Assembly (NCBI GenBank): GCA_947454705.1 | Contig: CANGKZ010000001.1 | Location: 62,001-126,000, forward strand | Direction: 5' to 3' | Source of the DNA: Verrucomicrobiota bacterium | Lineage (GTDB): Bacteria > Verrucomicrobiota > Verrucomicrobiia > Limisphaerales > UBA9464 | Length of the DNA: 64,000 nt | Shown here: piece by piece, positions 1-64,000 of the stretch | Layout: every line of letters begins with the position of its first letter | How positions within the stretch are numbered: position 1 is the stretch's first letter | Program-made: the position numbers and the translations under genes | Notes under the pieces: generated by a model | Told to the model about the DNA's origin: nothing | The model's database searches: none | The model's input: only the letters and a program-made list of their open reading frames with translations

Positions 1-262
1 CCTCCGAATCAACACAGGTGTACGCAAGAATACGCATGGCCGGACACGCCTCCCGAATCCGTCGAATCCAGCGGAGACCGGAGTCGTTAAGGAGGCGGAT
101 ATCAATCAGAACCACCGAGAACTTCCCCTTCCGGGCGGCCTCCAACGCAGGCGCACCGGAATCAAATGCCTGCAGCGGGGCAAACCGAGCATCCGCAGCG
201 AGGTAATCGCGCAGCAGCTCGAGCAACTCGGAATTATCATCAATGATTGCGATCGATAGCAT
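1..262 (-). CDS. Response regulator receiver domain (partial, C-terminus off the left edge)
   Basis: The first 87 codons of a leftward gene are visible; the part that would show its output domain is lost at the window edge. The sequence carries the CheY-like receiver pattern: an acidic pair D8-D9 in AIIDDN, a phosphoacceptor D54 at the end of a hydrophobic strand (VVLIDIRL), and a conserved-type Thr at about residue 84 after the fourth strand (ILAYTC). In this family a sensor kinase phosphorylates the Asp and the output domain, often DNA-binding, responds. The ATG at 262 is preceded by a purine-rich AGGTAGGAA. The class of regulator cannot be told from this fragment. Confidence 0.85.
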   Translation of the reverse strand, partial: MLSIAIIDDNSELLELLRDYLAADARFAPLQAFDSGAPALEAARKGKFSVVLIDIRLLNDSGLRWIRRIREACPAMRILAYTCVDSE

Positions 263-656
263 TCGTTCCTACCTAAGATTTACTAGCCGCATTACCCAGG
301 ATTCGCCAACAGCCATCAGCTAAATGACTCAGAATCAATTGTCCATAAAACTTTGAAGGTGGGCGTTTCTTGCCCACTCCGACGTCTTGATGCAACAATC
401 CCTAGGGAGAAGCAAGTGGAAGGCCAATCTCAATACATCTTCAACAATTCTTGGTAATTCGAGACTTTCGGCTCAAAACGTCGAGGTGCCCCGTGGCTCA
501 CGGTCAACCAGGATTCAAGTGCCACGGGCGGACTTGGGTCATTCCGATCAATTCGGAGCGCGCAACTTCAACACCCCCGAACTTCCATACCGGTGTCTTG
601 GCTCCTGAATCGTGTTCGGTCTCGTCCTCGGGCAGTGGGCGGTTCAGGTTTTCTCC
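263..656. other. Intergenic stretch without a convincing gene
   Basis: I see no credible coding region here. The only structure noted is a short perfect inverted repeat, GTGGGC/GCCCAC at 359-364 and 372-377, with a seven-base loop and no T-run. Promoters for the two divergent flanking genes must lie here, but no clear consensus is visible. Confidence 0.5.
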
Positions 657-1868
657 ATGAACCGGCGTGAACTGATTCACTTGGCGGCCTTCTCGGTGTT
701 TTGGAGTGGCCGCAGTCTTGCGGCGGAACGGTCGGTAAACGCGCCCGATTCCTTCGACGCGACCCAGAGACAGGAATGGCTGACCGCGTGGACGGACGGC
801 ATTCTGGCCGATGCGCGGGACCGCACCTGCGACCGGGAACTGGGCGAGGAACTCGGCTGGCTGGTGAGCCCGATCCTCAACGGCTTTTACTACGGCTACC
901 TCGCCACCCGGGACTCCGCGTGGCTGGACCGGCTGATCGATTGGACCGATGCCTGCACGCGTCGCGCCGTGATCGAACCCGATGGCTTCCCGAGCTGGCC
1001 CAAGGGCGACGGCGGGGGCGGAGCATCCTCCGAATACTCCGCCGACAGCCTGCTCGGCGAGGCCATGTTCCTCCGACCCGCAGTGCTGGCGGCGCGGGAA
1101 ATTCAATCCGGACCCACCCTTCCGACGCGGTACCAGGATTGGGCGAAGGCGCTTCTGGCGACCGCCGAGCGGGTGTTCCAAAAGTGGGACAGTCGGAATT
1201 GCTGGCGCGCCGTGGCGGGCGTGGAAGGCGGCGGGGTGTGGGTGGTGCCGGGATTTGGCATCGACCCGAAAACCGGCGGCTGGTCGAAGGGCTACGCCAA
1301 GCGGAGCACGGAGGGATTCACCAATCCGGACAACAAGCTGAACCACATCGCCCGCTGGATGCTGGCCCTGTATGCGGCCACGCGGAAGAAGGTGTACCGC
1401 GACCGGGCGGAGGCCTGGTTCCGCGTGATGAAAGCGCGCCTGAAGACGCGGGGCGACGGACGGTTCCTCGTCTGGAACTATTGGGAACCGGCGGGGCCGT
1501 GGGATTTCAAAGCCGATGGATCGCCGAAGCATTGGATTGGCGTTCACCCAAACGGCGGCTACTACGCGATCGATGTGGAGGCGATCGTGGACGCCCACCG
1601 GCACGGGGTGGTGTTCACCCGGGCGGACATCGACCGGCTCGTGGCCACCAATCGCGACTTCATGTGGAACCAGAAGATCGAAGGCGCCCGGTTCCAGCGA
1701 ATCGATGGCGGAGAAGTGGATCCCCGGTGGAAGAATTCGCCCGGGCTGCTCTGGGAATCCTTGATGCCCTACAACGCAACCCTGCGACGCATCTTCATCG
1801 CCAACCACAGGCCGAAATCCTGGGGCGGTCTCGCCTCCACGCCGTGGTTCCTGGCGGGAATGCCGTGA
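657..1868 (+). CDS. Secreted protein, probable six-hairpin (alpha/alpha toroid) glycosidase- or lyase-like
   Basis: 403 residues. The start at 657 gives a signal peptide with an Arg pair then a hydrophobic stretch (MNRRELIHLAAFSVFW), ending near Ala-Glu at about residue 24; an upstream start in the same frame would only add unlike sequence. The rest alternates amphipathic helices with aromatic and Gly-rich loops (GFYYGYL, NKLNHIARWMLALY, NGGYYAIDVEAIVDAH). That is the usual look of six-hairpin glycosidases and alginate-lyase-like toroids, which act on polysaccharides outside the cytoplasm. No family-defining catalytic pair is certain from reading alone, so substrate is unknown. It is followed by a DUF1080 gene on the same strand. 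Confidence 0.7.
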   Translation: MNRRELIHLAAFSVFWSGRSLAAERSVNAPDSFDATQRQEWLTAWTDGILADARDRTCDRELGEELGWLVSPILNGFYYGYLATRDSAWLDRLIDWTDACTRRAVIEPDGFPSWPKGDGGGGASSEYSADSLLGEAMFLRPAVLAAREIQSGPTLPTRYQDWAKALLATAERVFQKWDSRNCWRAVAGVEGGGVWVVPGFGIDPKTGGWSKGYAKRSTEGFTNPDNKLNHIARWMLALYAATRKKVYRDRAEAWFRVMKARLKTRGDGRFLVWNYWEPAGPWDFKADGSPKHWIGVHPNGGYYAIDVEAIVDAHRHGVVFTRADIDRLVATNRDFMWNQKIEGARFQRIDGGEVDPRWKNSPGLLWESLMPYNATLRRIFIANHRPKSWGGLASTPWFLAGMP

Positions 1869-1943
1869 ACTCATTCTCGCGGCCACAGGCTTCGCGCTTG
1901 CCGTCGGGTCGGTGCGGTGGGGATGCTGCGGGGAAACCACTCC

Positions 1944-2546
1944 ATGATGCGTTCACGATTTTCCCCATCCACCCTGGCTTCCGCCGTCCTCCTCTTCGCG
2001 ACGATGACCGCGGCCCTCCCCACCCACGCCGAGCGCTGGAAACCGGAGCGCGGCTTTGTGAGCCTGAACAACGGCAAGGATCTCACCGGCTGGGGCTACA
2101 AGCCGGATGAGAAGTTCGACGGCAAGACCGAGGCGAGCGATGGCCGCTACACGGCGAAGGACGGCATGATCGTGGTCAATGACTACGCGCCCGCCCGCGG
2201 ACCGCACCTGCGCCAGCTTTGGACGACCCGCGAGTTCCCCAAGAATTTCATCCTCAAGCTGCAGTTCCGCGCGTCGGTGAATGCCGACAGCGGCATCTTC
2301 ATCCGCAATCCGCAGCTCCAGTGCCGCGACTACCTGGTCGCCGGTCCGTACAAGACGCTGAAGAAGTACAAGCCCCAGGATTGGAACCAGATCGTGGTGA
2401 CGGTGAAGGACAACGTCGCCCACTGCACCTGCAACGGCGAAGTGCTCGAAGCCGCGCTCAAACTGCCGGCCACCGGACCCATCGGCCTCGAAGCCGACCG
2501 CGGCCAGATGGAGTATCGTCACATCCAGCTCAAGGAACTGCCCTGA
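1944..2546 (+). CDS. DUF1080 (3-keto-disaccharide hydrolase-type) secreted protein
   Basis: About 200 residues. I start it at the Met pair at 1944, which directly opens a signal peptide (MMRSRFSPSTLASAVLLF, cleavage near THA); an ATG at 1917 in frame would only add a short unlike leader. The mature part has the DUF1080 pattern: FVSLNNGKDLTGW at its start, the core strand NFILKLQFR, SGIFIRNP, and WNQIVVTVKD. DUF1080 is a concanavalin-like beta-sandwich common in Verrucomicrobiota and Planctomycetota. Members have been linked to 3-keto-glycoside or disaccharide hydrolysis, or act as a binding module. It is short for the family and carries only the one domain. Confidence 0.85.
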   Translation: MMRSRFSPSTLASAVLLFATMTAALPTHAERWKPERGFVSLNNGKDLTGWGYKPDEKFDGKTEASDGRYTAKDGMIVVNDYAPARGPHLRQLWTTREFPKNFILKLQFRASVNADSGIFIRNPQLQCRDYLVAGPYKTLKKYKPQDWNQIVVTVKDNVAHCTCNGEVLEAALKLPATGPIGLEADRGQMEYRHIQLKELP

Positions 2547-2623
2547 GGGTCGGAGATCGACGTTCGAAGATCGGAGTTCGAAGATCGCAGGGAGCCCGGG
2601 TCGTTTCGAGGCCCGGGCATTGG

Positions 2624-5017
2624 TTACTTGCGGATGAGCCAGACTTCCGAGACCTGGCAGCCGCGGCCGTTTCCACCGAGACCAGGGGGGCGGGTCCACT
2701 GGAGATCGAGCGCGCCGTTGGTCGTCGCCTGACGGGGAATATCAAATTCGAGCGGGGCGAACTTGAAGGGCTTGGTCATCATCTTGTGCACTTCCAGGGT
2801 GCCGTTGGCGACCAGACGAATCGGGATCGCAGGAGCGTCGCCCACGTACATCACGCGAACCTTGTACGCAGCGGACCGGTCGAGTCCGTCGTAGTGCAGG
2901 GTCAACGGTTCATCGATGAGCGACTCCGCGTGGTCAAGCCAGGACATGCGGACGGCTCCGTCGGGACGTTCCCCGGGCTCGTCGGTCACGTCGCCTTCCT
3001 CGAATCCAACCTTGGAGGACTTGAGGCTCGCCGGGTCCTTGGCGAAGGGAAGGTTGCGAACCACGTGGGGTTGGCGCGCAATGTTGCCGGTGTCGTCGTA
3101 GAAACCGCCCGGACCAGGATTGGTCCAGTTGACGATGCGATCGATCTCCTGCAGGCGCGCGACCTCGTTGGTCATCTTGCGCACGCGCTCGAATTGCTCG
3201 AGGAGCCACCGGCGGTTGTTGAGCGGGTAATCCGCGGTGTCGAGACTCGCGCCGCGATCGACGCCAATGGCCTGGTGACGCGGAACGCTCAGCTGCATGC
3301 GAATGCTCTGGAACAGCATGTCGCCGAGTTCGAACACCCGCGCCCGGAGATCGGTCGCCACCGGCTCGGTCAGGGCCCGGTTCAGATGGGACTCCGCCTG
3401 CTGCATCGCGATGCGGGATCCCGTCCGGCCCGCGGACCGCAGCGATTCCATCGCGCGATCCTCAAGTGAGGTTTCGTACAAGAGTCGGGACCGGAGAAAC
3501 GCATCGTAGTAGGCGCGGAACAAAGCCTGTTGGAACCGCCAGTTGGCCTTCACCGCAGGCGTGGCGGTGCGTTCCATTTCCTGGAATTGGTGGAGCGTGG
3601 TGTTGACGCCGTCGTTCGCGAGCAGCGGTCCGCGCCAGTTGCGCTCCAACGCCAGCAGCCCCTGCGCGAAGCTTTCAGTGAAGGGTTCGCCGATGAAGTA
3701 GCGGCTGTATTCGCGCAGCGCGTCGGTGAGGTTGGTGGCAGCGGTCCAATGCATGGCGCTCCACACCGCCTTGTTCACGTCGTCATTGCAGCCCTCGGAA
3801 TAGGTGATGAATCCGTCGGTGAGCAGCCGTCCGCCCGAGGTTTTTCCGTTCTCGAGCAGCGAGATGATCGCGGCCTGATCGATCGGGCGGGGGTTGATGC
3901 ATTCGCGTCCCTCGGTGATGGCGTAGGCCGTGTCCCAGTCGGGAACAGGGTACTGGCACTGACGCGTGTGGGTGATGTCCGGATAATGCCGGATCGGATA
4001 CCGCGCGGGCACGGCCGCACGCAGGTCGGGCAAGCTCATGCGCACCTGCGGACCAAAAACGATCCCCTTCAACCATTCGGGATTCTGCTGGTTCAGAAGG
4101 GTGAGGAATTCCTGCAACCATTCCGAATTGAAGCTCTGGGGTGAGACCCACATTTGGGCCTTGGGATGAACCTGGTGCAGGGCCTCCGTTTGAAGCTTCA
4201 ACAGGTTCATCAGCACGGAGGGACGTGTGTGTCCGGGATCGCCGCCGGGGACGAACACGGCGTCGAGCCGCGGCAGGGCGCGATACACGGTGGTCCATTC
4301 CTGGAGGGACTTCTCGATGGTCGCCGGATCCGTGTAGTCCTTGTCCATCGCGGGCATCCACACCCACACGTCCATGCCGTAATCGTCGGCCAGCTTCGAC
4401 ATGCCGGTCATCATCTGGAGCGGGGGCAGCGGATAGTGCGGGCTGTCGACATCGTCGTCGGAACGGGGCGGGATGAGTTCAACGGCATTGGCGCCGAACA
4501 CGACCAAATCGCGGTAGTACTGCTCCCACGTGGCGAGATCCCAGGCGTCGTAGGAGTGGGTCTTGGGACGATAACCGAGCTGGTGTCCGCGAATGGGGTG
4601 CGTCGGCTGCGCTGCGTTGGTGTAGCCATCCGGAATCTCGATCTTGCCTCGAGTGATGCGAAGCTGCCGAAGCAGGTGCCCCACTCCGTAGAGCAATCCG
4701 CGCGGATCATTCCCACCCACGCTAACCACCGACGGTGTGGTTCCGACGTAGAAGAACTCCTTCGATCCCATGTGCACCTTGGGAACGAGGCGGATGGCGA
4801 CCTCGGAGCCCGAGGACGCATTCGTCTGAACTTTCCATCGGATCTGCGAGCGCTTCTCCACCTCCTCGACCAGCAGCGTCACCGCCTTGCGCTCCAGGGG
4901 CTCCATCCCGTCGGGCGCCACCACGATGGCGCGGCTGAGATCAAGGGCGGCCACGCGGGAGGTCATCAGACACGAAATCACCGCCAGCAAACTCAGGAAA
5001 CGAAGACGCGGGTGCAT
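2624..5017 (-). CDS. Secreted glycoside-hydrolase-like protein with GH67-N/chitobiase-type N-terminal domain
   Basis: 797 residues with a signal peptide (LLAVISCLMTSRVAA). Residues about 30-130 look like the alpha/beta domain that precedes the barrel in GH20, GH67 and GH115 enzymes (LLVEEVEKRSQIRW, VGGNDPRGLLYGVGHLLRQL). A TIM-barrel-like region follows with strand ends PIRGHQLGYRP, NAVELIPP, MDVWVWMP and LDAVFVPGGDPGH. The C-terminal part is helical, then a beta-rich module with a carbohydrate-binding look. This layout is known from hexosaminidase- and glucuronidase-like enzymes, but the catalytic acids are not assignable here. It is leftward, shares the strand of the DUF4838 gene upstream (97-bp gap) and probably forms one unit with it. 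Confidence 0.7.
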   Translation of the reverse strand: MHPRLRFLSLLAVISCLMTSRVAALDLSRAIVVAPDGMEPLERKAVTLLVEEVEKRSQIRWKVQTNASSGSEVAIRLVPKVHMGSKEFFYVGTTPSVVSVGGNDPRGLLYGVGHLLRQLRITRGKIEIPDGYTNAAQPTHPIRGHQLGYRPKTHSYDAWDLATWEQYYRDLVVFGANAVELIPPRSDDDVDSPHYPLPPLQMMTGMSKLADDYGMDVWVWMPAMDKDYTDPATIEKSLQEWTTVYRALPRLDAVFVPGGDPGHTRPSVLMNLLKLQTEALHQVHPKAQMWVSPQSFNSEWLQEFLTLLNQQNPEWLKGIVFGPQVRMSLPDLRAAVPARYPIRHYPDITHTRQCQYPVPDWDTAYAITEGRECINPRPIDQAAIISLLENGKTSGGRLLTDGFITYSEGCNDDVNKAVWSAMHWTAATNLTDALREYSRYFIGEPFTESFAQGLLALERNWRGPLLANDGVNTTLHQFQEMERTATPAVKANWRFQQALFRAYYDAFLRSRLLYETSLEDRAMESLRSAGRTGSRIAMQQAESHLNRALTEPVATDLRARVFELGDMLFQSIRMQLSVPRHQAIGVDRGASLDTADYPLNNRRWLLEQFERVRKMTNEVARLQEIDRIVNWTNPGPGGFYDDTGNIARQPHVVRNLPFAKDPASLKSSKVGFEEGDVTDEPGERPDGAVRMSWLDHAESLIDEPLTLHYDGLDRSAAYKVRVMYVGDAPAIPIRLVANGTLEVHKMMTKPFKFAPLEFDIPRQATTNGALDLQWTRPPGLGGNGRGCQVSEVWLIRK

Positions 5018-5114
5018 GGAATGAGCTCAGGATTTCAGGACCCGGCGTCTTGCCAGGTCGGATTCGGGGTCGGTCGACTCAATCATCAAACGGGTTCGCC
5101 GGCTCTCCCATTTT

Positions 5115-7013
5115 TCATTTTGAATTCGTCATTTTGAATTGAGCCCCCTCCTCCATCCAGTTCCACAGCGCGGCCTTCCACAGCTCCACGCGCTTGCGTT
5201 CGGGACCCGACCCCGACAGCGATTCCGCCTGACGGATCAGATCGCCCAGTTCCTTCATCCGGTCCGGAGTGCCGAGCTTTTCCCAGGCCACCCGCTTCCA
5301 ATCGATCCCCGAGGGCTTGTGATACGGCACGGGATAGTTCGCGGGATCGCAGGCGATGGATTCCAACCGGCGGTAGAACCGCTCCATCGGCTCTGAAGAC
5401 GGACCAAAATAGAGACGGAAGAACTCGTGGAGGGTGGCATCCACATCCACCGAGGGATCGCGCCAAACCCGCGACATCACGTATTGCTCCACCTGGTCCT
5501 GCTCACCGCATTCGTAGATCCCGTGCACTCCATCGCGCACAAACCGCCGCATGGCCTGAGCGGTCTGATGAACCATCACGTGGGGAAAACTCTTCCAGCG
5601 TCCGATGAGCGCCGGCTCCATGGGATGGTGGTAATAAACCCAGAGGAACATCGGCGCGGAACTCTTCGCGCGCCAACCCTCGTACAACGCGAGGTCGTTC
5701 CCCTTCATCCCGGAATGCACCGGGTCATAGCAGGTGTGGAGGCACGGAGCGACAGACACATTGGGCTCCATCGGAAAGGACGGCGGCACCGCATAGGCCC
5801 AGTAGGCCAGGGTGGCGATGTACTTGTTCGGATGCGTCTTCCGCACCTCCCGCGCCACATTGTTAACAAATGTAAACCAGTAGTCGCTCATTTCACCGCT
5901 GCTGAAGTAGCCGGTCTTGTGGCCCACGCCGCGCTGCAGGAGCGCGGTGCAGTCGGCGCAGTTGCAGAGGTTCATGTTGTCGTCGGGGACGATCGAGAAG
6001 TAGTCGCCCACGGCCTTCCATCCCTCGGGCAGCGTTCCGCGGCCGTCGAAATAGTCGCGGGCCATCTGCACCACCTTGGCGATCAACTTGGGATTCGAGT
6101 AGCAGAGCTGGCTTCCCTGGGTTTTGGGATTCTTGGACTGGTACTCGGGATCGGTGAAGGTCGACTGGATGGTTGCGCGGTGAAAGGTGTGGTTGCCAGC
6201 CCAGCGCTCGCCACCCTCGCGGATGCGGCGCCAATGGAGGTGGACCTGATCCTGGCTGAACTCGCCCCATTGCCCGTGGAGGAACGGCCAGTTGCCCGCG
6301 GCGAGGGCGCTCCGATGCGGCATGGCCGGGGTGAAGCGGACGTCGCTTCCCTCCACGGCCACACTCGCGCGATGCGGAGTAATTACGTGCAGCGGCGTGG
6401 GACCAAACCAGCGCACCCCGAGGAAGCGTTCGAGGAATTCATACACCGCATAGCACGTGCCCTGATCGTCATAGAGGCCGGGCAGTTCCAACGGAGACTG
6501 ACCCGCGGAACGTTCGGGATGTCCCACGGCCTTCCAGTAATCGATCTTGTAGCGTGTGCCTTGGAGCGTCTCGGCAATCATGGTGCGACCGTCCTCGCGG
6601 CGGGCCTCCGGAGTGTCGCGCCAGTCGCGGCCGATGAGGACGATGACGCCGGGTCGGAATCCGATGACGGCCTGCTGGCTCGGGATTTCGTCGGCGCGAA
6701 ATCCCATTCGACGCGACGATGCGGTGTCGCCCACGAGAATGCGGCGCCCTTCAACCGACTTGGACTCCGAGAGAATCGGAATCTCCGCGCCGGTGATTTC
6801 GAGCAGATGCGTCTGTAACTCAAGCGCCGCGAGTCGCGCGGAAGGGGTGGGCTGATCGGCGGTGACAATGGAGCACGCGGGCCGACCGTTCTCCACCATC
6901 TGAAACGGCGCCACACGCGCGGCGCGGGACTGCGCAAACGCCGTGACGAGGCTCAGCCAGAGCAGCGAACAACCAAGGAGGAGCCGTTGTCGGACACCAT
7001 GTGGGGAGAACAT
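5115..7013 (-). CDS. DUF4838 domain protein, glycoside-hydrolase-like
   Basis: 632 residues. An N-terminal hydrophobic segment (LLLGCSLLWLSLVTAFA) is a signal peptide. Residues about 40-210 form a GH67-N-like alpha/beta domain (ARLAALELQTHLLEITGAEIPI, ending in YAVYEFLERFLGVRWF); residues about 230-600 match the DUF4838 pattern (DYFSIVPDDN, CNCADC, TLAYW, MFLWVYYHHPM). The Cys cluster CNCADC and a later pair (VAPCLHTC) may bind a metal or form disulfides. DUF4838 proteins are found beside polysaccharide-degrading genes, and a carbohydrate role is inferred from that context. The C-terminus (QFKMTNSK) runs into the dispersed ATTTTTCATTTTGAATT-type repeat, which seems to have supplied the stop. 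Confidence 0.75.
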   Translation of the reverse strand: MFSPHGVRQRLLLGCSLLWLSLVTAFAQSRAARVAPFQMVENGRPACSIVTADQPTPSARLAALELQTHLLEITGAEIPILSESKSVEGRRILVGDTASSRRMGFRADEIPSQQAVIGFRPGVIVLIGRDWRDTPEARREDGRTMIAETLQGTRYKIDYWKAVGHPERSAGQSPLELPGLYDDQGTCYAVYEFLERFLGVRWFGPTPLHVITPHRASVAVEGSDVRFTPAMPHRSALAAGNWPFLHGQWGEFSQDQVHLHWRRIREGGERWAGNHTFHRATIQSTFTDPEYQSKNPKTQGSQLCYSNPKLIAKVVQMARDYFDGRGTLPEGWKAVGDYFSIVPDDNMNLCNCADCTALLQRGVGHKTGYFSSGEMSDYWFTFVNNVAREVRKTHPNKYIATLAYWAYAVPPSFPMEPNVSVAPCLHTCYDPVHSGMKGNDLALYEGWRAKSSAPMFLWVYYHHPMEPALIGRWKSFPHVMVHQTAQAMRRFVRDGVHGIYECGEQDQVEQYVMSRVWRDPSVDVDATLHEFFRLYFGPSSEPMERFYRRLESIACDPANYPVPYHKPSGIDWKRVAWEKLGTPDRMKELGDLIRQAESLSGSGPERKRVELWKAALWNWMEEGAQFKMTNSK

Positions 7014-7069
7014 GGGCCAACCCTATTCCACGCGCAGATCGGCGATCAACGCAGGAGGCGGTTCAATGC

Positions 7070-7148
7070 AAAATGGTGAATGAAAAATGAAAAATGGGAG
7101 CACCTTCGGCCTACTGACTTTGGGCTTGGGACGTTGGACTTTGGACTC
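7070..7148. repeat. Dispersed intergenic repeat (ATTTTTCAT plus GGACTTTGGAC module)
   Basis: The stretch joins a run of TGAAAAATGAAAAATGG (7081-7097) to GACTTTGGGCTTGGGACG and TTGGACTTTGGACTCT (7115-7148). An inverted version with both modules lies at 25355-25424, a copy of the second module at 56309-56342, and fragments of the first near 5105-5145. It sits between two leftward genes. Confidence 0.75.
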
Positions 7149-7157
7149 TCCGTCCCC

Positions 7158-8624
7158 TCACCGATTGACCGGCTTGAGTACCTGCCGGTCGGCAATTTCG
7201 CCTGCGGAGGGGTCGAGGGAATTGGCCGCACTCATTCGGGGTCTCACGTATTCCACGGCGGCCTGCGAAGGGCCAACGCGGACGCGAACGATTCCCGGCG
7301 GACCCAGGAGAGTGCCGCTGAGATAGCCGTATTCCGGCGCGCTTCGCACCGTGTCGGACCGGGCGTGTCCGGGCTGCGGGACCAGCAGATACAGGATCCC
7401 GTCCCGCTCCTGCCGGGCGTAGAAGTGGTCGTGTCCATGAAACACCGCGCTGACGTGGTGCTTGCGAAGCAGATCGTGAATGGGCATCGACCATCCGGGC
7501 CGACGCGCGGCGAAGACGTTGGTGCCGTTCGCATCGCGACCGCCCCATTCGTAGTACAACGACGCCTCGGCACCGCCGCGTCCCTCGCGGGATTCACCGC
7601 CCACCAGGTGGTGCAGGAAGACGAATCGGTACCGCGCCCGGCTCCGTTCCAACGAACGTTCAAGCCACCGGTACTGCTCCTCGCCGAGCGTCCGGGACCA
7701 ATTGTCGCCTCCGCGTCCGCCCGAGCGCTTGGAGTACCAAAATGGATCCAGCACCAGGAATTGGGCATCGCCCCATTCGAACTCGTAGTAGTCCTGAAGC
7801 AATCCGGCGCGGGGGTGTCGCACGGTGTTTCCGGTGTAGAAGCCATTGGGAACCGGGTTTGGAAAATGGGATTTCCGCATTTCATTCGACCACACCGCCA
7901 TGCCGTCGGGGTCGGCGTCGCGACGGCGGCCCTGCATTTCGCCGTCGTGGTTTCCCAGCACGAGGAACACCGGTGCGGTCTGTCCGATGCGACCCAGATA
8001 GTATCGCTGAGCCCGATAGTGCGCCGCGGCCTGGGAGTACTCGGCGTACTTGTCGGTCATGAAGGTGTCGCCAAGGTCGATGTGGAAGTCCGGGCCGGAG
8101 GAAACCGCGAGGTCGAGCGATCTGCGGTACACCTCGGGACTGGTCCCGTAGTCGAGATGCGAATCGGCCTGAATGGTAAAGACGAACTCTGATCCTGGAG
8201 AACGCGCGGTGGTAAACGAATTCTCCCGGGTGACCGACCAGTCGGACGCGCCCGGGCGTCGATAGTAAACCCGATATCGATAGCGGGTCGCGGGTTGGAG
8301 CGAGGCGAGTTCCACCTCGACCGGCTTGCCGGCGGGAAAGGCGCGGTTGGGAATGCGTGCAGGTGCGGAATCCGCCTCGGCACGCCACTCCACATAACCC
8401 TCCGAATCCTCGGCGGTGCGAACGCTGAGTGTGATGGCGTCGCGCGTGGGACGGACCAGCACCAGATCCACGGGTTCGTGCGGCACCTCGGTTTGAAAGG
8501 CCGGCGCCGGCATGCGGATGCCTCCTTCGCCATTCTGCGCGTTGGCCTCATCCGCAAAGGAAGCGAGGAGGAGAATTCCAGTGCCCAGTCGGACCAGGCG
8601 AAGGAAGTCGGGGAAACGTTTCAT
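7158..8624 (-). CDS. Secreted metallophosphoesterase with N-terminal fibronectin-like domain (purple acid phosphatase type)
   Basis: 488 residues; signal peptide to about residue 29 (TGILLLASFADEANA). Residues about 50-140 form a beta-sandwich of the kind seen before purple acid phosphatase catalytic domains (ITLSVRTAEDSEGYVEW, LQPATRYRYRVYY). The calcineurin-like catalytic domain follows with its metal-binding blocks: D154-x-H156 in IQADSHLD, GD at 185-186 in HIDLGDTFM, GNHDGE, an HH in FVFLHHLVGG and GHDHFY near 380. It should hydrolyse phosphomono- or diesters in the periplasm or outside. Its start overlaps the stop of the sulfatase gene by four bases (ATGA), so the two are translationally coupled. 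Confidence 0.88.
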   Translation of the reverse strand: MKRFPDFLRLVRLGTGILLLASFADEANAQNGEGGIRMPAPAFQTEVPHEPVDLVLVRPTRDAITLSVRTAEDSEGYVEWRAEADSAPARIPNRAFPAGKPVEVELASLQPATRYRYRVYYRRPGASDWSVTRENSFTTARSPGSEFVFTIQADSHLDYGTSPEVYRRSLDLAVSSGPDFHIDLGDTFMTDKYAEYSQAAAHYRAQRYYLGRIGQTAPVFLVLGNHDGEMQGRRRDADPDGMAVWSNEMRKSHFPNPVPNGFYTGNTVRHPRAGLLQDYYEFEWGDAQFLVLDPFWYSKRSGGRGGDNWSRTLGEEQYRWLERSLERSRARYRFVFLHHLVGGESREGRGGAEASLYYEWGGRDANGTNVFAARRPGWSMPIHDLLRKHHVSAVFHGHDHFYARQERDGILYLLVPQPGHARSDTVRSAPEYGYLSGTLLGPPGIVRVRVGPSQAAVEYVRPRMSAANSLDPSAGEIADRQVLKPVNR

Positions 8625-10045
8625 GGGGCGTCGTTGTCTCGATTTCGACGGCGTCCGCCGCGCGGTTCGGGAAGGGTCTGACCGGCGGGGACGTTGGTGA
8701 GGATCTGCGGCATCTGCGCGTTCACAGCGGAGAGATACTCGGACAACCGGGCATCGAGGCGACGCACCGACTCGGGGGATTCCTTCGCCAGATCGGTGCG
8801 CTCATAGGGATCGCGCGCCACGTTGAAGAGTTTGCGTTCGCCGGTTTCATAAACCCGCACGAGTTTTTCATCGCCGAGCCAAATCGCCGATGCGGGCCCC
8901 TGCCAGTCCTTGTCGTAGTGCGGGAAATGGATGACGAATTCCTCCCGGGGCCGAACCACCCGTCCCTGGCCTCCGTGAAACAGCAGCGGAACCAGGCTTC
9001 CACCCTCGATCCCCGGCGGCAGCGCACCGGTGAGCCCGGCGAGTTCAGCAAAGGTGGGGAACAGATCGCACGCACTCACCCGCACGTGACTGCAGGCGCC
9101 CGGCTGAATCCCCGGACCGGTAATCAAAAATGGTACGCGCACGCCGCCCTCCCACACCGTTCCCTTGCCGCCGGCAAGCGGCAGATTGCGACCCGGGGTA
9201 CCGTGATCGGTGGTGTACACGATGTAGGTCGTCGAACGAATGCCGAGACGCTCCACCGCATCCTGAATGGATTCCATGCACGCGTTCACGGCGTCGGACT
9301 CCATCCTCCGACCTTCGACTCCGGGCCCGCCGCCCTTGGCGTCCTGGCTCGGGTAATGGGACAACTGGAGATAGAACGGATGCCCCGCCTTCACCTGACG
9401 TTCCATGAAGGCGATTCCGTTCCTGGTCATTTCCACGGCCTGCTTCGGATTCGGATTTGCCACGTTGTCCGGACCGCCGTTGCCGGTGGGGCCGTCGCTG
9501 TCCTCGAATCCATGGCGCTGCGGATCCACACGACCCAAGTGCCACTTTCCGAAGTGGGCCGATGCATACCCCGCGGTCTTCAACAGCTCGGCGAGGGTGA
9601 CCTCTTTTGCCGCAAGTTCGATCGACGCCACGGGCGGCACCACGCGTCGTGTCGGCGCAGCGGTTCCCTGAACAGCACCCCGACCGCGCCCCCCGGAGCC
9701 ATCGCCAATGAAGGTCATGTGAAGCGCGGCAGGACTTTTGCCGGTGAGGAGCGCGGCGCGCGACGGGGTGCAACGCGGCGACGCGGCATAGCCACTGGCG
9801 AACCGCATGCCGCCGGCGGCGAGACGCTCCAGCCCGGGTGTCGGAATCGAAGCTCCACGGGAGGCCGGGTCGCGATCGTCCATTTGCACGGACGTGCTCG
9901 ACCAGCCCGCTCCTTCGCCGAGGATGACGATGAAATTCGGTTTCGCATCTGCCCCGTTGGCCGCATCGGCCCTGCGGCTCGACAGCAGCACCACGAGAAC
10001 GCCCAGGAGGCCCGACAGGATGCGTGAGTGTTGAATCGGAGTCAT
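8621..10045 (-). CDS. Secreted arylsulfatase-type enzyme with altered metal-site residues
   Basis: 474 residues, signal peptide to about residue 28. The formylglycine motif CTPSR is at residues 92-96 (C92), followed by AALLTG; HFGKWHLG, GGKG and WEGGVRVPF are the usual downstream blocks. Such sulfatases remove sulfate esters from glycans after C92 is converted to formylglycine by a maturase. Two blocks are unusual: the first strand reads FIVILGEGAGW, where sulfatases normally have ADD (two metal-binding Asp), and the DNG block reads TTDHGTPG. It overlaps both neighbours by ATGA, so it is the middle gene of a three-gene operon with the YHYH-PEBP and phosphatase genes. Confidence 0.88.
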   Translation of the reverse strand: MTPIQHSRILSGLLGVLVVLLSSRRADAANGADAKPNFIVILGEGAGWSSTSVQMDDRDPASRGASIPTPGLERLAAGGMRFASGYAASPRCTPSRAALLTGKSPAALHMTFIGDGSGGRGRGAVQGTAAPTRRVVPPVASIELAAKEVTLAELLKTAGYASAHFGKWHLGRVDPQRHGFEDSDGPTGNGGPDNVANPNPKQAVEMTRNGIAFMERQVKAGHPFYLQLSHYPSQDAKGGGPGVEGRRMESDAVNACMESIQDAVERLGIRSTTYIVYTTDHGTPGRNLPLAGGKGTVWEGGVRVPFLITGPGIQPGACSHVRVSACDLFPTFAELAGLTGALPPGIEGGSLVPLLFHGGQGRVVRPREEFVIHFPHYDKDWQGPASAIWLGDEKLVRVYETGERKLFNVARDPYERTDLAKESPESVRRLDARLSEYLSAVNAQMPQILTNVPAGQTLPEPRGGRRRNRDNDAP

Positions 10046-12387
10046 TTGACCGGGGCTTCGCGAATGTCGAGGTCAGGGCGCGTGTTCCATCGGGGCTTCC
10101 AGCCGGGTTTCTCGATCCGGGTTCGAAAGATCACCGTGTTGTCGAGGTCCAGGTCCGAGGTCCAGATGAACTTCGCCCCCTTGAAGTCGGCCTGGTAAGA
10201 GGCCTCCTTCGGATTCACCCGCTCCTCGGTGAACTCCACCGCGGCGGGCCACGCACTGTCGTCGAAATCGATGGCGTACCAATTTTGAGGAAGCGGTGTG
10301 TGTTCCACCTTCGGGTTCTGAACGTCGCGGTTCAACGGCCCGCGGAAGAAGTTCTTAGCCTTCCAGGTGGCGTTCGAAACGGTGCCGTCGGCGAACTTGA
10401 TGATGAATCCGCCGTCGCCGATGTGATTGCCGTATTCGAGGCCGGTCTTCGGATCGGCATTGTCCTTGGCCAGGATGGCGATGGTCATCGGGTATTCGGG
10501 GAGAATGTCCACGGTCACCACGTTGTGCGGCGTGAACTCGATTGGGTCCACGGCTCGGAGCTTGCCGTTGATGTACATCATGAACCAGTTGTCGGCGTAC
10601 ACGTTGACCTTGAGGGTGTCGGCGAGCGTGGGTTTGACGAGACCGCCGGAATCGCCCCGGGGTTCGCGGCGCGTTCCCGAATTTCCTGCGGCAGTTGCGG
10701 ACGGACGGGGGCGATCTTCCCGCGGGCGTTCCGGCGGGGTGGAATCGCCGGTCGCTCCGGCGCGGGTCGAGACGACCTTGAGTTCCGCGGTGGCTAGAAC
10801 CCGGTCGCGAATGGCGTTCAACAGCACATCGCGCGAAACAGATTCCGGACGATCCGCAATCACCGGCATCGAGGACAGCGCGTAGAGCGTGAGCACATAC
10901 GTCTTCGCCCCGGGCCCCTTGGAATGCGGAGGCGCGTAGCCGAGGCGACGATTGATGCCGTTGTTTCCGAGGGTTCCTACGCCGCTGACATTCTTGGGCA
11001 GGCTGCGCGTCGCGGCGGGAAGGTTGTAGAGGGTCCAGTACCACTTGGCTCGGCCCTCGGGATCCAAGTGGTGCATCGCGAGCGCGTACCCGGCCGTGCC
11101 CGCAGGCGCGCCGTCCCATTCGAGCGGAGGGGAGATTCCCGCCCCATCGCCGGTAAATTCCACCGGGAGCATGCCGCCGTCCGACACCGCCGGACTCTTC
11201 AGCACAAAGCCCGGCACCGGGCGTCGGATCTCCGCAGCCGTGGAGGCCGGCGGCTCGCCGCCCGGGGGCGCATCGGCGCGCGGACGCTCGCGCCGGGGAC
11301 GATCAGGCCGATCGGGTTGGTCCGGACCATTGCGTCCATTCTCGCGATCACCGGGACCCGCACCGCCACCACCGCCACCGCGGCGATCTCCGGGGCGATA
11401 CACTTCGTTGCGCGTGGTTCCATAGGTGCCGACGAATTGGAACTTCCACGCGCCGGATTCCGCGGCGGAGTAATTCACCGAGGCCGGAGTGCCGTTCACG
11501 GTGTATTGAAGCGCAAAGGTGCGATGATCCGGCGATGCGGTGAATCCGGTGATTTTCGCGCCCCGAAGCGGGGGAAGATCCGGACGCACCGGTTGGGCGC
11601 GGGGCTGCGGATCCACCTGTCCGCCGGCTTCGGTCACCCGACCGTGGAAACCGCCGTTGACGTACGGATAACGGGTGGATGCGTGATAGTGATACCCCAG
11701 CTTCGGCGTCTCGTGTCCGTTGAAGGCGTCGAGTCCCACCGGCGTGGATCCGTCCGGTTCGGTGAGGCCGTAAATCGCATAGCCATCCAGCGCGACCGCA
11801 ATCGGACTCGCCGTGCCGAGCACCTTGGCCAGATGCAGCGGCGCCGCGTGGTAATGGTAATCGTCGGCCCGACCGCAATGGCCGCCCCATTCATCGAGCT
11901 CCCCGATTTCCTGCGACACCTCGCCGCGATTATTCTGTGGATTGAAAATCGGAATGCCGTTGGCCGCGACCGCGATGGCCCCGCGCAGGAATCGTCCCCG
12001 AATCGACACCGGCGTGGCGGAAGGCTCGGGAGTCAGGGGAATCTGCCACGCGTTGGCCCCGGTGTACGGCTGCGGGAGCGGCACTTGTTGCTGCCAGGCG
12101 GTGATGCCGATCATCATGGGATGCGCCGGCAGGCCTTCCGATTCCACGTAAAGATAGCGGGCGTCGCGTCGCGTTTTCACCTGCGGCGCAAAGGCGGCGA
12201 ACATGGCATCGAGCGGATGCGCCTTCGACTCCCGGCTGGAGGAACCCTCGGCGGATCCCAGCGCGGCGAGTTGCAGGATCGGTCGTTCCGCACCCAAGGT
12301 CGATACAGCCCCATGATCGTGCCATTCATGCGCCAGCAGCGAACTGCCGAGCAACAGCGTGGCGAATCCCATTCGAGCGGTCTTCAT
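10042..12387 (-). CDS. YHYH domain fused to a YbhB/YbcL (PEBP) domain and a C-terminal beta-rich domain
   Basis: 781 residues from the ATG at 12387 (MKTARMGFATLLLGSSLLAHEW), chosen because it opens a signal peptide; an in-frame ATG at 12423 adds twelve unlike residues. The YHYH domain spans about 60-250, with its His-rich blocks DDYHYHAAPLH (near 177-180) and LGYHYHAS (near 232-235) and IGELDEWGGHCG, all likely metal ligands. A Gly/Pro/Arg-rich linker (about 310-375) leads to a PEBP domain (about 385-570; LEWDGAPAG, HHLDPEGRAKWYWTLYNLP). Residues about 615-781 are galactose-binding-like beta-sandwich. It heads the operon with sulfatase and phosphatase and is divergent from a two-component system. 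Its biochemical role is unknown. Confidence 0.85.
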   Translation of the reverse strand: MKTARMGFATLLLGSSLLAHEWHDHGAVSTLGAERPILQLAALGSAEGSSSRESKAHPLDAMFAAFAPQVKTRRDARYLYVESEGLPAHPMMIGITAWQQQVPLPQPYTGANAWQIPLTPEPSATPVSIRGRFLRGAIAVAANGIPIFNPQNNRGEVSQEIGELDEWGGHCGRADDYHYHAAPLHLAKVLGTASPIAVALDGYAIYGLTEPDGSTPVGLDAFNGHETPKLGYHYHASTRYPYVNGGFHGRVTEAGGQVDPQPRAQPVRPDLPPLRGAKITGFTASPDHRTFALQYTVNGTPASVNYSAAESGAWKFQFVGTYGTTRNEVYRPGDRRGGGGGGAGPGDRENGRNGPDQPDRPDRPRRERPRADAPPGGEPPASTAAEIRRPVPGFVLKSPAVSDGGMLPVEFTGDGAGISPPLEWDGAPAGTAGYALAMHHLDPEGRAKWYWTLYNLPAATRSLPKNVSGVGTLGNNGINRRLGYAPPHSKGPGAKTYVLTLYALSSMPVIADRPESVSRDVLLNAIRDRVLATAELKVVSTRAGATGDSTPPERPREDRPRPSATAAGNSGTRREPRGDSGGLVKPTLADTLKVNVYADNWFMMYINGKLRAVDPIEFTPHNVVTVDILPEYPMTIAILAKDNADPKTGLEYGNHIGDGGFIIKFADGTVSNATWKAKNFFRGPLNRDVQNPKVEHTPLPQNWYAIDFDDSAWPAAVEFTEERVNPKEASYQADFKGAKFIWTSDLDLDNTVIFRTRIEKPGWKPRWNTRPDLDIREAPVK

Positions 12388-12409
12388 GGCTGCATCCTGA
12401 CAGATGCCA

Positions 12410-12462
12410 GATGAATCCTGCATGAATGGCGGAAGATTCCTGGTGATTCATCCGGGCTTCAT
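12410..12462. promoter_or_regulatory. Two mirrored pairs of 11-bp-spaced ATGAAT repeats, candidate response-regulator binding site
   Basis: On the + strand ATGAAT occurs at 12411-12416 and 12422-12427, 11 bp apart. On the - strand ATGAAT (12451-12446) and ATGAAG (12462-12457) occur with the same 11-bp spacing. The two pairs match over AGATGAA-n-C-n-n-G-n-ATGAAT. Tandem half-sites one helical turn apart are typical of OmpR/PhoB regulators. The site lies in the 162-bp gap between the leftward YHYH operon and the rightward regulator gene, so autoregulation and control of the operon are both plausible. Confidence 0.6.
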
Positions 12463-12549
12463 CTTGGGCCGGGTAGGATCCCTTGCATCGGACTCCGCCA
12501 ATCCGCGTGCCAGAATTGGATGGGGACGGTATCGACACACCCGCCATCG

Positions 12550-13200
12550 ATGAGACTGCTCCTGATCGAAGATGAGCCGGACCTCCTGACCGGACTCGCC
12601 CGCGCCCTGCGCAAGCAAGGGTACGCGGTCGATGTGGCATCGGACGGCGGCGAGGGACTCCACAAGGCGCTCGATGCGGAGTACGACGCCATCATCCTCG
12701 ACGTAATGCTGCCGGTGCTCGACGGATGGCAGGTGCTGGAGCAGTTGCGCAAGACGCGGACAACCCCCGTGCTGATGCTCACCGCGCGCGATGGCAGCCG
12801 GGATCGGATCCGGGGGCTCGACGGCGGTGCGGACGACTACCTTGTAAAGCCCTTCGACACCGGCGAGCTCCTCGCGCGTCTGCGAGCGATCATTCGTCGC
12901 AGCGCACAAAAGCCTGCCGCCGAACTCGTGCTCGGCGAAGTGTGCCTCCACACCGCCGCACGAACCGTCTCTCGCGGTGGAGTGCCGGTGACGCTTACGG
13001 CACGCGAATACGTGCTGCTCGAATACCTCGCGCTCCACCGTGGCGAGGTGGTCACGCGCACGCAGCTCTACGATCATTTGTTCGACGAGAACGAGTCCAC
13101 GCTGTCCAACATTCTCGATGTGCACGTGTTCAACCTGCGCCGGAAACTGGGGCAGGAGTTGATCGTCACCCGGCGCGGGCACGGCTACTGCATCGAATGA
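12550..13200 (+). CDS. OmpR/PhoB-family response regulator
   Basis: 216 residues from the ATG at 12550 (MRLLLIEDEPDLL); an ATG thirty bases earlier in frame would only add a short leader. The receiver domain (1-115) has E8-D9, phosphoacceptor D51 in IILDVMLP, T78 in LMLTAR and K100 in YLVKPFD. The winged-helix DNA-binding domain (about 125-216) has LTAREYVLLEYLALHRGEVV and SNILDVHVFNLRRKLG, ending in RRGHGYCIE. It is phosphorylated by a partner kinase and binds tandem repeats in promoters. The partner is the next gene, whose start overlaps this stop by ATGA. The mirrored 11-bp repeats just upstream (12410-12462) are its best candidate site. Confidence 0.95.
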   Translation: MRLLLIEDEPDLLTGLARALRKQGYAVDVASDGGEGLHKALDAEYDAIILDVMLPVLDGWQVLEQLRKTRTTPVLMLTARDGSRDRIRGLDGGADDYLVKPFDTGELLARLRAIIRRSAQKPAAELVLGEVCLHTAARTVSRGGVPVTLTAREYVLLEYLALHRGEVVTRTQLYDHLFDENESTLSNILDVHVFNLRRKLGQELIVTRRGHGYCIE

Positions 13201-14564
13201 AACTCCCGCGCTCCCTCCGCTGGAGGATTCAACTTTGGTACGGCGTTCTTCTCGGCCTCCTGCTGGCGGGCTTTGGTGTCACGGCATACCAGCTCGAACG
13301 CGGCCGGGTGCTTCAGCGCATTGATGAAACGCTTCAACAACGCGTGCCGCTGCTGGTGGAATCCCAGCATCCCGCGCCCGGACCGGATCGGCAGCTCCGC
13401 GAATTCACGCTCTCCGCGGTCAATGCGGGACAGTTCGATCGCGCGGGGTCGGAGTCGTTTTACTACGTGGTCTGGCTGCGACACGGGGTGGTCCCGCGGA
13501 TCACCTCCAGAACCGCACCGGCAGGAGTTCCCATGCCCGCTCCCGGCGCGCCCACCACGCGGCAGCGCGGCGAGTATCGCGAGACCTTCCTGTTTCCTGG
13601 TCCGGGCGACTGCGTGCTGGTGGGGCGTTCGGTATCGCGCGATTTCGACGCCCTCCAGCACCTCCGCTGGATGCTCACCGGCACCGGGCTGCTGATTCTG
13701 ATGCTGGGAATTGCAGTGGGCGCCTGGATGACTGCGCGGGCGTTGAAACCGATCCAGGCGATCAGCGAAGCGGCCGACTCCATCGCTGCGGGCGATCTCA
13801 CGCGTCGGATCCCGAGCGATGAGACCCAGAGCGAACTGGGCCAGTTGTCCGCCGTGTTGAACTCCACCTTCTCGCGTTTGGAAGACGCCTTTGCCCAGCA
13901 GGCGCGCTTCACCGCCGATGCCGCGCACGAACTCCGCACGCCGGTCTCCGTCCTGCTGACCCACAGCGAAAACGGCCTGGCAGGGGAGTGTACCAATCCT
14001 GAACACCGCGAAGCCTTTGAAGCCATCCGGCGTTCGGCGCAGCGCATGCGGCGTCTCGTGGCATCGCTGCTCGAACTGGCGCGACTCGACGCCGGACAGG
14101 AGCGTCTGGAGCGGCATCCGGTGGACCTCGCGGTCCTGGCCCAGGAGACCCTGCATGCCCTGAAGCCCCTCGCCGACACGCGCGGGATTGTCCTCGAATC
14201 CAAATTGGCCCCCGCGCCCTGCAGTGCCGATGCGGAGCGGCTCTTTCAGGTGATCTCCAATCTCATTACCAATGCCATCGTGCACAATCGGACCGGCGGA
14301 TCGGTTCGGGTGGAGACGCGAGGCGATTCCGGCGCGGGCGTGTTGGTGGTAAGCGATGATGGGCCGGGCATTGCGGAGAAGGATCTTCCCCGGGTGTTCG
14401 AACGCTTCTTCCGAGGTGATGTCTCGCGATCCGGAAAAACCGGTGGCACAGGCCTGGGTCTTGCGATTTCCAAGGCCATTGTCGAAGCCCATGGCGGCAC
14501 GATCTCCATCGCGAGTGAGCCGGGAATTTGCACGGCATTGACCCTCCGCATTCCCGAGCGCTGA
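13197..14564 (+). CDS. Sensor histidine kinase of the OmpR-type pair
   Basis: 455 residues. Two membrane segments (about 12-30 and 160-182) bracket a periplasmic sensor region of about 125 residues with no recognised fold. A HAMP domain follows (ALKPIQAISEAADSIAAGD), then the DHp helix with the phosphorylated His at about 244 in AAHELRTPVSVL. The ATPase domain has the N box (NLITNAIVHN), DDGPGIAEKDLP and GGTGLGLAISK. The protein autophosphorylates in response to an envelope signal and passes the phosphate to the regulator encoded just upstream. All catalytic motifs look intact. Its ATGA overlap with the regulator indicates coupled translation. The signal is unknown, but the divergent YHYH-sulfatase-phosphatase operon is the likely target. 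Confidence 0.94.
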   Translation: MKLPRSLRWRIQLWYGVLLGLLLAGFGVTAYQLERGRVLQRIDETLQQRVPLLVESQHPAPGPDRQLREFTLSAVNAGQFDRAGSESFYYVVWLRHGVVPRITSRTAPAGVPMPAPGAPTTRQRGEYRETFLFPGPGDCVLVGRSVSRDFDALQHLRWMLTGTGLLILMLGIAVGAWMTARALKPIQAISEAADSIAAGDLTRRIPSDETQSELGQLSAVLNSTFSRLEDAFAQQARFTADAAHELRTPVSVLLTHSENGLAGECTNPEHREAFEAIRRSAQRMRRLVASLLELARLDAGQERLERHPVDLAVLAQETLHALKPLADTRGIVLESKLAPAPCSADAERLFQVISNLITNAIVHNRTGGSVRVETRGDSGAGVLVVSDDGPGIAEKDLPRVFERFFRGDVSRSGKTGGTGLGLAISKAIVEAHGGTISIASEPGICTALTLRIPER

Positions 14565-14697
14565 TTGGACCGCGAGGGGAATCCGCGAGACCAGGGCGTC
14601 TTTGCAGAACGTCGTCGGGTGGCCTTGAAGCGGAGGATACGGCGGCTCGACTTGGAGCATCGCTTGATGTTTAATTCAAGGCCACCCCCGGAACCGC

Positions 14698-15543
14698 ATG
14701 AGGAATCAAATCCTGAAGCTCCTTCTGATGACGCTGATGCTTCGACTTTCGCTGCCGCTGGTCGCGCAACTCCCGGACTTCAAGGACACCCGCACTCCCA
14801 TAGACATCGATGGGGACGGCGTGCCCGACCTCAACCTCTTGCGCAGCGAGGCTTTGTTCGCATATCCCCCTTCGCTTCCCAATTCATCCAGCCCGGTGTA
14901 CTGGATCGATCGCTGGTATTTGGAGGCCCTTGGAACCACGAAGTTGGTCCAGTTCGACGCCACCGTTGTCCCTGGAACGGTGGTGCGCGGGACCGACGGG
15001 GAGGGCCAGGTCGCGACCTCGCCACTGCTCCTCTACGACGGGGAGTGGCTGCAAAAGAATCTCTCGTTCGGTCCCGGCGCGGGCAACTTCGCCACCGGAC
15101 CGGTGATCGACGCCCAGGTGCGTGGGTTGAATTCGTACTATGTGGGAGTGCGTATGGGGACGAATAATCCGCCCCGAACCGGCTGGGTTCGCATCCCCAC
15201 CGGCTACTTCCCCTACACGACCAATTGGCCGAAGGAGTTTTTGGGAACGTATTCTCCACCCTTTTGGACGGTTTCCGTCGCCGAGACCAAGGTGGCTCCG
15301 GGAACCAATACCTCGATCCGAATTGGATCGCCGGCCGACACGGGTCTGCGCTGGCGACGTCGGGCCACCAACCTGGTGGTGGAGATTCCCGACGCCGCGT
15401 CCGCGGCCCGGCTTGAGACCGCGACATCGCCCTTTGGTCCGTGGAGTCCAGCCAAGAGCGAGTGGGATCTGACGCTCACGCTTCCCCTGAATCAATCCGG
15501 CGAAGTTCCCACTGCGCGCTATTACCGGATACACCCGCAGTGA
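14698..15543 (+). CDS. Secreted protein of unknown function with a calcium-loop-like motif
   Basis: 281 residues; the N-terminus is a signal peptide (LLLMTLMLRLSLPLVA, cleavage near residue 23). Right after it, IDIDGDGVPDL (35-45) matches an EF-hand or FG-GAP-type calcium loop. The rest is beta-rich, with no catalytic motif I recognise. The C-terminal 70 residues (SAARLETATSPFGPWSP, ending ARYYRIHPQ) resemble the carbohydrate-binding-like end of many Verrucomicrobiota secreted proteins, where a value is scored as a 'result' module. It is a single gene after the two-component system, separated by 133 bp, and before a repeat-filled gap. Confidence 0.65.
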   Translation: MRNQILKLLLMTLMLRLSLPLVAQLPDFKDTRTPIDIDGDGVPDLNLLRSEALFAYPPSLPNSSSPVYWIDRWYLEALGTTKLVQFDATVVPGTVVRGTDGEGQVATSPLLLYDGEWLQKNLSFGPGAGNFATGPVIDAQVRGLNSYYVGVRMGTNNPPRTGWVRIPTGYFPYTTNWPKEFLGTYSPPFWTVSVAETKVAPGTNTSIRIGSPADTGLRWRRRATNLVVEIPDAASAARLETATSPFGPWSPAKSEWDLTLTLPLNQSGEVPTARYYRIHPQ

Positions 15544-15567
15544 CGCCGCCGCGGGGCGAGCCATTCC

Positions 15568-15638
15568 TTTGGAGTGCGGTGGCAGAGCGAAGCGTCGACA
15601 CCGCCTTTGAGTCCGGAACCCAAGAAAGCACCGACCGG
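15568..15638 (+). repeat. GGAGTGCGGTGGCAGAGCG dispersed repeat, copy 1
   Basis: About 70 bp. The reverse complement of this element occurs twice near 60700-60770 and 60877-60948, sharing TTTGGAGTGCGGTGGCAGAG, GTCGACACCGC, CCGGAACC and CACCGACC in the same order. The copies are clearly homologous though not identical. Confidence 0.8.
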
Positions 15639-15688
15639 CCCCATCGCCATCACGCGCGAGGTCAGAGCCTCCGCACCTGTCTCAATTA

Positions 15689-15850
15689 GGCTTCCAATCT
15701 GAAAACAACGGCGCAGTCGCTGGTCGTTTTTGGAGTTTCGGCGGCGCGCAACGCCGCCCTACCGGCCCACGAAACGGCGGCGTTGCCACGCCGCGGGACC
15801 GATTTCCTCTTCAACCCTTCAACTTTTTTAACCCTTCAACTGCCGCTTTT
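15689..15850 (+). repeat. CTTCCAATCTGAAAAC / CTTCAACCCTTCAAC repeat, copy 1
   Basis: It matches 21486-21606 in the same orientation: GGCTTCCAATCTGAAAAC, GCTGGTCGTTTTTGGAGT, TTCGGCGGCG, GTTGCCACGCCGCGG and CTTCAACCCTTCAACTTTTT appear in both in order. This copy has about 30 extra bases in the middle (15747-15777). The two copies flank the leftward block 15882-21186. Confidence 0.8.
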
Positions 15851-15881
15851 AGGTTCAACCCTTCAACCGCCGTGTTCAGCT

Positions 15882-17261
15882 TCACCGCTTCAACCCTTCA
15901 GCCTCCCCTCCCCGCGCCGTGGCGGTGCGAAGTCTGAGAATCTCAGGCACATCAATCCAGGCCCAGGCGCGTCGCTGGTTCGGACCGGTGCGGCCCTGGT
16001 TCCCGTGCGTACCCTCGAGCGTGAACCGGCCTGAATAGATGCGCCCATCGAACTCGATTCGCACCTCACCCTGCGCGCCTTCCGGGGCTTCGCCCTCGAA
16101 GAAGTTCACCCGCGCATCGAGTTCCCACACGTTCACTGCGGTTTCAAATTCGATGAACTCAAACTCCCGCTCGGGCGAGGACCGGTGGTCCTTGAAGTAA
16201 TACCCCTCGGGACTCTTGGGATGTTGGAAGAACAGCGTTTCAGCGCCGTTGCGCGGGCGGGCGTAGAGGTCGAGGTCGATCCCGCCGGCCCACCGAATCC
16301 CAATCTTGAGCGGACCCGAGGTGCGCGCGGGCGGTGCGGTGGCGCCGCCGCCGGAGAGGTCGCGCGTGATCCAGTCGGCGACCCCGGCATTCCGCGTGAT
16401 CCGCACCATCGAGATCTTGGTCTGCGAGGGATCGATCGCCACGGCCACCGCCGGGAGCGACTCCGGTGGGGACTTCGCCGCACGGAACAGCGTGGACAGA
16501 TCCCCGGTGAACACACCGAGCCGTCCACCTTGCCCTGCAAGATAGAGCCGCCAGAAACGGACCACCTTGTCCTGGTGCACATCGCTCACCCAGGGATCCC
16601 CGAAGTAGCCGCAATGCAGCGTCACGCCCTCGAGCGCGCCGCGCCGTTCACGAAGCCCGTACACGGTGTCTTCCCGCGAGGCGGCGAGATGACCATCTGT
16701 GGGCACGTAACCATCGAGCATGGAAAAGCCCGGTTCCTTGGCATCGGCATACAGCGGACTGCCCACCAGCATCACCACCGTATCACGATTGGAACGGCCC
16801 GGTTCCGTCGCGAGGAAGTCGAGGAACTGCGGGAGCCGGACAGCGCCCTCCGTGGCATTGGCCGGGGCGGCGTTGGTAGTGGCGAGGAATTCGCGGAGAC
16901 GCCGAATTGGTTCGCCAAATTGGTTTGCCCGCGTGCGTCCGCTGCGGAAGGCAATGGTGTTGGGAATCCGAACCTCGGCCACGGTACGCAGGGCAAAGGC
17001 GTCGTAGATCCGGAGCGACGAGCCCAGCGGCATCTCCTCCAACACAAACCCGACCACGCGGCGGAACAGGTCGTCCTTTACCGATCGGTCGAGGTACGGG
17101 GAGAGCCCCACAACAAACTGGCGCGAGCTGGAATCCGCTGCCGCACCTGCGCTCGTCGGTGTGGCGGGTGCGGCGGTCGATGCGGGAAGGATCGAGAGCA
17201 CCAGCAGGGCGGCGAGGATCAGCATCATTTTTGATGCAGGACTGAGGGGGAGATTATTCAT
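15882..17261 (-). CDS. Secreted protein of unknown function, possibly with a vWA-like domain
   Basis: 459 residues from the ATG at 17261 (MNNLPLSPASKMMLILAALLV), which opens a signal peptide cleaved near residue 30; a longer in-frame extension to 17498 lies inside the neighbouring gene and has low-complexity composition. The mature part starts QFVVGLSPYLD and has TVVMLVGSPLY, a strand pattern reminiscent of von Willebrand A folds without a clear MIDAS. The C-terminal 180 residues look like a separate beta domain (LKIGIRWAGGIDLDLYARP, FEFIEFETAVNVWELD). It overlaps the upstream membrane-protein gene by eight bases, so the two are co-expressed. I recognise no family. Confidence 0.7.
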   Translation of the reverse strand: MNNLPLSPASKMMLILAALLVLSILPASTAAPATPTSAGAAADSSSRQFVVGLSPYLDRSVKDDLFRRVVGFVLEEMPLGSSLRIYDAFALRTVAEVRIPNTIAFRSGRTRANQFGEPIRRLREFLATTNAAPANATEGAVRLPQFLDFLATEPGRSNRDTVVMLVGSPLYADAKEPGFSMLDGYVPTDGHLAASREDTVYGLRERRGALEGVTLHCGYFGDPWVSDVHQDKVVRFWRLYLAGQGGRLGVFTGDLSTLFRAAKSPPESLPAVAVAIDPSQTKISMVRITRNAGVADWITRDLSGGGATAPPARTSGPLKIGIRWAGGIDLDLYARPRNGAETLFFQHPKSPEGYYFKDHRSSPEREFEFIEFETAVNVWELDARVNFFEGEAPEGAQGEVRIEFDGRIYSGRFTLEGTHGNQGRTGPNQRRAWAWIDVPEILRLRTATARGGEAEGLKR

Positions 17262-18447
17262 GGCCGTTTCCGATGCGGGTGGGAATGGAGTCCGGGGCGA
17301 GGCGGCCGTTGACGGCGCCGACCGATTGAAGCTGGCTGCGGAGCTGTCCGGCGATCTGATCCAGCAGCAGGCGCTCCTGCCGGCTCTGGTCGCTGCGCAA
17401 CGCGGCCTCCTTCTGGAAGGTGGCGCGGGCGAGGGCGACGACCGCGGTGAGCTGATGTTCCAGGCGTTGCTGAAGTCCGCGCGCCGCACCGAGGGCAAGA
17501 CGCTCGCGGGCGAGTTCAGCCTCGAGTTCCGCGCGTTCCTCCTCGAGCTGTCGAAACAACGGATTAGACGGGAGACGCGGCGCGGTGTGCCGCGCGAACA
17601 CGCGGGTCATGTAGATTCCCAGCGCGGCAGAGATGAACAATTCCGCGATCGCCTGGGCGCTGACGATCACCACATCCACCCAGCGCGTGCCCACGCCGTT
17701 GACCGATCCGAGTCCCGAGGGCTGTCCCCCCGCAGTGTCGAACACGCTGAGGGAACCGATTTGTTCCGCAGTGTTTTTAGACAGCGAGGGATACACCGCC
17801 GCGTAGGCCGCGACCCACACCAGCACCGCCACGACACCGAGTCCGAGGCAGGCCCAGAGGTACCCTTTTCGGGACGCGGGGCTGTCGAGCGAGTCCCAGC
17901 CAATCTTCACCGCCATCGCGCCCACGGGCAGCAACGCCGCCCAGAAATAGGCCCGCACCGGGTTTTCCTGAAAGGTCACCAGACCCGACTCGAGCAGGTT
18001 GAAGGAAATGTTGAGGACGCCGAACACGAGCAGGCCGAGCACTCCGAGACCCGCAACCACCACCATCACGCGATCCCAAACGGTCCAGGGCACCCAGGTG
18101 TTGGCGGTGGATTCCGCGCCGGAAGGGTCACGGTCGAGCAGGCGATTCACCGAGGACACCGTCTGCTTCACTTCGCCGAGCCGGGACTCCAGTCGATCCA
18201 CACGTTCCCCATGGATGCGGGATTCCTGCAGACTGCGTTCGAACTCGGGAGCGTGGCGTCCCAGAAAAAGCGCCCGGTGATAGGCTTCAACCTCGGAGGC
18301 GGAAGATTCGCCGGGGCTGGCGGCAAGATGACCGATGTAATCGACATCGATGTCCCCGGTGCCGGACTGGGACGAAGCGGCGGTGCTCCGTGGAATCCGG
18401 GCGGGAAGAAAGGTGGAAGAGAGATTCATGGAAAGGGGGGAGTCCAT
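17254..18447 (-). CDS. Four-helix membrane protein with flanking coiled coils, function unknown
   Basis: 397 residues. The cytoplasmic N-terminal 120 residues end in a helical stretch (RLESRLGEVKQTVSSVNRLL). Four membrane segments follow at about 125-150, 160-180, 195-220 and 255-285 (VMVVVAGLGVLGLLVFGVLN; LWACLGLGVVAVLVWVAAY). The C-terminal 100 residues are a charged coiled coil (LEEERAELEAELARERLAL). An alternative ATG six codons in (18429) is possible. It lies 145 bp downstream of the M56 gene on the same strand and overlaps the following secreted-protein gene. A structural or sensing role at the membrane is a guess from topology only. Confidence 0.75.
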   Translation of the reverse strand: MDSPLSMNLSSTFLPARIPRSTAASSQSGTGDIDVDYIGHLAASPGESSASEVEAYHRALFLGRHAPEFERSLQESRIHGERVDRLESRLGEVKQTVSSVNRLLDRDPSGAESTANTWVPWTVWDRVMVVVAGLGVLGLLVFGVLNISFNLLESGLVTFQENPVRAYFWAALLPVGAMAVKIGWDSLDSPASRKGYLWACLGLGVVAVLVWVAAYAAVYPSLSKNTAEQIGSLSVFDTAGGQPSGLGSVNGVGTRWVDVVIVSAQAIAELFISAALGIYMTRVFARHTAPRLPSNPLFRQLEEERAELEAELARERLALGAARGLQQRLEHQLTAVVALARATFQKEAALRSDQSRQERLLLDQIAGQLRSQLQSVGAVNGRLAPDSIPTRIGNGHE

Positions 18448-18513
18448 TCCGGTTCCCAGGCGCCGCCGCAGGCCCGTGAATCGGGCACCGCGGCGGCGTG
18501 GGAATCGGATTCG

Positions 18514-18532
18514 TAGATCCTAAGTTGATCTA
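18514..18532. promoter_or_regulatory. Inverted repeat upstream of the four-helix membrane protein gene
   Basis: TAGATC (18514-18519) and GATCTA (18527-18532) form a perfect inverted repeat around CTAAGTT, about 67 bp upstream of the leftward gene starting at 18447. The core loosely resembles the AACTAA half-site of the candidate BlaI operator at 21242, but the match is weak. Confidence 0.3.
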
Positions 18533-18592
18533 AACGGAACGAACGGGGGACTGAACCGGGCCGGGGGGGAAGGGAAGAGATGGCCCGTCGGA

Positions 18593-20809
18593 TCAAGGCT
18601 TGTTCAGCACGGGGGGCTTCACGAGCGGATCGGTGTCCTGATTGTCATTCCCAGGCAACGCCGTGGGATCCGTCTTTTTGGAACGGTTGGAATCGCGATC
18701 GCGGTCCCGATCCCGATCGCGTTCCATTTTGGCCAGCTGCTTTTCGAGCGTGCGGATCTGCTGATCCATGGCGCGGCGTTCCGCATCGAGCGCGGCACGC
18801 TCCTGGCGAAGTTTTTCGCGCTCGAGGTCGAAGTCGCGCTTCATCACCTCAGCATCCTTTGAATCCCGCTTCGCCTTGACCTGATTCGCTTGCGCTTCCG
18901 CGGCCTCTTTCTGGGCACGCTCGATTTCCCGCTGGGCATTCTTGATCGCACGTTCCTGATCGCGCATGGCCCGCTCCACATCGCGCTTCACCTTTTCGGC
19001 GAACTCAGGACCGGGAAACGGATCCGAAGGCCGGGCGTCCGGCTTGAATTCGGGGCCGTCGCGCAGGGCCAGATCTGCGCCGGGACGGGCAGGTCCAAAT
19101 TCGATACGCTTCTCCACCCGGTTTCCATTCACCGACGCGAGATCCCGATTCTGTGCGGCGAGTTCCTGAACGCGCTTCTCCAGGCGTTGGATGCGGCGTT
19201 CGAGGGCTTCTTCGCGGGACGAGACCGGTACGGGCTTCGAGATGGCCCGGCGTCGATTCGGTTCGGGAGGTTCTGGAGCCTCCGGCGCCTCATGGTCGGA
19301 AATCTCCACGTGGACAGCGTTCACAGCCGGCACCGGCGGAAGCGCGGGAGTGGGGGGAAACGCCGCCTGGGGCACGGGCGCCTCGGGAAGAAGAGCATTC
19401 TTGTGCAGCGGGGCGGAATCCTCTGACAGCGAACGGGAGGAGGCGATCACTGCAACCGAGGCGGAGGAATTAGCCTTGGGTGCGCTTGCGATGAGGGTTC
19501 TGCCTTCAGTCGAGACGACGGGCAGCGAACTGGTTTCGACGGATACCGTGGGAGTGTTTTCGTCGCGGACGGCGACGGTAACGGCGGAGGCCGACGGGGC
19601 GGCGTCCGCGGAGGATGCGGCGGGTGCGGGCAGACTGAGCCGCGGCGCGGCCCGGAGGCCGGCGAGTGCGACGCCCAACGAGCAGGCGGCGAGCAGTGCG
19701 AAGCGACCGCGTGCAAGACGCGGCGACGCGTTACGATCGGGATTGAGCAACATATGAATGCGTTCCTTGAGTTGACTTGGCTGACTCCAGGCGGCGGACG
19801 CGGCCACGGAAGGGTGGCCGCTTTGCCGACCGGCAAATTCGCAGAGAAGCAGCGCGTAATCGCGCGGGTTGGACGCGGTGGCGATGACCTGGTCGTCGCA
19901 GGCGATCTCGCGTTCCACCGTCAGGCGGCGGGACAGGATCCAGACGGCGGGATGAAAGAAGAACAGCGCACGCAGAGTCTGCTGGCAGAGGTTCGCCCAA
20001 TCATCCCGACGCAGGAGGTGCGCCATCTCGTGACGGAGAATCTGCTTCAATTCCGAGGCAGGAGCCTCCTCCGCGAGATCGGTGGGAAGCACCACCGCCG
20101 GCTTGGCAAACCCGAGTGCGAGCGGCACCGGGGCCTCCTCGTGAAGCACCAGGCGCACGGGTCGGTCGATCGCAGAGTCGCGCCGGACCTCCTCGAACAA
20201 CTCCAGCGTCTCCGGCTCGGGCTGTATGAGCGAGCGCTTCAGCGCGCGGAGCTGCCGGTATTGGTGAGCAAGGCGGGCGAGCAGAACAATCGAACCCAGC
20301 GCCATCAGGGCGAGCAGTCCCATCACCCAGCGTCCGGGAATGCCCAGCGACCAACGGGTGATCCAGAATTGAGGCGTCGTGTTCTGAAACCAGCTCTCAA
20401 GGCGCTTCCATGCGGAATGGCCGGGCGCCGCATTCGCCGTGGGCTCGTCCGCCGATTCCAAGGCCGGGGCCGTCGGGTTGGACTCCTTCAGCGATTCAAC
20501 CGCGAGCTCCGTTGGCGTCTCGGGAATCACCGCGGTGCCGACGGTTGCGGTTTCGGTCGCATCCTGGTGAAGGAACTCCGCAGGCACGGCGCGGGAAGAA
20601 TCCAGGCGCGCACTGCCCCACTGGAGCACTGGCAGCGCGGCCACCACGAACAAGGTGACCATCAGGGCCGCGTGGCGCGTGGCGGCATTCAATTGGCGGA
20701 GTCGGGAGAGCAGCAGCACGACCAGCAGGGTCACAAGACAACCCTGCACGGTTCCGTTGACCAGCGCGGCGAGCGCCTCACGGGCGAGGGATTCAAGGGG
20801 GGTGCTCAT
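18593..20809 (-). CDS. BlaR1/M56-family membrane metalloprotease with long coiled-coil tail
   Basis: 738 residues. Membrane segments lie at about 19-36, 46-64 and 161-180; the zinc protease motif HEMAH is at 260-264 with the third ligand at E300 (VEREIACDD), then a further hydrophobic segment near 365-390. In the BlaR1/MecR1 family the protease domain faces the cytoplasm and inactivates the BlaI repressor when a signal is sensed. Here the usual beta-lactam sensor domain is absent. The C-terminal 350 residues are a Pro/Ala-rich linker, then a long coiled coil (about 535-720) ending in RDRDRDRDRD. Its start overlaps the blaI-type gene by ATGA. Confidence 0.9.
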   Translation of the reverse strand: MSTPLESLAREALAALVNGTVQGCLVTLLVVLLLSRLRQLNAATRHAALMVTLFVVAALPVLQWGSARLDSSRAVPAEFLHQDATETATVGTAVIPETPTELAVESLKESNPTAPALESADEPTANAAPGHSAWKRLESWFQNTTPQFWITRWSLGIPGRWVMGLLALMALGSIVLLARLAHQYRQLRALKRSLIQPEPETLELFEEVRRDSAIDRPVRLVLHEEAPVPLALGFAKPAVVLPTDLAEEAPASELKQILRHEMAHLLRRDDWANLCQQTLRALFFFHPAVWILSRRLTVEREIACDDQVIATASNPRDYALLLCEFAGRQSGHPSVAASAAWSQPSQLKERIHMLLNPDRNASPRLARGRFALLAACSLGVALAGLRAAPRLSLPAPAASSADAAPSASAVTVAVRDENTPTVSVETSSLPVVSTEGRTLIASAPKANSSASVAVIASSRSLSEDSAPLHKNALLPEAPVPQAAFPPTPALPPVPAVNAVHVEISDHEAPEAPEPPEPNRRRAISKPVPVSSREEALERRIQRLEKRVQELAAQNRDLASVNGNRVEKRIEFGPARPGADLALRDGPEFKPDARPSDPFPGPEFAEKVKRDVERAMRDQERAIKNAQREIERAQKEAAEAQANQVKAKRDSKDAEVMKRDFDLEREKLRQERAALDAERRAMDQQIRTLEKQLAKMERDRDRDRDRDSNRSKKTDPTALPGNDNQDTDPLVKPPVLNKP

Positions 20810-21186
20810 GGTTTCTTCTCCCGGATGCGGCGCTTCAATTCGTCCAGCTCGGCCGGACTGAGTTCCTCTTCACGCAGAAAACTGAGAACGAGTTCCCCGG
20901 GGGATCCGGCGAAGAACTTGCCGAGAAGCTGCTGAACCGCGCTCCGGGCGGCATCGGCGCGCGGAACCTTCGGGACGTAGATGTGGGCGCGTCCGCTCTT
21001 TCGGCAGGTGAGATACCCCTTGTCGCGGAGAATCCGCATCAGGGTGAGGATCGTGTTGTACGCCGTGCCCTCCTCACCGGACAGCGCCTCGACCACGTCG
21101 GCCACCGTTCCGGAACCGCGCGACCAGATCACTTCCATGATCCGGTGTTCCGCGTCAGTGAGTGTTGATGATTTCTTGCGAGACAT
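20806..21186 (-). CDS. BlaI/MecI-family transcriptional repressor
   Basis: 126 residues, the normal size for the family. The winged helix is in residues 5-80 (LTDAEHRIMEVIWSRGSGTVADV, then YNTILTLMRILRDKGYL). The C-terminal dimerisation helices hold the usual ELDELKRRIRE ending. BlaI proteins bind short dyads near their own promoter and are inactivated by the partner M56 protease. The partner is the next gene, coupled by an ATGA overlap. Two related sites in the upstream 75 bp are candidate operators. The downstream membrane- and secreted-protein genes may belong to the same regulated unit. Confidence 0.93.
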   Translation of the reverse strand: MSRKKSSTLTDAEHRIMEVIWSRGSGTVADVVEALSGEEGTAYNTILTLMRILRDKGYLTCRKSGRAHIYVPKVPRADAARSAVQQLLGKFFAGSPGELVLSFLREEELSPAELDELKRRIREKKP

Positions 21187-21200
21187 ATCGCACGATCTCT

Positions 21201-21261
21201 TAACGAATTAGTTGTTACAGTGCCAGCAGCTTTTCCGGAGTCAACTAAATCGTTAGTTGTT
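21201..21261. promoter_or_regulatory. Candidate BlaI operator: two TTAGTTGTT sites, one in a perfect dyad
   Basis: CAACTAA (21242-21248) and TTAGTTG (21253-21259) form a perfect inverted repeat around ATCG. A second TTAGTTGTT lies at 21208-21216 within TAACGAATTAGTTGTTA (21201-21217), an imperfect dyad. Both are within 75 bp upstream of the blaI-type start at 21186, where autoregulatory operators of this family usually lie. Confidence 0.6.
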
Positions 21262-21485
21262 CGAAGTGGATTTTGCCACGAAGGCTGTTGCAGACCTGCA
21301 GTGGTACGCCTGCGGGGTGGGATTGGTTCGTGGAAATTTTGTTCAACCTGGAAACGGCGGTTGAAGGGTTGAACCGAGAAACGGCAGTTCAAACCGCAGA
21401 TGGGCAGAGAGAAGGAGCGAGGGATGCGTTTCCGGTTCATTCGCCTGCCGAGTGAGGCACGAGAGGTGTTCACCGTCTGACACCC

Positions 21486-21606
21486 GGCTTCCAATCTGAA
21501 AACGACGGCGCTTTTGCTGGTCGTTTTTGGAGTTTCGGCGGCGTTGCCACGCCGCGGGGCAGATTTCCCCTTCAACCCTTCAACTTTTTAACCTTTCAAC
21601 CTAAAA
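21486..21606 (+). repeat. CTTCCAATCTGAAAAC / CTTCAACCCTTCAAC repeat, copy 2
   Basis: This is the second copy of the element at 15689-15850, in the same orientation and without the internal 30-bp insert. It runs directly into the long inverted repeat that follows. Confidence 0.8.
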
Positions 21607-21785
21607 ACGGCAGTTGAAACCACAGATGGACACAGATTCACACAGATGGAGAGGGAGATGCGTGACTCAAGAGGTCTCAAACGGTCTCACCTTCTGGGTG
21701 ATCCATGAATCCTTCCGTTTCGCGCGTTTTCATCTGTGTTTATCCGTGTCCATCTGTGGTTGAACTCTTTTTGAACTGCCGTTTT
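21603..21785. repeat. Long inverted repeat with CCACAGATGGACACAGAT arms
   Basis: The left arm (about 21603-21649) reads AAAACGGCAGTTGAAACC then ACAGATGGACACAGATTC then ACACAGATGG. The right arm (about 21731-21785) carries the reverse complement, from CATCTGTGTTTATCCGTGTC to TTTGAACTGCCGTTTT. The arms are some 45-55 bases with few mismatches and enclose about 80 bp without coding capacity. The layout resembles a miniature inverted-repeat element. Confidence 0.75.
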
Positions 21786-21844
21786 GGGGTTCAGATCAAT
21801 TCCGGGCCTGACAACCGGGGGGCGGAGGGATTGACTGAGGCATC

Positions 21845-22792
21845 ATGAATCGCCTCCTCCTTGCCGGCTTGTCGCTGGCTGCCGTGGTTGCGCTGCGCGC
21901 GGCCGAAATACCCACCTATCTCGATCCCGCTGCGGGCGGGGCCGACTACGTCGCGCAGGGCGAGTACAAGAACGACTGGGGCGGCTCGCAGGTCATCGCC
22001 CTGGGCAACGGCGAGTTTCGTCTCGTCACCTACCCCGGCGGGCTTCCGGGCGCGGGATGGAATCAGGAATCAAAAACCGAAACCCCCGGCAAGCGCGACG
22101 GCGACAAGGTGGTGTTCGAAGCCGGCAATGGGCGTCATGTGGAACTCGCCGGCGGCAAGCTGACGGTCACCACGCCCAACGGCGGTCCCTACATCATGGA
22201 AAAGGTGAGCCGCACCAGCCCGACCCTTGGTGCCAAGCCACCCACGGGCGCGGTGGTTTTGTTCGACGGCACAAGCGCGGCTGGATGGGAAGATGGCCAC
22301 ATCGACTCCCGCGGCCTCCTCGCCGCCGGAACCCGCAGCAAGCAGGTGTTCACCAACTTCACCGCCCACTTCGAGTTTCTGCTTCCGTTCAAGCCGCTCG
22401 GACGCGGACAGGACCGCGGCAACAGCGGCGTGTATGTCCAGGATCGGTACGAAGTGCAGGTGCTCGACTCCTTCGGACTGAAGGGTGAGAACAACGAATG
22501 CGGCGGCATCTACACCCTGGCCAAGCCCGCGGTGAACATGTGTTTCCCGCCGCTGGTGTGGCAGACCTACGACATCGAATTCACTGCGGCGAAGTTCGAT
22601 GCCTCGGGCGCCAAGACGGAGAACGCGCGGCTTACCGTTCGACACAACGGCTTTCCCATTCACACCAATCTCGAACTGGTGAAGAACACCCCCGGCAACG
22701 GCCGCAAGGAAGACGCCTCGGGCGGTCCTTTCTTCCTCCAGGGCCACGGCAATCCGGTGTTTTATCGCAACATCTGGGTGATGCCGAAGTAA
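21845..22792 (+). CDS. DUF1080 (3-keto-disaccharide hydrolase-type) protein with N-terminal extension
   Basis: 315 residues with a signal peptide (LLLAGLSLAAVVALRAAE). Residues about 30-130 are an extension (ADYVAQGEYKNDWGGSQVIALGNGEFRLV) ahead of the DUF1080 domain (about 140-315), which has AVVLFDGTSAAGWEDG, FTAHFEFLLPF, RGNSGVYVQDRYEVQVLDSFG and FRFYRNIWVMPK-like ending. The block RYEVQVLDSFG is the best-conserved part of the family. The enzyme or binding role is carbohydrate-related by family association. It is a single gene between two non-coding stretches, with a hairpin just after its stop. Confidence 0.87.
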   Translation: MNRLLLAGLSLAAVVALRAAEIPTYLDPAAGGADYVAQGEYKNDWGGSQVIALGNGEFRLVTYPGGLPGAGWNQESKTETPGKRDGDKVVFEAGNGRHVELAGGKLTVTTPNGGPYIMEKVSRTSPTLGAKPPTGAVVLFDGTSAAGWEDGHIDSRGLLAAGTRSKQVFTNFTAHFEFLLPFKPLGRGQDRGNSGVYVQDRYEVQVLDSFGLKGENNECGGIYTLAKPAVNMCFPPLVWQTYDIEFTAAKFDASGAKTENARLTVRHNGFPIHTNLELVKNTPGNGRKEDASGGPFFLQGHGNPVFYRNIWVMPK

Positions 22793-22800
22793 CGGCTTTA

Positions 22801-22824
22801 CCCAGGACCCGGCCGGTTCCTGGG
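22801..22824 (+). terminator. Hairpin after the DUF1080 gene
   Basis: CCCAGGACCCGG pairs with CCGGTTCCTGGG with one mismatch, eight bases after the stop codon. It is followed by AAAAGG rather than a T-run, so it may be a stabilising 3' hairpin or a factor-assisted terminator. Confidence 0.45.
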
Positions 22825-22886
22825 AAAAGGGGCGGCATCGAGGATCGACCAGAGAAACTTTGGGATCTTGCGCGAGCCGCCAGCGT

Positions 22887-22976
22887 CTGGATGCGGGGTG
22901 TGGTGTCGGGGGTTGCTTTGGTTTCCGAGCACGGGAGCTGAGGCGCCAGCCGATAAACCAAGAGCCCCGCATCCAG
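22887..22976. other. Nested stem-loop element in the intergenic region
   Basis: A perfect 12-bp inverted repeat, CTGGATGCGGGG (22887-22898) and CCCCGCATCCAG (22965-22976), encloses a second one, TTGGTTT (22918-22924) and AAACCAA (22955-22961). The whole could fold as a 90-nt structured RNA or be a REP-like mobile element. The rest of the gap 22793-23129 has no gene that I can support. Confidence 0.5.
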
Positions 22977-23129
22977 GTTCCTGTGTCAGGTCCTTGATTT
23001 GAGGCGTACCGTTTTCGGTCGCCTTGCAGGTGAAGAGCACGCACCGTTGCGCGGCCCCAGGCCCGCACACGTATCGAGATGATGGGCGTCTCACGCGTGC
23101 ATCCCGGGGAAAACCAATCCCTTCCCCTC

Positions 23130-25340
23130 ATGCATCCATTGCGAGCGAGTTCCTGGTTTGCGGCCCTGTTTCTTGGCCTTGGCGTTGTCTCCGTCGGCCT
23201 GGCCGATGAGGACGCCGGGCATTCGCGTCATGGCACCGCCTTTGATTCGGGCCTTCGCCAGAAGCCCTGGAAAATGGAGGGCATTGGCCACTCGCACTTC
23301 CCCATCACCACGAAGGTGCCCGAGGTGCAGGACTGGTTTGATCAGGGCAACACGCTGCTGCACTCCTTCTGGTTCGAGGAGGCGGAACGATCCTTCCGCT
23401 GGTGCCTGAAGCTCGATCCCGACAACGCGATGGCTTACTGGGGTCTCGCCCGATGCGGACTCAACTGGTTCACCCGTGGTCCGCTCGACAAGCCGGACGT
23501 GAAGCGGTACCTCGATTTTCTCAACGACGCGGTCCGACTGAAGAAAACGGTCAGCGAACGGGAGCGCCTGTACATCGAAGCGTGGGCCGATTCCTTTACC
23601 GGCGATTCCTTCACGCTCGGAGGCAAGGAACGGGCCGAGATCCTGTGCCGACGCCTCCAAGCCATCGCGCTCAAGTATCCCGACGACATTGAGGCCAAGG
23701 CCCTCTTCGCCCTGTTCTCGATTCATCCCGGCCACGCCCTGAGTACCGAATTGATGATCCAGCAGGTGCTGGCAAAGGAACCGGATCATCCCGGCGCGCA
23801 TCACTACCGGATTCACAATTGGGACACCGCGGCGCCGGAGCAGGGCCTTCCCAGCTGCATTCGCTATGGTCAGGTCGCGCCGAAGGTGGGTCATGCCGAC
23901 CACATGCCGGGTCACAACTTCACCAAGATGGGGCTGTGGCACGAGGCGGCGTGGTCGATGGACACCGCCACGCGCATTGAGCTGCAGTACATGAACCAAC
24001 AGCTCGCGCTTCCGTTCGAGACCTGGAACTTCGCCCACAATCGCAATTACCTCTGCTACATCCAGGAGCAGCTCGGAATGGTCGATGTGGCCCTGCAGGG
24101 AGCGCGCGATCTGCTCGCCGCGCCGCGGGATCCGGAGTCCAACAAGGACAACCAATACGGCGCCTTTGATCAGGGCATGGTGGCGCTGGTCCGCGGGATG
24201 GTGAAGTTCGAGCGTTGGGATGACATTCTGTCGCGCTCCAATTCCGTAGCCATTCCCTGGCGTGACCTTCCGAATGACAAGTTGATGCGCGCCTTTGCCG
24301 AAACGCTCGCTTACACCGGCAAGAAGGATCTGCACCAGGCCCGCACCAAGCTGCAGGAATTGAAGGGGCTCGCCGGCAACAAGAAGGAATCCGAGTCGTC
24401 CGAGATCATCAAGATCGCCGAGGGACTCCTGCTCGCTGCGGAGGGGAACCTGCTCGACTCCACGCGCCTGCTGCTCGATGCCGCCGCGGCGGAGAAGAAG
24501 GAACGCGATGCGGGGAATTACGACAACGATCCGCCCGGAAGTCCCTGGCCGGTGAATCGGTTGCTCGGCGATGTGTATCTGGAACGGGGCGAAGCACGGC
24601 TCGCGGTGGAGGCCTACGAACGCGCGCTCAAGCAGGAGCCCTACGATGCCTTCACCCTCTCGGGTCTCGCACGCGCGCAGGCCGCCGCGGGCGCGAAGGA
24701 GAAGGCCGAAGATGCCTTCGGACGCCTGCTGTACGTGTGGTCGGGTGCGCAGAAGAATCTCCGATGGATGACGTCGGCCGCGGCGCTCGGTTTGAAGTCC
24801 GGCCCGATCGCGCCCACGCTCGCCCCCGAGCGGGCGTACCGACCCGAACTGCTCGCGCATCTGGGCACGCTGAACTGGGAGCCCTACGCCGCGCCGAAAC
24901 TCAACTGCCTGGATGTGGACGGAAAACCGGTGACGCTCGATCAGTTCCACGGAACGAACGTGCTGCTGGTATTTTACCTCAACGACGAATGCGTTCACTG
25001 CGTGGAGCAGCTGAAATCGATCAACGGGCACGGGGACGACTGGAGCAGCGAGAACACCGTGGTGCTCGGCGTGAGCAGCGTGACTCCGGAGAAGAACAAG
25101 GCGTCACCAAAGCTGGGTAAGCTCGCGATCCGATTGCTGTCCGACGTGAACCACGAGAATGCGCGCCGGTTTGCATCGTTCGACGACTTCGAGGATTTGG
25201 AACTGCACTCCACCGTGTTGATCGACACACAAGGTCGGGTTCACTGGAAGCGCACCGGCGGCAAGCCCTTCGCGGATGTCGACTTCCTGCTGCAGTCGGT
25301 GAAGCGCATGAACCAGAAGACGGCGGAGGCGCGGAAATAG
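23130..25340 (+). CDS. Secreted TPR protein with C-terminal thioredoxin-like (AhpC/TSA) domain
   Basis: 736 residues from the ATG at 23130, which opens a signal peptide (SWFAALFLGLGVVSVGLA); an ATG pair at 23079 would add an unlike leader. Residues about 70-560 are helical repeats of TPR type (EEAERSFRWCLKLDPDNAMAYW; GEARLAVEAYERALKQEPYDA). They include His-rich stretches (HHYRIHNWD, HADHMPGHNF) that could bind a metal. Residues about 585-735 are a peroxiredoxin/thioredoxin-like domain with LLVFYLNDECVHCVEQL; the CVHC pair is at about 621-624, in the place of the thioredoxin CxxC. Such fusions are known from Verrucomicrobiota and Planctomycetota but their role is unsettled. Confidence 0.85.
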   Translation: MHPLRASSWFAALFLGLGVVSVGLADEDAGHSRHGTAFDSGLRQKPWKMEGIGHSHFPITTKVPEVQDWFDQGNTLLHSFWFEEAERSFRWCLKLDPDNAMAYWGLARCGLNWFTRGPLDKPDVKRYLDFLNDAVRLKKTVSERERLYIEAWADSFTGDSFTLGGKERAEILCRRLQAIALKYPDDIEAKALFALFSIHPGHALSTELMIQQVLAKEPDHPGAHHYRIHNWDTAAPEQGLPSCIRYGQVAPKVGHADHMPGHNFTKMGLWHEAAWSMDTATRIELQYMNQQLALPFETWNFAHNRNYLCYIQEQLGMVDVALQGARDLLAAPRDPESNKDNQYGAFDQGMVALVRGMVKFERWDDILSRSNSVAIPWRDLPNDKLMRAFAETLAYTGKKDLHQARTKLQELKGLAGNKKESESSEIIKIAEGLLLAAEGNLLDSTRLLLDAAAAEKKERDAGNYDNDPPGSPWPVNRLLGDVYLERGEARLAVEAYERALKQEPYDAFTLSGLARAQAAAGAKEKAEDAFGRLLYVWSGAQKNLRWMTSAAALGLKSGPIAPTLAPERAYRPELLAHLGTLNWEPYAAPKLNCLDVDGKPVTLDQFHGTNVLLVFYLNDECVHCVEQLKSINGHGDDWSSENTVVLGVSSVTPEKNKASPKLGKLAIRLLSDVNHENARRFASFDDFEDLELHSTVLIDTQGRVHWKRTGGKPFADVDFLLQSVKRMNQKTAEARK

Positions 25341-25354
25341 ACGGGACAAGTCGA

Positions 25355-25424
25355 AGGTCCAAAGTCCCAAGCCCAAAGTCGGCCGTCCGGAAGGTTCATT
25401 CTTAATTTTTCATTACTCATTTTC
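25355..25424 (-). repeat. Dispersed intergenic repeat, inverted copy of the 7070-7148 element
   Basis: AGGTCCAAAGTCCCAAGCCC (25355-25374) and TTCATTCTTAATTTTTCATT (25396-25415) match, in reverse complement and in the same order, the two modules at 7070-7148. It fills the gap between two rightward genes. Confidence 0.75.
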
Positions 25425-25443
25425 AGTTGGCCCTCCTTCCTGC

Positions 25444-26523
25444 ATGAAACGGATCCTCGCGCCGCTCGTTCTGTTCATCACCAGCGCGGCTTTCGCCGGG
25501 ACGCCGATCGAGTTGAAGCCTGATTCGCCGCACCTTCACGTCACCGGTTTGGGTTGGTACTCGGAGGATGCGCCGATTCTTCACCGGCTTCCGCTCCGGT
25601 TGAAGTCCACGGTCACCGATGCCGTGTGGTCCCTCGCGCAGCATCCCTCCGGGGCCCGCATCCGGTTTCGCACGGATTCGACGCACCTGATCCTCGCCGC
25701 AGCGAATCCCGACACTTCCACCATGCACCACATGACCACGGTGGGCCAAAGCGGCTTCGACCTGTACGTGGATGGCGCCTACCGAAACAGCGCGTGGCCG
25801 GACAGCGCCGGGAAGATTCGCAAGGACTGGACGCTCGGCCCGGATCGGCGTCTTCGCGAGGTCACCCTGTACCTGCCGCTCTACAAGGCGGTGACGCTCC
25901 AGGGGATCACACTGGATGCGGATTCCAAAATTGAGGAACCCGCGCCGTATGCGATCCCGAATCCGGTGGTGTTCTACGGGTCATCGATCACCCAGGGCGG
26001 CTGCGCGGAGAATCCCGGCCTGAGCTTCACCGCGATTCTGGGTCGGCGGCTGAACGTGGACTTCATCAACCTCGGCTTCTCCGGCAACGGACTGGGCGAG
26101 CCCGCAGTGGCCACGGCGCTCGCGGAGTTGAGTCCATCGGCCTACGTCCTGGATTACTGGGGCAATCCTTCGCCCGAGATGTATCGCGACACGCTTCCGG
26201 GCTTCGTGGCCACGCTGCGCGCGCGGCACCCCAAGGTGCCAATTTTGATCACCAGCCCGTTCTGGTTTCCCTCCGAGAGCGGATCGCCCGAGGCACACGC
26301 CACCCAGGAGCGGAAGCGTTCCATCACCAGCGACTTCGTGAAGGCGCGGCGCAAGGCCGGGGACCGGCAGATCTTTTTTGTCGATGGCCTGACCATGCTG
26401 TCTCCGACGCAATCGCATGGCCTGGTGGATGGGGTTCATCCGAATTCCCTGGGCTTCCAGTTCTGTGCCGATGGCCTCGAGCCGCACCTGCGCCGGGTGT
26501 TGAAACTGCGGGCGGGGCGCTAG
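25444..26523 (+). CDS. Secreted SGNH hydrolase with N-terminal GxDLY domain
   Basis: 359 residues; signal peptide MKRILAPLVLFITSAAFAG. The N-terminal beta domain carries the GFDLYVDG block near 104, typical of the GxDLY module that precedes SGNH esterase domains. The catalytic domain begins with FYGSSITQGG near 177-186 (nucleophile Ser in the GSS block), then INLGFSGNG, LDYWGNPS and the C-terminal DGVHPNSLG near 328 with the Asp-His pair. It should remove acyl or acetyl groups from a glycan or other extracellular substrate. The Shine-Dalgarno-like GGCCCTCCTTCC region upstream is weak. It lies alone between a repeat and the YadA-like pair. Confidence 0.88.
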   Translation: MKRILAPLVLFITSAAFAGTPIELKPDSPHLHVTGLGWYSEDAPILHRLPLRLKSTVTDAVWSLAQHPSGARIRFRTDSTHLILAAANPDTSTMHHMTTVGQSGFDLYVDGAYRNSAWPDSAGKIRKDWTLGPDRRLREVTLYLPLYKAVTLQGITLDADSKIEEPAPYAIPNPVVFYGSSITQGGCAENPGLSFTAILGRRLNVDFINLGFSGNGLGEPAVATALAELSPSAYVLDYWGNPSPEMYRDTLPGFVATLRARHPKVPILITSPFWFPSESGSPEAHATQERKRSITSDFVKARRKAGDRQIFFVDGLTMLSPTQSHGLVDGVHPNSLGFQFCADGLEPHLRRVLKLRAGR

Positions 26524-26652
26524 CGGATTGGAGTTTTGGGGTCGGTTCCGCATCCAGGGACCGAAAGGAATCATTCAAGCCGCGGGCCCCGGGGTTCGAT
26601 GGGACTAGGGGGTAGCCTCGGCGTTGGGACGCGGGGGCCGCTCCCGCCTGCT

Positions 26653-27549
26653 ATGCCCACGCCCTGCTCATTCTCGCTGCCGATTCACGGTTGGTCGTGC
26701 GGCCTTGTTGTGCTGGCGAGTGGCGGACTTCTCGCAGCGCAGACACCCGCGGTGCCCGGAGGAACAGTTCCGTTCCGAAACACGGCGTACGGCGACAAGG
26801 CGCTCGCCTCCATTGATCTCAGCGGCGATTTCCTCTCCCGCGCCCCGGAGAGCGCGATGAATGTGGCCGTGGGATATGCGGCTTTGATGGCCAATACCAC
26901 CGGCTATCGCAACGTGGCGGTGGGTGCATTCGCGCTCGGGGCCAATGTGTCGGGCCATGGCAATGTGGCCCTTGGCCGAAGTGCGCTCGGATCGAGCGTG
27001 GCCGGCGCGGACAACACTGCCATTGGCGATCAGGCTCTTTTCTCACTCCAAAGCGGCTCGGGAAACATTGCCCTCGGCAGTGGCGTGGGCGCGTGGCTGA
27101 CCAGTGGATCGGACAATTTGTACGTCGGCGCGACCACCGCCTTTCCCGGAGGACGCCAGGTGTCGGAGAGCGGAACGATCCGCATCGGGGACGTCGAGGG
27201 ACGTCACCGCGCCCTGTACCTCGGCGGGGTTCAGGATGCCGGAGTGGCGTCCGTTCTTCCGTTGGCGATGCAACGCGATGGCAAGGTGGTCCGACTCCAC
27301 TCGCTCCCGGAATTGCCAGGAGGAACGCCCGTGGTGGTGGATGATGCCGGGCATCTGGGCCGCGGGGTCGCATCGGGCGGTACATTGTCGCACGTGGCAG
27401 CGGAGCCGGTGTCTGGATCAATTCTTTTACTTCGAAGCGGCTCGCCACCCCCGGCCGGATTCACCCGACTGGGAGTGATGCGATCGGAATACCGGCCCGC
27501 TGGATCTGCACCGAAGGAAATCACGCTGGACCTGTACGTGAAGCCGTAA
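26653..27549 (+). CDS. Secreted YadA-head-like repeat protein, paired with the downstream kinase fusion
   Basis: 298 residues from the ATG at 26653, which opens a signal peptide (GWSCGLVVLASGGLLAAQ). Residues about 43-160 repeat an N-x-A-[IV]-G-x-x-A-L motif with exact 17-residue spacing at 70, 87, 104, 121 and 138 (NVAVGYAAL, NVAVGAFAL, NVALGRSAL, NTAIGDQAL, NIALGSGVG). This resembles the left-handed beta-roll of YadA-type adhesin heads and of some tail-fibre proteins. The C-terminal 120 residues (RHRALYLGGV, VVVDDAGHLGRG, GSILLLRSG, LDLYVKP) recur in the next gene. No membrane anchor is present, so it is probably released or held by a partner. Confidence 0.8.
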   Translation: MPTPCSFSLPIHGWSCGLVVLASGGLLAAQTPAVPGGTVPFRNTAYGDKALASIDLSGDFLSRAPESAMNVAVGYAALMANTTGYRNVAVGAFALGANVSGHGNVALGRSALGSSVAGADNTAIGDQALFSLQSGSGNIALGSGVGAWLTSGSDNLYVGATTAFPGGRQVSESGTIRIGDVEGRHRALYLGGVQDAGVASVLPLAMQRDGKVVRLHSLPELPGGTPVVVDDAGHLGRGVASGGTLSHVAAEPVSGSILLLRSGSPPPAGFTRLGVMRSEYRPAGSAPKEITLDLYVKP

Positions 27550-27589
27550 GCGCCCGAGTCGCTCCGCGCCGGCGCGTTTCTCAATTCCC

Positions 27590-30322
27590 ATGGATTCCAG
27601 CCGATTCAACGCCTCGCCCGGTTCGAGTCGTGGGCTTCGATCCTGGACCCCGCCGTTGGTGGCCGAGTTGCAGTCGCTTTTGCCCCAGTACCGGTTTCTG
27701 GAATTGATCGGACGCGGAGAACGGTCAGCGGTGTATCGCGCGGTTCAAACTGCGAAGGAACGCAATGTCGCCATCAAGGTGATGCCCACGGATTCAGTGA
27801 CCGGAAATGATCCAGGCTTTCTCGAGCGCCTCCGGTTCACGGTGAAGGCCCTCGCGGATCTCTCCCATCCCGGGATCGCCGGCGTGTATGAACAGGGCGA
27901 GGTGGGACGCCTCTTGTATCTGGTCGAGGAACCGGTGGACGGAACAGATCTCGCGCGACACGTGCGCATGCACGGGCGCGTGAGTCAGTCCGAGGCGGTG
28001 GAGATCGCCATCCAGATCTGCGATGCGCTGGAGCGCGCGCATGAACGCGGTGTGGTCCATCGCGATCTTCGCCCCACCAACCTGCTTCGGGATGCTTCCG
28101 GGAGGGTGAAGATCGTCGATTTCGGTCTCGCCCGGGGCTCTTCCGGAAAGGCGATGGCGATGGATGCCGGAGACTACGGAGCCCCGGAGTTGTCGACACC
28201 CGGGGTGGTCGTGGACAGCCGGGCCGACCTCTATTCGCTCGGCGTAGTGCTCCATGAGCTGCTGACCGGAGATGTGCCCCGCAGCCCTTGGACGCCCCCG
28301 AGTGAGGCGGCCGACGTGGACCCGCGCTTCGATCCCATCATCGACCGCGCGCTGCGGCCGAATCCGGCGGAACGCTATCCCACCGCCGCCGAATTCCGTC
28401 GCGACCTGAAGGCCATCGAGCGGCGTCCGCTTGCCGGCGTGCGGCGCAGACCATGGTGGAAACTCCTGGCCATCTTCGGCGGAATCGCGGCGCTCCTCGC
28501 GCTCGTGGTGCTCCTCTGGCGCAGCCGCGGGGATCTTGCGAACGCCGGCACGCGGCTGGTGCCCGAATTTGGTACATCGGCCATCGAAAGCATTGAAGTT
28601 CCCGATGCGGACGCGGCAATCGATCCCAACGAGTCCACCGTGGAGTTCTGGGCCCTCCCAAGCAGCGCGGGATTCGGGTCCTTTTTCTCATTCGGAGGTG
28701 GCAGCGGATCCGGTGCCCTGTCCGCGATGGCGGGAGTGTTGGGCCAGGCGGGCGGGGGGATTCGGTGGGATTTCGGCGGACCGGCATCGGTGGGACGCCT
28801 CAGCGCACCGGGCCTTCCAAGAACGATGGGGAACTGGACTCACCTCGCCTTCGTGGCCAGCCGCGCCCGCAACGACATGCGGCTCTACACCAATGGAGTT
28901 CTGTCCGTCTCAAAGCCCGGGCTCGGCCGATTCGCTGCATCGACGAATCGATCGCTTTGGATCGGCCAGTCGGATGAGGGCTCCATGAAGGGATCGTTGA
29001 CCGAGTTTCGGGTGTGGAATCGGGCGCGTTCTGAAGAGGAGATTCGCAGGGACTATCGACGGGACCTAAAGGGAACCGAACCTGGCCTCGTGCTTTATCT
29101 GCCGCTCAAGGACGGAAGCGGCAGCGTCGCCACTAACCGCGCCGCAGCCACCGGATCCAAATACAATGGGCTGCTCCGCGGCGCTCCGACTTGGACCTCG
29201 AAACCCGAACCCGGTCGCGCGCGACGAGGCGATCGTGTGGGCTCAGTGGAAAACGGCAAGACCAACACGACTGCCTCCAGCGTTGAGGACCGGGAATCCA
29301 GTCGAGCCGAATCCCGGGACGGTGAGAGAGCTTCGCGTCCGTCGGCTGCGAACTCCAAAGCGGCGGCAGATCGCGATCCGGTAATTCTCCGACCGCGTGA
29401 GCCTGCGGTTCCACGCATCGACCTCGTGGGCGCAGCCACCAACCGGGTTCGTGGTGCCGCAACCCGCGGAGGCGGCTCAGCCACCAACGCTTCGCGCGCC
29501 CGTGCCCAAGGCTCCGGAGACACCGTTATTGGAGAGCACGTCCTTCAACTCGCGGGCCCCGCAGGCGCGAGCAACGCCATCGCCCGAGGTCGCTCCAACA
29601 CCTTCAATGTCACGATCGGTCCCGAGGCGCGTGAAACGAGCGGAACGAATCAGGTCGCGGTGGGAGCCGATGCGCTTCAACGAAGCCGTGTCGGGAACGG
29701 AACGGTCGCCGTCGGATCGGAGGCCCTGACCCAGGCCCGCGAATCCTCGGGGAACACCGCCGTGGGTTCGAAGGCGCTGGCCGCAATGCAGCGGGGATCC
29801 GGGAATCTCAGCGTGGGTGCGAAATCGGGCGAGGGCCTGCGCGAGGGGAACGACAACTTGCACCTCGGGGCGACCGGAATGTCGCTCGGGGATCTCGCGG
29901 TGGAAGATCGCCGCATCCGCCTCGGTGAGCTCGGAGGACGCCATCGCGCGTTGTTCCTGGGAGGCGTCCCTGCCGTGGAGGCCGCCAGACTCGACCGCAG
30001 CGCCGATCCCCTGCTCCTCGGAATTCGCGAAGATCGCCAGGTCGTCCGCATTCGCGACTGGGGCAGCCCCAAATCGGGAGTACCACTTTTGATCGACGAC
30101 TCCGGGCACCTCGGCCGCGGGCCAAGGCCTGCCCGGGCAGCGGACTCCACCGCTGAGGGCTTCACCTATCCCCCCGGTGCGTACGCGCTGCTTCTCGAAG
30201 GTTCCGCCCCGCCGCTGGGATACCGACGGCTCGGCGTGGTGGAGCCGGATCGGCTCGGGGCGTTTACGCCTGCAAACTCCAAGGCCCCGCCACTTCGATT
30301 CGAACTCTTCGTGAAGGAGTGA
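27590..30322 (+). CDS. Membrane Ser/Thr protein kinase fused to LamG-like and YadA-head-like domains
   Basis: 910 residues. The kinase domain (about 34-280) is complete: Gly loop GRGERSAV (41-48), K63 in VAIKV, H157-R158-D159 with N164 in HRDLRPTN (Arg where most kinases have Lys), D177 in DFGLA, APE at 198-200 and DLYSLGVVLHELLTG. One membrane segment is at about 291-309. Outside it lie a LamG/concanavalin-like domain (about 345-505; WTHLAFVASR, RLYTNGVL, TEFRVWNRARSEEEI), a charged linker (530-660), and head repeats with 17-residue spacing at G692, G709, G726 and G743. The C-terminal module (RHRALFLGGVP, LLIDDSGHLGRG) matches the upstream gene. An outside ligand sensed by the repeats may set kinase activity (inference). 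Confidence 0.88.
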   Translation: MDSSRFNASPGSSRGLRSWTPPLVAELQSLLPQYRFLELIGRGERSAVYRAVQTAKERNVAIKVMPTDSVTGNDPGFLERLRFTVKALADLSHPGIAGVYEQGEVGRLLYLVEEPVDGTDLARHVRMHGRVSQSEAVEIAIQICDALERAHERGVVHRDLRPTNLLRDASGRVKIVDFGLARGSSGKAMAMDAGDYGAPELSTPGVVVDSRADLYSLGVVLHELLTGDVPRSPWTPPSEAADVDPRFDPIIDRALRPNPAERYPTAAEFRRDLKAIERRPLAGVRRRPWWKLLAIFGGIAALLALVVLLWRSRGDLANAGTRLVPEFGTSAIESIEVPDADAAIDPNESTVEFWALPSSAGFGSFFSFGGGSGSGALSAMAGVLGQAGGGIRWDFGGPASVGRLSAPGLPRTMGNWTHLAFVASRARNDMRLYTNGVLSVSKPGLGRFAASTNRSLWIGQSDEGSMKGSLTEFRVWNRARSEEEIRRDYRRDLKGTEPGLVLYLPLKDGSGSVATNRAAATGSKYNGLLRGAPTWTSKPEPGRARRGDRVGSVENGKTNTTASSVEDRESSRAESRDGERASRPSAANSKAAADRDPVILRPREPAVPRIDLVGAATNRVRGAATRGGGSATNASRARAQGSGDTVIGEHVLQLAGPAGASNAIARGRSNTFNVTIGPEARETSGTNQVAVGADALQRSRVGNGTVAVGSEALTQARESSGNTAVGSKALAAMQRGSGNLSVGAKSGEGLREGNDNLHLGATGMSLGDLAVEDRRIRLGELGGRHRALFLGGVPAVEAARLDRSADPLLLGIREDRQVVRIRDWGSPKSGVPLLIDDSGHLGRGPRPARAADSTAEGFTYPPGAYALLLEGSAPPLGYRRLGVVEPDRLGAFTPANSKAPPLRFELFVKE

Positions 30323-30341
30323 GGGCGATCCGCCGCGGGGA

Positions 30342-31526
30342 CTACGGGGAGCGGGGCTCCATCGGGGCCGGTGGGGTGGCCGGAAAGAACGCCTGCTGGA
30401 TCTTGCGCGCGAAGCGGATTCCCAACTGCTGAACGCCGGCTTCGTTGAAGTGATCGCCATCCACGCGGCGGTACTCGGGCCCGAGATCATCGGTCTGCGG
30501 ACCGTCGTAAGTGAACGGCACCGTCTCCAGCACGTGCTGCGCACCGCGATCGATCCGCTCCTTGCGTCGCTGCATTTCGGTGGGGCCAATCTTTTCCAGA
30601 ATCCCGGGATCGAACGCATCAAATCCGATCACCCATGGCAGTTTGGGATATCCGGAGTCGATCCGACTGCGGGCGATGAGCCGTTTGAAGTTGTCGTAAA
30701 ACACCTCGGCGCTCGGGCCCTGATTGAGATCATTCTCATTTCCGAACCACACGATCGCGCGCAAGCCGGTGTACGGAGTCCAGTGCTGCAGCGTGGCGCG
30801 GCAAGCCACATAGGAGGAATCCCCGTTCTTGGGATCCTCCGCCACCTTGCGCCAGCGCTCGACCGTCGTTCCGCCAATGCCGGTGGAGATGATCAAAACT
30901 GGAACATGCAGCTGGCGCACCAGCACATCGCCCACCGCGGTCCAGGGCGAGGCCCGGTGCGCATCGGCTGGCCGCAACGGATCGTCGGCATGGCGGAACC
31001 CAAGCCGTGCGGGCGGCGTGTTGGTCCAGTCGATGCACGTGGCCACGCGGTCCTCCTCGGATCGACCCGGACGGATTCCCTGGAAATTGGAACAAAAGGA
31101 ATGTCCCGCCGCGACGAACACCTCGCCCACGCCGACCTTGGAAATGGTGCTCTCGCCGATCACCGAGCCCGACGCATCGAGGGCCCGGACGGTGAGCGTG
31201 TACCAGCCGCCAGCGGCGACTTCGAGCGAGCCCTTGAACTCGCGGGAATTCGGTTTGGCGATCACGACAAAACCGGAGGACTTGCCATCGACGCCCTCGC
31301 GATACGCCGCGATGAGCGAGACGCGGGCCTCGATCTGCGCGGCCGGTTTGTCGAACGAACCCGCGATCGGAACGCGCGCCGTGTTGGCGGCGGAGCGTTG
31401 AAACACGGCGTAGGACATCGGCGACGTGAGGTTCAACGCATCGGCCGCGGCGAGTCCGCAGCAGGCGACGCCGGCGAACGCAACCAGCGCCAGCAGATGA
31501 CGCAAACGGGAAAAAGAATGGCTCAT
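30342..31526 (-). CDS. Secreted SGNH/sialate-O-acetylesterase-like protein with modified motifs
   Basis: 394 residues from the ATG at 31526 (MSHSFSRLRHLLALVAFAGV), which opens a signal peptide; longer in-frame forms run through the divergent promoter. Residues about 30-130 form a beta-sandwich leader. The catalytic-like part has VFVAAGHSFCSN in the place of the usual GQSN block, STGIGGTTVERW, WFGNENDLNQG where sialate-O-acetylesterases have W-x-QGE, and DGDHFNEAG with the Asp-His pair near the end. The family removes O-acetyl groups from sugars. The changed second motif makes the substrate, or even activity, uncertain. It is convergent with the kinase gene and divergent from another SGNH gene. 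Confidence 0.78.
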   Translation of the reverse strand: MSHSFSRLRHLLALVAFAGVACCGLAAADALNLTSPMSYAVFQRSAANTARVPIAGSFDKPAAQIEARVSLIAAYREGVDGKSSGFVVIAKPNSREFKGSLEVAAGGWYTLTVRALDASGSVIGESTISKVGVGEVFVAAGHSFCSNFQGIRPGRSEEDRVATCIDWTNTPPARLGFRHADDPLRPADAHRASPWTAVGDVLVRQLHVPVLIISTGIGGTTVERWRKVAEDPKNGDSSYVACRATLQHWTPYTGLRAIVWFGNENDLNQGPSAEVFYDNFKRLIARSRIDSGYPKLPWVIGFDAFDPGILEKIGPTEMQRRKERIDRGAQHVLETVPFTYDGPQTDDLGPEYRRVDGDHFNEAGVQQLGIRFARKIQQAFFPATPPAPMEPRSP

Positions 31527-31695
31527 GGGTTTGGGTGCCGCGAACTCCGGCGCACCGAAAATGGACGAACCCGCAGGCACGGGTCGATCCCCCATTCGGG
31601 AAAACGCCGACATTTCGAAGCCATCCCATCGCGTGGAGATAGAATCCTTTACCCCAGCGGATGGATTCGATCCTCTCGGGCACTTCTCCTTCGAC

Positions 31696-32538
31696 ATGAA
31701 ACCGCCAATTCCAAGGCCTGTTCCCGCTGTGGTCGGACTGACTCTCACGCTGGCGTTGACGCTGCTTGGGGGCCTGGTGGGTTCGGGCGCGCGTGCGGAC
31801 GCGTCCCCGCGGGAGCGTGCAGATCCGAATTCCCGGATCGCCCACACCCAGCTTGTCGAGAAGGCGCGGCAGGGCGGGATCGACCTCTATTTTCTCGGCG
31901 ATTCCATCACCCGCCGATGGGGCACCAAGGATCCGCAATACCGCGACTTTCTCGCCAACTGGCGCACCAATTTCTTCGGATGGAATGCGGGCAATTTCGG
32001 CTGGGGAGGCGACACCGTTCAGAACGTGTTGTGGCGCATTCGCGAGGGCGAACTGGATGGGGTTCATCCCAAGGTCATCGTGGTGCTCGCTGGCACCAAC
32101 AACCTGGGTGGAGCGGATGCGACGGAGCGCGCGGAGGAACTCGTGGAGGACGTGACGGGGGGAATTCGCGCGATTCTCAGAACGATCCTTGAGAAGGCGC
32201 CCGGGGCGACGGTAATCCTGACCGGCGTATTTCCACGCAACGATGGCCGGCGCGGAACCCGGCTGATTCCGTTGATCCGAACGATCAACCAACGACTGGC
32301 AACGATGACCGATGGAAAGAAGGTCCGGTTCGTGGATCTATCGGATCGCCTGGCCGACCGGGAAGGCAGGCTGGTGGACGGTACGACGGTCGATGGCCTG
32401 CATCTGTCGGTGACCGGGTACCAGATTTGGGCAGACGCCTTGAAGCCACACCTGATCGAGCTGCTGGGTCCACGGTCTGCGAGGGATCACGCACCTCCGC
32501 CCACGGGCGATCCCGGCGTGCGCAACGGAGCCCAGTGA
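31696..32538 (+). CDS. Secreted GDSL/SGNH hydrolase
   Basis: 280 residues from the ATG at 31696 (MKPPIPRPVPAVVGLTLTL), chosen because it opens the signal peptide; an in-frame start at 31525 would cover the promoter region of the divergent gene. SGNH blocks are intact: FLGDSITRRWG (block I, Ser), NFGWGGDTVQN (block II, Gly), VVLAGTNNLGG (block III, Asn) and DGLHLSVTGY (block V, Asp-His). This pattern is that of platelet-activating-factor acetylhydrolase-like and acetylxylan-esterase-like members. It should deacylate an extracellular substrate. It is convergent with the GH43 gene, with only five bases between their ends. Confidence 0.9.
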   Translation: MKPPIPRPVPAVVGLTLTLALTLLGGLVGSGARADASPRERADPNSRIAHTQLVEKARQGGIDLYFLGDSITRRWGTKDPQYRDFLANWRTNFFGWNAGNFGWGGDTVQNVLWRIREGELDGVHPKVIVVLAGTNNLGGADATERAEELVEDVTGGIRAILRTILEKAPGATVILTGVFPRNDGRRGTRLIPLIRTINQRLATMTDGKKVRFVDLSDRLADREGRLVDGTTVDGLHLSVTGYQIWADALKPHLIELLGPRSARDHAPPPTGDPGVRNGAQ

Positions 32539-32543
32539 TCCCG

Positions 32544-33515
32544 CTACTTCCCGGTCATCTGAATCGGTTGGATCAAACCGTTGGCATCGTACTCCACGCG
32601 GTCGATGCAAACCTGCCGTGAACCCTTGTACGGGCCATCGCCGGTTTGATCCTGCCACCGGTGGTACACAATGAGCCACCTGCGGTTCCCGGGTGCCTGA
32701 ACGAACGAATGGTGACCGGGACCCTTTCGGGTTTCATCACTGGTGAGGATCGCGCCGTGGTAGGTCCAGGGTCCGACGGGACCGGGCGCAGTCGCGTAAT
32801 GAACGGAGTACGACGACCGCTGCCAGCCCCCGTGACTGTAGGAGAGGTAGTATCTTCCCTGGTACTCGTGCATGAAGGCCCCCTCGGTGAAGTTCTTCGG
32901 CGTCTCCACCGGGATCTCGTGATCGAGGCTCACGAGGTCGGGCTTCAACTCAAACACCCGCAGCTTCGCCCCGGCACTGCCACCCGCGTAGAGGAAGCTT
33001 TTTCCGGACTTCGGATCGGTGAAGACCATCGGATCGATGGCCTCGAACCGTTCGTCTCCGGTCAGCAGAGGCTTGCCCGAGTCCACAAACGGACCTCCGG
33101 GCTGGGTGCCGACGGCGACGCCAATACGGGACGGGGTCGGATGCTGCGGCCCCACGGAGTAGTACAGATAGAACTTCCCGTTCCCGCGCAGCACCGAAGG
33201 AGCCCAGGCGTAATGACGCTTTTGCCCGTCGTCTCCAATCCAGTTCACCTGGTCAAAATCCAGCACCGGTCCGTGACGTTCCCATCGGCCGGTATCAACG
33301 TTGGTACTGGAGAACGCAAAGAAACGCTGGCGGCCTGGTTCATCGCTCCAGGTGGGGTAGATCCATAAGGTGTTGCCGACGACCATGGCGTGGGGATCGG
33401 CGCCGGGGAGGATGGGGTTCGGAAATCCAGCCGGCTCGGCGGCCTCCGACCGAAACGCGAGGAGCGCGAACAAGGCCAGTGCTTGAATCCGAACTGAAAT
33501 GCGGGAGAGGTTCAT
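32544..33515 (-). CDS. Glycoside hydrolase family 43-type enzyme
   Basis: 323 residues from the ATG at 33515 ([20 protein letters not shown]), which gives a signal peptide ending near residue 26; an ATG 33 bases upstream is less likely. The five-bladed propeller has the three family acids in place: D40 in LPGADPHAM (base), D161 in EAIDPMVF (pKa-setting Asp) and E211 in [10 protein letters not shown] (acid), with [21 protein letters not shown]43 enzymes remove arabinose, xylose or galactose from plant and algal polysaccharides. Without a second domain or known neighbours the sugar cannot be fixed. It is divergent from the enolase-superfamily gene, with a 214-bp gap between them. Confidence 0.92.
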
Positions 33516-33729
33516 CGACCGGCAAGATGTGAATCCATTCCTCGGCAAACGCCACTCTTTGTCGGAATTCGTGGGAGGCGACCGGCCCCGGGAGTGGGAA
33601 CCCGACGGGCGATGGCGCGCGAACCGGTCGTTTTATTGTAAAGGTGCAAGGACTGCATCGACTTCGGCTCGTGCGCTGCCGATCCTCCCACGAGCTCCGA
33701 GCCCGACGACGTCCCAAATCCTGCATCCC

Positions 33730-34833
33730 ATGAAAATCACGCGGATCTTTGCCCATCGAGTCGATCTCCCCCTGCATGAAACCACCTACAAATGGTCGGG
33801 CGGGAAATCGGTAACCGTGTTCGACAGCACCATCGTGGGCGTGGAGACGGACACCGGCCTCATCGGCTACGGTGAGGTGTGTCCGCTCGGACCGTTCTAC
33901 CTGCCGGCGTATGCGGAGGGCGTTCGCGCCGGTTTGCGCGAGCTCGGGCCGCATCTCATTGGCGAGGATCCCCGGGAATTGGCCCGGTTGAATCATCGCA
34001 TGGACGCCGTGTTGAAGGGGCATCCGTATGTGAAGTCGGGCGTGGACATCGCGTGCTGGGACATCCTCGGCCAGGCCACCGGCCTGCCGGTCTGCACGCT
34101 GATGGGTGGTCGCTACGGCGAATCCGTCCGGCTCTACCGCGCGATTTCGCAGGAGGATCCCGAGATCATGGCCGCAAAGGTCGCGGGCTATCGCGCCGAG
34201 GGATACACTCGGTTCCAATTGAAGGTGGGCGGAGATCCCGATGTGGACATCGCACGCATCCGCGCCGTGCGGGGAATTTTGAAGCCGACCGACCGTCTGG
34301 TGGCCGATGCCAACACCGGCTGGACCCAGCACGAGGCGGTTCGCGTTGTCCGCGCGGTGCGCGATCTCGACGTTTACATCGAGCAACCCTGCCTCACCTA
34401 CGAGGAGTGCCTCGCGGTGCGACGTCAGACGGATCATCCCTTCGTGCTCGATGAGAATATCGACGGCCTCGACGTGCTCCTCCGGGCCCGGGCGGATCTG
34501 GCCATGGACGTGGTGAACCTGAAGATCAGCAAGCTCGGCGGCCTCACCCGCACCAAGCAGGTGCGCGACCTCTGCGTGAGCATGGGCATCGCAATGACGC
34601 TGGAAGACAGCTGGGGCGGCGACATCACCACGGCGGCGATTGCTCACCTGGCCCACAGCACGCCGGAGCCGCTCCGCTTCACCAGCACCGACTTCAACAG
34701 CTACGTCACCGTCAGCACCGCGGAGGGCGCACCCCAGCGGGTGAATGGATACATGGAGGCGAGTACCAATCCTGGTCTCGGCATTCGTCCGCGACTCGAT
34801 GTTCTCGGGAAGCGGTTGGTGGACGTTTCGTAG
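33730..34833 (+). CDS. Enolase-superfamily (mandelate racemase/muconate lactonising type) enzyme
   Basis: 367 residues, no signal peptide, so cytoplasmic. The N-terminal cap (1-130; [16 protein letters not shown]-like [11 protein letters not shown]) precedes a TIM barrel. Metal ligands are D193 (VADANTG), E218 (YIEQPC) and D241 (VLDEN); the acid-base Lys candidates are K165 (FQLKVGG) and K265 (NLKISKLGG). The first Lys of the usual KxK pair is Gln here (Q163). The block LEDSWGGDI is near 291. The sequence looks most like the proline-betaine epimerase / cis-3-hydroxyproline dehydratase branch (recalled, not searched), so hydroxyproline or a sugar acid are both possible. It starts the operon with the cytochrome c gene (38-bp gap). 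Confidence 0.88.
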
Positions 34834-34871
34834 GAATCACAAGTTCACCGCCAACCCCCACAGAACGCCGC

Positions 34872-37574
34872 ATGGAGTTTTTCAATCGTCCCGCGCGCTG
34901 GTGGACGGCGGTGGTCGTCGCCGGAGCGTGGGCGACTGCGCTCGCAGGCGGGGTGAACGCAGCGCCCGTGGTTCCCACCGGCGAGGCATTGCTCGGAGAG
35001 TTTCGCTGCACCACCTGCCACGCCGCGTCGCCCGCGCAATCGGCGTGGATCGCTCCCAAGGCGGCCCCGCGATTGACGGGTCTGGGACGTCGCGTCGATC
35101 CCGCGTGGGTGACGCGCTATCTCCTGAATCCGCAGGAAGCCAAGCCGGGTTCGACCATGCCCGACGTGCTGCACGCGCTGCCCGAGGCAGAGCGGGCTTC
35201 GAGCGCGGAGGCGCTGGCGCATTTTTTGGCATTGGGTGAGACGACTCCGTTCCGACGCGTGATGCCGGATCGCGGTGCGGTAACCCGCGGCGAGGAGTTG
35301 TACCATCGGGTTGGATGTGTGGCGTGCCACGATCCGCAGAATCCCGCCGCGCAGATCGAAGGGTCGGTGCCGCTTCCCGTGATGAGCGCGAAGTGGTCGG
35401 CGGAGGGACTTCAGCAGTTCCTGCAGGATCCGCTTTCGCTGCGTCCGTCGGGACGCATGCCGTCGCTGCGCCTCACCGAACGCGAGGCCGCGGACATTTC
35501 CCATTACCTGCTTCGCGACACGCAGGTGCCGGCTCCGATGGAACGGATCCGCTTCGGCGGTCGGATTCGATCGCTGGAGGATCTGGATGCGCCGGAGATT
35601 CAGCGCAGCGGTCCGGCATCGGACTTCTCACTCCCGCCGTTGTCGCGCGAGCGCAACTACGCCCTGCGGTTCAGCGGCTGGTTCCAGATCGAGAAGGCGG
35701 GACGGTACACGTTCCATTTCAAGGCGGTGGGGTCGGCCCGACTCTCGATCGCCGACGGATGGCGATTGGGCCAGGACAGCTGGCAGCGGGAGAACGTGGA
35801 TGGACAGGCCACGCTGCGGCTCGATCCGGGCTGGTACCCGCTGGTGATTGATTTCGTTCAACGCGGATCGAAGGAACCGTCGATCACGCTGGAGTGGGAT
35901 GGACCGGGTATTGCACGCGAAGTGTTCGCCCCGTCGCGGCTGCGTCATTCGCGCGAACCCATTGCCGAACCGGTGCAGTTCGCGGTGGACCCGGCGAAGG
36001 TCGTCGCGGGCCGGCGCATCTACGATCAACTGCACTGCGCCGCCTGCCACGAACCGAATGGCACCGCTGCACCGGCGCCGGCGTTGGCGGCATTGAATGC
36101 GACGCGTGGATGTCTCGCGGAGGCGGCGCTGGTTCCTGTCGCGGTGCCTCGTTTCACGCTGACGCTGGTGCAGCGCGCTTCGTTGAGCGCCGCGATTCAG
36201 CGACTGGCCGCAGCAAATGTCCTGGCACCGAGCCCGCGCGATCGGGTATCGCAGGCCATGACCACCTTCCGCTGCGTTGCATGTCACGCGCGCGGTGGCG
36301 TGGGTGGGGTGGCTTCGGAACGCGATGCGTTTTTCACATCGTCGGGTGAGGACCTTGGCGACGAGGGACGCATCCCGCCGCGGTTGGACGGCGTGGGGGA
36401 TAAGCTCCGACCCGAGTGGCTGCGCGAGGTGTTGTCGCAGGGCACGGGCGTGCGTCCGTATTTGCGCACGCGCATGCCGGTGTTCGGCGCGGGCAATGTG
36501 GCGTGGCTTGCCGAGGCCTTCGTCTCGCTCGATCGCCACGCGATGGCCTTGCCCGAGAATTCCGATACTCCCGAAGCCCAGCGCGAGGCGGGTCGCAAGC
36601 TCGTGGGGACCGATGGGCTGTCGTGCATCGTGTGCCACCGGTTCAATCGCCAACCCGCCCACACCATGCAGGTGCTGGACCTCATCACGACGCCGACGCG
36701 CCTGAACGAGGATTGGTTCCACCGGTTCCTGCGCGACCCGAACCAGTTCAATTCCGGAACGCGCATGCCGGCGTTTTGGCCCGATGGCGTGAGTCCCATG
36801 CCCGCCGTTCTCGGAGGCAACACGTCGCGTCAGCACGCGGCGATCTGGACGTATCTCAGCGATGGCCTGAAGGCGCGGTTCCCCGAAGGACTCAGTCGTC
36901 AAAGCATGGAGTTGACCGTCGGAGGCGAGACCGTGGTGTACCGTGGAAAATTGTGGGAAGCGGGTTTTCGCGCGGTGGCGGTGGGACATCCGGGCGGATC
37001 GAATCTGGCCTTCGATGCCGAGGAGCTTCGCCTCTCGCTGCTGTGGCGTGGTCGCTTTCTCAATGCCGCACCGCATTGGGGCGTGCAGGGAATGGGACAG
37101 ATCCGTCCGCTGGGTTCCAACGTGGTGGTATTCCCGCACGGACCCGCCTTCGCCGAACTTCCCGATGCGCAATCCCCGTGGCCCAAAGCCTCGAGCCGCA
37201 GCCTCGGAATCCGATTCCATGGGTACCAGCTCGATCCCAGCAAGCGTCCCACCCTGCTCTATTCGGTTCGCGGCAGCGCGGTGCAGGATGTGTTCCTCCC
37301 GATCGAATCTGCGGAGGGCGGCGAGGCGTTGAGACGCACGTTGAGCTTCGACAAAACCTCCGCGGCCGCGGGTTCGACCCTGTATCTCCGACTCGCGAGT
37401 GGAAACCTGAAGACGATCTCTGCGAATGCCTGGCGACTCGACGACACACTCACACTGCGGGCGGGGAAGGGCGTATCAGCATTGGTACGCACCTCGGAGG
37501 GGCGGCAGGAACTTTTGATCCCGATCGAAACGAGCAACGGGCCGACCCGGCTGGAGGTGGACTATGCGTGGTAA
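34872..37574 (+). CDS. Five-heme cytochrome c with a PA14-type domain
   Basis: 900 residues; the N-terminal hydrophobic segment (WWTAVVVAGAWATALAGGV) is a signal peptide. Heme c sites CxxCH: CTTCH at 46-50, CVACH at about 149-153, CAACH near 389, CVACH near 467 and CIVCH near 586. Between the second and third lies a PA14-like beta domain (about 225-370; YALRFSGWFQIEKAGRYTFHF, ADGWRLGQ) of the sort that binds carbohydrate. The last 250 residues are beta-rich (MELTVGGETVVYRGKLWEAG). It should carry electrons in the periplasm and be tied to a sugar-oxidising partner. Its end overlaps the next gene by 11 bases, so translation is coupled. Confidence 0.9.
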   Translation: MEFFNRPARWWTAVVVAGAWATALAGGVNAAPVVPTGEALLGEFRCTTCHAASPAQSAWIAPKAAPRLTGLGRRVDPAWVTRYLLNPQEAKPGSTMPDVLHALPEAERASSAEALAHFLALGETTPFRRVMPDRGAVTRGEELYHRVGCVACHDPQNPAAQIEGSVPLPVMSAKWSAEGLQQFLQDPLSLRPSGRMPSLRLTEREAADISHYLLRDTQVPAPMERIRFGGRIRSLEDLDAPEIQRSGPASDFSLPPLSRERNYALRFSGWFQIEKAGRYTFHFKAVGSARLSIADGWRLGQDSWQRENVDGQATLRLDPGWYPLVIDFVQRGSKEPSITLEWDGPGIAREVFAPSRLRHSREPIAEPVQFAVDPAKVVAGRRIYDQLHCAACHEPNGTAAPAPALAALNATRGCLAEAALVPVAVPRFTLTLVQRASLSAAIQRLAAANVLAPSPRDRVSQAMTTFRCVACHARGGVGGVASERDAFFTSSGEDLGDEGRIPPRLDGVGDKLRPEWLREVLSQGTGVRPYLRTRMPVFGAGNVAWLAEAFVSLDRHAMALPENSDTPEAQREAGRKLVGTDGLSCIVCHRFNRQPAHTMQVLDLITTPTRLNEDWFHRFLRDPNQFNSGTRMPAFWPDGVSPMPAVLGGNTSRQHAAIWTYLSDGLKARFPEGLSRQSMELTVGGETVVYRGKLWEAGFRAVAVGHPGGSNLAFDAEELRLSLLWRGRFLNAAPHWGVQGMGQIRPLGSNVVVFPHGPAFAELPDAQSPWPKASSRSLGIRFHGYQLDPSKRPTLLYSVRGSAVQDVFLPIESAEGGEALRRTLSFDKTSAAAGSTLYLRLASGNLKTISANAWRLDDTLTLRAGKGVSALVRTSEGRQELLIPIETSNGPTRLEVDYAW

Positions 37575-40032
37575 GCTTTGGATGCATCGCCTGACGCTGC
37601 GCGTGCTGGCACTGGTCCTCGGTTGTCTCGCCTCGGGGGCGATGTCTCATGCCGATGAAGACCATCCGTGGCTCACGTACAAGGGACGCCACGGTCCCGG
37701 GAAGGGAAAGCGCATCGTGTTTGTGACCGGCGATGAGGAGTACCGGTCGGAGGAATCGATGCCTGCCATGGCGCGCATCCTGGCGGAACGACACGGCTTC
37801 CAATGCACCGTGCTGTTCTCGGTGAACAAACAGACGGGAGAGATTGACCCCTCGGTGGACGACAACATCCCGGGGCTGGAAGCATTGAAGGACGCCGACC
37901 TGATGGTGGTGTTCACCCGCTACCGTCATCTGCCCGAGGACCAGATGGCGAAGTTCGTGGAGTATGTCGAATCGGGCCGACCAGTAATCGGCGTTCGCAC
38001 CGCGACGCATGCCTTTGACTACGATCGATTCCAGAAGGAGCGGTTTTCAAAATGGGCGTGGCGCGGGCCGCATCCGGACTTCCGCGGAGGATTCGGACGT
38101 CAGGTGCTGGGCGAGACGTGGGTCGATCACTACGGCGGCTACCGAAGCGAAAGCACGCTGGGGATCCCGGTGCCCGAACGACGCAATGATCCCATCCTGC
38201 GCGGCATCGATACGGTCTGGGGTCCGTCGCACGCTTATCAGGTGACCACGCTAGAGGGCGACAGTCGTCCGCTGCTGATGGGTCAACCGCTGATGGGACT
38301 CAAACCCACCGATGCGCCCGATCCCGCGAAGCCGCCGGTGCCGGTTGCGTGGACCAAGACCTACACCGGAACCTCCGGAAAAGCGGCGCGCGTGTTCACC
38401 ACCACCATGGGATACGGCGAAGATTTCAAGGAGGAGGGCGTTCGTCGTTTGTTCGTGAACGCGTGCTATTGGTGCGTGGGATTGGAGGATCGGATCACCG
38501 CCAAATCCGACGTTTCGCACGTGGGCACCTACGCGCCGCGGAAAAGTGACTTCGGCGGATTCCGTCGCGGCATCACGCCGTCGGACCTGCAGCAAAATCT
38601 CAGCACCGACGACCTGGCCGACGTGCCTTCGAACGATCGCGAGGCCGAGTCGTATCGCATCGTGGACATCCCGATGCCCCCCGACGCCGTGCTCGAAGCG
38701 GGAAGCGTTCTGGAACTTCCCGACGGGCGTCTCGCCGTCGGAACGCGCCGCGGGGAAATCTATTTTGGTACAGGCCTGCAATCCGTTCCCCCGGTGCCGC
38801 AGTGGAAGCTGTTTGCCAGCGGCCTGACCGAGGTGCTCGGACTCGCCTGGCGCGACGGCGTGCTCTACGCCACGCAGCAGTGCGAGATCACGCGCGTGCT
38901 CGACACCAACGGCGACGGGCGTGCGGATCGCTATGAAACCGTGAGCGACGCGTGGGCCTGGGGCGGGGAACACGAGTACACTTTCGGATCCGACTTCGAC
39001 CGCGACGGGGCCATCTGGACCCTTCACGGCCTGACCGACAGCTACACCTCCGAGCGATTGTTCCGCGGATGGGCGTTGCGGCATTTTCCCGATGGACGCT
39101 GGGAGGCGATGTGCAGCGGTCTGCGCAGCCCGGGCGGCATCGCCTTCAATCTCGCCGGCGACGCCTTCTACGCCGAGAGCCAGGGTCCGTGGAACAGTTC
39201 GTGTTCCCTCAAGCCGCTGCGTCCGGGCGGATTCATGGGCCATCCGGCGGGAAACAAATGGTACGACCAAGCGCCAAACATGGGACCGCGCCCCTTGGAA
39301 CCAGTGGGCGATGAAGCGGCACGGCGTCACCTCGAAGTGGGTCGCATTCCGCAACTCGTCCTCCCCGCGGTGGTGCTGCCGTACAAGAAGATGGGGCAGA
39401 GTGCATCGGCAGTGATGCTCGATCGATCGGGCGGGAAGTTCGGTCCCTTCGCGGGTCAGTTCTTCGTGGCCGATTACACATTGAGCCTGGTGATGCGTGC
39501 GGAGATGGAGCAGGTCGATGGCGTGTACCAAGGCGCGTGCTTTCCGTTTCGGCAGGGATTCGCAACCGGACTGATCGGCGGAACGCTGACCCGCGAGGGA
39601 CATGTGTTCGTCGGTGGCAGCAAACGGGGATGGCCGGTGCGGGGATTGTCGGATCGCGCGTTCCAACGGCTCGACTGGACCGGCGTCACACCGTTTGAAG
39701 TGCATTCCATCCGCGTGCGCCCGGATGGATTTGATCTCCATCTCACGCAGCCCGTGGATCCGGCCAGCGCATCGGATCCCGACAGCTACACGGTGGAGAC
39801 CTTCACGCATCATTTCTACGGCGCATACGGCGGACCCGAGATCGAGCAGGCGGACCAGCGGGTGGTGTCGGCCCGTGCGGATGTGGACGGACGGGTGATT
39901 CACCTCGTGGTGGACAAACTCGTGCCGGGTCACATCCACGAACTGCATTTCCCCGGGCTTCGCAACCGCAACGGCCAGCGGCTGGTGCACGACGTCGCCT
40001 ACTACACGCTCAACCGGATTCCCAAGAAATAG
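37564..40032 (+). CDS. ThuA-like domain fused to a six-bladed propeller (sugar-dehydrogenase-like)
   Basis: 822 residues; signal peptide after an optional seven-residue leader (LRVLALVLGCLASGAMSHA). Residues about 45-310 form a ThuA/glutamine-amidotransferase-like fold (RIVFVTGDEEYRSEESMP, DLMVVFTRYRHLPEDQM, ARVFTTTMGYGEDF); the family is linked to trehalose use and sugar oxidation. Residues about 370-690 look like a propeller of the glucose/sorbosone dehydrogenase type (VLELPDGRLAVGTRRGEIYF, DTNGDGRADRYET, FGSDFDRDGAIW). The C-terminal part is beta-rich. The gene overlaps the multiheme cytochrome by 11 bases and stops one base before the sulfatase fusion, so the propeller may pass electrons to the cytochrome (inference). 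Confidence 0.85.
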   Translation: MRGKLWMHRLTLRVLALVLGCLASGAMSHADEDHPWLTYKGRHGPGKGKRIVFVTGDEEYRSEESMPAMARILAERHGFQCTVLFSVNKQTGEIDPSVDDNIPGLEALKDADLMVVFTRYRHLPEDQMAKFVEYVESGRPVIGVRTATHAFDYDRFQKERFSKWAWRGPHPDFRGGFGRQVLGETWVDHYGGYRSESTLGIPVPERRNDPILRGIDTVWGPSHAYQVTTLEGDSRPLLMGQPLMGLKPTDAPDPAKPPVPVAWTKTYTGTSGKAARVFTTTMGYGEDFKEEGVRRLFVNACYWCVGLEDRITAKSDVSHVGTYAPRKSDFGGFRRGITPSDLQQNLSTDDLADVPSNDREAESYRIVDIPMPPDAVLEAGSVLELPDGRLAVGTRRGEIYFGTGLQSVPPVPQWKLFASGLTEVLGLAWRDGVLYATQQCEITRVLDTNGDGRADRYETVSDAWAWGGEHEYTFGSDFDRDGAIWTLHGLTDSYTSERLFRGWALRHFPDGRWEAMCSGLRSPGGIAFNLAGDAFYAESQGPWNSSCSLKPLRPGGFMGHPAGNKWYDQAPNMGPRPLEPVGDEAARRHLEVGRIPQLVLPAVVLPYKKMGQSASAVMLDRSGGKFGPFAGQFFVADYTLSLVMRAEMEQVDGVYQGACFPFRQGFATGLIGGTLTREGHVFVGGSKRGWPVRGLSDRAFQRLDWTGVTPFEVHSIRVRPDGFDLHLTQPVDPASASDPDSYTVETFTHHFYGAYGGPEIEQADQRVVSARADVDGRVIHLVVDKLVPGHIHELHFPGLRNRNGQRLVHDVAYYTLNRIPKK

Positions 40033-40033
40033 C

Positions 40034-44572
<4,539 letters not shown>

Positions 44573-44578
44573 CGTGGA

Positions 44579-44600
44579 GGGCGCGGTTCCACCCGCGCCC
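44579..44600 (+). terminator. Perfect hairpin after the sulfatase fusion gene
   Basis: GGGCGCGG (44579-44586) and CCGCGCCC (44593-44600) form an 8-bp stem with a six-base loop, seven bases after the stop codon. There is no T-run, so it may need a factor or simply protect the message end. Confidence 0.5.
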
Positions 44601-44735
44601 CATCTAGTCGCGATCCGCGTTCGATCACGTGAACGGGCTTAACCACAACCCAACGCAGGCGAACGATCGAAACCACCCGTCCGTCGGTCGGAGGGAATGC
44701 GTCGGGTCGGCTTCTCGAGTGCGATCCGCGATGGA

Positions 44736-45506
44736 TCAGGGCGAGCGTGGAAGCCCGCCCTCCGCTCCGACTCGCTCGAACACGAAGTAGGCCCAGTTGT
44801 TCCCGCGCCGGTAGTGAAACGTGAGCAGCTGCGGACCCGCCTTGGGAAAGGTGACGGTGGCAATCTGCCCGTAATCCCAGTGATGCCATCCGGCGGTCGC
44901 CCGCGGGAGACGGCACTCGGCGATTGGACTCCCGTTGAGATCAAACCCGATCCGCCCGATCTGGTTCCCGGCGGCATCGCGGTGAACTTCCTTTTCGTTA
45001 TAGGAGTAGAGGCACTTCACCGCATAGGTGCCGGGCTCGCGCACGTGGACGGTGTAATTCACCCACTCACCATCGGAGGTCCAGCCGATGTAGTGCTGAT
45101 TGATCTGCGGACTGACCGCGTTGGTGTGGTTCAGATCGGCCCAATCCTTTACGAATGAAACATCCACGCCTTCATTCTCGCGAAAATGCCAGATGTACTC
45201 CGACGCGTGCGCACGCTGGTGGTTGTAGGGCGTGATCTGTCGGTTCAACACGCCGCTGCCTTCGTTGGTGGACGTGGTGTCGTGGTAGGCCACTCCCTCG
45301 CCACCGAGATCGAACAGCGCGCATTGCACGATTCCCGGAATGTTGGCCGGACCCGCCTTGTGATACGCGTCGGCAAATGGCTTGCCGGAGTAATTCGCCG
45401 GGATTTGACCCAGGGCTGAAAAACACAGCATCCAGGGGACCGCTGCGGCGAGAAGGGTGCGGAATGGCATCAGGCGGAGGATCGACATGGGAAATGGGAT
45501 GCGCAT
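44736..45506 (-). CDS. Secreted CBM6-like carbohydrate-binding protein
   Basis: 256 residues; signal peptide after the first Mets (MPFRTLLAAAVPWMLCFSALG; starts at 45506, 45488 or 45470 all keep it). The mature part is one beta-jelly-roll: FADAYHKAGPANIPGIVQCALFDLGGEGVAYHD near the start, YIGWTSDGEWVNYTVHV, then RRGNNWAYFVFERVG at the end. These match the CBM6/F5-8-type modules found on glycan-active enzymes, where aromatic residues bind sugar. No catalytic domain is attached. It is convergent with the sulfatase operon and divergent from the FG-GAP gene. The name could also be a DUF5010-type or hypothetical module. Confidence 0.78.
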   Translation of the reverse strand: MRIPFPMSILRLMPFRTLLAAAVPWMLCFSALGQIPANYSGKPFADAYHKAGPANIPGIVQCALFDLGGEGVAYHDTTSTNEGSGVLNRQITPYNHQRAHASEYIWHFRENEGVDVSFVKDWADLNHTNAVSPQINQHYIGWTSDGEWVNYTVHVREPGTYAVKCLYSYNEKEVHRDAAGNQIGRIGFDLNGSPIAECRLPRATAGWHHWDYGQIATVTFPKAGPQLLTFHYRRGNNWAYFVFERVGAEGGLPRSP

Positions 45507-45628
45507 GGAGATGTCACAGCGTCGCGCCGCGGTCGATGGTCAATTTTGAAACACCCCTCCCCGGAACCACTGCCGGATCCTGCTATTTTTCACGCGCTTC
45601 CATCCGGGGGTTCTGATACTCCGCCGGG

Positions 45629-48600
45629 GTGTTCCCCCGGTTGGTACCCGCGCTCCTCCTTGCTTGGATTGGGCAGCTTTCGATCTCCAGCGGGCTTGTG
45701 GCTGCAGATCGAGCGGTTTCCCTCGCCCCTTTGTCCCGTGGATCGTTCGCATTTGCGAACATTCCGGCGGCGGAATCGGGCATCCGGTTTCAAAACACGC
45801 TTCCGCCGGCGGCCGCAGCCCGGAACCGCAACCTGATGAATGGGTCCGGGGTGACCGTCGGTGATGTGGATGGCGACGGGAAACCGGATCTGTATTTCGC
45901 GGCCATCCAGGGTACGAACCGTCTTTATCGAAATCTGGGCCGATGGAAGTTCGAGGACATCACGGATCGCGCCGGCGTGGGGTGTCCGCTGTGGGCTTCG
46001 ACCGGTGCAGTGTTTGAGGATGTGGACGGCGACGGGGATCTCGATTTGCTGGTATCCACCCTGGGCTCGGGCGTGCACCTGTTTCTGAACGACGGCACGG
46101 GCAAGTTCACCGATGCGACGGAGAAATCAGGGCTGGCGTCGAAAAGCGGGAGCATGTCGATGGCCTTCGGAGACATCGATGGCAACGGAACGCTCGATCT
46201 CTACGTGGCCAACTACGGGGTTCAGCCGATTCTGCAATCCGGTCCCGGTCGTGCCTCGATCCGTCAGGTGAATGGAAAGTGGGTGGTGGAGGGTCCGTAT
46301 GCCGACCGGCTTCGCGTGGTGGACAATCAGGTGGAGGAAGTCGGTGAAGTGGGCGTGCTGTACCTCGGCGATGGGCATGGTTCGTTTGTGGCGCAACCGT
46401 GGAACTCCGACCGTTTCCTCGACGATCAGGGCAAGCCCAAGGCCCCGCCTGCGGATTACGGATTGAGCGTTCACCTCCGCGACATCAACGGCGACGGATT
46501 CCCGGATCTGTACGCCTGCAATGATTTCCAAAGCCCGGACCGGTGTTGGATCAATGACGGCAAGGGCCACTTTCGCGAGGTGTCGCGACTGGCGATCCGG
46601 AAGCATGCGTTCTCGTCGATGGGCGTTGATTTCGCCGATCTGGATCGCGACGGAATCACGGACTTCATGACCGTGGAAATGTCGCCGCGATCGCACGCGC
46701 GCCGCATGCGGTCGCTCACCGGTCCGCGGTATCTGCCGAATGTTCCGGGGCGTTTTGATTATCGACCCGAGGTGGTGCGCAACACGTTGTACCACGGCAA
46801 TGGCGACGGCACCTGGAGCGAGATCGCCGAAGCCGCGGGTGTGAGCTCCACCGATTGGTCGTGGCAGCCGGTGTTTCTCGATGTGGACCTCGACGGATAC
46901 GAGGACCTGCTGGTGGCCAGCGGCGTGATGTACGACGTGCAGGACCGTGACACCACCGAGCGAATCCAGGTCGAGGCGCGCGGCGGTGGAACCCTGGGGG
47001 GAACCAACCTGGTCCGCTTCCCGGCATTTTCCTCCCCGCTGCTGGCGTACCGAAATCGGGGCAACCTGACCTTCGAGGACTCGGGCGAAAAATGGGGACT
47101 CCGAATTCCCGCGATGTATCAGGGCATCGCACTCGCGGATCTCGATGGGGACGGCGACCTCGATGTGATCTGCAACTGCGTGAACGGCGAACCGATCCTG
47201 TATCGAAACGACGCCACGGCGCCGCGCATCGCGGTGCGGGCCCGCGGGCGCGCGCCCAACACGCGGGGGATCAACGCTCGGATTCGTGTGACCGGCGGTC
47301 CGGTGGTGCAGACGCAGGAACTCGTCTCCGGCGGACGCTACCTCTCGGGCGATGATCCGGTCCGAACTTTTGCCACCGGCTCTGCAACTGAAGTGGAGAT
47401 CGAAGTCACCTGGCGGTCGGGCCGCAAGACACGGATCCCCCACGCCTTACCAAACCACCTGTATGAAGTGGATGAAGCCGCCTCGGAGGAAGCCAAGCCC
47501 GTGCTCGAACCCCGGAAGCCGCGTCCGCTGCTGGCCGATGTCTCCGGCGCGCTGAGCCACGTGCATCACGAGGAGTTGTACGACGACTTCGCGCGGCAGC
47601 CCCTGTTGCCCCGGCAGATGAGTTCGCTAGGCCCGCAGGTGGCCTGGATGGATTTCGACGGCGATGGACGCCCGGAGTTGGTGGTGGGAACAGGACGCGG
47701 CGGAACGCTCGCCGGGTTCAAATTCCGCGAGGATGAAACGGTCACGCCCTTCACGTCGGATTGGACCGCGCCGGACGACGTGCTGGGCATGACATCGTGG
47801 GTGCTCGCCGATGGCCGACCGGCAGTGCTCGCCGCGATCAGCAATTACGAGACGGCTCCGGGAGGCGCCTCTTCCCTGGTCGCGATTACGATGCGTCCAG
47901 CTCCAGGTGTGGGGCTTCAGGTGACTCCCTTTGACGAAGTGACTGCATCGGCCGGAAGCCTCGGCGTGCTGGCATCGGCCGACTTCGATGGCGATGGGTC
48001 GCTCGACCTCTTTGTCGGGGGGCGTATCAATCCTGGTGCATACCCCACGGCCCCCTCGTCGCGGATGTTCCGTTCCGTCGGCGGGCACCTGAAGTTGGAC
48101 GAAGTCACTGATGCGCTGCTGACGGGCGTGGGGATGGTCTCGGGAGCCACGTGGACGGATCTGGAAGCCGATGGTTTTCCCGAACTCGTGCTCGCGTGCG
48201 AATGGGGCCCGCTGCGGATTTTCCGAAACCACCAGGGACGTCTCACCGCGTGGGATCCCCCGGTTCAATGGGGAACGGGGGCGGCGCGTCAGACGGTTCC
48301 GCTGTCTTCCCTGACCGGTTGGTGGGGCGGAGTGGCGGCCGGGGATTTCGACGGAGATGGGCGCATGGATCTGGTGGCAGGAAACTGGGGATCCAACACC
48401 GGATACCGCGCTTCGAAGGAGCGACCGCTGCGGTTGCTCTATGGAATGCAGGCTGGCTCGGGCAGTCTGGATTTGCTCGAAGCGTATTTTCCCGCCGATC
48501 TAAACACCGAGATGCCGCGCCGGTCGCGTCGGGCCCTGACCCTCGCCTTTCCCCAGCTCGCGGAGCGCTTTCCCACCCACGCGGCATTTGGCGAGGCAAC

Positions 48601-49291
48601 GCTGTCGGCGGTGATGGAGGCGATCCCGCTGCGGATGGAATCGGTCGCCGCCACCACGTTGTCGTCGATGGTGTTGCTGAACCGGGGCGACCACTTCGAG
48701 GCGGTGGAGCTCCCGCAGGAGGCGCAATGGTCGCCGGTGCAAGGAGTGTCGATTGCAGATGTAAACGGTGACGGCAACGCCGACCTGCTGTTGTCGCAGA
48801 ACTTCTTCGCCATGCGGATGGAATGGCCGCGCACCGACGCGGGTCGCGGGTTGGTGTTGCTGGGCGATGGGCGGGGCGGGTTCAAATCGCTGACTGCCCG
48901 GGAATCCGGCGTGATGGTCCTGGGCGAGCAGCGTGGAGGCGCGGTGGCGGACTTCGATGGGGACGGCAAGCCGGACTGGGTGGACACGCAGAACGGCGCG
49001 CCCACGCGACTGTTCCGCAACTACACCGGCAAACCCGGAATGCGTGTGAAGGTCGCCGGCGCGAAGGGCAACCCGAACGGATTGGGCGCGGTGATTCAGT
49101 TGCGGGGTGCCAGCGGCTGGGGCCCGGCCCAGGAGCTGCATGGCAGTTCGGGCCAGGGATCCGTCGATGCAGCGGAAGCCCTGGTGTTCGGTTCAGGCGA
49201 TGCGGTCCGCGTCCGCTGGCCCGGCGGAAAGGTCACGGAGACCCCAGTTCCCCCCGGCACCCGAGTGCTGACCGTTAAACCGGCGCAGTGA
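45629..49291 (+). CDS. Large secreted FG-GAP/VCBS repeat protein with two ASPIC/UnbV domains (CRTAC1-like)
   Basis: 1220 residues, started by GTG at 45629; an in-frame stop (TGA at 45614) rules out any earlier start. A signal peptide covers residues 1-26. I count 13 calcium-loop motifs of DxDGDGxxDL type along the sequence (for instance DVDGDGKPDLY, DIDGNGTLDLY, DFDGDGSLDLF, DVNGDGNADLL), typical of integrin-like beta-propellers; two propellers fit this number. ASPIC/UnbV-type domains follow each: about 534-607 (GINARIRVTGG) and about 1134-1210 (GNPNGLGAVIQLRG). Such proteins are common in PVC-phylum genomes; extracellular binding or adhesion is inferred. It stands alone between the CBM6-like gene and the RNA repair operon. 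Confidence 0.92.
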   Translation: MFPRLVPALLLAWIGQLSISSGLVAADRAVSLAPLSRGSFAFANIPAAESGIRFQNTLPPAAAARNRNLMNGSGVTVGDVDGDGKPDLYFAAIQGTNRLYRNLGRWKFEDITDRAGVGCPLWASTGAVFEDVDGDGDLDLLVSTLGSGVHLFLNDGTGKFTDATEKSGLASKSGSMSMAFGDIDGNGTLDLYVANYGVQPILQSGPGRASIRQVNGKWVVEGPYADRLRVVDNQVEEVGEVGVLYLGDGHGSFVAQPWNSDRFLDDQGKPKAPPADYGLSVHLRDINGDGFPDLYACNDFQSPDRCWINDGKGHFREVSRLAIRKHAFSSMGVDFADLDRDGITDFMTVEMSPRSHARRMRSLTGPRYLPNVPGRFDYRPEVVRNTLYHGNGDGTWSEIAEAAGVSSTDWSWQPVFLDVDLDGYEDLLVASGVMYDVQDRDTTERIQVEARGGGTLGGTNLVRFPAFSSPLLAYRNRGNLTFEDSGEKWGLRIPAMYQGIALADLDGDGDLDVICNCVNGEPILYRNDATAPRIAVRARGRAPNTRGINARIRVTGGPVVQTQELVSGGRYLSGDDPVRTFATGSATEVEIEVTWRSGRKTRIPHALPNHLYEVDEAASEEAKPVLEPRKPRPLLADVSGALSHVHHEELYDDFARQPLLPRQMSSLGPQVAWMDFDGDGRPELVVGTGRGGTLAGFKFREDETVTPFTSDWTAPDDVLGMTSWVLADGRPAVLAAISNYETAPGGASSLVAITMRPAPGVGLQVTPFDEVTASAGSLGVLASADFDGDGSLDLFVGGRINPGAYPTAPSSRMFRSVGGHLKLDEVTDALLTGVGMVSGATWTDLEADGFPELVLACEWGPLRIFRNHQGRLTAWDPPVQWGTGAARQTVPLSSLTGWWGGVAAGDFDGDGRMDLVAGNWGSNTGYRASKERPLRLLYGMQAGSGSLDLLEAYFPADLNTEMPRRSRRALTLAFPQLAERFPTHAAFGEATLSAVMEAIPLRMESVAATTLSSMVLLNRGDHFEAVELPQEAQWSPVQGVSIADVNGDGNADLLLSQNFFAMRMEWPRTDAGRGLVLLGDGRGGFKSLTARESGVMVLGEQRGGAVADFDGDGKPDWVDTQNGAPTRLFRNYTGKPGMRVKVAGAKGNPNGLGAVIQLRGASGWGPAQELHGSSGQGSVDAAEALVFGSGDAVRVRWPGGKVTETPVPPGTRVLTVKPAQ

Positions 49292-49581
49292 GCGCGAATC
49301 GCGTGGGGGGAACGTAAAACCGGAGGCCGTGGGGCTATGGAGGTGCAGTGACGCGCGATTCCTTTTAGCGCCTTCACATTTCAAGCCGCCGCCGTCAGTC
49401 CCCAAATTGGATTCTCCGACCCGCTCCACTTCCGTCTGGCCACTCTTGCTCCGTTTCCTCCAGTGTTCTGACCGAAGCCCCGGTGGGAGTTTGCCGGGAC
49501 TCGAATACCCGGAGGTTTCCACCCCATATCGACACGCAACTGCGACAGCACCCATCCGTGCAATAGGCGTCGCCGGTCTTC

Positions 49582-50547
49582 ATGAGCCCGACCATTCAGC
49601 TCATCCTTTCTTCTGGAACCCGTGTTGTGACGCGCAGGGATGCGCATGGCATGGGTGGTGACCGCTTGATTCCCAAGGGGAGCGTTGGCGAAATCGTGAC
49701 CTCACCGCTCGATGCCCAGCACGCCTATCAGGTGCGATTCAATGATGGCGTGGAGGCGATGCTCCGAAGGTCGGAATTCTCGATTCTCAAACATTTCAAG
49801 ACCAACGAAGCCCTCGGGCGTCCCGGAGATTCGGAGGCGGGAGCTTCGGACTCGGAGGATCGAGAGTTCGAAACCTGGAAGCCTTGTATCATTTACCGCT
49901 GCATCGTGGGCTCGCAGGCCTTTGGACTGAGTGGTGAAGACTCGGATGTGGATCGCCGGGGTATTTATCTTCCTCCTGCGGAAGTTCACTGGTCGCTGTA
50001 CGGATTCCCCGAGCAGTTGGAGAATGACGCGACCCAGGAAGCCTATTGGGAATTGCAGAAGTTTCTGGTGATGGCGCTGAAGGCTAATCCAAACATTCTG
50101 GAGTGTCTCTACACGCCCCTGGTCGAGCATGCCGATTCGCTTGCCCAGGAGTTGCTGGGAGAGCGGCACCGGTTTCTGTCGAAGCTCATCTTTCAGACCT
50201 ACAGCGGTTATGTGATGAGCCAGTTCAAAAAGCTGGAACAGGACCTTCGAGCCCGCGGAGAGATCAAGTGGAAGCATGCGATGCACTTGGTGCGCCTGCT
50301 GCTCTCCGGAATCACGATGCTTCGAGAAGGCTCGCTGCGTGTTCGGCTGGATGAACATCGGGACGGGCTTCTCTCCATCAAGCGAGGCGAACGCGAATGG
50401 GCCGATGTGAACCAGTGGCGGCTTTCGCTCCATTCCGAGTTTGAATCGGCCCTGGGTATTACCAGCCTGCCTGATAGACCGGACTATGCGTGGGCAAATC
50501 AGTTTCTAATCCGGGCGCGGAGGCACAAGGCCTTCTCCGGATCCTGA
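49582..50547 (+). CDS. RlaP-type predicted nucleotidyltransferase with N-terminal barrel domain
   Basis: 321 residues, no signal peptide. Residues about 1-72 look like a small SH3/KOW-like barrel (GSVGEIVTSPLDAQHAYQV, NDGVEAMLRRSEF). The DNA-polymerase-beta-like nucleotidyltransferase core follows: G110-S111 in CIVGSQAFGL and the metal-binding Asp triad D120, D122, D124 in GEDSDVDRRGIYLPP. The helical remainder (LQKFLVMALKANPNILECLYTP; KHAMHLVRLLLSGI) is that of RlaP, named for its link to bacterial RNA repair genes. It may add nucleotides to damaged RNA ends, but the reaction is unproven. It starts the repair operon; hen1 begins 20 bp after its stop. Confidence 0.85.
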   Translation: MSPTIQLILSSGTRVVTRRDAHGMGGDRLIPKGSVGEIVTSPLDAQHAYQVRFNDGVEAMLRRSEFSILKHFKTNEALGRPGDSEAGASDSEDREFETWKPCIIYRCIVGSQAFGLSGEDSDVDRRGIYLPPAEVHWSLYGFPEQLENDATQEAYWELQKFLVMALKANPNILECLYTPLVEHADSLAQELLGERHRFLSKLIFQTYSGYVMSQFKKLEQDLRARGEIKWKHAMHLVRLLLSGITMLREGSLRVRLDEHRDGLLSIKRGEREWADVNQWRLSLHSEFESALGITSLPDRPDYAWANQFLIRARRHKAFSGS

Positions 50548-50567
50548 GACCCATTGGGGAATTCGAA

Positions 50568-52049
50568 ATGCTGCTCACCATTGCCACGACGCATCAGCCT
50601 GCGACCGATCTGGGATATCTCCTGCGAAAGAATCCGGCGCGACTGCAATCGTTCCGCCTCTCGTTCGGGACCGCCTGGGTCTTTTATCCCGAGGCCACCG
50701 ACGAACAATGCGAAATGGCGTTGCAGGTCGAGGTGGATCCTGTGGGGCTCGTTCGAAATCGCCGTGGTCCGCAGGGCGAGGCCCGGACGCTCGATCAATA
50801 CGTGAATGACCGTCCGTACGCTGCTTCCTCCTTTCTCAGCGTGGCGATTGCCGATGTCTTTGGGACCGCGCTGTCCGGCGTCTGCAAGGAACGACCCGGA
50901 CTGGAAGATTTGCCTCTCCCGTTTGAAGTCACCGTAGCCGCCCTGCCGTGCCGCGGTGGTGAGGAACTCCTGCGCAGAATGTTTGAACCGCTTGGCTACG
51001 CAGTTGAGACGGAACCGCTGCCCCTCGATTCGCGGTTCTCCGAGTGGGGAGTGAGTCGGTATTTCCGCGTCAAACTCTCCGCAAAGATCCCGCTTCAGCG
51101 GCTGCTGTCGCACCTCTACGTCCTCGTGCCAGTACTCGACAACGACAAGCACTACTGGGTGGGGGAGGACGAAGTGTCCAAGCTGCTGCGCCACGGGGAA
51201 GGCTGGCTTGCCACACATCCGGAACGGGAGTTGGTGGCGAGGCGTTATCTGAAGCACCAGCGTCGGCTCGTGGAAGATGCCATGTCCCAACTTGTGGTCG
51301 AAACTGGGGTCGATCCCGACGAGGAGCAGCAGCGTCAAGACGCCGAGGAAATGGCGTTGGAGTCGTGTGTGAGTGCCGCCGGTACTGCTGTCGCGATCGG
51401 GACCCCGGAAGCGGATGCGCGAGTTGAGGAGGAAACCGGAGGCTCACTGAATGAGCAACGGATGGGAACGGTGTTGGCGGTCCTGAAATCGACAAGGGCC
51501 AGCCGGGTGCTGGATCTCGGGTGTGGGGAGGGACGGCTTTTGCGGGCATTGCTCAAGGAGTCCCAGTTCAGCGAGATCGTCGGTGTGGATGTTTCCCATC
51601 GCGCGCTGGAAGTCGCGCGGGATCGGATTCGATACGATCGGATGTCGGAGATTCAGCGCGCGCGTGTGAAGATTCTGCAGGGATCGCTCATGTACCGGGA
51701 TCAAAGAATCTCCAGCTACGAGGCGGCGGCGGTGGTGGAGGTGATCGAACATTTGGATGCGCCGCGGCTGGCTGCGTTTGAGCGGGTGGTGTTTGGCTGC
51801 GCGAAGCCGGATCATGTGGTGGTCACCACTCCAAACCGGGAATACAACGTGAAATGGGAGAGCCTTCCCGGCGGGCAATTCCGCCATCGTGATCATCGCT
51901 TTGAATGGACCCGGGCGGAGTTCCGCACCTGGGCCGAGCGTGTCGCGTCCGGGTTTGGGTATCGTGTGCGCTATCTACCGGTGGGTCCCGAGGACGCGAC
52001 GGTGGGTCCGCCCACTCAGCTGGCGTTGTTTGAAAGGAATTCTCCATGA
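50568..52049 (+). CDS. hen1: Hen1, RNA 3'-end 2'-O-methyltransferase of the RNA repair system
   Basis: 493 residues from the ATG at 50568 (MLLTIATTHQPATDLGYLL), preceded by GGGGA; an in-frame ATG at 50490 lies in the upstream gene. The N-terminal half (1-240) is the bacteria-specific domain that activates Pnkp for ligation (LRKNPARLQSFRLSFGTAWVFYPE). The methyltransferase half has the SAM block DLGCGEGRL (316-324) and the metal ligands expected of Hen1: E391, E394 and H395 in VEVIEHLD, and H443 in FRHRDHRFEW. All are present. Hen1 methylates the ribose 2'-OH at the cut 3' end before ligation, so the repaired site resists a second cut by the same ribotoxin. It overlaps the HEAT gene by ATGA. 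Confidence 0.96.
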   Translation: MLLTIATTHQPATDLGYLLRKNPARLQSFRLSFGTAWVFYPEATDEQCEMALQVEVDPVGLVRNRRGPQGEARTLDQYVNDRPYAASSFLSVAIADVFGTALSGVCKERPGLEDLPLPFEVTVAALPCRGGEELLRRMFEPLGYAVETEPLPLDSRFSEWGVSRYFRVKLSAKIPLQRLLSHLYVLVPVLDNDKHYWVGEDEVSKLLRHGEGWLATHPERELVARRYLKHQRRLVEDAMSQLVVETGVDPDEEQQRQDAEEMALESCVSAAGTAVAIGTPEADARVEEETGGSLNEQRMGTVLAVLKSTRASRVLDLGCGEGRLLRALLKESQFSEIVGVDVSHRALEVARDRIRYDRMSEIQRARVKILQGSLMYRDQRISSYEAAAVVEVIEHLDAPRLAAFERVVFGCAKPDHVVVTTPNREYNVKWESLPGGQFRHRDHRFEWTRAEFRTWAERVASGFGYRVRYLPVGPEDATVGPPTQLALFERNSP

Positions 52050-52879
52050 GCCCGGCGATCCTTCCCGAGGATTCCAAGACACGGGCACTCTCCTCGATCG
52101 AGCTTCGGCGTCATCTTCAAGATCCCGCTGCCGATCAGGAATCCTATCCGTGGATTTCTGCCATGCGGGAACTGCAGTGCCGACTCCCGGAGGAGTTCGA
52201 ATCCGTGATTTCATTGAGCACCAGCGAATCTCCAAGGGATCGTGAACTCGCCGCGGATCTTTTGGGACAAAACCTCCTAGCTGAAAAACAGAGGCTTCCG
52301 GAGGTCCGTCAGATTCTACTTCAAATGCTGAACCGGGAACAGATGCCCCCGGTGGTGAAGGCGATCGCCTTCGCACTGGGTCACGTCAACGGTCCGGAGT
52401 GCCTTGTGCCCTTGGTGAACCTAAGTGAGCACCCGAGTGCGGATGTTCGCCTTGCGGCGGTCTCAAGTCTGGGAGGGGGTGCGGATCCGCGTGCAATTGC
52501 GGCAATGATCCCGCGGGTGTCGGATGAAGATTGCGACGTGCGGAATTGGGCGACCTTTGGACTCGGCTCGTTGGTCGAGGTTGATGCGCCCGGGATCCGG
52601 GAAGCCCTGCTGAGCAGGTTGAATGACGCCGATTTGGAGATTCGCGATGAGGCCCTCATCGGGCTCGCGCGACGCCGTGAATCGCGCGCAGTTCCTGCGC
52701 TTCTTCGGGAATTGCAGAGCCTGAAGGCAAGGGGAGGTTCCACCGAGCAGTGGGAGTGGTTTGTCTCGGAGTTGGAGGAGGCCTTGAAGTTGGTTCCGGA
52801 TCCGATGGAGTCCTCCGACTGGGCCCCTGTGGCTAAGGCGATTTCAGCGCTCCGTTCGGAAGGAGGAAATCGCCCGTGA
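52046..52879 (+). CDS. HEAT-repeat protein embedded in the RNA repair operon
   Basis: 277 residues, cytoplasmic. Residues about 55-215 are helical pairs of HEAT type (ELAADLLGQNLL; PPVVKAIAFALGHVNGPECLVPLV; ADVRLAAVSSLGGGADPRAIAAMI; DCDVRNWATFGLGSLVEVDAPGIREALLSRLN; DLEIRDEALIGLARRRESRAVPALL). No catalytic motif is visible. HEAT arrays bind proteins or nucleic acids; alkylpurine glycosylases of AlkD type are built this way too, though no active-site Asp is evident. Start and stop overlap both neighbours (ATGA with hen1, GTGA with pnkp), which ties it to the pathway. A scaffold between Hen1, Pnkp and damaged RNA is a guess. Confidence 0.88.
   Translation: MSPAILPEDSKTRALSSIELRRHLQDPAADQESYPWISAMRELQCRLPEEFESVISLSTSESPRDRELAADLLGQNLLAEKQRLPEVRQILLQMLNREQMPPVVKAIAFALGHVNGPECLVPLVNLSEHPSADVRLAAVSSLGGGADPRAIAAMIPRVSDEDCDVRNWATFGLGSLVEVDAPGIREALLSRLNDADLEIRDEALIGLARRRESRAVPALLRELQSLKARGGSTEQWEWFVSELEEALKLVPDPMESSDWAPVAKAISALRSEGGNRP
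52861..52866 (+). promoter_or_regulatory. Strong ribosome binding site deciding the GTG start of pnkp
   Basis: AGGAGG lies nine bases before the GTG at 52876, inside the end of the HEAT gene. It supports the GTG start, whose codon overlaps the HEAT stop as GTGA. Confidence 0.75.
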
Positions 52880-55449
52880 CACTTTCCATTCCAGAGCTCT
52901 CGTTGGTGGTCCTGATCGGTGTTTCAGGTTCAGGAAAAAGCACCTTTGCACGGCGTCATTTTCGCCCGACGGAAATCCTCTCCTCGGACACGTGCCGGGG
53001 AATGGTGAGCGATGATGAAAACAATCAGGCCGCCACGCCGGATGCGTTTGATCTGCTGCACTTCATCGCCCGGAAGCGTCTAGCTGCCGGGAAACTCACG
53101 GTGGTGGATGCCACCAACGTGCAGCCGGAATCGCGGAGGACCCTGGTGGAGCTCGCTCGCGAATACCACTTCCTGCCGGTGGCGCTGGTGTTGGACGTGC
53201 CGGAGAATGTGGCCCATGCCCGGAACCGAGAACGTCAGGATCGGGCCTTTGGGCCTCACGTGATTCGTCAGCAGGCCCAGCAGCTTCATCGATCGCTTCG
53301 GGGACTGCAGCGCGAGGGATTTCGCCATGTTCACATTCTGAGATCGTCGGAGGAGGCCGACCGCGTCGTCATCGAGCGTCAGCCCTTGTGGAACAATCTG
53401 AGACACGAGCACGGTCCGTTTGATCTGATCGGCGACGTGCACGGATGCTTCGACGAGCTCGTCGAATTGCTGCATCGGCTGGGATATTCGGTCGAAACTG
53501 TTTCCGACCCAGCCACGGAGTCAGGCGCTCCGCGAACTGCGGTGGTGCCTCCAAACGGTCGCAAATTGGTTTTCCTCGGAGACTTGGTGGATCGCGGTCC
53601 CAAGGTTTCGGAAACGCTCAAACTGGTGATGCGTGCCGTCGCTGATGGCGTGGCGCTTTGTGTTCCCGGGAATCACGACGCGAAGCTGCTGCGAAAACTG
53701 CAGGGTCGCGATGTTCAAATCACCCACGGGCTCCGGGAATCGGTGGAACAACTCGATCGAGAATCGGAAGCGTTTCGAAAAGAAGTTGCCGGCTTTATTG
53801 ATGACCTGGTGAGCCACTACGTCCTGGATGATGGGAAGCTGGTGGTTGCCCACGCGGGGTTGAAGGAATCGATGCACGGCCGTGGATCCGGTGCCGTTCG
53901 TGACTTCGCCCTGTATGGGGAGACGACGGGTGAAACCGATGAGTTCGGCCTCCCGGTGCGTCACAACTGGGCCGCGGAATATCGGGGCACGGCCACGGTC
54001 GTCTACGGCCACACCCCGGTGCCTGAACCCGAATGGCTCAATCGAACGATCAACATTGATACAGGATGTGTGTTCGGCGGACGGCTCACGGCACTCCGTT
54101 ATCCGGAAATGGAGCTCATCGCTGTACCCGCCCGGGCGACCTACACCGAGCCGCGGAGGCCGTTTCTTCCCCCAGCAGAGAAGGCGTCCGCGCTGTCCAT
54201 CCAACATGAGAACGACGATCTGCTCGATCTTTCCGATGTGATCGGCAAACGGATCATCGGCACACGCCTGCACGGGAATGTCACCATCCGCGAAGAGAAC
54301 GCTGCAGCCGCGTTGGAGGTGATGAGTCGGTTCGCTGCGAATCCGAAATGGCTGATCTATCTGCCCCCGACCATGTCTCCGAGTGAGACCAGCGGACTTG
54401 CCGAGTTTCTCGAGCATCCGTCGGAGGCCTTTGCGTATTATCGCAATTCCGGGATCCCGCAGGTGGTCTGCGAGGAGAAACACATGGGATCCCGGGCCGT
54501 GGTGATTGTGTGCCGGGACCACGCCGCGGCGCGGAGACGATTCGGGATCGTCGAGGATGCGGGTGGAATTTGCTACACGCGCACCGGGCGTCGTTTCTTT
54601 GACGATTCCAGTCTGGAGTCCGAGCTCCTGGATTGTGTGCGACGGGCGGTCACCGATGCTGGATTGTGGGACGAGTTGAAGACCGACTGGATGTGCCTCG
54701 ATTGCGAGCTGATGCCGTGGAGTGCCAAGGCGCAGGAATTGGTAAAGCAGCAATACGCCGCCGTGGGAGCGGCAGCGGCAGCGTCCTTGAGATCCGAAGA
54801 AGGGGCGTTGAGTCGGACACTGAACCGCCTGCCCGAGGCGGCTGAACTGCTTTCGAGGACCTCCGAGCGAAGCCGAATGGTGAGTGATTATGTCGAGGCC
54901 TATCGGCGCTACTGCTGGCCGGTGAATTCCGTCGATGATCTCAAGCTGGCCCCGTTTCATTTGTTGGCGACCGAGGGACAGGTTCATTGCGACAAGCCGC
55001 ACGACTGGCACATGAACACGTTGGCGCGTCTGGCCGGTGGCGTGTTGATGGCCACCCCATTCCGCGTGGTGAACGTCACCGACCCTGGGAGCGAGGGTGA
55101 AGCCGTCGCGTGGTGGGAAGCCCTCACCCAGCGCGGTGGAGAAGGGATGGTGGTAAAGCCGCTGGATTTCATCGCCAAGGGCCGCCGAGGGCTGATCCAG
55201 CCGGCAATCAAGTCCCGCGGGCGGGAATACCTCAGGCTGATCTACGGTCCCGAGTACACACTGCCTGCCAATCTCAACCGCCTTCGCTCACGGGGGCTCG
55301 CAGCCAAGCGGTCGCTGGCGCTTCGGGAATTTGCACTCGGCGTAGAGTCCCTTGAACGGTTTGTGCGGAAGGAACCACTCCGGCGCGTGCATGAGGCGGT
55401 GTTCGGAGTCCTTGCACTCGAGAGCGAACCCGTTGACCCACGTCTGTAG
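52876..55449 (+). CDS. pnkp: Pnkp: polynucleotide kinase-phosphatase-ligase of the RNA repair system
   Basis: 857 residues, the usual three-module size. Kinase (1-170): P-loop GVSGSGKS (15-22) and SSDTCRG (D38). Phosphatase (180-420): D187 and H189 in GDVHGCFDEL, D236 in GDLVDRGP, N267-H268 in GNHD, H326 in VVAHAGLK and H379 in YGHTP. Ligase/nucleotidyltransferase (450-857): K535 in EEKHMGSRA as the AMP-accepting Lys, then GGEGMVVKP near 755. All key residues are present. Pnkp phosphorylates 5'-OH ends, removes 2',3'-cyclic or 3' phosphate and, with Hen1, seals the RNA. The GTG start is set by AGGAGG at 52861. It ends seven bases before the second nucleotidyltransferase gene. Confidence 0.97.
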   Translation: MTLSIPELSLVVLIGVSGSGKSTFARRHFRPTEILSSDTCRGMVSDDENNQAATPDAFDLLHFIARKRLAAGKLTVVDATNVQPESRRTLVELAREYHFLPVALVLDVPENVAHARNRERQDRAFGPHVIRQQAQQLHRSLRGLQREGFRHVHILRSSEEADRVVIERQPLWNNLRHEHGPFDLIGDVHGCFDELVELLHRLGYSVETVSDPATESGAPRTAVVPPNGRKLVFLGDLVDRGPKVSETLKLVMRAVADGVALCVPGNHDAKLLRKLQGRDVQITHGLRESVEQLDRESEAFRKEVAGFIDDLVSHYVLDDGKLVVAHAGLKESMHGRGSGAVRDFALYGETTGETDEFGLPVRHNWAAEYRGTATVVYGHTPVPEPEWLNRTINIDTGCVFGGRLTALRYPEMELIAVPARATYTEPRRPFLPPAEKASALSIQHENDDLLDLSDVIGKRIIGTRLHGNVTIREENAAAALEVMSRFAANPKWLIYLPPTMSPSETSGLAEFLEHPSEAFAYYRNSGIPQVVCEEKHMGSRAVVIVCRDHAAARRRFGIVEDAGGICYTRTGRRFFDDSSLESELLDCVRRAVTDAGLWDELKTDWMCLDCELMPWSAKAQELVKQQYAAVGAAAAASLRSEEGALSRTLNRLPEAAELLSRTSERSRMVSDYVEAYRRYCWPVNSVDDLKLAPFHLLATEGQVHCDKPHDWHMNTLARLAGGVLMATPFRVVNVTDPGSEGEAVAWWEALTQRGGEGMVVKPLDFIAKGRRGLIQPAIKSRGREYLRLIYGPEYTLPANLNRLRSRGLAAKRSLALREFALGVESLERFVRKEPLRRVHEAVFGVLALESEPVDPRL

Positions 55450-55456
55450 GAATTCC

Positions 55457-56215
55457 ATGAACATTGAGCCCCGACTCCATCGGATCGTTGCCGACCAGCC
55501 CTATCCGTTGATGTTTGCCACCATCAGCGGCGCGCATCTTTACGGATTCCCCTCACCTGACTCGGATTTTGACCTGCGCGGAGTTCATTTGCTCCCGCTC
55601 GATCGGTTGGTCGGGCTCGACGTGCGTGACGAAACCCTTGAGGACTCGCGCATCATCGAGGGACTCGAGATGGACATCGTCAGTCACGACGCGAAGAAGT
55701 TCTTCTCCCTCCTGCTGAAGAAGAACGGATACGTGCTCGAGCAGCTCTATTCGCCCCTCGTTGTGTTGACCACTCCAGAGCACGACGAACTTAAGAAGAT
55801 CGCCACGGGTTGCATCACACGACACCACTCGCATCACTACTTCGGATTTGCCGAAACCCAGTGGAAGCTCTTTGAGAAAGAGCAACCGCGTCGCGTAAAG
55901 CCCCTCTTGTATGTCTATCGGGTGCTGCTGACGGGGATTCACTTGATGCGATCTGGAGTCATCAACGCCAACCTCGTGGAGTTGAATGCGGAGATGGGGC
56001 TCCCGTACGTGGACGATCTGATTCGCCGAAAACAAACCGGGGAAAATACGACGCTGGACGACGGCGATATTGAGTTTCACCGCGGGGAATACGAACGGTT
56101 GCGGGCGCTCATGCAGACCGCGCATGACTCGAGCTCGTTGAGGGAAATTCCCGACGAAGGAACAAAAGCCGCGTTGAACGAACTGTTGGTTCGAATCCGC
56201 CTCGCGACACGTTGA
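55457..56215 (+). CDS. Second RlaP-type predicted nucleotidyltransferase (no N-terminal barrel)
   Basis: 252 residues from the ATG at 55457, preceded by AGGAATTCC; longer in-frame forms overlap pnkp. The nucleotidyltransferase core begins at once: G25-A26 in ISGAHLYGF, with the Asp triad D35, D37, D39 in SPDSDFDLRG. The helical half (KKFFSLLLKKNGYVLEQLYSPLVVL; LLYVYRVLLTGIHLMRSG) matches the order of helices in the first gene of the operon, but the two share little exact sequence. It lacks the SH3-like front domain. Two divergent copies around Hen1-Pnkp suggest different ends or substrates are handled by each. It is the last gene of the operon. Confidence 0.86.
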   Translation: MNIEPRLHRIVADQPYPLMFATISGAHLYGFPSPDSDFDLRGVHLLPLDRLVGLDVRDETLEDSRIIEGLEMDIVSHDAKKFFSLLLKKNGYVLEQLYSPLVVLTTPEHDELKKIATGCITRHHSHHYFGFAETQWKLFEKEQPRRVKPLLYVYRVLLTGIHLMRSGVINANLVELNAEMGLPYVDDLIRRKQTGENTTLDDGDIEFHRGEYERLRALMQTAHDSSSLREIPDEGTKAALNELLVRIRLATR

Positions 56216-56308
56216 TTCAGAAATCTATTCCGCAGATGGATGTGGAACCACTCGTCGCGGATGAAGGGGCGAACTCGATCGGCGAAATCCATGCTGAATC
56301 GAATCGCC

Positions 56309-56342
56309 GACTTTGGACCCGGGACTTTGGGCTTTGGACTCT
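56309..56342 (+). repeat. GGACTTTGGAC-type dispersed repeat fragment
   Basis: GACTTTGGACCCGGGACTTT and GGGCTTTGGACT repeat the second module of 7115-7148 and 25355-25382. It lies between the convergent end of the RNA repair operon and the lipoprotein gene. Confidence 0.65.
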
Positions 56343-56356
56343 GCGCTTCCTCTCGA

Positions 56357-57655
56357 TCAATGCCTGGTGGATTGAAAGCGCGCCGGAGGATGGAATTCGA
56401 AGACTGCGGTCCGAAAGATTCGGAAGGTCAGGTTGAGGGATTTCGGCGGGGCGTTGGGCGGGTTGGGGAGCGACAGATGGTACTCGTTGAAATCCGTCGG
56501 AGCGTACGCGCCGCCGAAGGTCATCGGCTTTGCGTTCCATTCGCGTCCAAGCTCATCATGCACCCGCTCGAGTTCCACGCGCACTCCGGGAGGACGCCCC
56601 TCGACGTTCACTTCCACGTTCGGAGAGTTGCCGAGGGAACGGTAGAACAATGTGATGCCCAATTGTGGAACTCGCGTGCTGAGTTGGCGCGGAGGCGGGG
56701 TGGTGACCATCCGTCCCCCTTCGGAGGGGTCGACGAAGTTTTTGAATTCGATACGGTCCAAGGTGGTTTCCGCATCGCTTCCGGGCATATCGGTCTCCAC
56801 CACAAGTCGCCATGCGGGCTCATCCGGGAACAGTGCGGCTTGAAACGGGTGGGCCGCAGTCCGATCGAGGACGCGACCTATGGGAACGTGAAGCAGATTC
56901 CCTCCTGGATCTGAGAGCTCGTATCCAAGAACCCGAAGCGGTTTTCCGTCGGAACCGCTCGCTTCGAATTTCAAATAGGTTCGCTGAATCATGCGACCCG
57001 GGGCGGGCGAGTTGGTGAGCGCCCAGTTGGTTACGGTGAGGTCAAAGAGGGTCGCTTCAATCCCGGACTTGGATCGAGTGATGGGTAGGGAATCGGGACT
57101 CCACGAAGGGCCGCTGTAGGGTTGCGGATTTCGAAGGTGCACCACAGCGCTCGATGTGGGCCAGTCGCGGGATCCCACCACGGGCTCCTGCACTTCAAGC
57201 GGGATCACCTTCGCTCGGCGGGGAAAACGTTCGAGGACGACGGAATCCACCGCGGGCAAGCCGGGCGGAGTGTTAACACCCTGCATGTCGACCCAAAAGC
57301 CCTCTGAGGTGGTGTTTCCCGGATGGAGAAGTCGTAGCGAGGCACGTGTTCCAGAATTGGTGGGGGCTTCGACCGGACGGGTCCACATCACCAGGGAAGG
57401 ACGGGGCGAGGTGGAAATCTGAACCTGTGCCGCGGCCGCCGGGTAGCAGAAGCGCAGGACGCGTTGCAGGACGCTCGGCAGACGCTTGTCGAGAATCTGC
57501 ATCGATTGACCCGGGGCGATGTGATTGGTGCCATAGGTGACGGTCCAGATGCGGACGGTTCGCCCGTCCCGCAACGGCATGGTCTCCTCGCGCGAGCATC
57601 CACAGGTCAGCAGCAGGAAAAGACCCAGAACCCAACTCCCTCCCTTCCAATCCAT
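56357..57655 (-). CDS. Putative lipoprotein of unknown function
   Basis: 432 residues. The N-terminal 20 residues (WVLGLFLLLTCGC) form a signal peptide ending in a Cys that fits a lipobox only loosely, so membrane anchoring is likely but not certain. The mature part is beta-rich throughout (VMWTRPVEAPTN, EFKNFVDPSEGGRMVT, ITLFYRSLGNSPNVEV, LTFRIFRTAVFEFHP), with no catalytic motif that I recognise. It is convergent with the RNA repair operon and divergent from the PEP carboxylase gene. Nothing in its sequence ties it to either. The family is unknown to me. Confidence 0.65.
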   Translation of the reverse strand: MDWKGGSWVLGLFLLLTCGCSREETMPLRDGRTVRIWTVTYGTNHIAPGQSMQILDKRLPSVLQRVLRFCYPAAAAQVQISTSPRPSLVMWTRPVEAPTNSGTRASLRLLHPGNTTSEGFWVDMQGVNTPPGLPAVDSVVLERFPRRAKVIPLEVQEPVVGSRDWPTSSAVVHLRNPQPYSGPSWSPDSLPITRSKSGIEATLFDLTVTNWALTNSPAPGRMIQRTYLKFEASGSDGKPLRVLGYELSDPGGNLLHVPIGRVLDRTAAHPFQAALFPDEPAWRLVVETDMPGSDAETTLDRIEFKNFVDPSEGGRMVTTPPPRQLSTRVPQLGITLFYRSLGNSPNVEVNVEGRPPGVRVELERVHDELGREWNAKPMTFGGAYAPTDFNEYHLSLPNPPNAPPKSLNLTFRIFRTAVFEFHPPARFQSTRH

Positions 57656-57833
57656 GGCGGGACGCTAGGCCGGAGGCGCGGAATCGCACCAGCGATTTTG
57701 AAGTATCACGGTTGATTCGCTTTCTCGGCCGACTTGAGCGGGGAAGTTGCCTGCGGGATTTCCTGATGTTCCGCAGGTTGAGATTTGTGTCGTTCGATGG
57801 AATTGTCCGCCCCGCTCGGCGGCAACCCACACC

Positions 57834-60608
57834 ATGAGCTCCCCTACCACGTCCTCCAAACCCGACTACCTCGAGTTGGGCTTCCAACAAATTGAACGCG
57901 AGATCCGCTGGCTGGCGGATGGACTCGCCGAGGTGTTGGCAGGCCTGGGCGAGCCAGAGCTGGCACAACAAATTCCCTGGCGGACCGACGCGGGTGCCGC
58001 GCCCGTGGCCACCAAGGCCTGTCCTCCGCGCCTGGGTCTGGCGATGGCCATGGCGTTCCAATTGCTCAACACCGTCGAGGAGCACGTCGCGGAGACGGTT
58101 CGTGCGCTGCGTGAGGACGCCGAGGGGCTGGCGAGCGAACGCGGCCTTTGGGCGGATCAACTTCAGGCGCTCCAGCAATCTGGGGCAACTCCCGCGGAGA
58201 TTCTTCAGGCGATGCGCGAAGCCGTGGTGGAGCTGGTGTTCACCGCTCATCCCACCGAGGCAAAGCGAACCGCCGTGCTGGAGCAGCACCGCGAACTGAT
58301 GCAGTTGCTTCAGCGGATCGGTCAGGGAATGGGACGCGAACGCCTGCGATCCGAATTGGTTCCCCTGCTCGAGCGGCTCTGGCGCACGGGCGAGATCCTG
58401 TTGCAAAAGCCGTCGGTCGCGGATGAACGGCGCAACGTGTTGAACTACCTGCGCGAGGTGTTGCCGCCGGTGGTCCCCGAGTTGGACCGCCGATTGGACC
58501 TGGCCTGGCAGCGCGCAGGATTTTCCCCGGCCCAGCTGGCGGAGCCCGGATCGCGTCCGGCCCTGCGGTTCGGAACGTGGGTGGGTGGCGATCGCGATGG
58601 TCATCCGGGAGTCACCGCGGAGGTGACCGCAGAAACCCTCGAACGGCTTCGGGCCAATGCGCTCGTGGTGCTGCACCGACAGTTGACGCGACTGGCGGGC
58701 AGGTTGCCGCTGTCGGACTGGATCCAAACGCCGCCGGCGAGCCTTCTTGCGTTGCGCGAGCGATGCATCGCGGCGGCCGGTGAACTGGCCGGACCGATCG
58801 TGCAGATGCATCCGGGTGAACCCTGGCGGCAAACCGTGGAACTCATGGCGGCGTGCCTCCCGGTGGAGTTACACCCGGGTCAGCTGGCGCAGGTTCACGG
58901 ACGTCGGGGCGGGTATCGCGAGCCGTCGGAGCTGGATCGCGATCTGGTGATTCTTCACGCCACCTTGACCGAATGTGGTGCAGGCCGGATTGCTGATCAC
59001 GAGATCCTTCCCGTGCGCCGCATCGTGGCCACGTTCGGATTTCATCTCGCCGCACTCGACGTGCGACAGAACTCCGCTTTTCACGATCGGGCGATTCGTC
59101 AGCTCCTCATGGCTGCGGGAATCGACGCGTCGCAATGGGAGGAATGGTCCGAGACGGAACGGCTTCGTTTGCTGGAGCGGGAGATCCGTTCTCCGAGGCC
59201 CTTCCTGCATCCCTCGGCATCGGCCGGACCCGAGGCGGATGCGGTGTTGAAGACGTATCGCGTGCTCGCGGCGCACCTCGCCGAGTTTGGACCGGACGGC
59301 ATCGGGGCGTTGATCGTGAGCATGACGCGGAGCCTGTCGGACCTGCTGGGCGTGTACGTGCTTGCGCGCGAGGCGGGGCTGCTGCGGCTCTTTCCCGAAG
59401 GCATGGTGTGTCTGCTGCCGGTGGTACCGTTGCTCGAGACCGTGGACGACTTGGAGCGTGGGCCGGAGATTCTGCGGATGTTCCTCGAGTTCCCGGTCAC
59501 CCGCGCGAGTTTGCAATTCCAGGCGCGTCGCGCTGGGGGATCCGCCGGACCGCGTCAACAGGTGATGATCGGCTACTCGGATTCGAACAAGGATGCCGGA
59601 ATCATCGCCAGCCAATGGGCGTTGCAACGCGGGCAGGCCCGCATTGCCGCGGTGGGCGAAGCCGCGGGAATTCCGATCCAATTCTTCCACGGTCGCGGCG
59701 GGACGATCAGCCGCGGTGCGGGTCCGACGCATCGGTTTCTTGAGGCGTTGCCCGCCGGCTCGCTGCGCGGGGCGATCCGAATCACGGAACAGGGCGAAAC
59801 CATCGCGCAGAAGTACGGCAATCCGGGAACGGCGCGGTACCATCTCGAACTCCTCATGGCCGGTGTCACCGCGGCCACCCGGCGTCACCGCCACAGCGCC
59901 CCGTTGGATCCGGCGCTCATTCCCCTCATGGAGAAGCTCGCCTCGGATTCGCGCCGCGAATACCGCGCGCTGCTGGAAACCGACGGCTTCCTGAGTTTTC
60001 ATCGACAGGCCACGCCGCTCGATGCGCTGGAGAACACGCGGATCGGATCGCGTCCCTCGCGTCGAACCGGCAGCGCCACGCTCGCGGATCTGCGCGCGAT
60101 CCCGTGGGTGTTTTCATGGACGCAGGCCCGGTATTATCTCACCGGATGGTATGGCGCGGGCACGGCCCTGGGGAGTCTTTCGCCCGACGAACTTGAGAAT
60201 CTGCGCGAGCATCAGCGGTCGGTGCCTTTCCTCCGTTACCTCATCACCAACATTGAGTCATCGCACGCGAGCAGTGACCTCGAGGTGATGCGTGAATATG
60301 CTGATTTGGTGGAGGATCCCGTGTTGCGCGAACGGATCTGGAGCCGGATCGAGGCCGAGTGGCGTCGCACGCAGGAAGTGCTGCTGCGGCTGCGCGGTGT
60401 GGAATTCATCCAGAACCGTCCTCGGCTCGGCCGCACGCTGGCGCTGCGGGCCGCACCCTTGCTGCTGCTGCATCGACAGCAGATTCAGTTGCTCCGCACC
60501 TGGCGCGAACGAAGCCGTGCTGGAGATTCCGCCGGGGCCGATGCGTTGCTGCCTGAAATGCTTCTCACGATCAACGCCATCGCCAGTGGACTCCGCACGA
60601 CGGGATAA
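57834..60608 (+). CDS. ppc: Phosphoenolpyruvate carboxylase
   Basis: 924 residues from the ATG at 57834 (MSSPTTSSKPDYL); an in-frame TTG at 57747 is less likely. It matches the usual length (about 880-970). Catalytic blocks are all there: VFTAHPTEAKR with the essential His near 138, GGDRDGHPGVT, GYSDSNKDAGI near 580 and FHGRGGTISRG near 617-628. The C-terminus ends GLRTTG where most enzymes end QNTG. It makes oxaloacetate from PEP and bicarbonate in the cytoplasm, refilling the TCA cycle. It stands alone, with a repeat cluster after it, so no operon link helps predict its control. It is the one clear central-metabolism gene in the window. Confidence 0.96.
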   Translation: MSSPTTSSKPDYLELGFQQIEREIRWLADGLAEVLAGLGEPELAQQIPWRTDAGAAPVATKACPPRLGLAMAMAFQLLNTVEEHVAETVRALREDAEGLASERGLWADQLQALQQSGATPAEILQAMREAVVELVFTAHPTEAKRTAVLEQHRELMQLLQRIGQGMGRERLRSELVPLLERLWRTGEILLQKPSVADERRNVLNYLREVLPPVVPELDRRLDLAWQRAGFSPAQLAEPGSRPALRFGTWVGGDRDGHPGVTAEVTAETLERLRANALVVLHRQLTRLAGRLPLSDWIQTPPASLLALRERCIAAAGELAGPIVQMHPGEPWRQTVELMAACLPVELHPGQLAQVHGRRGGYREPSELDRDLVILHATLTECGAGRIADHEILPVRRIVATFGFHLAALDVRQNSAFHDRAIRQLLMAAGIDASQWEEWSETERLRLLEREIRSPRPFLHPSASAGPEADAVLKTYRVLAAHLAEFGPDGIGALIVSMTRSLSDLLGVYVLAREAGLLRLFPEGMVCLLPVVPLLETVDDLERGPEILRMFLEFPVTRASLQFQARRAGGSAGPRQQVMIGYSDSNKDAGIIASQWALQRGQARIAAVGEAAGIPIQFFHGRGGTISRGAGPTHRFLEALPAGSLRGAIRITEQGETIAQKYGNPGTARYHLELLMAGVTAATRRHRHSAPLDPALIPLMEKLASDSRREYRALLETDGFLSFHRQATPLDALENTRIGSRPSRRTGSATLADLRAIPWVFSWTQARYYLTGWYGAGTALGSLSPDELENLREHQRSVPFLRYLITNIESSHASSDLEVMREYADLVEDPVLRERIWSRIEAEWRRTQEVLLRLRGVEFIQNRPRLGRTLALRAAPLLLLHRQQIQLLRTWRERSRAGDSAGADALLPEMLLTINAIASGLRTTG

Positions 60609-60699
60609 ACGGAGGCAGATCGCAGATGGGAGATGGGAGATCGGGAAGAGAGATGCTGGATGCTGGAGTTGGGTTCTCTGGGCCCGTGGAGTGATGGGA

Positions 60700-60770
60700 C
60701 GGGTCGGTGTTTTCTCGGCACCGGTTCCGAAAGCGGTGTCGACGCGTTGCTCTGCCACCGCACTCCAAAA
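60700..60770 (-). repeat. GGAGTGCGGTGGCAGAGCG dispersed repeat, copy 2
   Basis: Read on the - strand it matches 15568-15638 with few changes (TTTTGGAGTGCGGTGGCAGAG, GTCGACACCGC, CACCGACC). It shares about as much with copy 3, 107 bp away. Confidence 0.8.
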
Positions 60771-60876
60771 GTGGGACGGCGACTTTGGAGTGCGGCGGGA
60801 AGCGGAGCGCCACGCCGCTTTGCTCAACCGTGATCACAGAAGAGCGGACCGAGAAATTGCACGCGCAGGCGAAGGC

Positions 60877-60948
60877 ACCGGTCGGTGTTTTCTCGCACCC
60901 GGTTCCGAAAGCGGTGTCGACGCTCCGCTCTGCCACCGCGCTCCAAAG
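60877..60948 (-). repeat. GGAGTGCGGTGGCAGAGCG dispersed repeat, copy 3
   Basis: Same orientation as copy 2; CGGTCGGTGTTTTCTCG, GTTCCGAAAGCGGTGTCGAC and TCTGCCACCGCGCTCC are the shared blocks. It ends about 90 bp before the esterase gene. Confidence 0.8.
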
Positions 60949-61035
60949 GGACTTGGTTCGTGGCTGAACTGTTGCTCACGCTGCGCCTTTTTCCTTTGAA
61001 CTTTTGCCTTTCCGCGGAGCAGCGACCTAATCTCT

Positions 61036-62280
61036 ATGCACTCCATGAAGCGCCGACTGCTTGCCCTCTTCCTCGCCAGCGCCGCCTGCCTGGTGATGCC
61101 GGCGGATGAACCGAAGAATCACGATCTCGACGTCGTCACCGATGAATCCAAGGTGCCTCCGTACGAGCTGCCGCCGATTCTCGTGTCGTCGGAGGGACGC
61201 CCTATCACCACTCCCGACGACTGGTTCAAGATCCGCCGACCCCAGTTGATGTCGCTGTTCGGGAATCTCATCTACGGTGTCGTGCCCTCGCCCGAATCCC
61301 CGCTTCGAATCACCCGCACGGTGTTGAAGACGGATCCCGACTTCATGGGCGGAAAAGCGGTGCGCAAAGTGGTGCGGATCCAATTTGAAAACGCACGCGG
61401 TTCCGCGGACCTCCAGATCGTGGTGTTCACGCCGAAGGGGGCCAAGGGGCCGGCACCGGTGTTTCTGCAGACCAGTTTCTCCAACACCCGCGATGACGGA
61501 CACAATGCGAATCCCGATCGACCCGGCTTCCTGCGCAACGGAATGCCGCTCCGCGAATTCGTTCAGCGCGGATTCGGCCTGGTCGTCGTGCCCCAGGGCG
61601 ATCTTACCCGGCACAACGAAATCGAATTCCAGAAGGGCATCCATCCGCTCTTCTACCACACGGGTCAAAGTTTCCCGAAGGCCAACGAATGGGGCGTGAT
61701 CGCCGCAACCTCGTGGGCCGCCTCGCGTGCGATGGATTATCTCGAGACGGATCCCGACGTGGATGCGAAGCGCGTCGGCATCACGGGCCACTCCAAAATG
61801 GGCAAGGCCGCGTTGTGGGCCGCTGCGCAGGATCAGCGGTTTGCCTTTGTGGTGTCGGCCCAATCGGGATGCGGCGGTGCGGCCCTTTGGAAACGCAACT
61901 ACGGCGAGAACCTGGAGAAGATGGTGACCCGCTTCCCCTACTGGCTGTGCCGGAATGCGTGGAAGTTCGTGCGCAATGAGGAGGATCTGCCGGTGGATCA
62001 ACACATGCTCCTCGCCTGCATCGCGCCGCGCCCCATTTTGATCCACAGCGGCGAAGAGGATCGCTGGGCCGATCCGCGCGGCGAATACCTGTCGGCCTAT
62101 CACGCGGGCGAGGTGTACCGGCTGCTTGGCAGGACAGCATTGGCCACCGAGGCCTCACCCGCCGTGGGAACGGCGGTGCTCAAATCCGACGTCGGCTACT
62201 ACAACCGTCCCGGCGGTCATTCGGTGGAAGTGTCCGACTGGATCCAATTCCTCGAGTTCGCCAGGTTGCATTTGAAGTAG
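61036..62280 (+). CDS. Secreted CE15-type glucuronoyl esterase
   Basis: 414 residues; a signal peptide follows either Met at the start (MKRRLLALFLASAACLVMPA). The alpha/beta-hydrolase core has the CE15 nucleophile block GHSKMGKAALWA (Ser near 254), then SAQSGCGGAALWKR, HMLLACIAPRPILIHSGEEDRWADP and the catalytic His in YYNRPGGHSVEVSD near 394. CE15 enzymes cut the ester between lignin alcohols and 4-O-methyl-glucuronic acid on xylan; bacterial members are broader. The GHSKMGK variant of the GCSR-x-GK block is usual for bacterial forms. It lies 31 bp before a beta-helix gene and probably shares a message with it. Confidence 0.88.
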   Translation: MHSMKRRLLALFLASAACLVMPADEPKNHDLDVVTDESKVPPYELPPILVSSEGRPITTPDDWFKIRRPQLMSLFGNLIYGVVPSPESPLRITRTVLKTDPDFMGGKAVRKVVRIQFENARGSADLQIVVFTPKGAKGPAPVFLQTSFSNTRDDGHNANPDRPGFLRNGMPLREFVQRGFGLVVVPQGDLTRHNEIEFQKGIHPLFYHTGQSFPKANEWGVIAATSWAASRAMDYLETDPDVDAKRVGITGHSKMGKAALWAAAQDQRFAFVVSAQSGCGGAALWKRNYGENLEKMVTRFPYWLCRNAWKFVRNEEDLPVDQHMLLACIAPRPILIHSGEEDRWADPRGEYLSAYHAGEVYRLLGRTALATEASPAVGTAVLKSDVGYYNRPGGHSVEVSDWIQFLEFARLHLK

Positions 62281-62311
62281 GCGGGCTGTGTTTCTTTTTT
62301 GGGCGAATCCC

Positions 62312-63850
62312 ATGTCGTTTCGAAGGTTCATACGGTGCGCATCCGCCGTGGTGATCGGAGTGATCTCCGCATCGGCCGGCGAATGGTTTGTGTCGCCTGG
62401 CGGGGACGACGCGGCGGACGGTCAATCCGAGGTCCGCGCGTGGAAGACCCTAGCGCGGGTGAACCGGCACGTGTCCCAACACGGCTTGCATGCGGGAGAT
62501 GTCATCCGCCTGCGCGGAGGCGCGGTGTTCGAGGGCTCGCTGGTGGTGGATCGGGCCGGGGGTGGCAGGGAAGAGTCTCCTGCCCGCATCACCTCGTTCG
62601 GACGCGGACGCGCGATGATCCGCCCCGGTGCTGACACCGGTGTGCTGATTCGCGAGACCGGATGGATCACCGTTTCCGGCCTCAACCTGAAGGCCGGAAA
62701 AAATGGTCAGGGCGATGGCATCCGGTGCGACCGGATACTTGAGACGCCCAGTCGAATCTCCGGCATCACGTTGAAGGATTGCGATGCCGAGGGTTTTGCG
62801 TGGCACGGCATCATGGTGGATGCCGCGCAGCACCGCATGGGATTCGATCGCGTGCGGATCGAGAATTGCAGCACGCGCGGCAACCGGTATGCGGGCATCA
62901 TGGTGTATGGCGGAAACCAGATCGGGCGCACCGAGCGTCCGCACCGCCGCGTGGAAATCGAACGCTGTGTGGCTTCGCGGAATCCGGGCGATCCGGACCA
63001 ACTGGGCCAGCACTCCGGCAGCGGAATTCTGGTCGATGGCGTGGATGGCGGCGTGGTCCGGGAATGCGTCGCCTTCGAGAATGGCGCGGAGTGCCGGACG
63101 GAACGCGGCGGCCCGGTGGGCATCTGGGCCCATGCCTCGCGCGGTATCGTGATCGAACGGTGTGAGTCGTACCGGAATTGGTCCAGTTTGCGGGATGGCG
63201 GGGGATTCGACCTCGATGCCGGATGCGAGGATTGCGTCCTGCGCTGGAACTATTCGCATGAAAACCACGGGGCCGGATTCCTCGTCTACACCTACACCGG
63301 CGCGGCCTATTCGGATCGCGGATGCCGCGTGTATGGGAATCTTTCCTGGTACGACGGGGCGCGCGGATCCGGCTATGCGGGAATCCAGATCGGGTCGGAA
63401 ACCGGGTGCCGCATCACCGACCTCCTGGTGGCCAACAACACGGTGATCGCCCCGCCGGGATCGGTCGGAGCGCTTCGCATCTCGGGTCAGTCGGTCGGAG
63501 GACTCGTGTGCAGCAACCTGGTGGTGGCAGCGCCGCATGGAGTGCTGGCGGCGATCTCCGGGTACCAGCATCAACTGCGGTTCGTGGGAAACCGCTACTG
63601 GCGCGCGGACGGGGTGCCGGTGTTCCTCATCGACACCCAGTGGCCGATCCGTGCCCTGGCCGACTGGCGAAATTCAACCGGGCCGGACCATCGGTTTACT
63701 GCGGAGTCGGAATCCTTTGCGGATCCCGGGTTCCAACCCCTGCCGTTGTCGCCGCCGAAACGTTCTCGCTCGCGGGATCAAAAACCGTTCTGGCCAAAAT
63801 TGGACGCGAGGGCCGCCGCAGGGTTGGGGGCACCTACGCAATTGCCGTGA
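62312..63850 (+). CDS. Secreted right-handed beta-helix protein (pectate-lyase-like fold)
   Basis: 512 residues from the ATG at 62312 (MSFRRFIRCASAVVIGVISA), which opens a signal peptide; an in-frame GTG at 62288 adds eight unlike residues. The start of the mature part, GEWFVSPGGDDAADGQSE with KTLARVNRH and GDVIRLRGGAVFEG, is the usual front of DUF1565/PbH1 proteins. Beta-helix coils fill residues about 110-440, with PbH1-like turns such as RVRIENCSTRGNRYAGIMVY and GIVIERCESYRNWSSL. Such proteins bind or cut polysaccharides; I cannot assign a lyase active site. It follows the CE15 gene closely, in keeping with a shared glycan target. Confidence 0.85.
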   Translation: MSFRRFIRCASAVVIGVISASAGEWFVSPGGDDAADGQSEVRAWKTLARVNRHVSQHGLHAGDVIRLRGGAVFEGSLVVDRAGGGREESPARITSFGRGRAMIRPGADTGVLIRETGWITVSGLNLKAGKNGQGDGIRCDRILETPSRISGITLKDCDAEGFAWHGIMVDAAQHRMGFDRVRIENCSTRGNRYAGIMVYGGNQIGRTERPHRRVEIERCVASRNPGDPDQLGQHSGSGILVDGVDGGVVRECVAFENGAECRTERGGPVGIWAHASRGIVIERCESYRNWSSLRDGGGFDLDAGCEDCVLRWNYSHENHGAGFLVYTYTGAAYSDRGCRVYGNLSWYDGARGSGYAGIQIGSETGCRITDLLVANNTVIAPPGSVGALRISGQSVGGLVCSNLVVAAPHGVLAAISGYQHQLRFVGNRYWRADGVPVFLIDTQWPIRALADWRNSTGPDHRFTAESESFADPGFQPLPLSPPKRSRSRDQKPFWPKLDARAAAGLGAPTQLP

Positions 63851-63939
63851 GTCAGAGTCCGGCGGTTGACGGAAACATCGATTGAATGCCACGGAGGCTC
63901 GGAGCAGGGGGAGGTCTGAAATCCGTCCTGCATCCAAAA

Positions 63940-63957
63940 GCGCCAGAGGACTGGCGC
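63940..63957. repeat. REP-like palindromic hairpin
   Basis: GCGCCAG (63940-63946) and CTGGCGC (63951-63957) pair perfectly around AGGA. It is preceded by CCTGCATCCAAAA and followed by ACTCCACGACGCTGCCGCG. The stretch 63851-64000 holds no gene. Confidence 0.6.
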
Positions 63958-64000
63958 ACTCCACGACGCTGCCGCGACTTGGTTCACCGCGCGGCGAAAT

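Follow-up and report, generated by a model that had tools for sequence, protein, structure and literature searches.

A Hanks-type kinase gene fused to LamG and tail-fibre-type repeats in a Verrucomicrobiota bacterium, adjacent to the probable source of its tail

We analysed a window of 64,000 nt, i.e., the whole stretch of DNA at positions 62,001 to 126,000 of contig CANGKZ010000001.1 from a Verrucomicrobiota bacterium (assembly GCA_947454705.1, in the following the own genome). All coordinates are positions in this window; G numbers denote related genomes and L numbers the loci compared, both being internal labels. An initial annotation had described a Ser/Thr kinase gene that continues through one membrane segment into a LamG-like domain and 17-residue repeats. 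Gene, membrane segment and LamG-like domain are all recovered (Table 1), with the Pkinase profile scoring 132.2 bits (cut-off 31.7) and Laminin_G_3 70.8 bits (cut-off 27.6) on the fusion protein. The nearest solved relatives of the kinase are PknB chains (about 1e-41, PDB search), and no Pfam match above cut-off was found beyond residue 485. Judged by its sequence, the fusion gene appears to be real, with known parts in an apparently rare combination.

Table 1. The fusion gene, its parts and its conserved neighbours in window coordinates.
Feature	Positions	Strand	Basis
GDSL/SGNH-type esterase, conserved neighbour	25444..26523	+	Pfam Lipase_GDSL_3 and GxDLY; same position in G001
Sister gene: repeat and C-terminal module alone	26653..27549	+	40% identity to kinase tail, E 1.2e-36
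Kinase-TM-LamG-linker-repeat fusion gene	27590..30322	+	single open frame, 910 aa; joints recur in G007 and G001
Hanks-type kinase fold, residues ~34-276	27689..28417	+	Pfam Pkinase 34-231, E 3e-38; PknB alignment 30-276
Membrane helix, residues ~288-314	28451..28531	+	sole strongly hydrophobic stretch, Kyte-Doolittle
LamG domain, residues 335-485	28592..29044	+	Pfam Laminin_G_3, E 1.8e-19
Basic linker, residues 541-640	29210..29509	+	composition: 18 Arg + 2 Lys vs 12 Asp+Glu
Regular 17-residue tail-fibre-type repeats, residues ~687-771	29648..29902	+	lag-17 test; PHROG tail spike, E 2.2e-10
Conserved C-terminal domain, residues ~772-910	29903..30319	+	five-sequence alignment; no Pfam match
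SASA-type acetylesterase, conserved neighbour	30342..31847	-	Pfam SASA, E 4.8e-12; like protein after G001 tail, by eye

The sister gene just upstream, on which the initial annotation is silent, has a frame of 337 codons (26536-27549), probably starting with the ATG at 26653, and its product shows a hydrophobic, signal-peptide-like N-terminus, both read by eye and from hydropathy. Its end is separated from the kinase gene by 40 bases, in the window as well as in G001, and a search of the own genome at E<=10 finds no copy of the module besides kinase tail and sister gene. We considered a prophage at this site and rejected it for lack of evidence: the neighbours scanned encode esterases of cellular type, and phage likeness is confined to the repeats. 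Elsewhere in the window, a 1512-aa protein (40034-44572, +) combines sulfatase, DUF2341, LamG and SASA esterase domains in one chain, a 793-aa frame (10042-12423, -) holds YHYH and phosphatidylethanolamine-binding protein domains, and a 1220-aa protein (45629-49291, +) carries FG-GAP repeats with an ASPIC/UnbV domain. At 50490-55449 (+), Hen1 (TIGR04074) and Pnkp (TIGR04075) score above cut-off and form a bacterial RNA-repair pair; the match located between them, to a HEAT-repeat-like "putative lyase", stays below its cut-off.

Tail matches at E<=0.001 are present in 7/96 related genomes (own included). They are strong in the own genome, G001 and G007, all of one genus, while the tail was not found in the other five genomes of this genus among those 96 (G002-G006). 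In G007, the sister gene is followed by kinase, helix, LamG and part of the linker up to the contig end (63% over residues 3-555). In G001, one contig end holds the esterase, the sister gene and kinase residues 1-243; another holds part of LamG, the linker, repeats and tail, followed by an acetylesterase-like gene. Both pieces presumably belong to one gene. The unbroken full-length fusion gene is seen in the window only, and the own assembly is a draft of 80 contigs, which would fit an assembly artefact joining two genes. Each joint is however seen independently in a different assembly with the same neighbourhood, because G007 provides kinase-TM-LamG and G001 provides LamG-repeats-tail. We thus reject the artefact, which we regard as highly improbable.

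A tail-alignment scan of the genome contigs of 84,980 species, which relies on short conserved peptides and may overlook distant members, returned 30 pattern stretches, 7 of which encode a relative, all in Verrucomicrobia assemblies. Among these 7, L042-L044 are the G001 and G007 loci and L046 is a G048 protein cut by a contig end; L045 and L047 are repeat proteins without kinase fusion. A more sensitive profile search matches 37 of 320 genomes of the order, and the full C-terminal module is strong only in own, G001, G007 and, cut off, in G048. Repeat proteins of the tail-fibre type occur in 37/320 genomes of the order, with own, G001 and G007 included. We read 40 regions of repeat-protein places, 7 of which lack a frame with at least four strict motifs; this strict-motif test would miss the window gene (2 motifs), which the profile test finds.

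The full protein is matched at E<=1e-66 in 12/320 genomes of the order and at E<=1e-62 in 7/387 genomes sampled from the phylum (own included), and the seven other loci of the phylum sample show no repeats in the part examined. Altogether, the loci collected comprise 1088 frames of at least 200 residues, of which 79 score as kinases, 115 as repeat proteins and 120 as tail-module proteins. The initial annotation had suggested a search for Pkinase combined with the repeats. Among these 1088 frames we found no other kinase-repeat fusion, i.e., the only double matches are two copies of the window gene, with loci cut at their flanks such that frames longer than the flank are seen in part.

Next to its orthologues, the window kinase has relatives with other outer parts. 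In a tree of 63 rows it lies inside a clade of 17 rows (support 98/99), with the three orthologues (100/100) as the sister group of the 14 other rows (95/97), which represent 12 distinct genes; both in the 17-row clade and in the kinase alignment below, two pairs of rows stem from G027 genes that lie in overlapping loci. The outer parts of these 14 rows consist of LamG, LamG plus right-handed beta-helix, beta-helix, or LRR-like sequence. Above Pfam cut-offs are LamG in L049-L052 and L068 as well as the beta-helix in L050 and L051; the LRR of L076 is under its cut-off. By eye, we assigned a beta-helix to L067 and L078 and an LRR to L077 and L079-L082. L052 and L068 are kinase relatives with LamG and without repeats. 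On G027:C297 (L051, L068), two kinase-TM-LamG genes are adjacent, only one of which has a beta-helix tail.

Since clade relatives carry it, kinase-TM-LamG alone is not new in this bacterial family. This narrows the earlier statement that no example of the domain order had been described: the complete order did not turn up anywhere else in the genomes and papers covered, but its kinase-TM-LamG part is recurrent. Outer parts seem to have been swapped freely inside one kinase clade, as expected for receptors.

With regard to the kinase core, we aligned 56 rows, leaving out seven that duplicate the window gene or one of its two orthologues in whole or in part. The beta3 Lys (K63), HRD-Asp (D159), N164 and DFG-Asp (D177) are all present in the window kinase, as annotated, and are retained in all three species. 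HRD-Asp, Asn and DFG-Asp are kept in 56/56 rows and the beta3 Lys in 54/56 (the others being one Arg and one gap in a cut row). The further claim that all kinase motifs are intact does not hold. The alphaC Glu, found in 52/56 rows, is Thr84 in the window kinase, Asp in its two orthologues and Gly in L028. The HRDxK position is Lys in 52/56 rows and Ser in one; Arg occurs only in the window kinase (Arg161) and its two orthologues. The P+1 Thr (50/56 rows) is replaced by Ala only in the same three kinases, which are also the only ones among the 56 rows to have lost all three residues jointly. Furthermore, their DFG-to-APE segment has 24 residues compared to 28-38 in the other rows except L010 and L013, and the LTRTNVAVGT-type activation-segment stretch of the relatives is absent from the window kinase. 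L010 and L013 are kinases of the own genome (C1 and C11) with DLG for DFG, a 24-residue activation segment and the alphaC Glu kept.

Some active tyrosine kinases have Arg at the HRDxK position, and Asp at the alphaC Glu place of both orthologues may be partly functional. Pseudokinases are usually recognized in sequences by loss of beta3 Lys, HRD-Asp or DFG-Asp (rule as given in excerpts of PMC12599244), all of which the window kinase has kept. Nei-Gojobori dN/dS for the tail is ~0.28, and the three kinase pairs give ~0.15, 0.11 and 0.10; these values are rough because dS is near saturation (0.98-2.28). In terms of dN, the kinase (0.20-0.25) is the most or equally constrained part when compared to the tail (0.39). 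The low kinase dN/dS thus indicates that the kinase fold is maintained by selection, and we reject a vestigial kinase given this purifying selection. That is, the attribute "active-looking" is backed by the retained ATP- and metal-binding residues and by purifying selection, but is too strong in view of three lost conserved residues.

These observations bear on two alternative readings. The protein might serve surface or envelope attachment, with the kinase fold as an inner anchor or docking platform that transmits no signal. LamG and fibre-type repeats are binding modules and the kinase core is altered, as such a role would allow; on the other hand, no part is more constrained than the kinase, which keeps its ATP- and metal-binding residues in three species, and the clade relatives resemble ordinary receptor kinases, all of which makes this reading quite improbable. 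Alternatively, following the initial proposal of ligand-driven clustering, an ordinary active receptor Ser/Thr kinase is conceivable whose outer part is trimerised or clustered by a ligand, leading to trans-autophosphorylation. Fibre-type repeats in phages are usually trimeric, and both the four retained catalytic-core residues in the window kinase and its orthologues and the purifying selection fit such activity. In PASTA kinases, dimerisation by a ligand activates the kinase (excerpts of PMC6213207), which is the nearest worked-out precedent. Against this stand the lost alphaC Glu and P+1 Thr as well as the short activation segment without the LTRTNVAVGT-type stretch, such that we consider an ordinary active kinase somewhat unlikely.

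For the repeats, residues 679-762 show 27 identities at lag 17, while the shuffle maximum over lags 10-24 averages 10.4 and 0/5000 shuffles reach 27. PHROG tail-spike and virion families match with 2.2e-10 and 1e-9 for the kinase tail and with 1.9e-16 and 1.3e-16 for the sister protein, in line with the annotated tail-fibre type. The second part of that annotation, i.e., a likeness to YadA heads, fares differently: the period of 17 is confirmed but membership in the YadA family is not. Pfam YadA_head gives no match at E<=10 to either window protein (HMMER filters hide most matches above ~0.1) and the G001 tail reaches 13.4 bits (cut-off 25). YadA repeats have ~14 residues, mostly 15 in UspA1 (excerpts of PMC9543794). 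Because of the missing Pfam match and the period of 17 instead of 14, we do not assign the repeats to YadA_head; they appear to group with phage tail-fibre repeats.

According to Pfam, both window proteins lack the Peptidase_S74 C-terminal chaperone, which the repeat proteins L035 and L036 carry. The sister protein has 96 matches at E<=1e-3 among phage records, none of which covers 80% of its length; several of the best 15 of these 96 are annotated as tail fibre or endo-N-acetylneuraminidase. In virus contigs, 37 stretches fit the tail peptide patterns and 3 of them encode a tail relative. Searching the tail sequence against the PDB gave 24 sequences, all ABC transporters with E 0.77 or worse. 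A profile of the repeats hits no PDB chain at E<=1, nor does it lead to an informative Pfam family. L034 (G048:C826, 3-572) is related to the tail domain and has a collagen-like stretch inserted ahead of the last conserved block.

Structure models were obtained with AlphaFold2. The model of the kinase's own tail (mean pLDDT 42.8) is too poor for a fold search. The sister protein reaches a mean of 55.3, with ~64-83 per ten-residue block in the repeat zone, where this low-confidence monomer model places two short strands per 17 residues. Foldseek lists 166 PDB matches of the sister model at E<=10 and none at E<=0.001 (best 2.2). A second look with VIA yields alginate and pectate lyase, tail-spike and other solenoids with a best Z of 8.6, rated middling by the tool, and thus we claim no fold for the sister protein. 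Against viral models, Foldseek gives 10 matches at E<=0.001 with 19-33% identity, namely five phage proteins, one of a giant virus of a protist and four nameless ones.

Identities are 54% between the kinase tails of different species, 74-77% between sister proteins and 37-40% between the two groups. Kinase tails and sister proteins thus form separate groups, consistent with one duplication before the species split. The same module is found alone, with a signal-peptide-like start, just upstream of the kinase gene; the kinase tail was therefore probably copied from the adjacent sister gene before these species parted. The sister gene also provides the best sequence argument for the position of the kinase tail, as a module that alone carries a signal-peptide-like start argues for a location outside the cytoplasm. 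Together with the recurring joints, this supports the initial placement of the repeats in the outer part of a membrane-spanning kinase-fold protein. The tail could still be a neutral passenger of the gene fusion, with LamG as the sole sensor and a functionally unlinked sister protein, given that L052 and L068 manage with LamG and no repeats and that the tail evolves fastest (dN/dS ~0.28). However, the tail is under purifying selection, conserved residues of its C-terminal domain are kept in two species and the sister gene adjoins the kinase gene in all three species seen; we thus deem a passenger role improbable.

With regard to topology, ligand, oligomerisation and output, we infer a model that we consider about as likely to be right as wrong. 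Here, the protein would be a single-pass inner-membrane Hanks-type receptor with an outer LamG and fibre tail, acting as an allosteric kinase or ATP-binding scaffold. Following hydropathy and the sister N-terminus read by eye, the kinase fold would reside in the cytoplasm, with LamG, basic linker, repeat stalk and C-terminal domain outside. Either by itself or jointly with the sister protein, the outer part would most likely recognise a ligand that is glycan-like or lies on a surface, and the helix would relay a change of shape or oligomeric state to the kinase fold. Because alphaC Glu, P+1 Thr and the activation-loop Thr stretch are lost while ATP- and metal-binding residues are kept, the kinase fold would probably not be a classical PknB-like autophosphorylation switch but a kinase driven allosterically and independent of its activation loop, or else an ATP-binding scaffold. 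We lean slightly towards scaffolding or activation-loop-independent activity. More tentatively, the locus might encode a two-protein form of surface sensing, in which the secreted fibre-type protein and the kinase form mixed oligomers whose fibre make-up or clustering sets the state of the kinase fold without activation-loop phosphorylation.

All elements this model starts from, i.e., gene, domains, conservation, motif changes and sister gene, are read directly from the sequence. As far as searched, the genomes and papers covered do not describe the combination, the likely origin of a sensor from a gene neighbour or the core changes specific to this kinase clade. In open-licence PubMed Central, no paper on this architecture was found, with the tables of PMC11032199 possibly listing a LamG kinase; in PMC12923769, kinase, YadA, LamG, head domain and peptidase S74 were not found. 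According to excerpts of a kinase survey of the PVC group, 105 accessory domain groups form 307 architectures and half of the groups occur in one protein only (PMC11032199). That is, new kinase combinations are common in this group, which lowers the surprise. A receptor kinase apparently gained a new sensor by copying a neighbouring gene; should it act together with the sister protein, or bind it as a ligand, the two genes would offer a genetically simple, testable system. The clade furthermore represents a natural test of a kinase fold that lacks alphaC Glu and activation-loop Thr with its ATP-binding residues under selection.

Among known systems, bacterial pseudokinases resemble the window kinase in single features. 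According to excerpts of PMC12599244, the DYD family likewise loses the alphaC Glu and a DLHK member is listed with a HRDLRP-like loop; in contrast to pseudokinase families, the window kinase keeps beta3 Lys, HRD-Asp and DFG-Asp, and in contrast to the window protein, DLHK members are described there without membrane segments. YadA-type heads with their short repeats GxNSVAIGAxSxAx (excerpts of PMC9543794) recall the window repeats, but the window protein has a period of 17 instead of 14-15 and matches neither YadA_head nor an autotransporter anchor. The NxAxGxxAL 17-residue repeats of the window proteins are shared with phage tail-fibre/endosialidase-type (Peptidase_S74) proteins of phages and Verrucomicrobia; compared to these, the window C-terminal domain is of its own kind, has no S74 and is fused to a kinase. 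PASTA kinases (PknB, PrkC, Stk1) show the same layout of an inner kinase fold, one helix and outer ligand-binding repeats, whereas the window protein has no PASTA domain, scores 205.9 bits for PknB_PASTA_kin (cut-off 450) and has an altered kinase core. Similar in layout are also the kinase-TM-LamG(-beta-helix) proteins of G003, G027 and G048 from the same bacterial family, which belong to the same kinase clade and have one membrane segment and a likewise placed LamG. Unlike the window kinase, they keep alphaC Glu, HRDxK and a long activation segment, and where they carry a beta-helix or nothing, the window protein has its fibre repeats.
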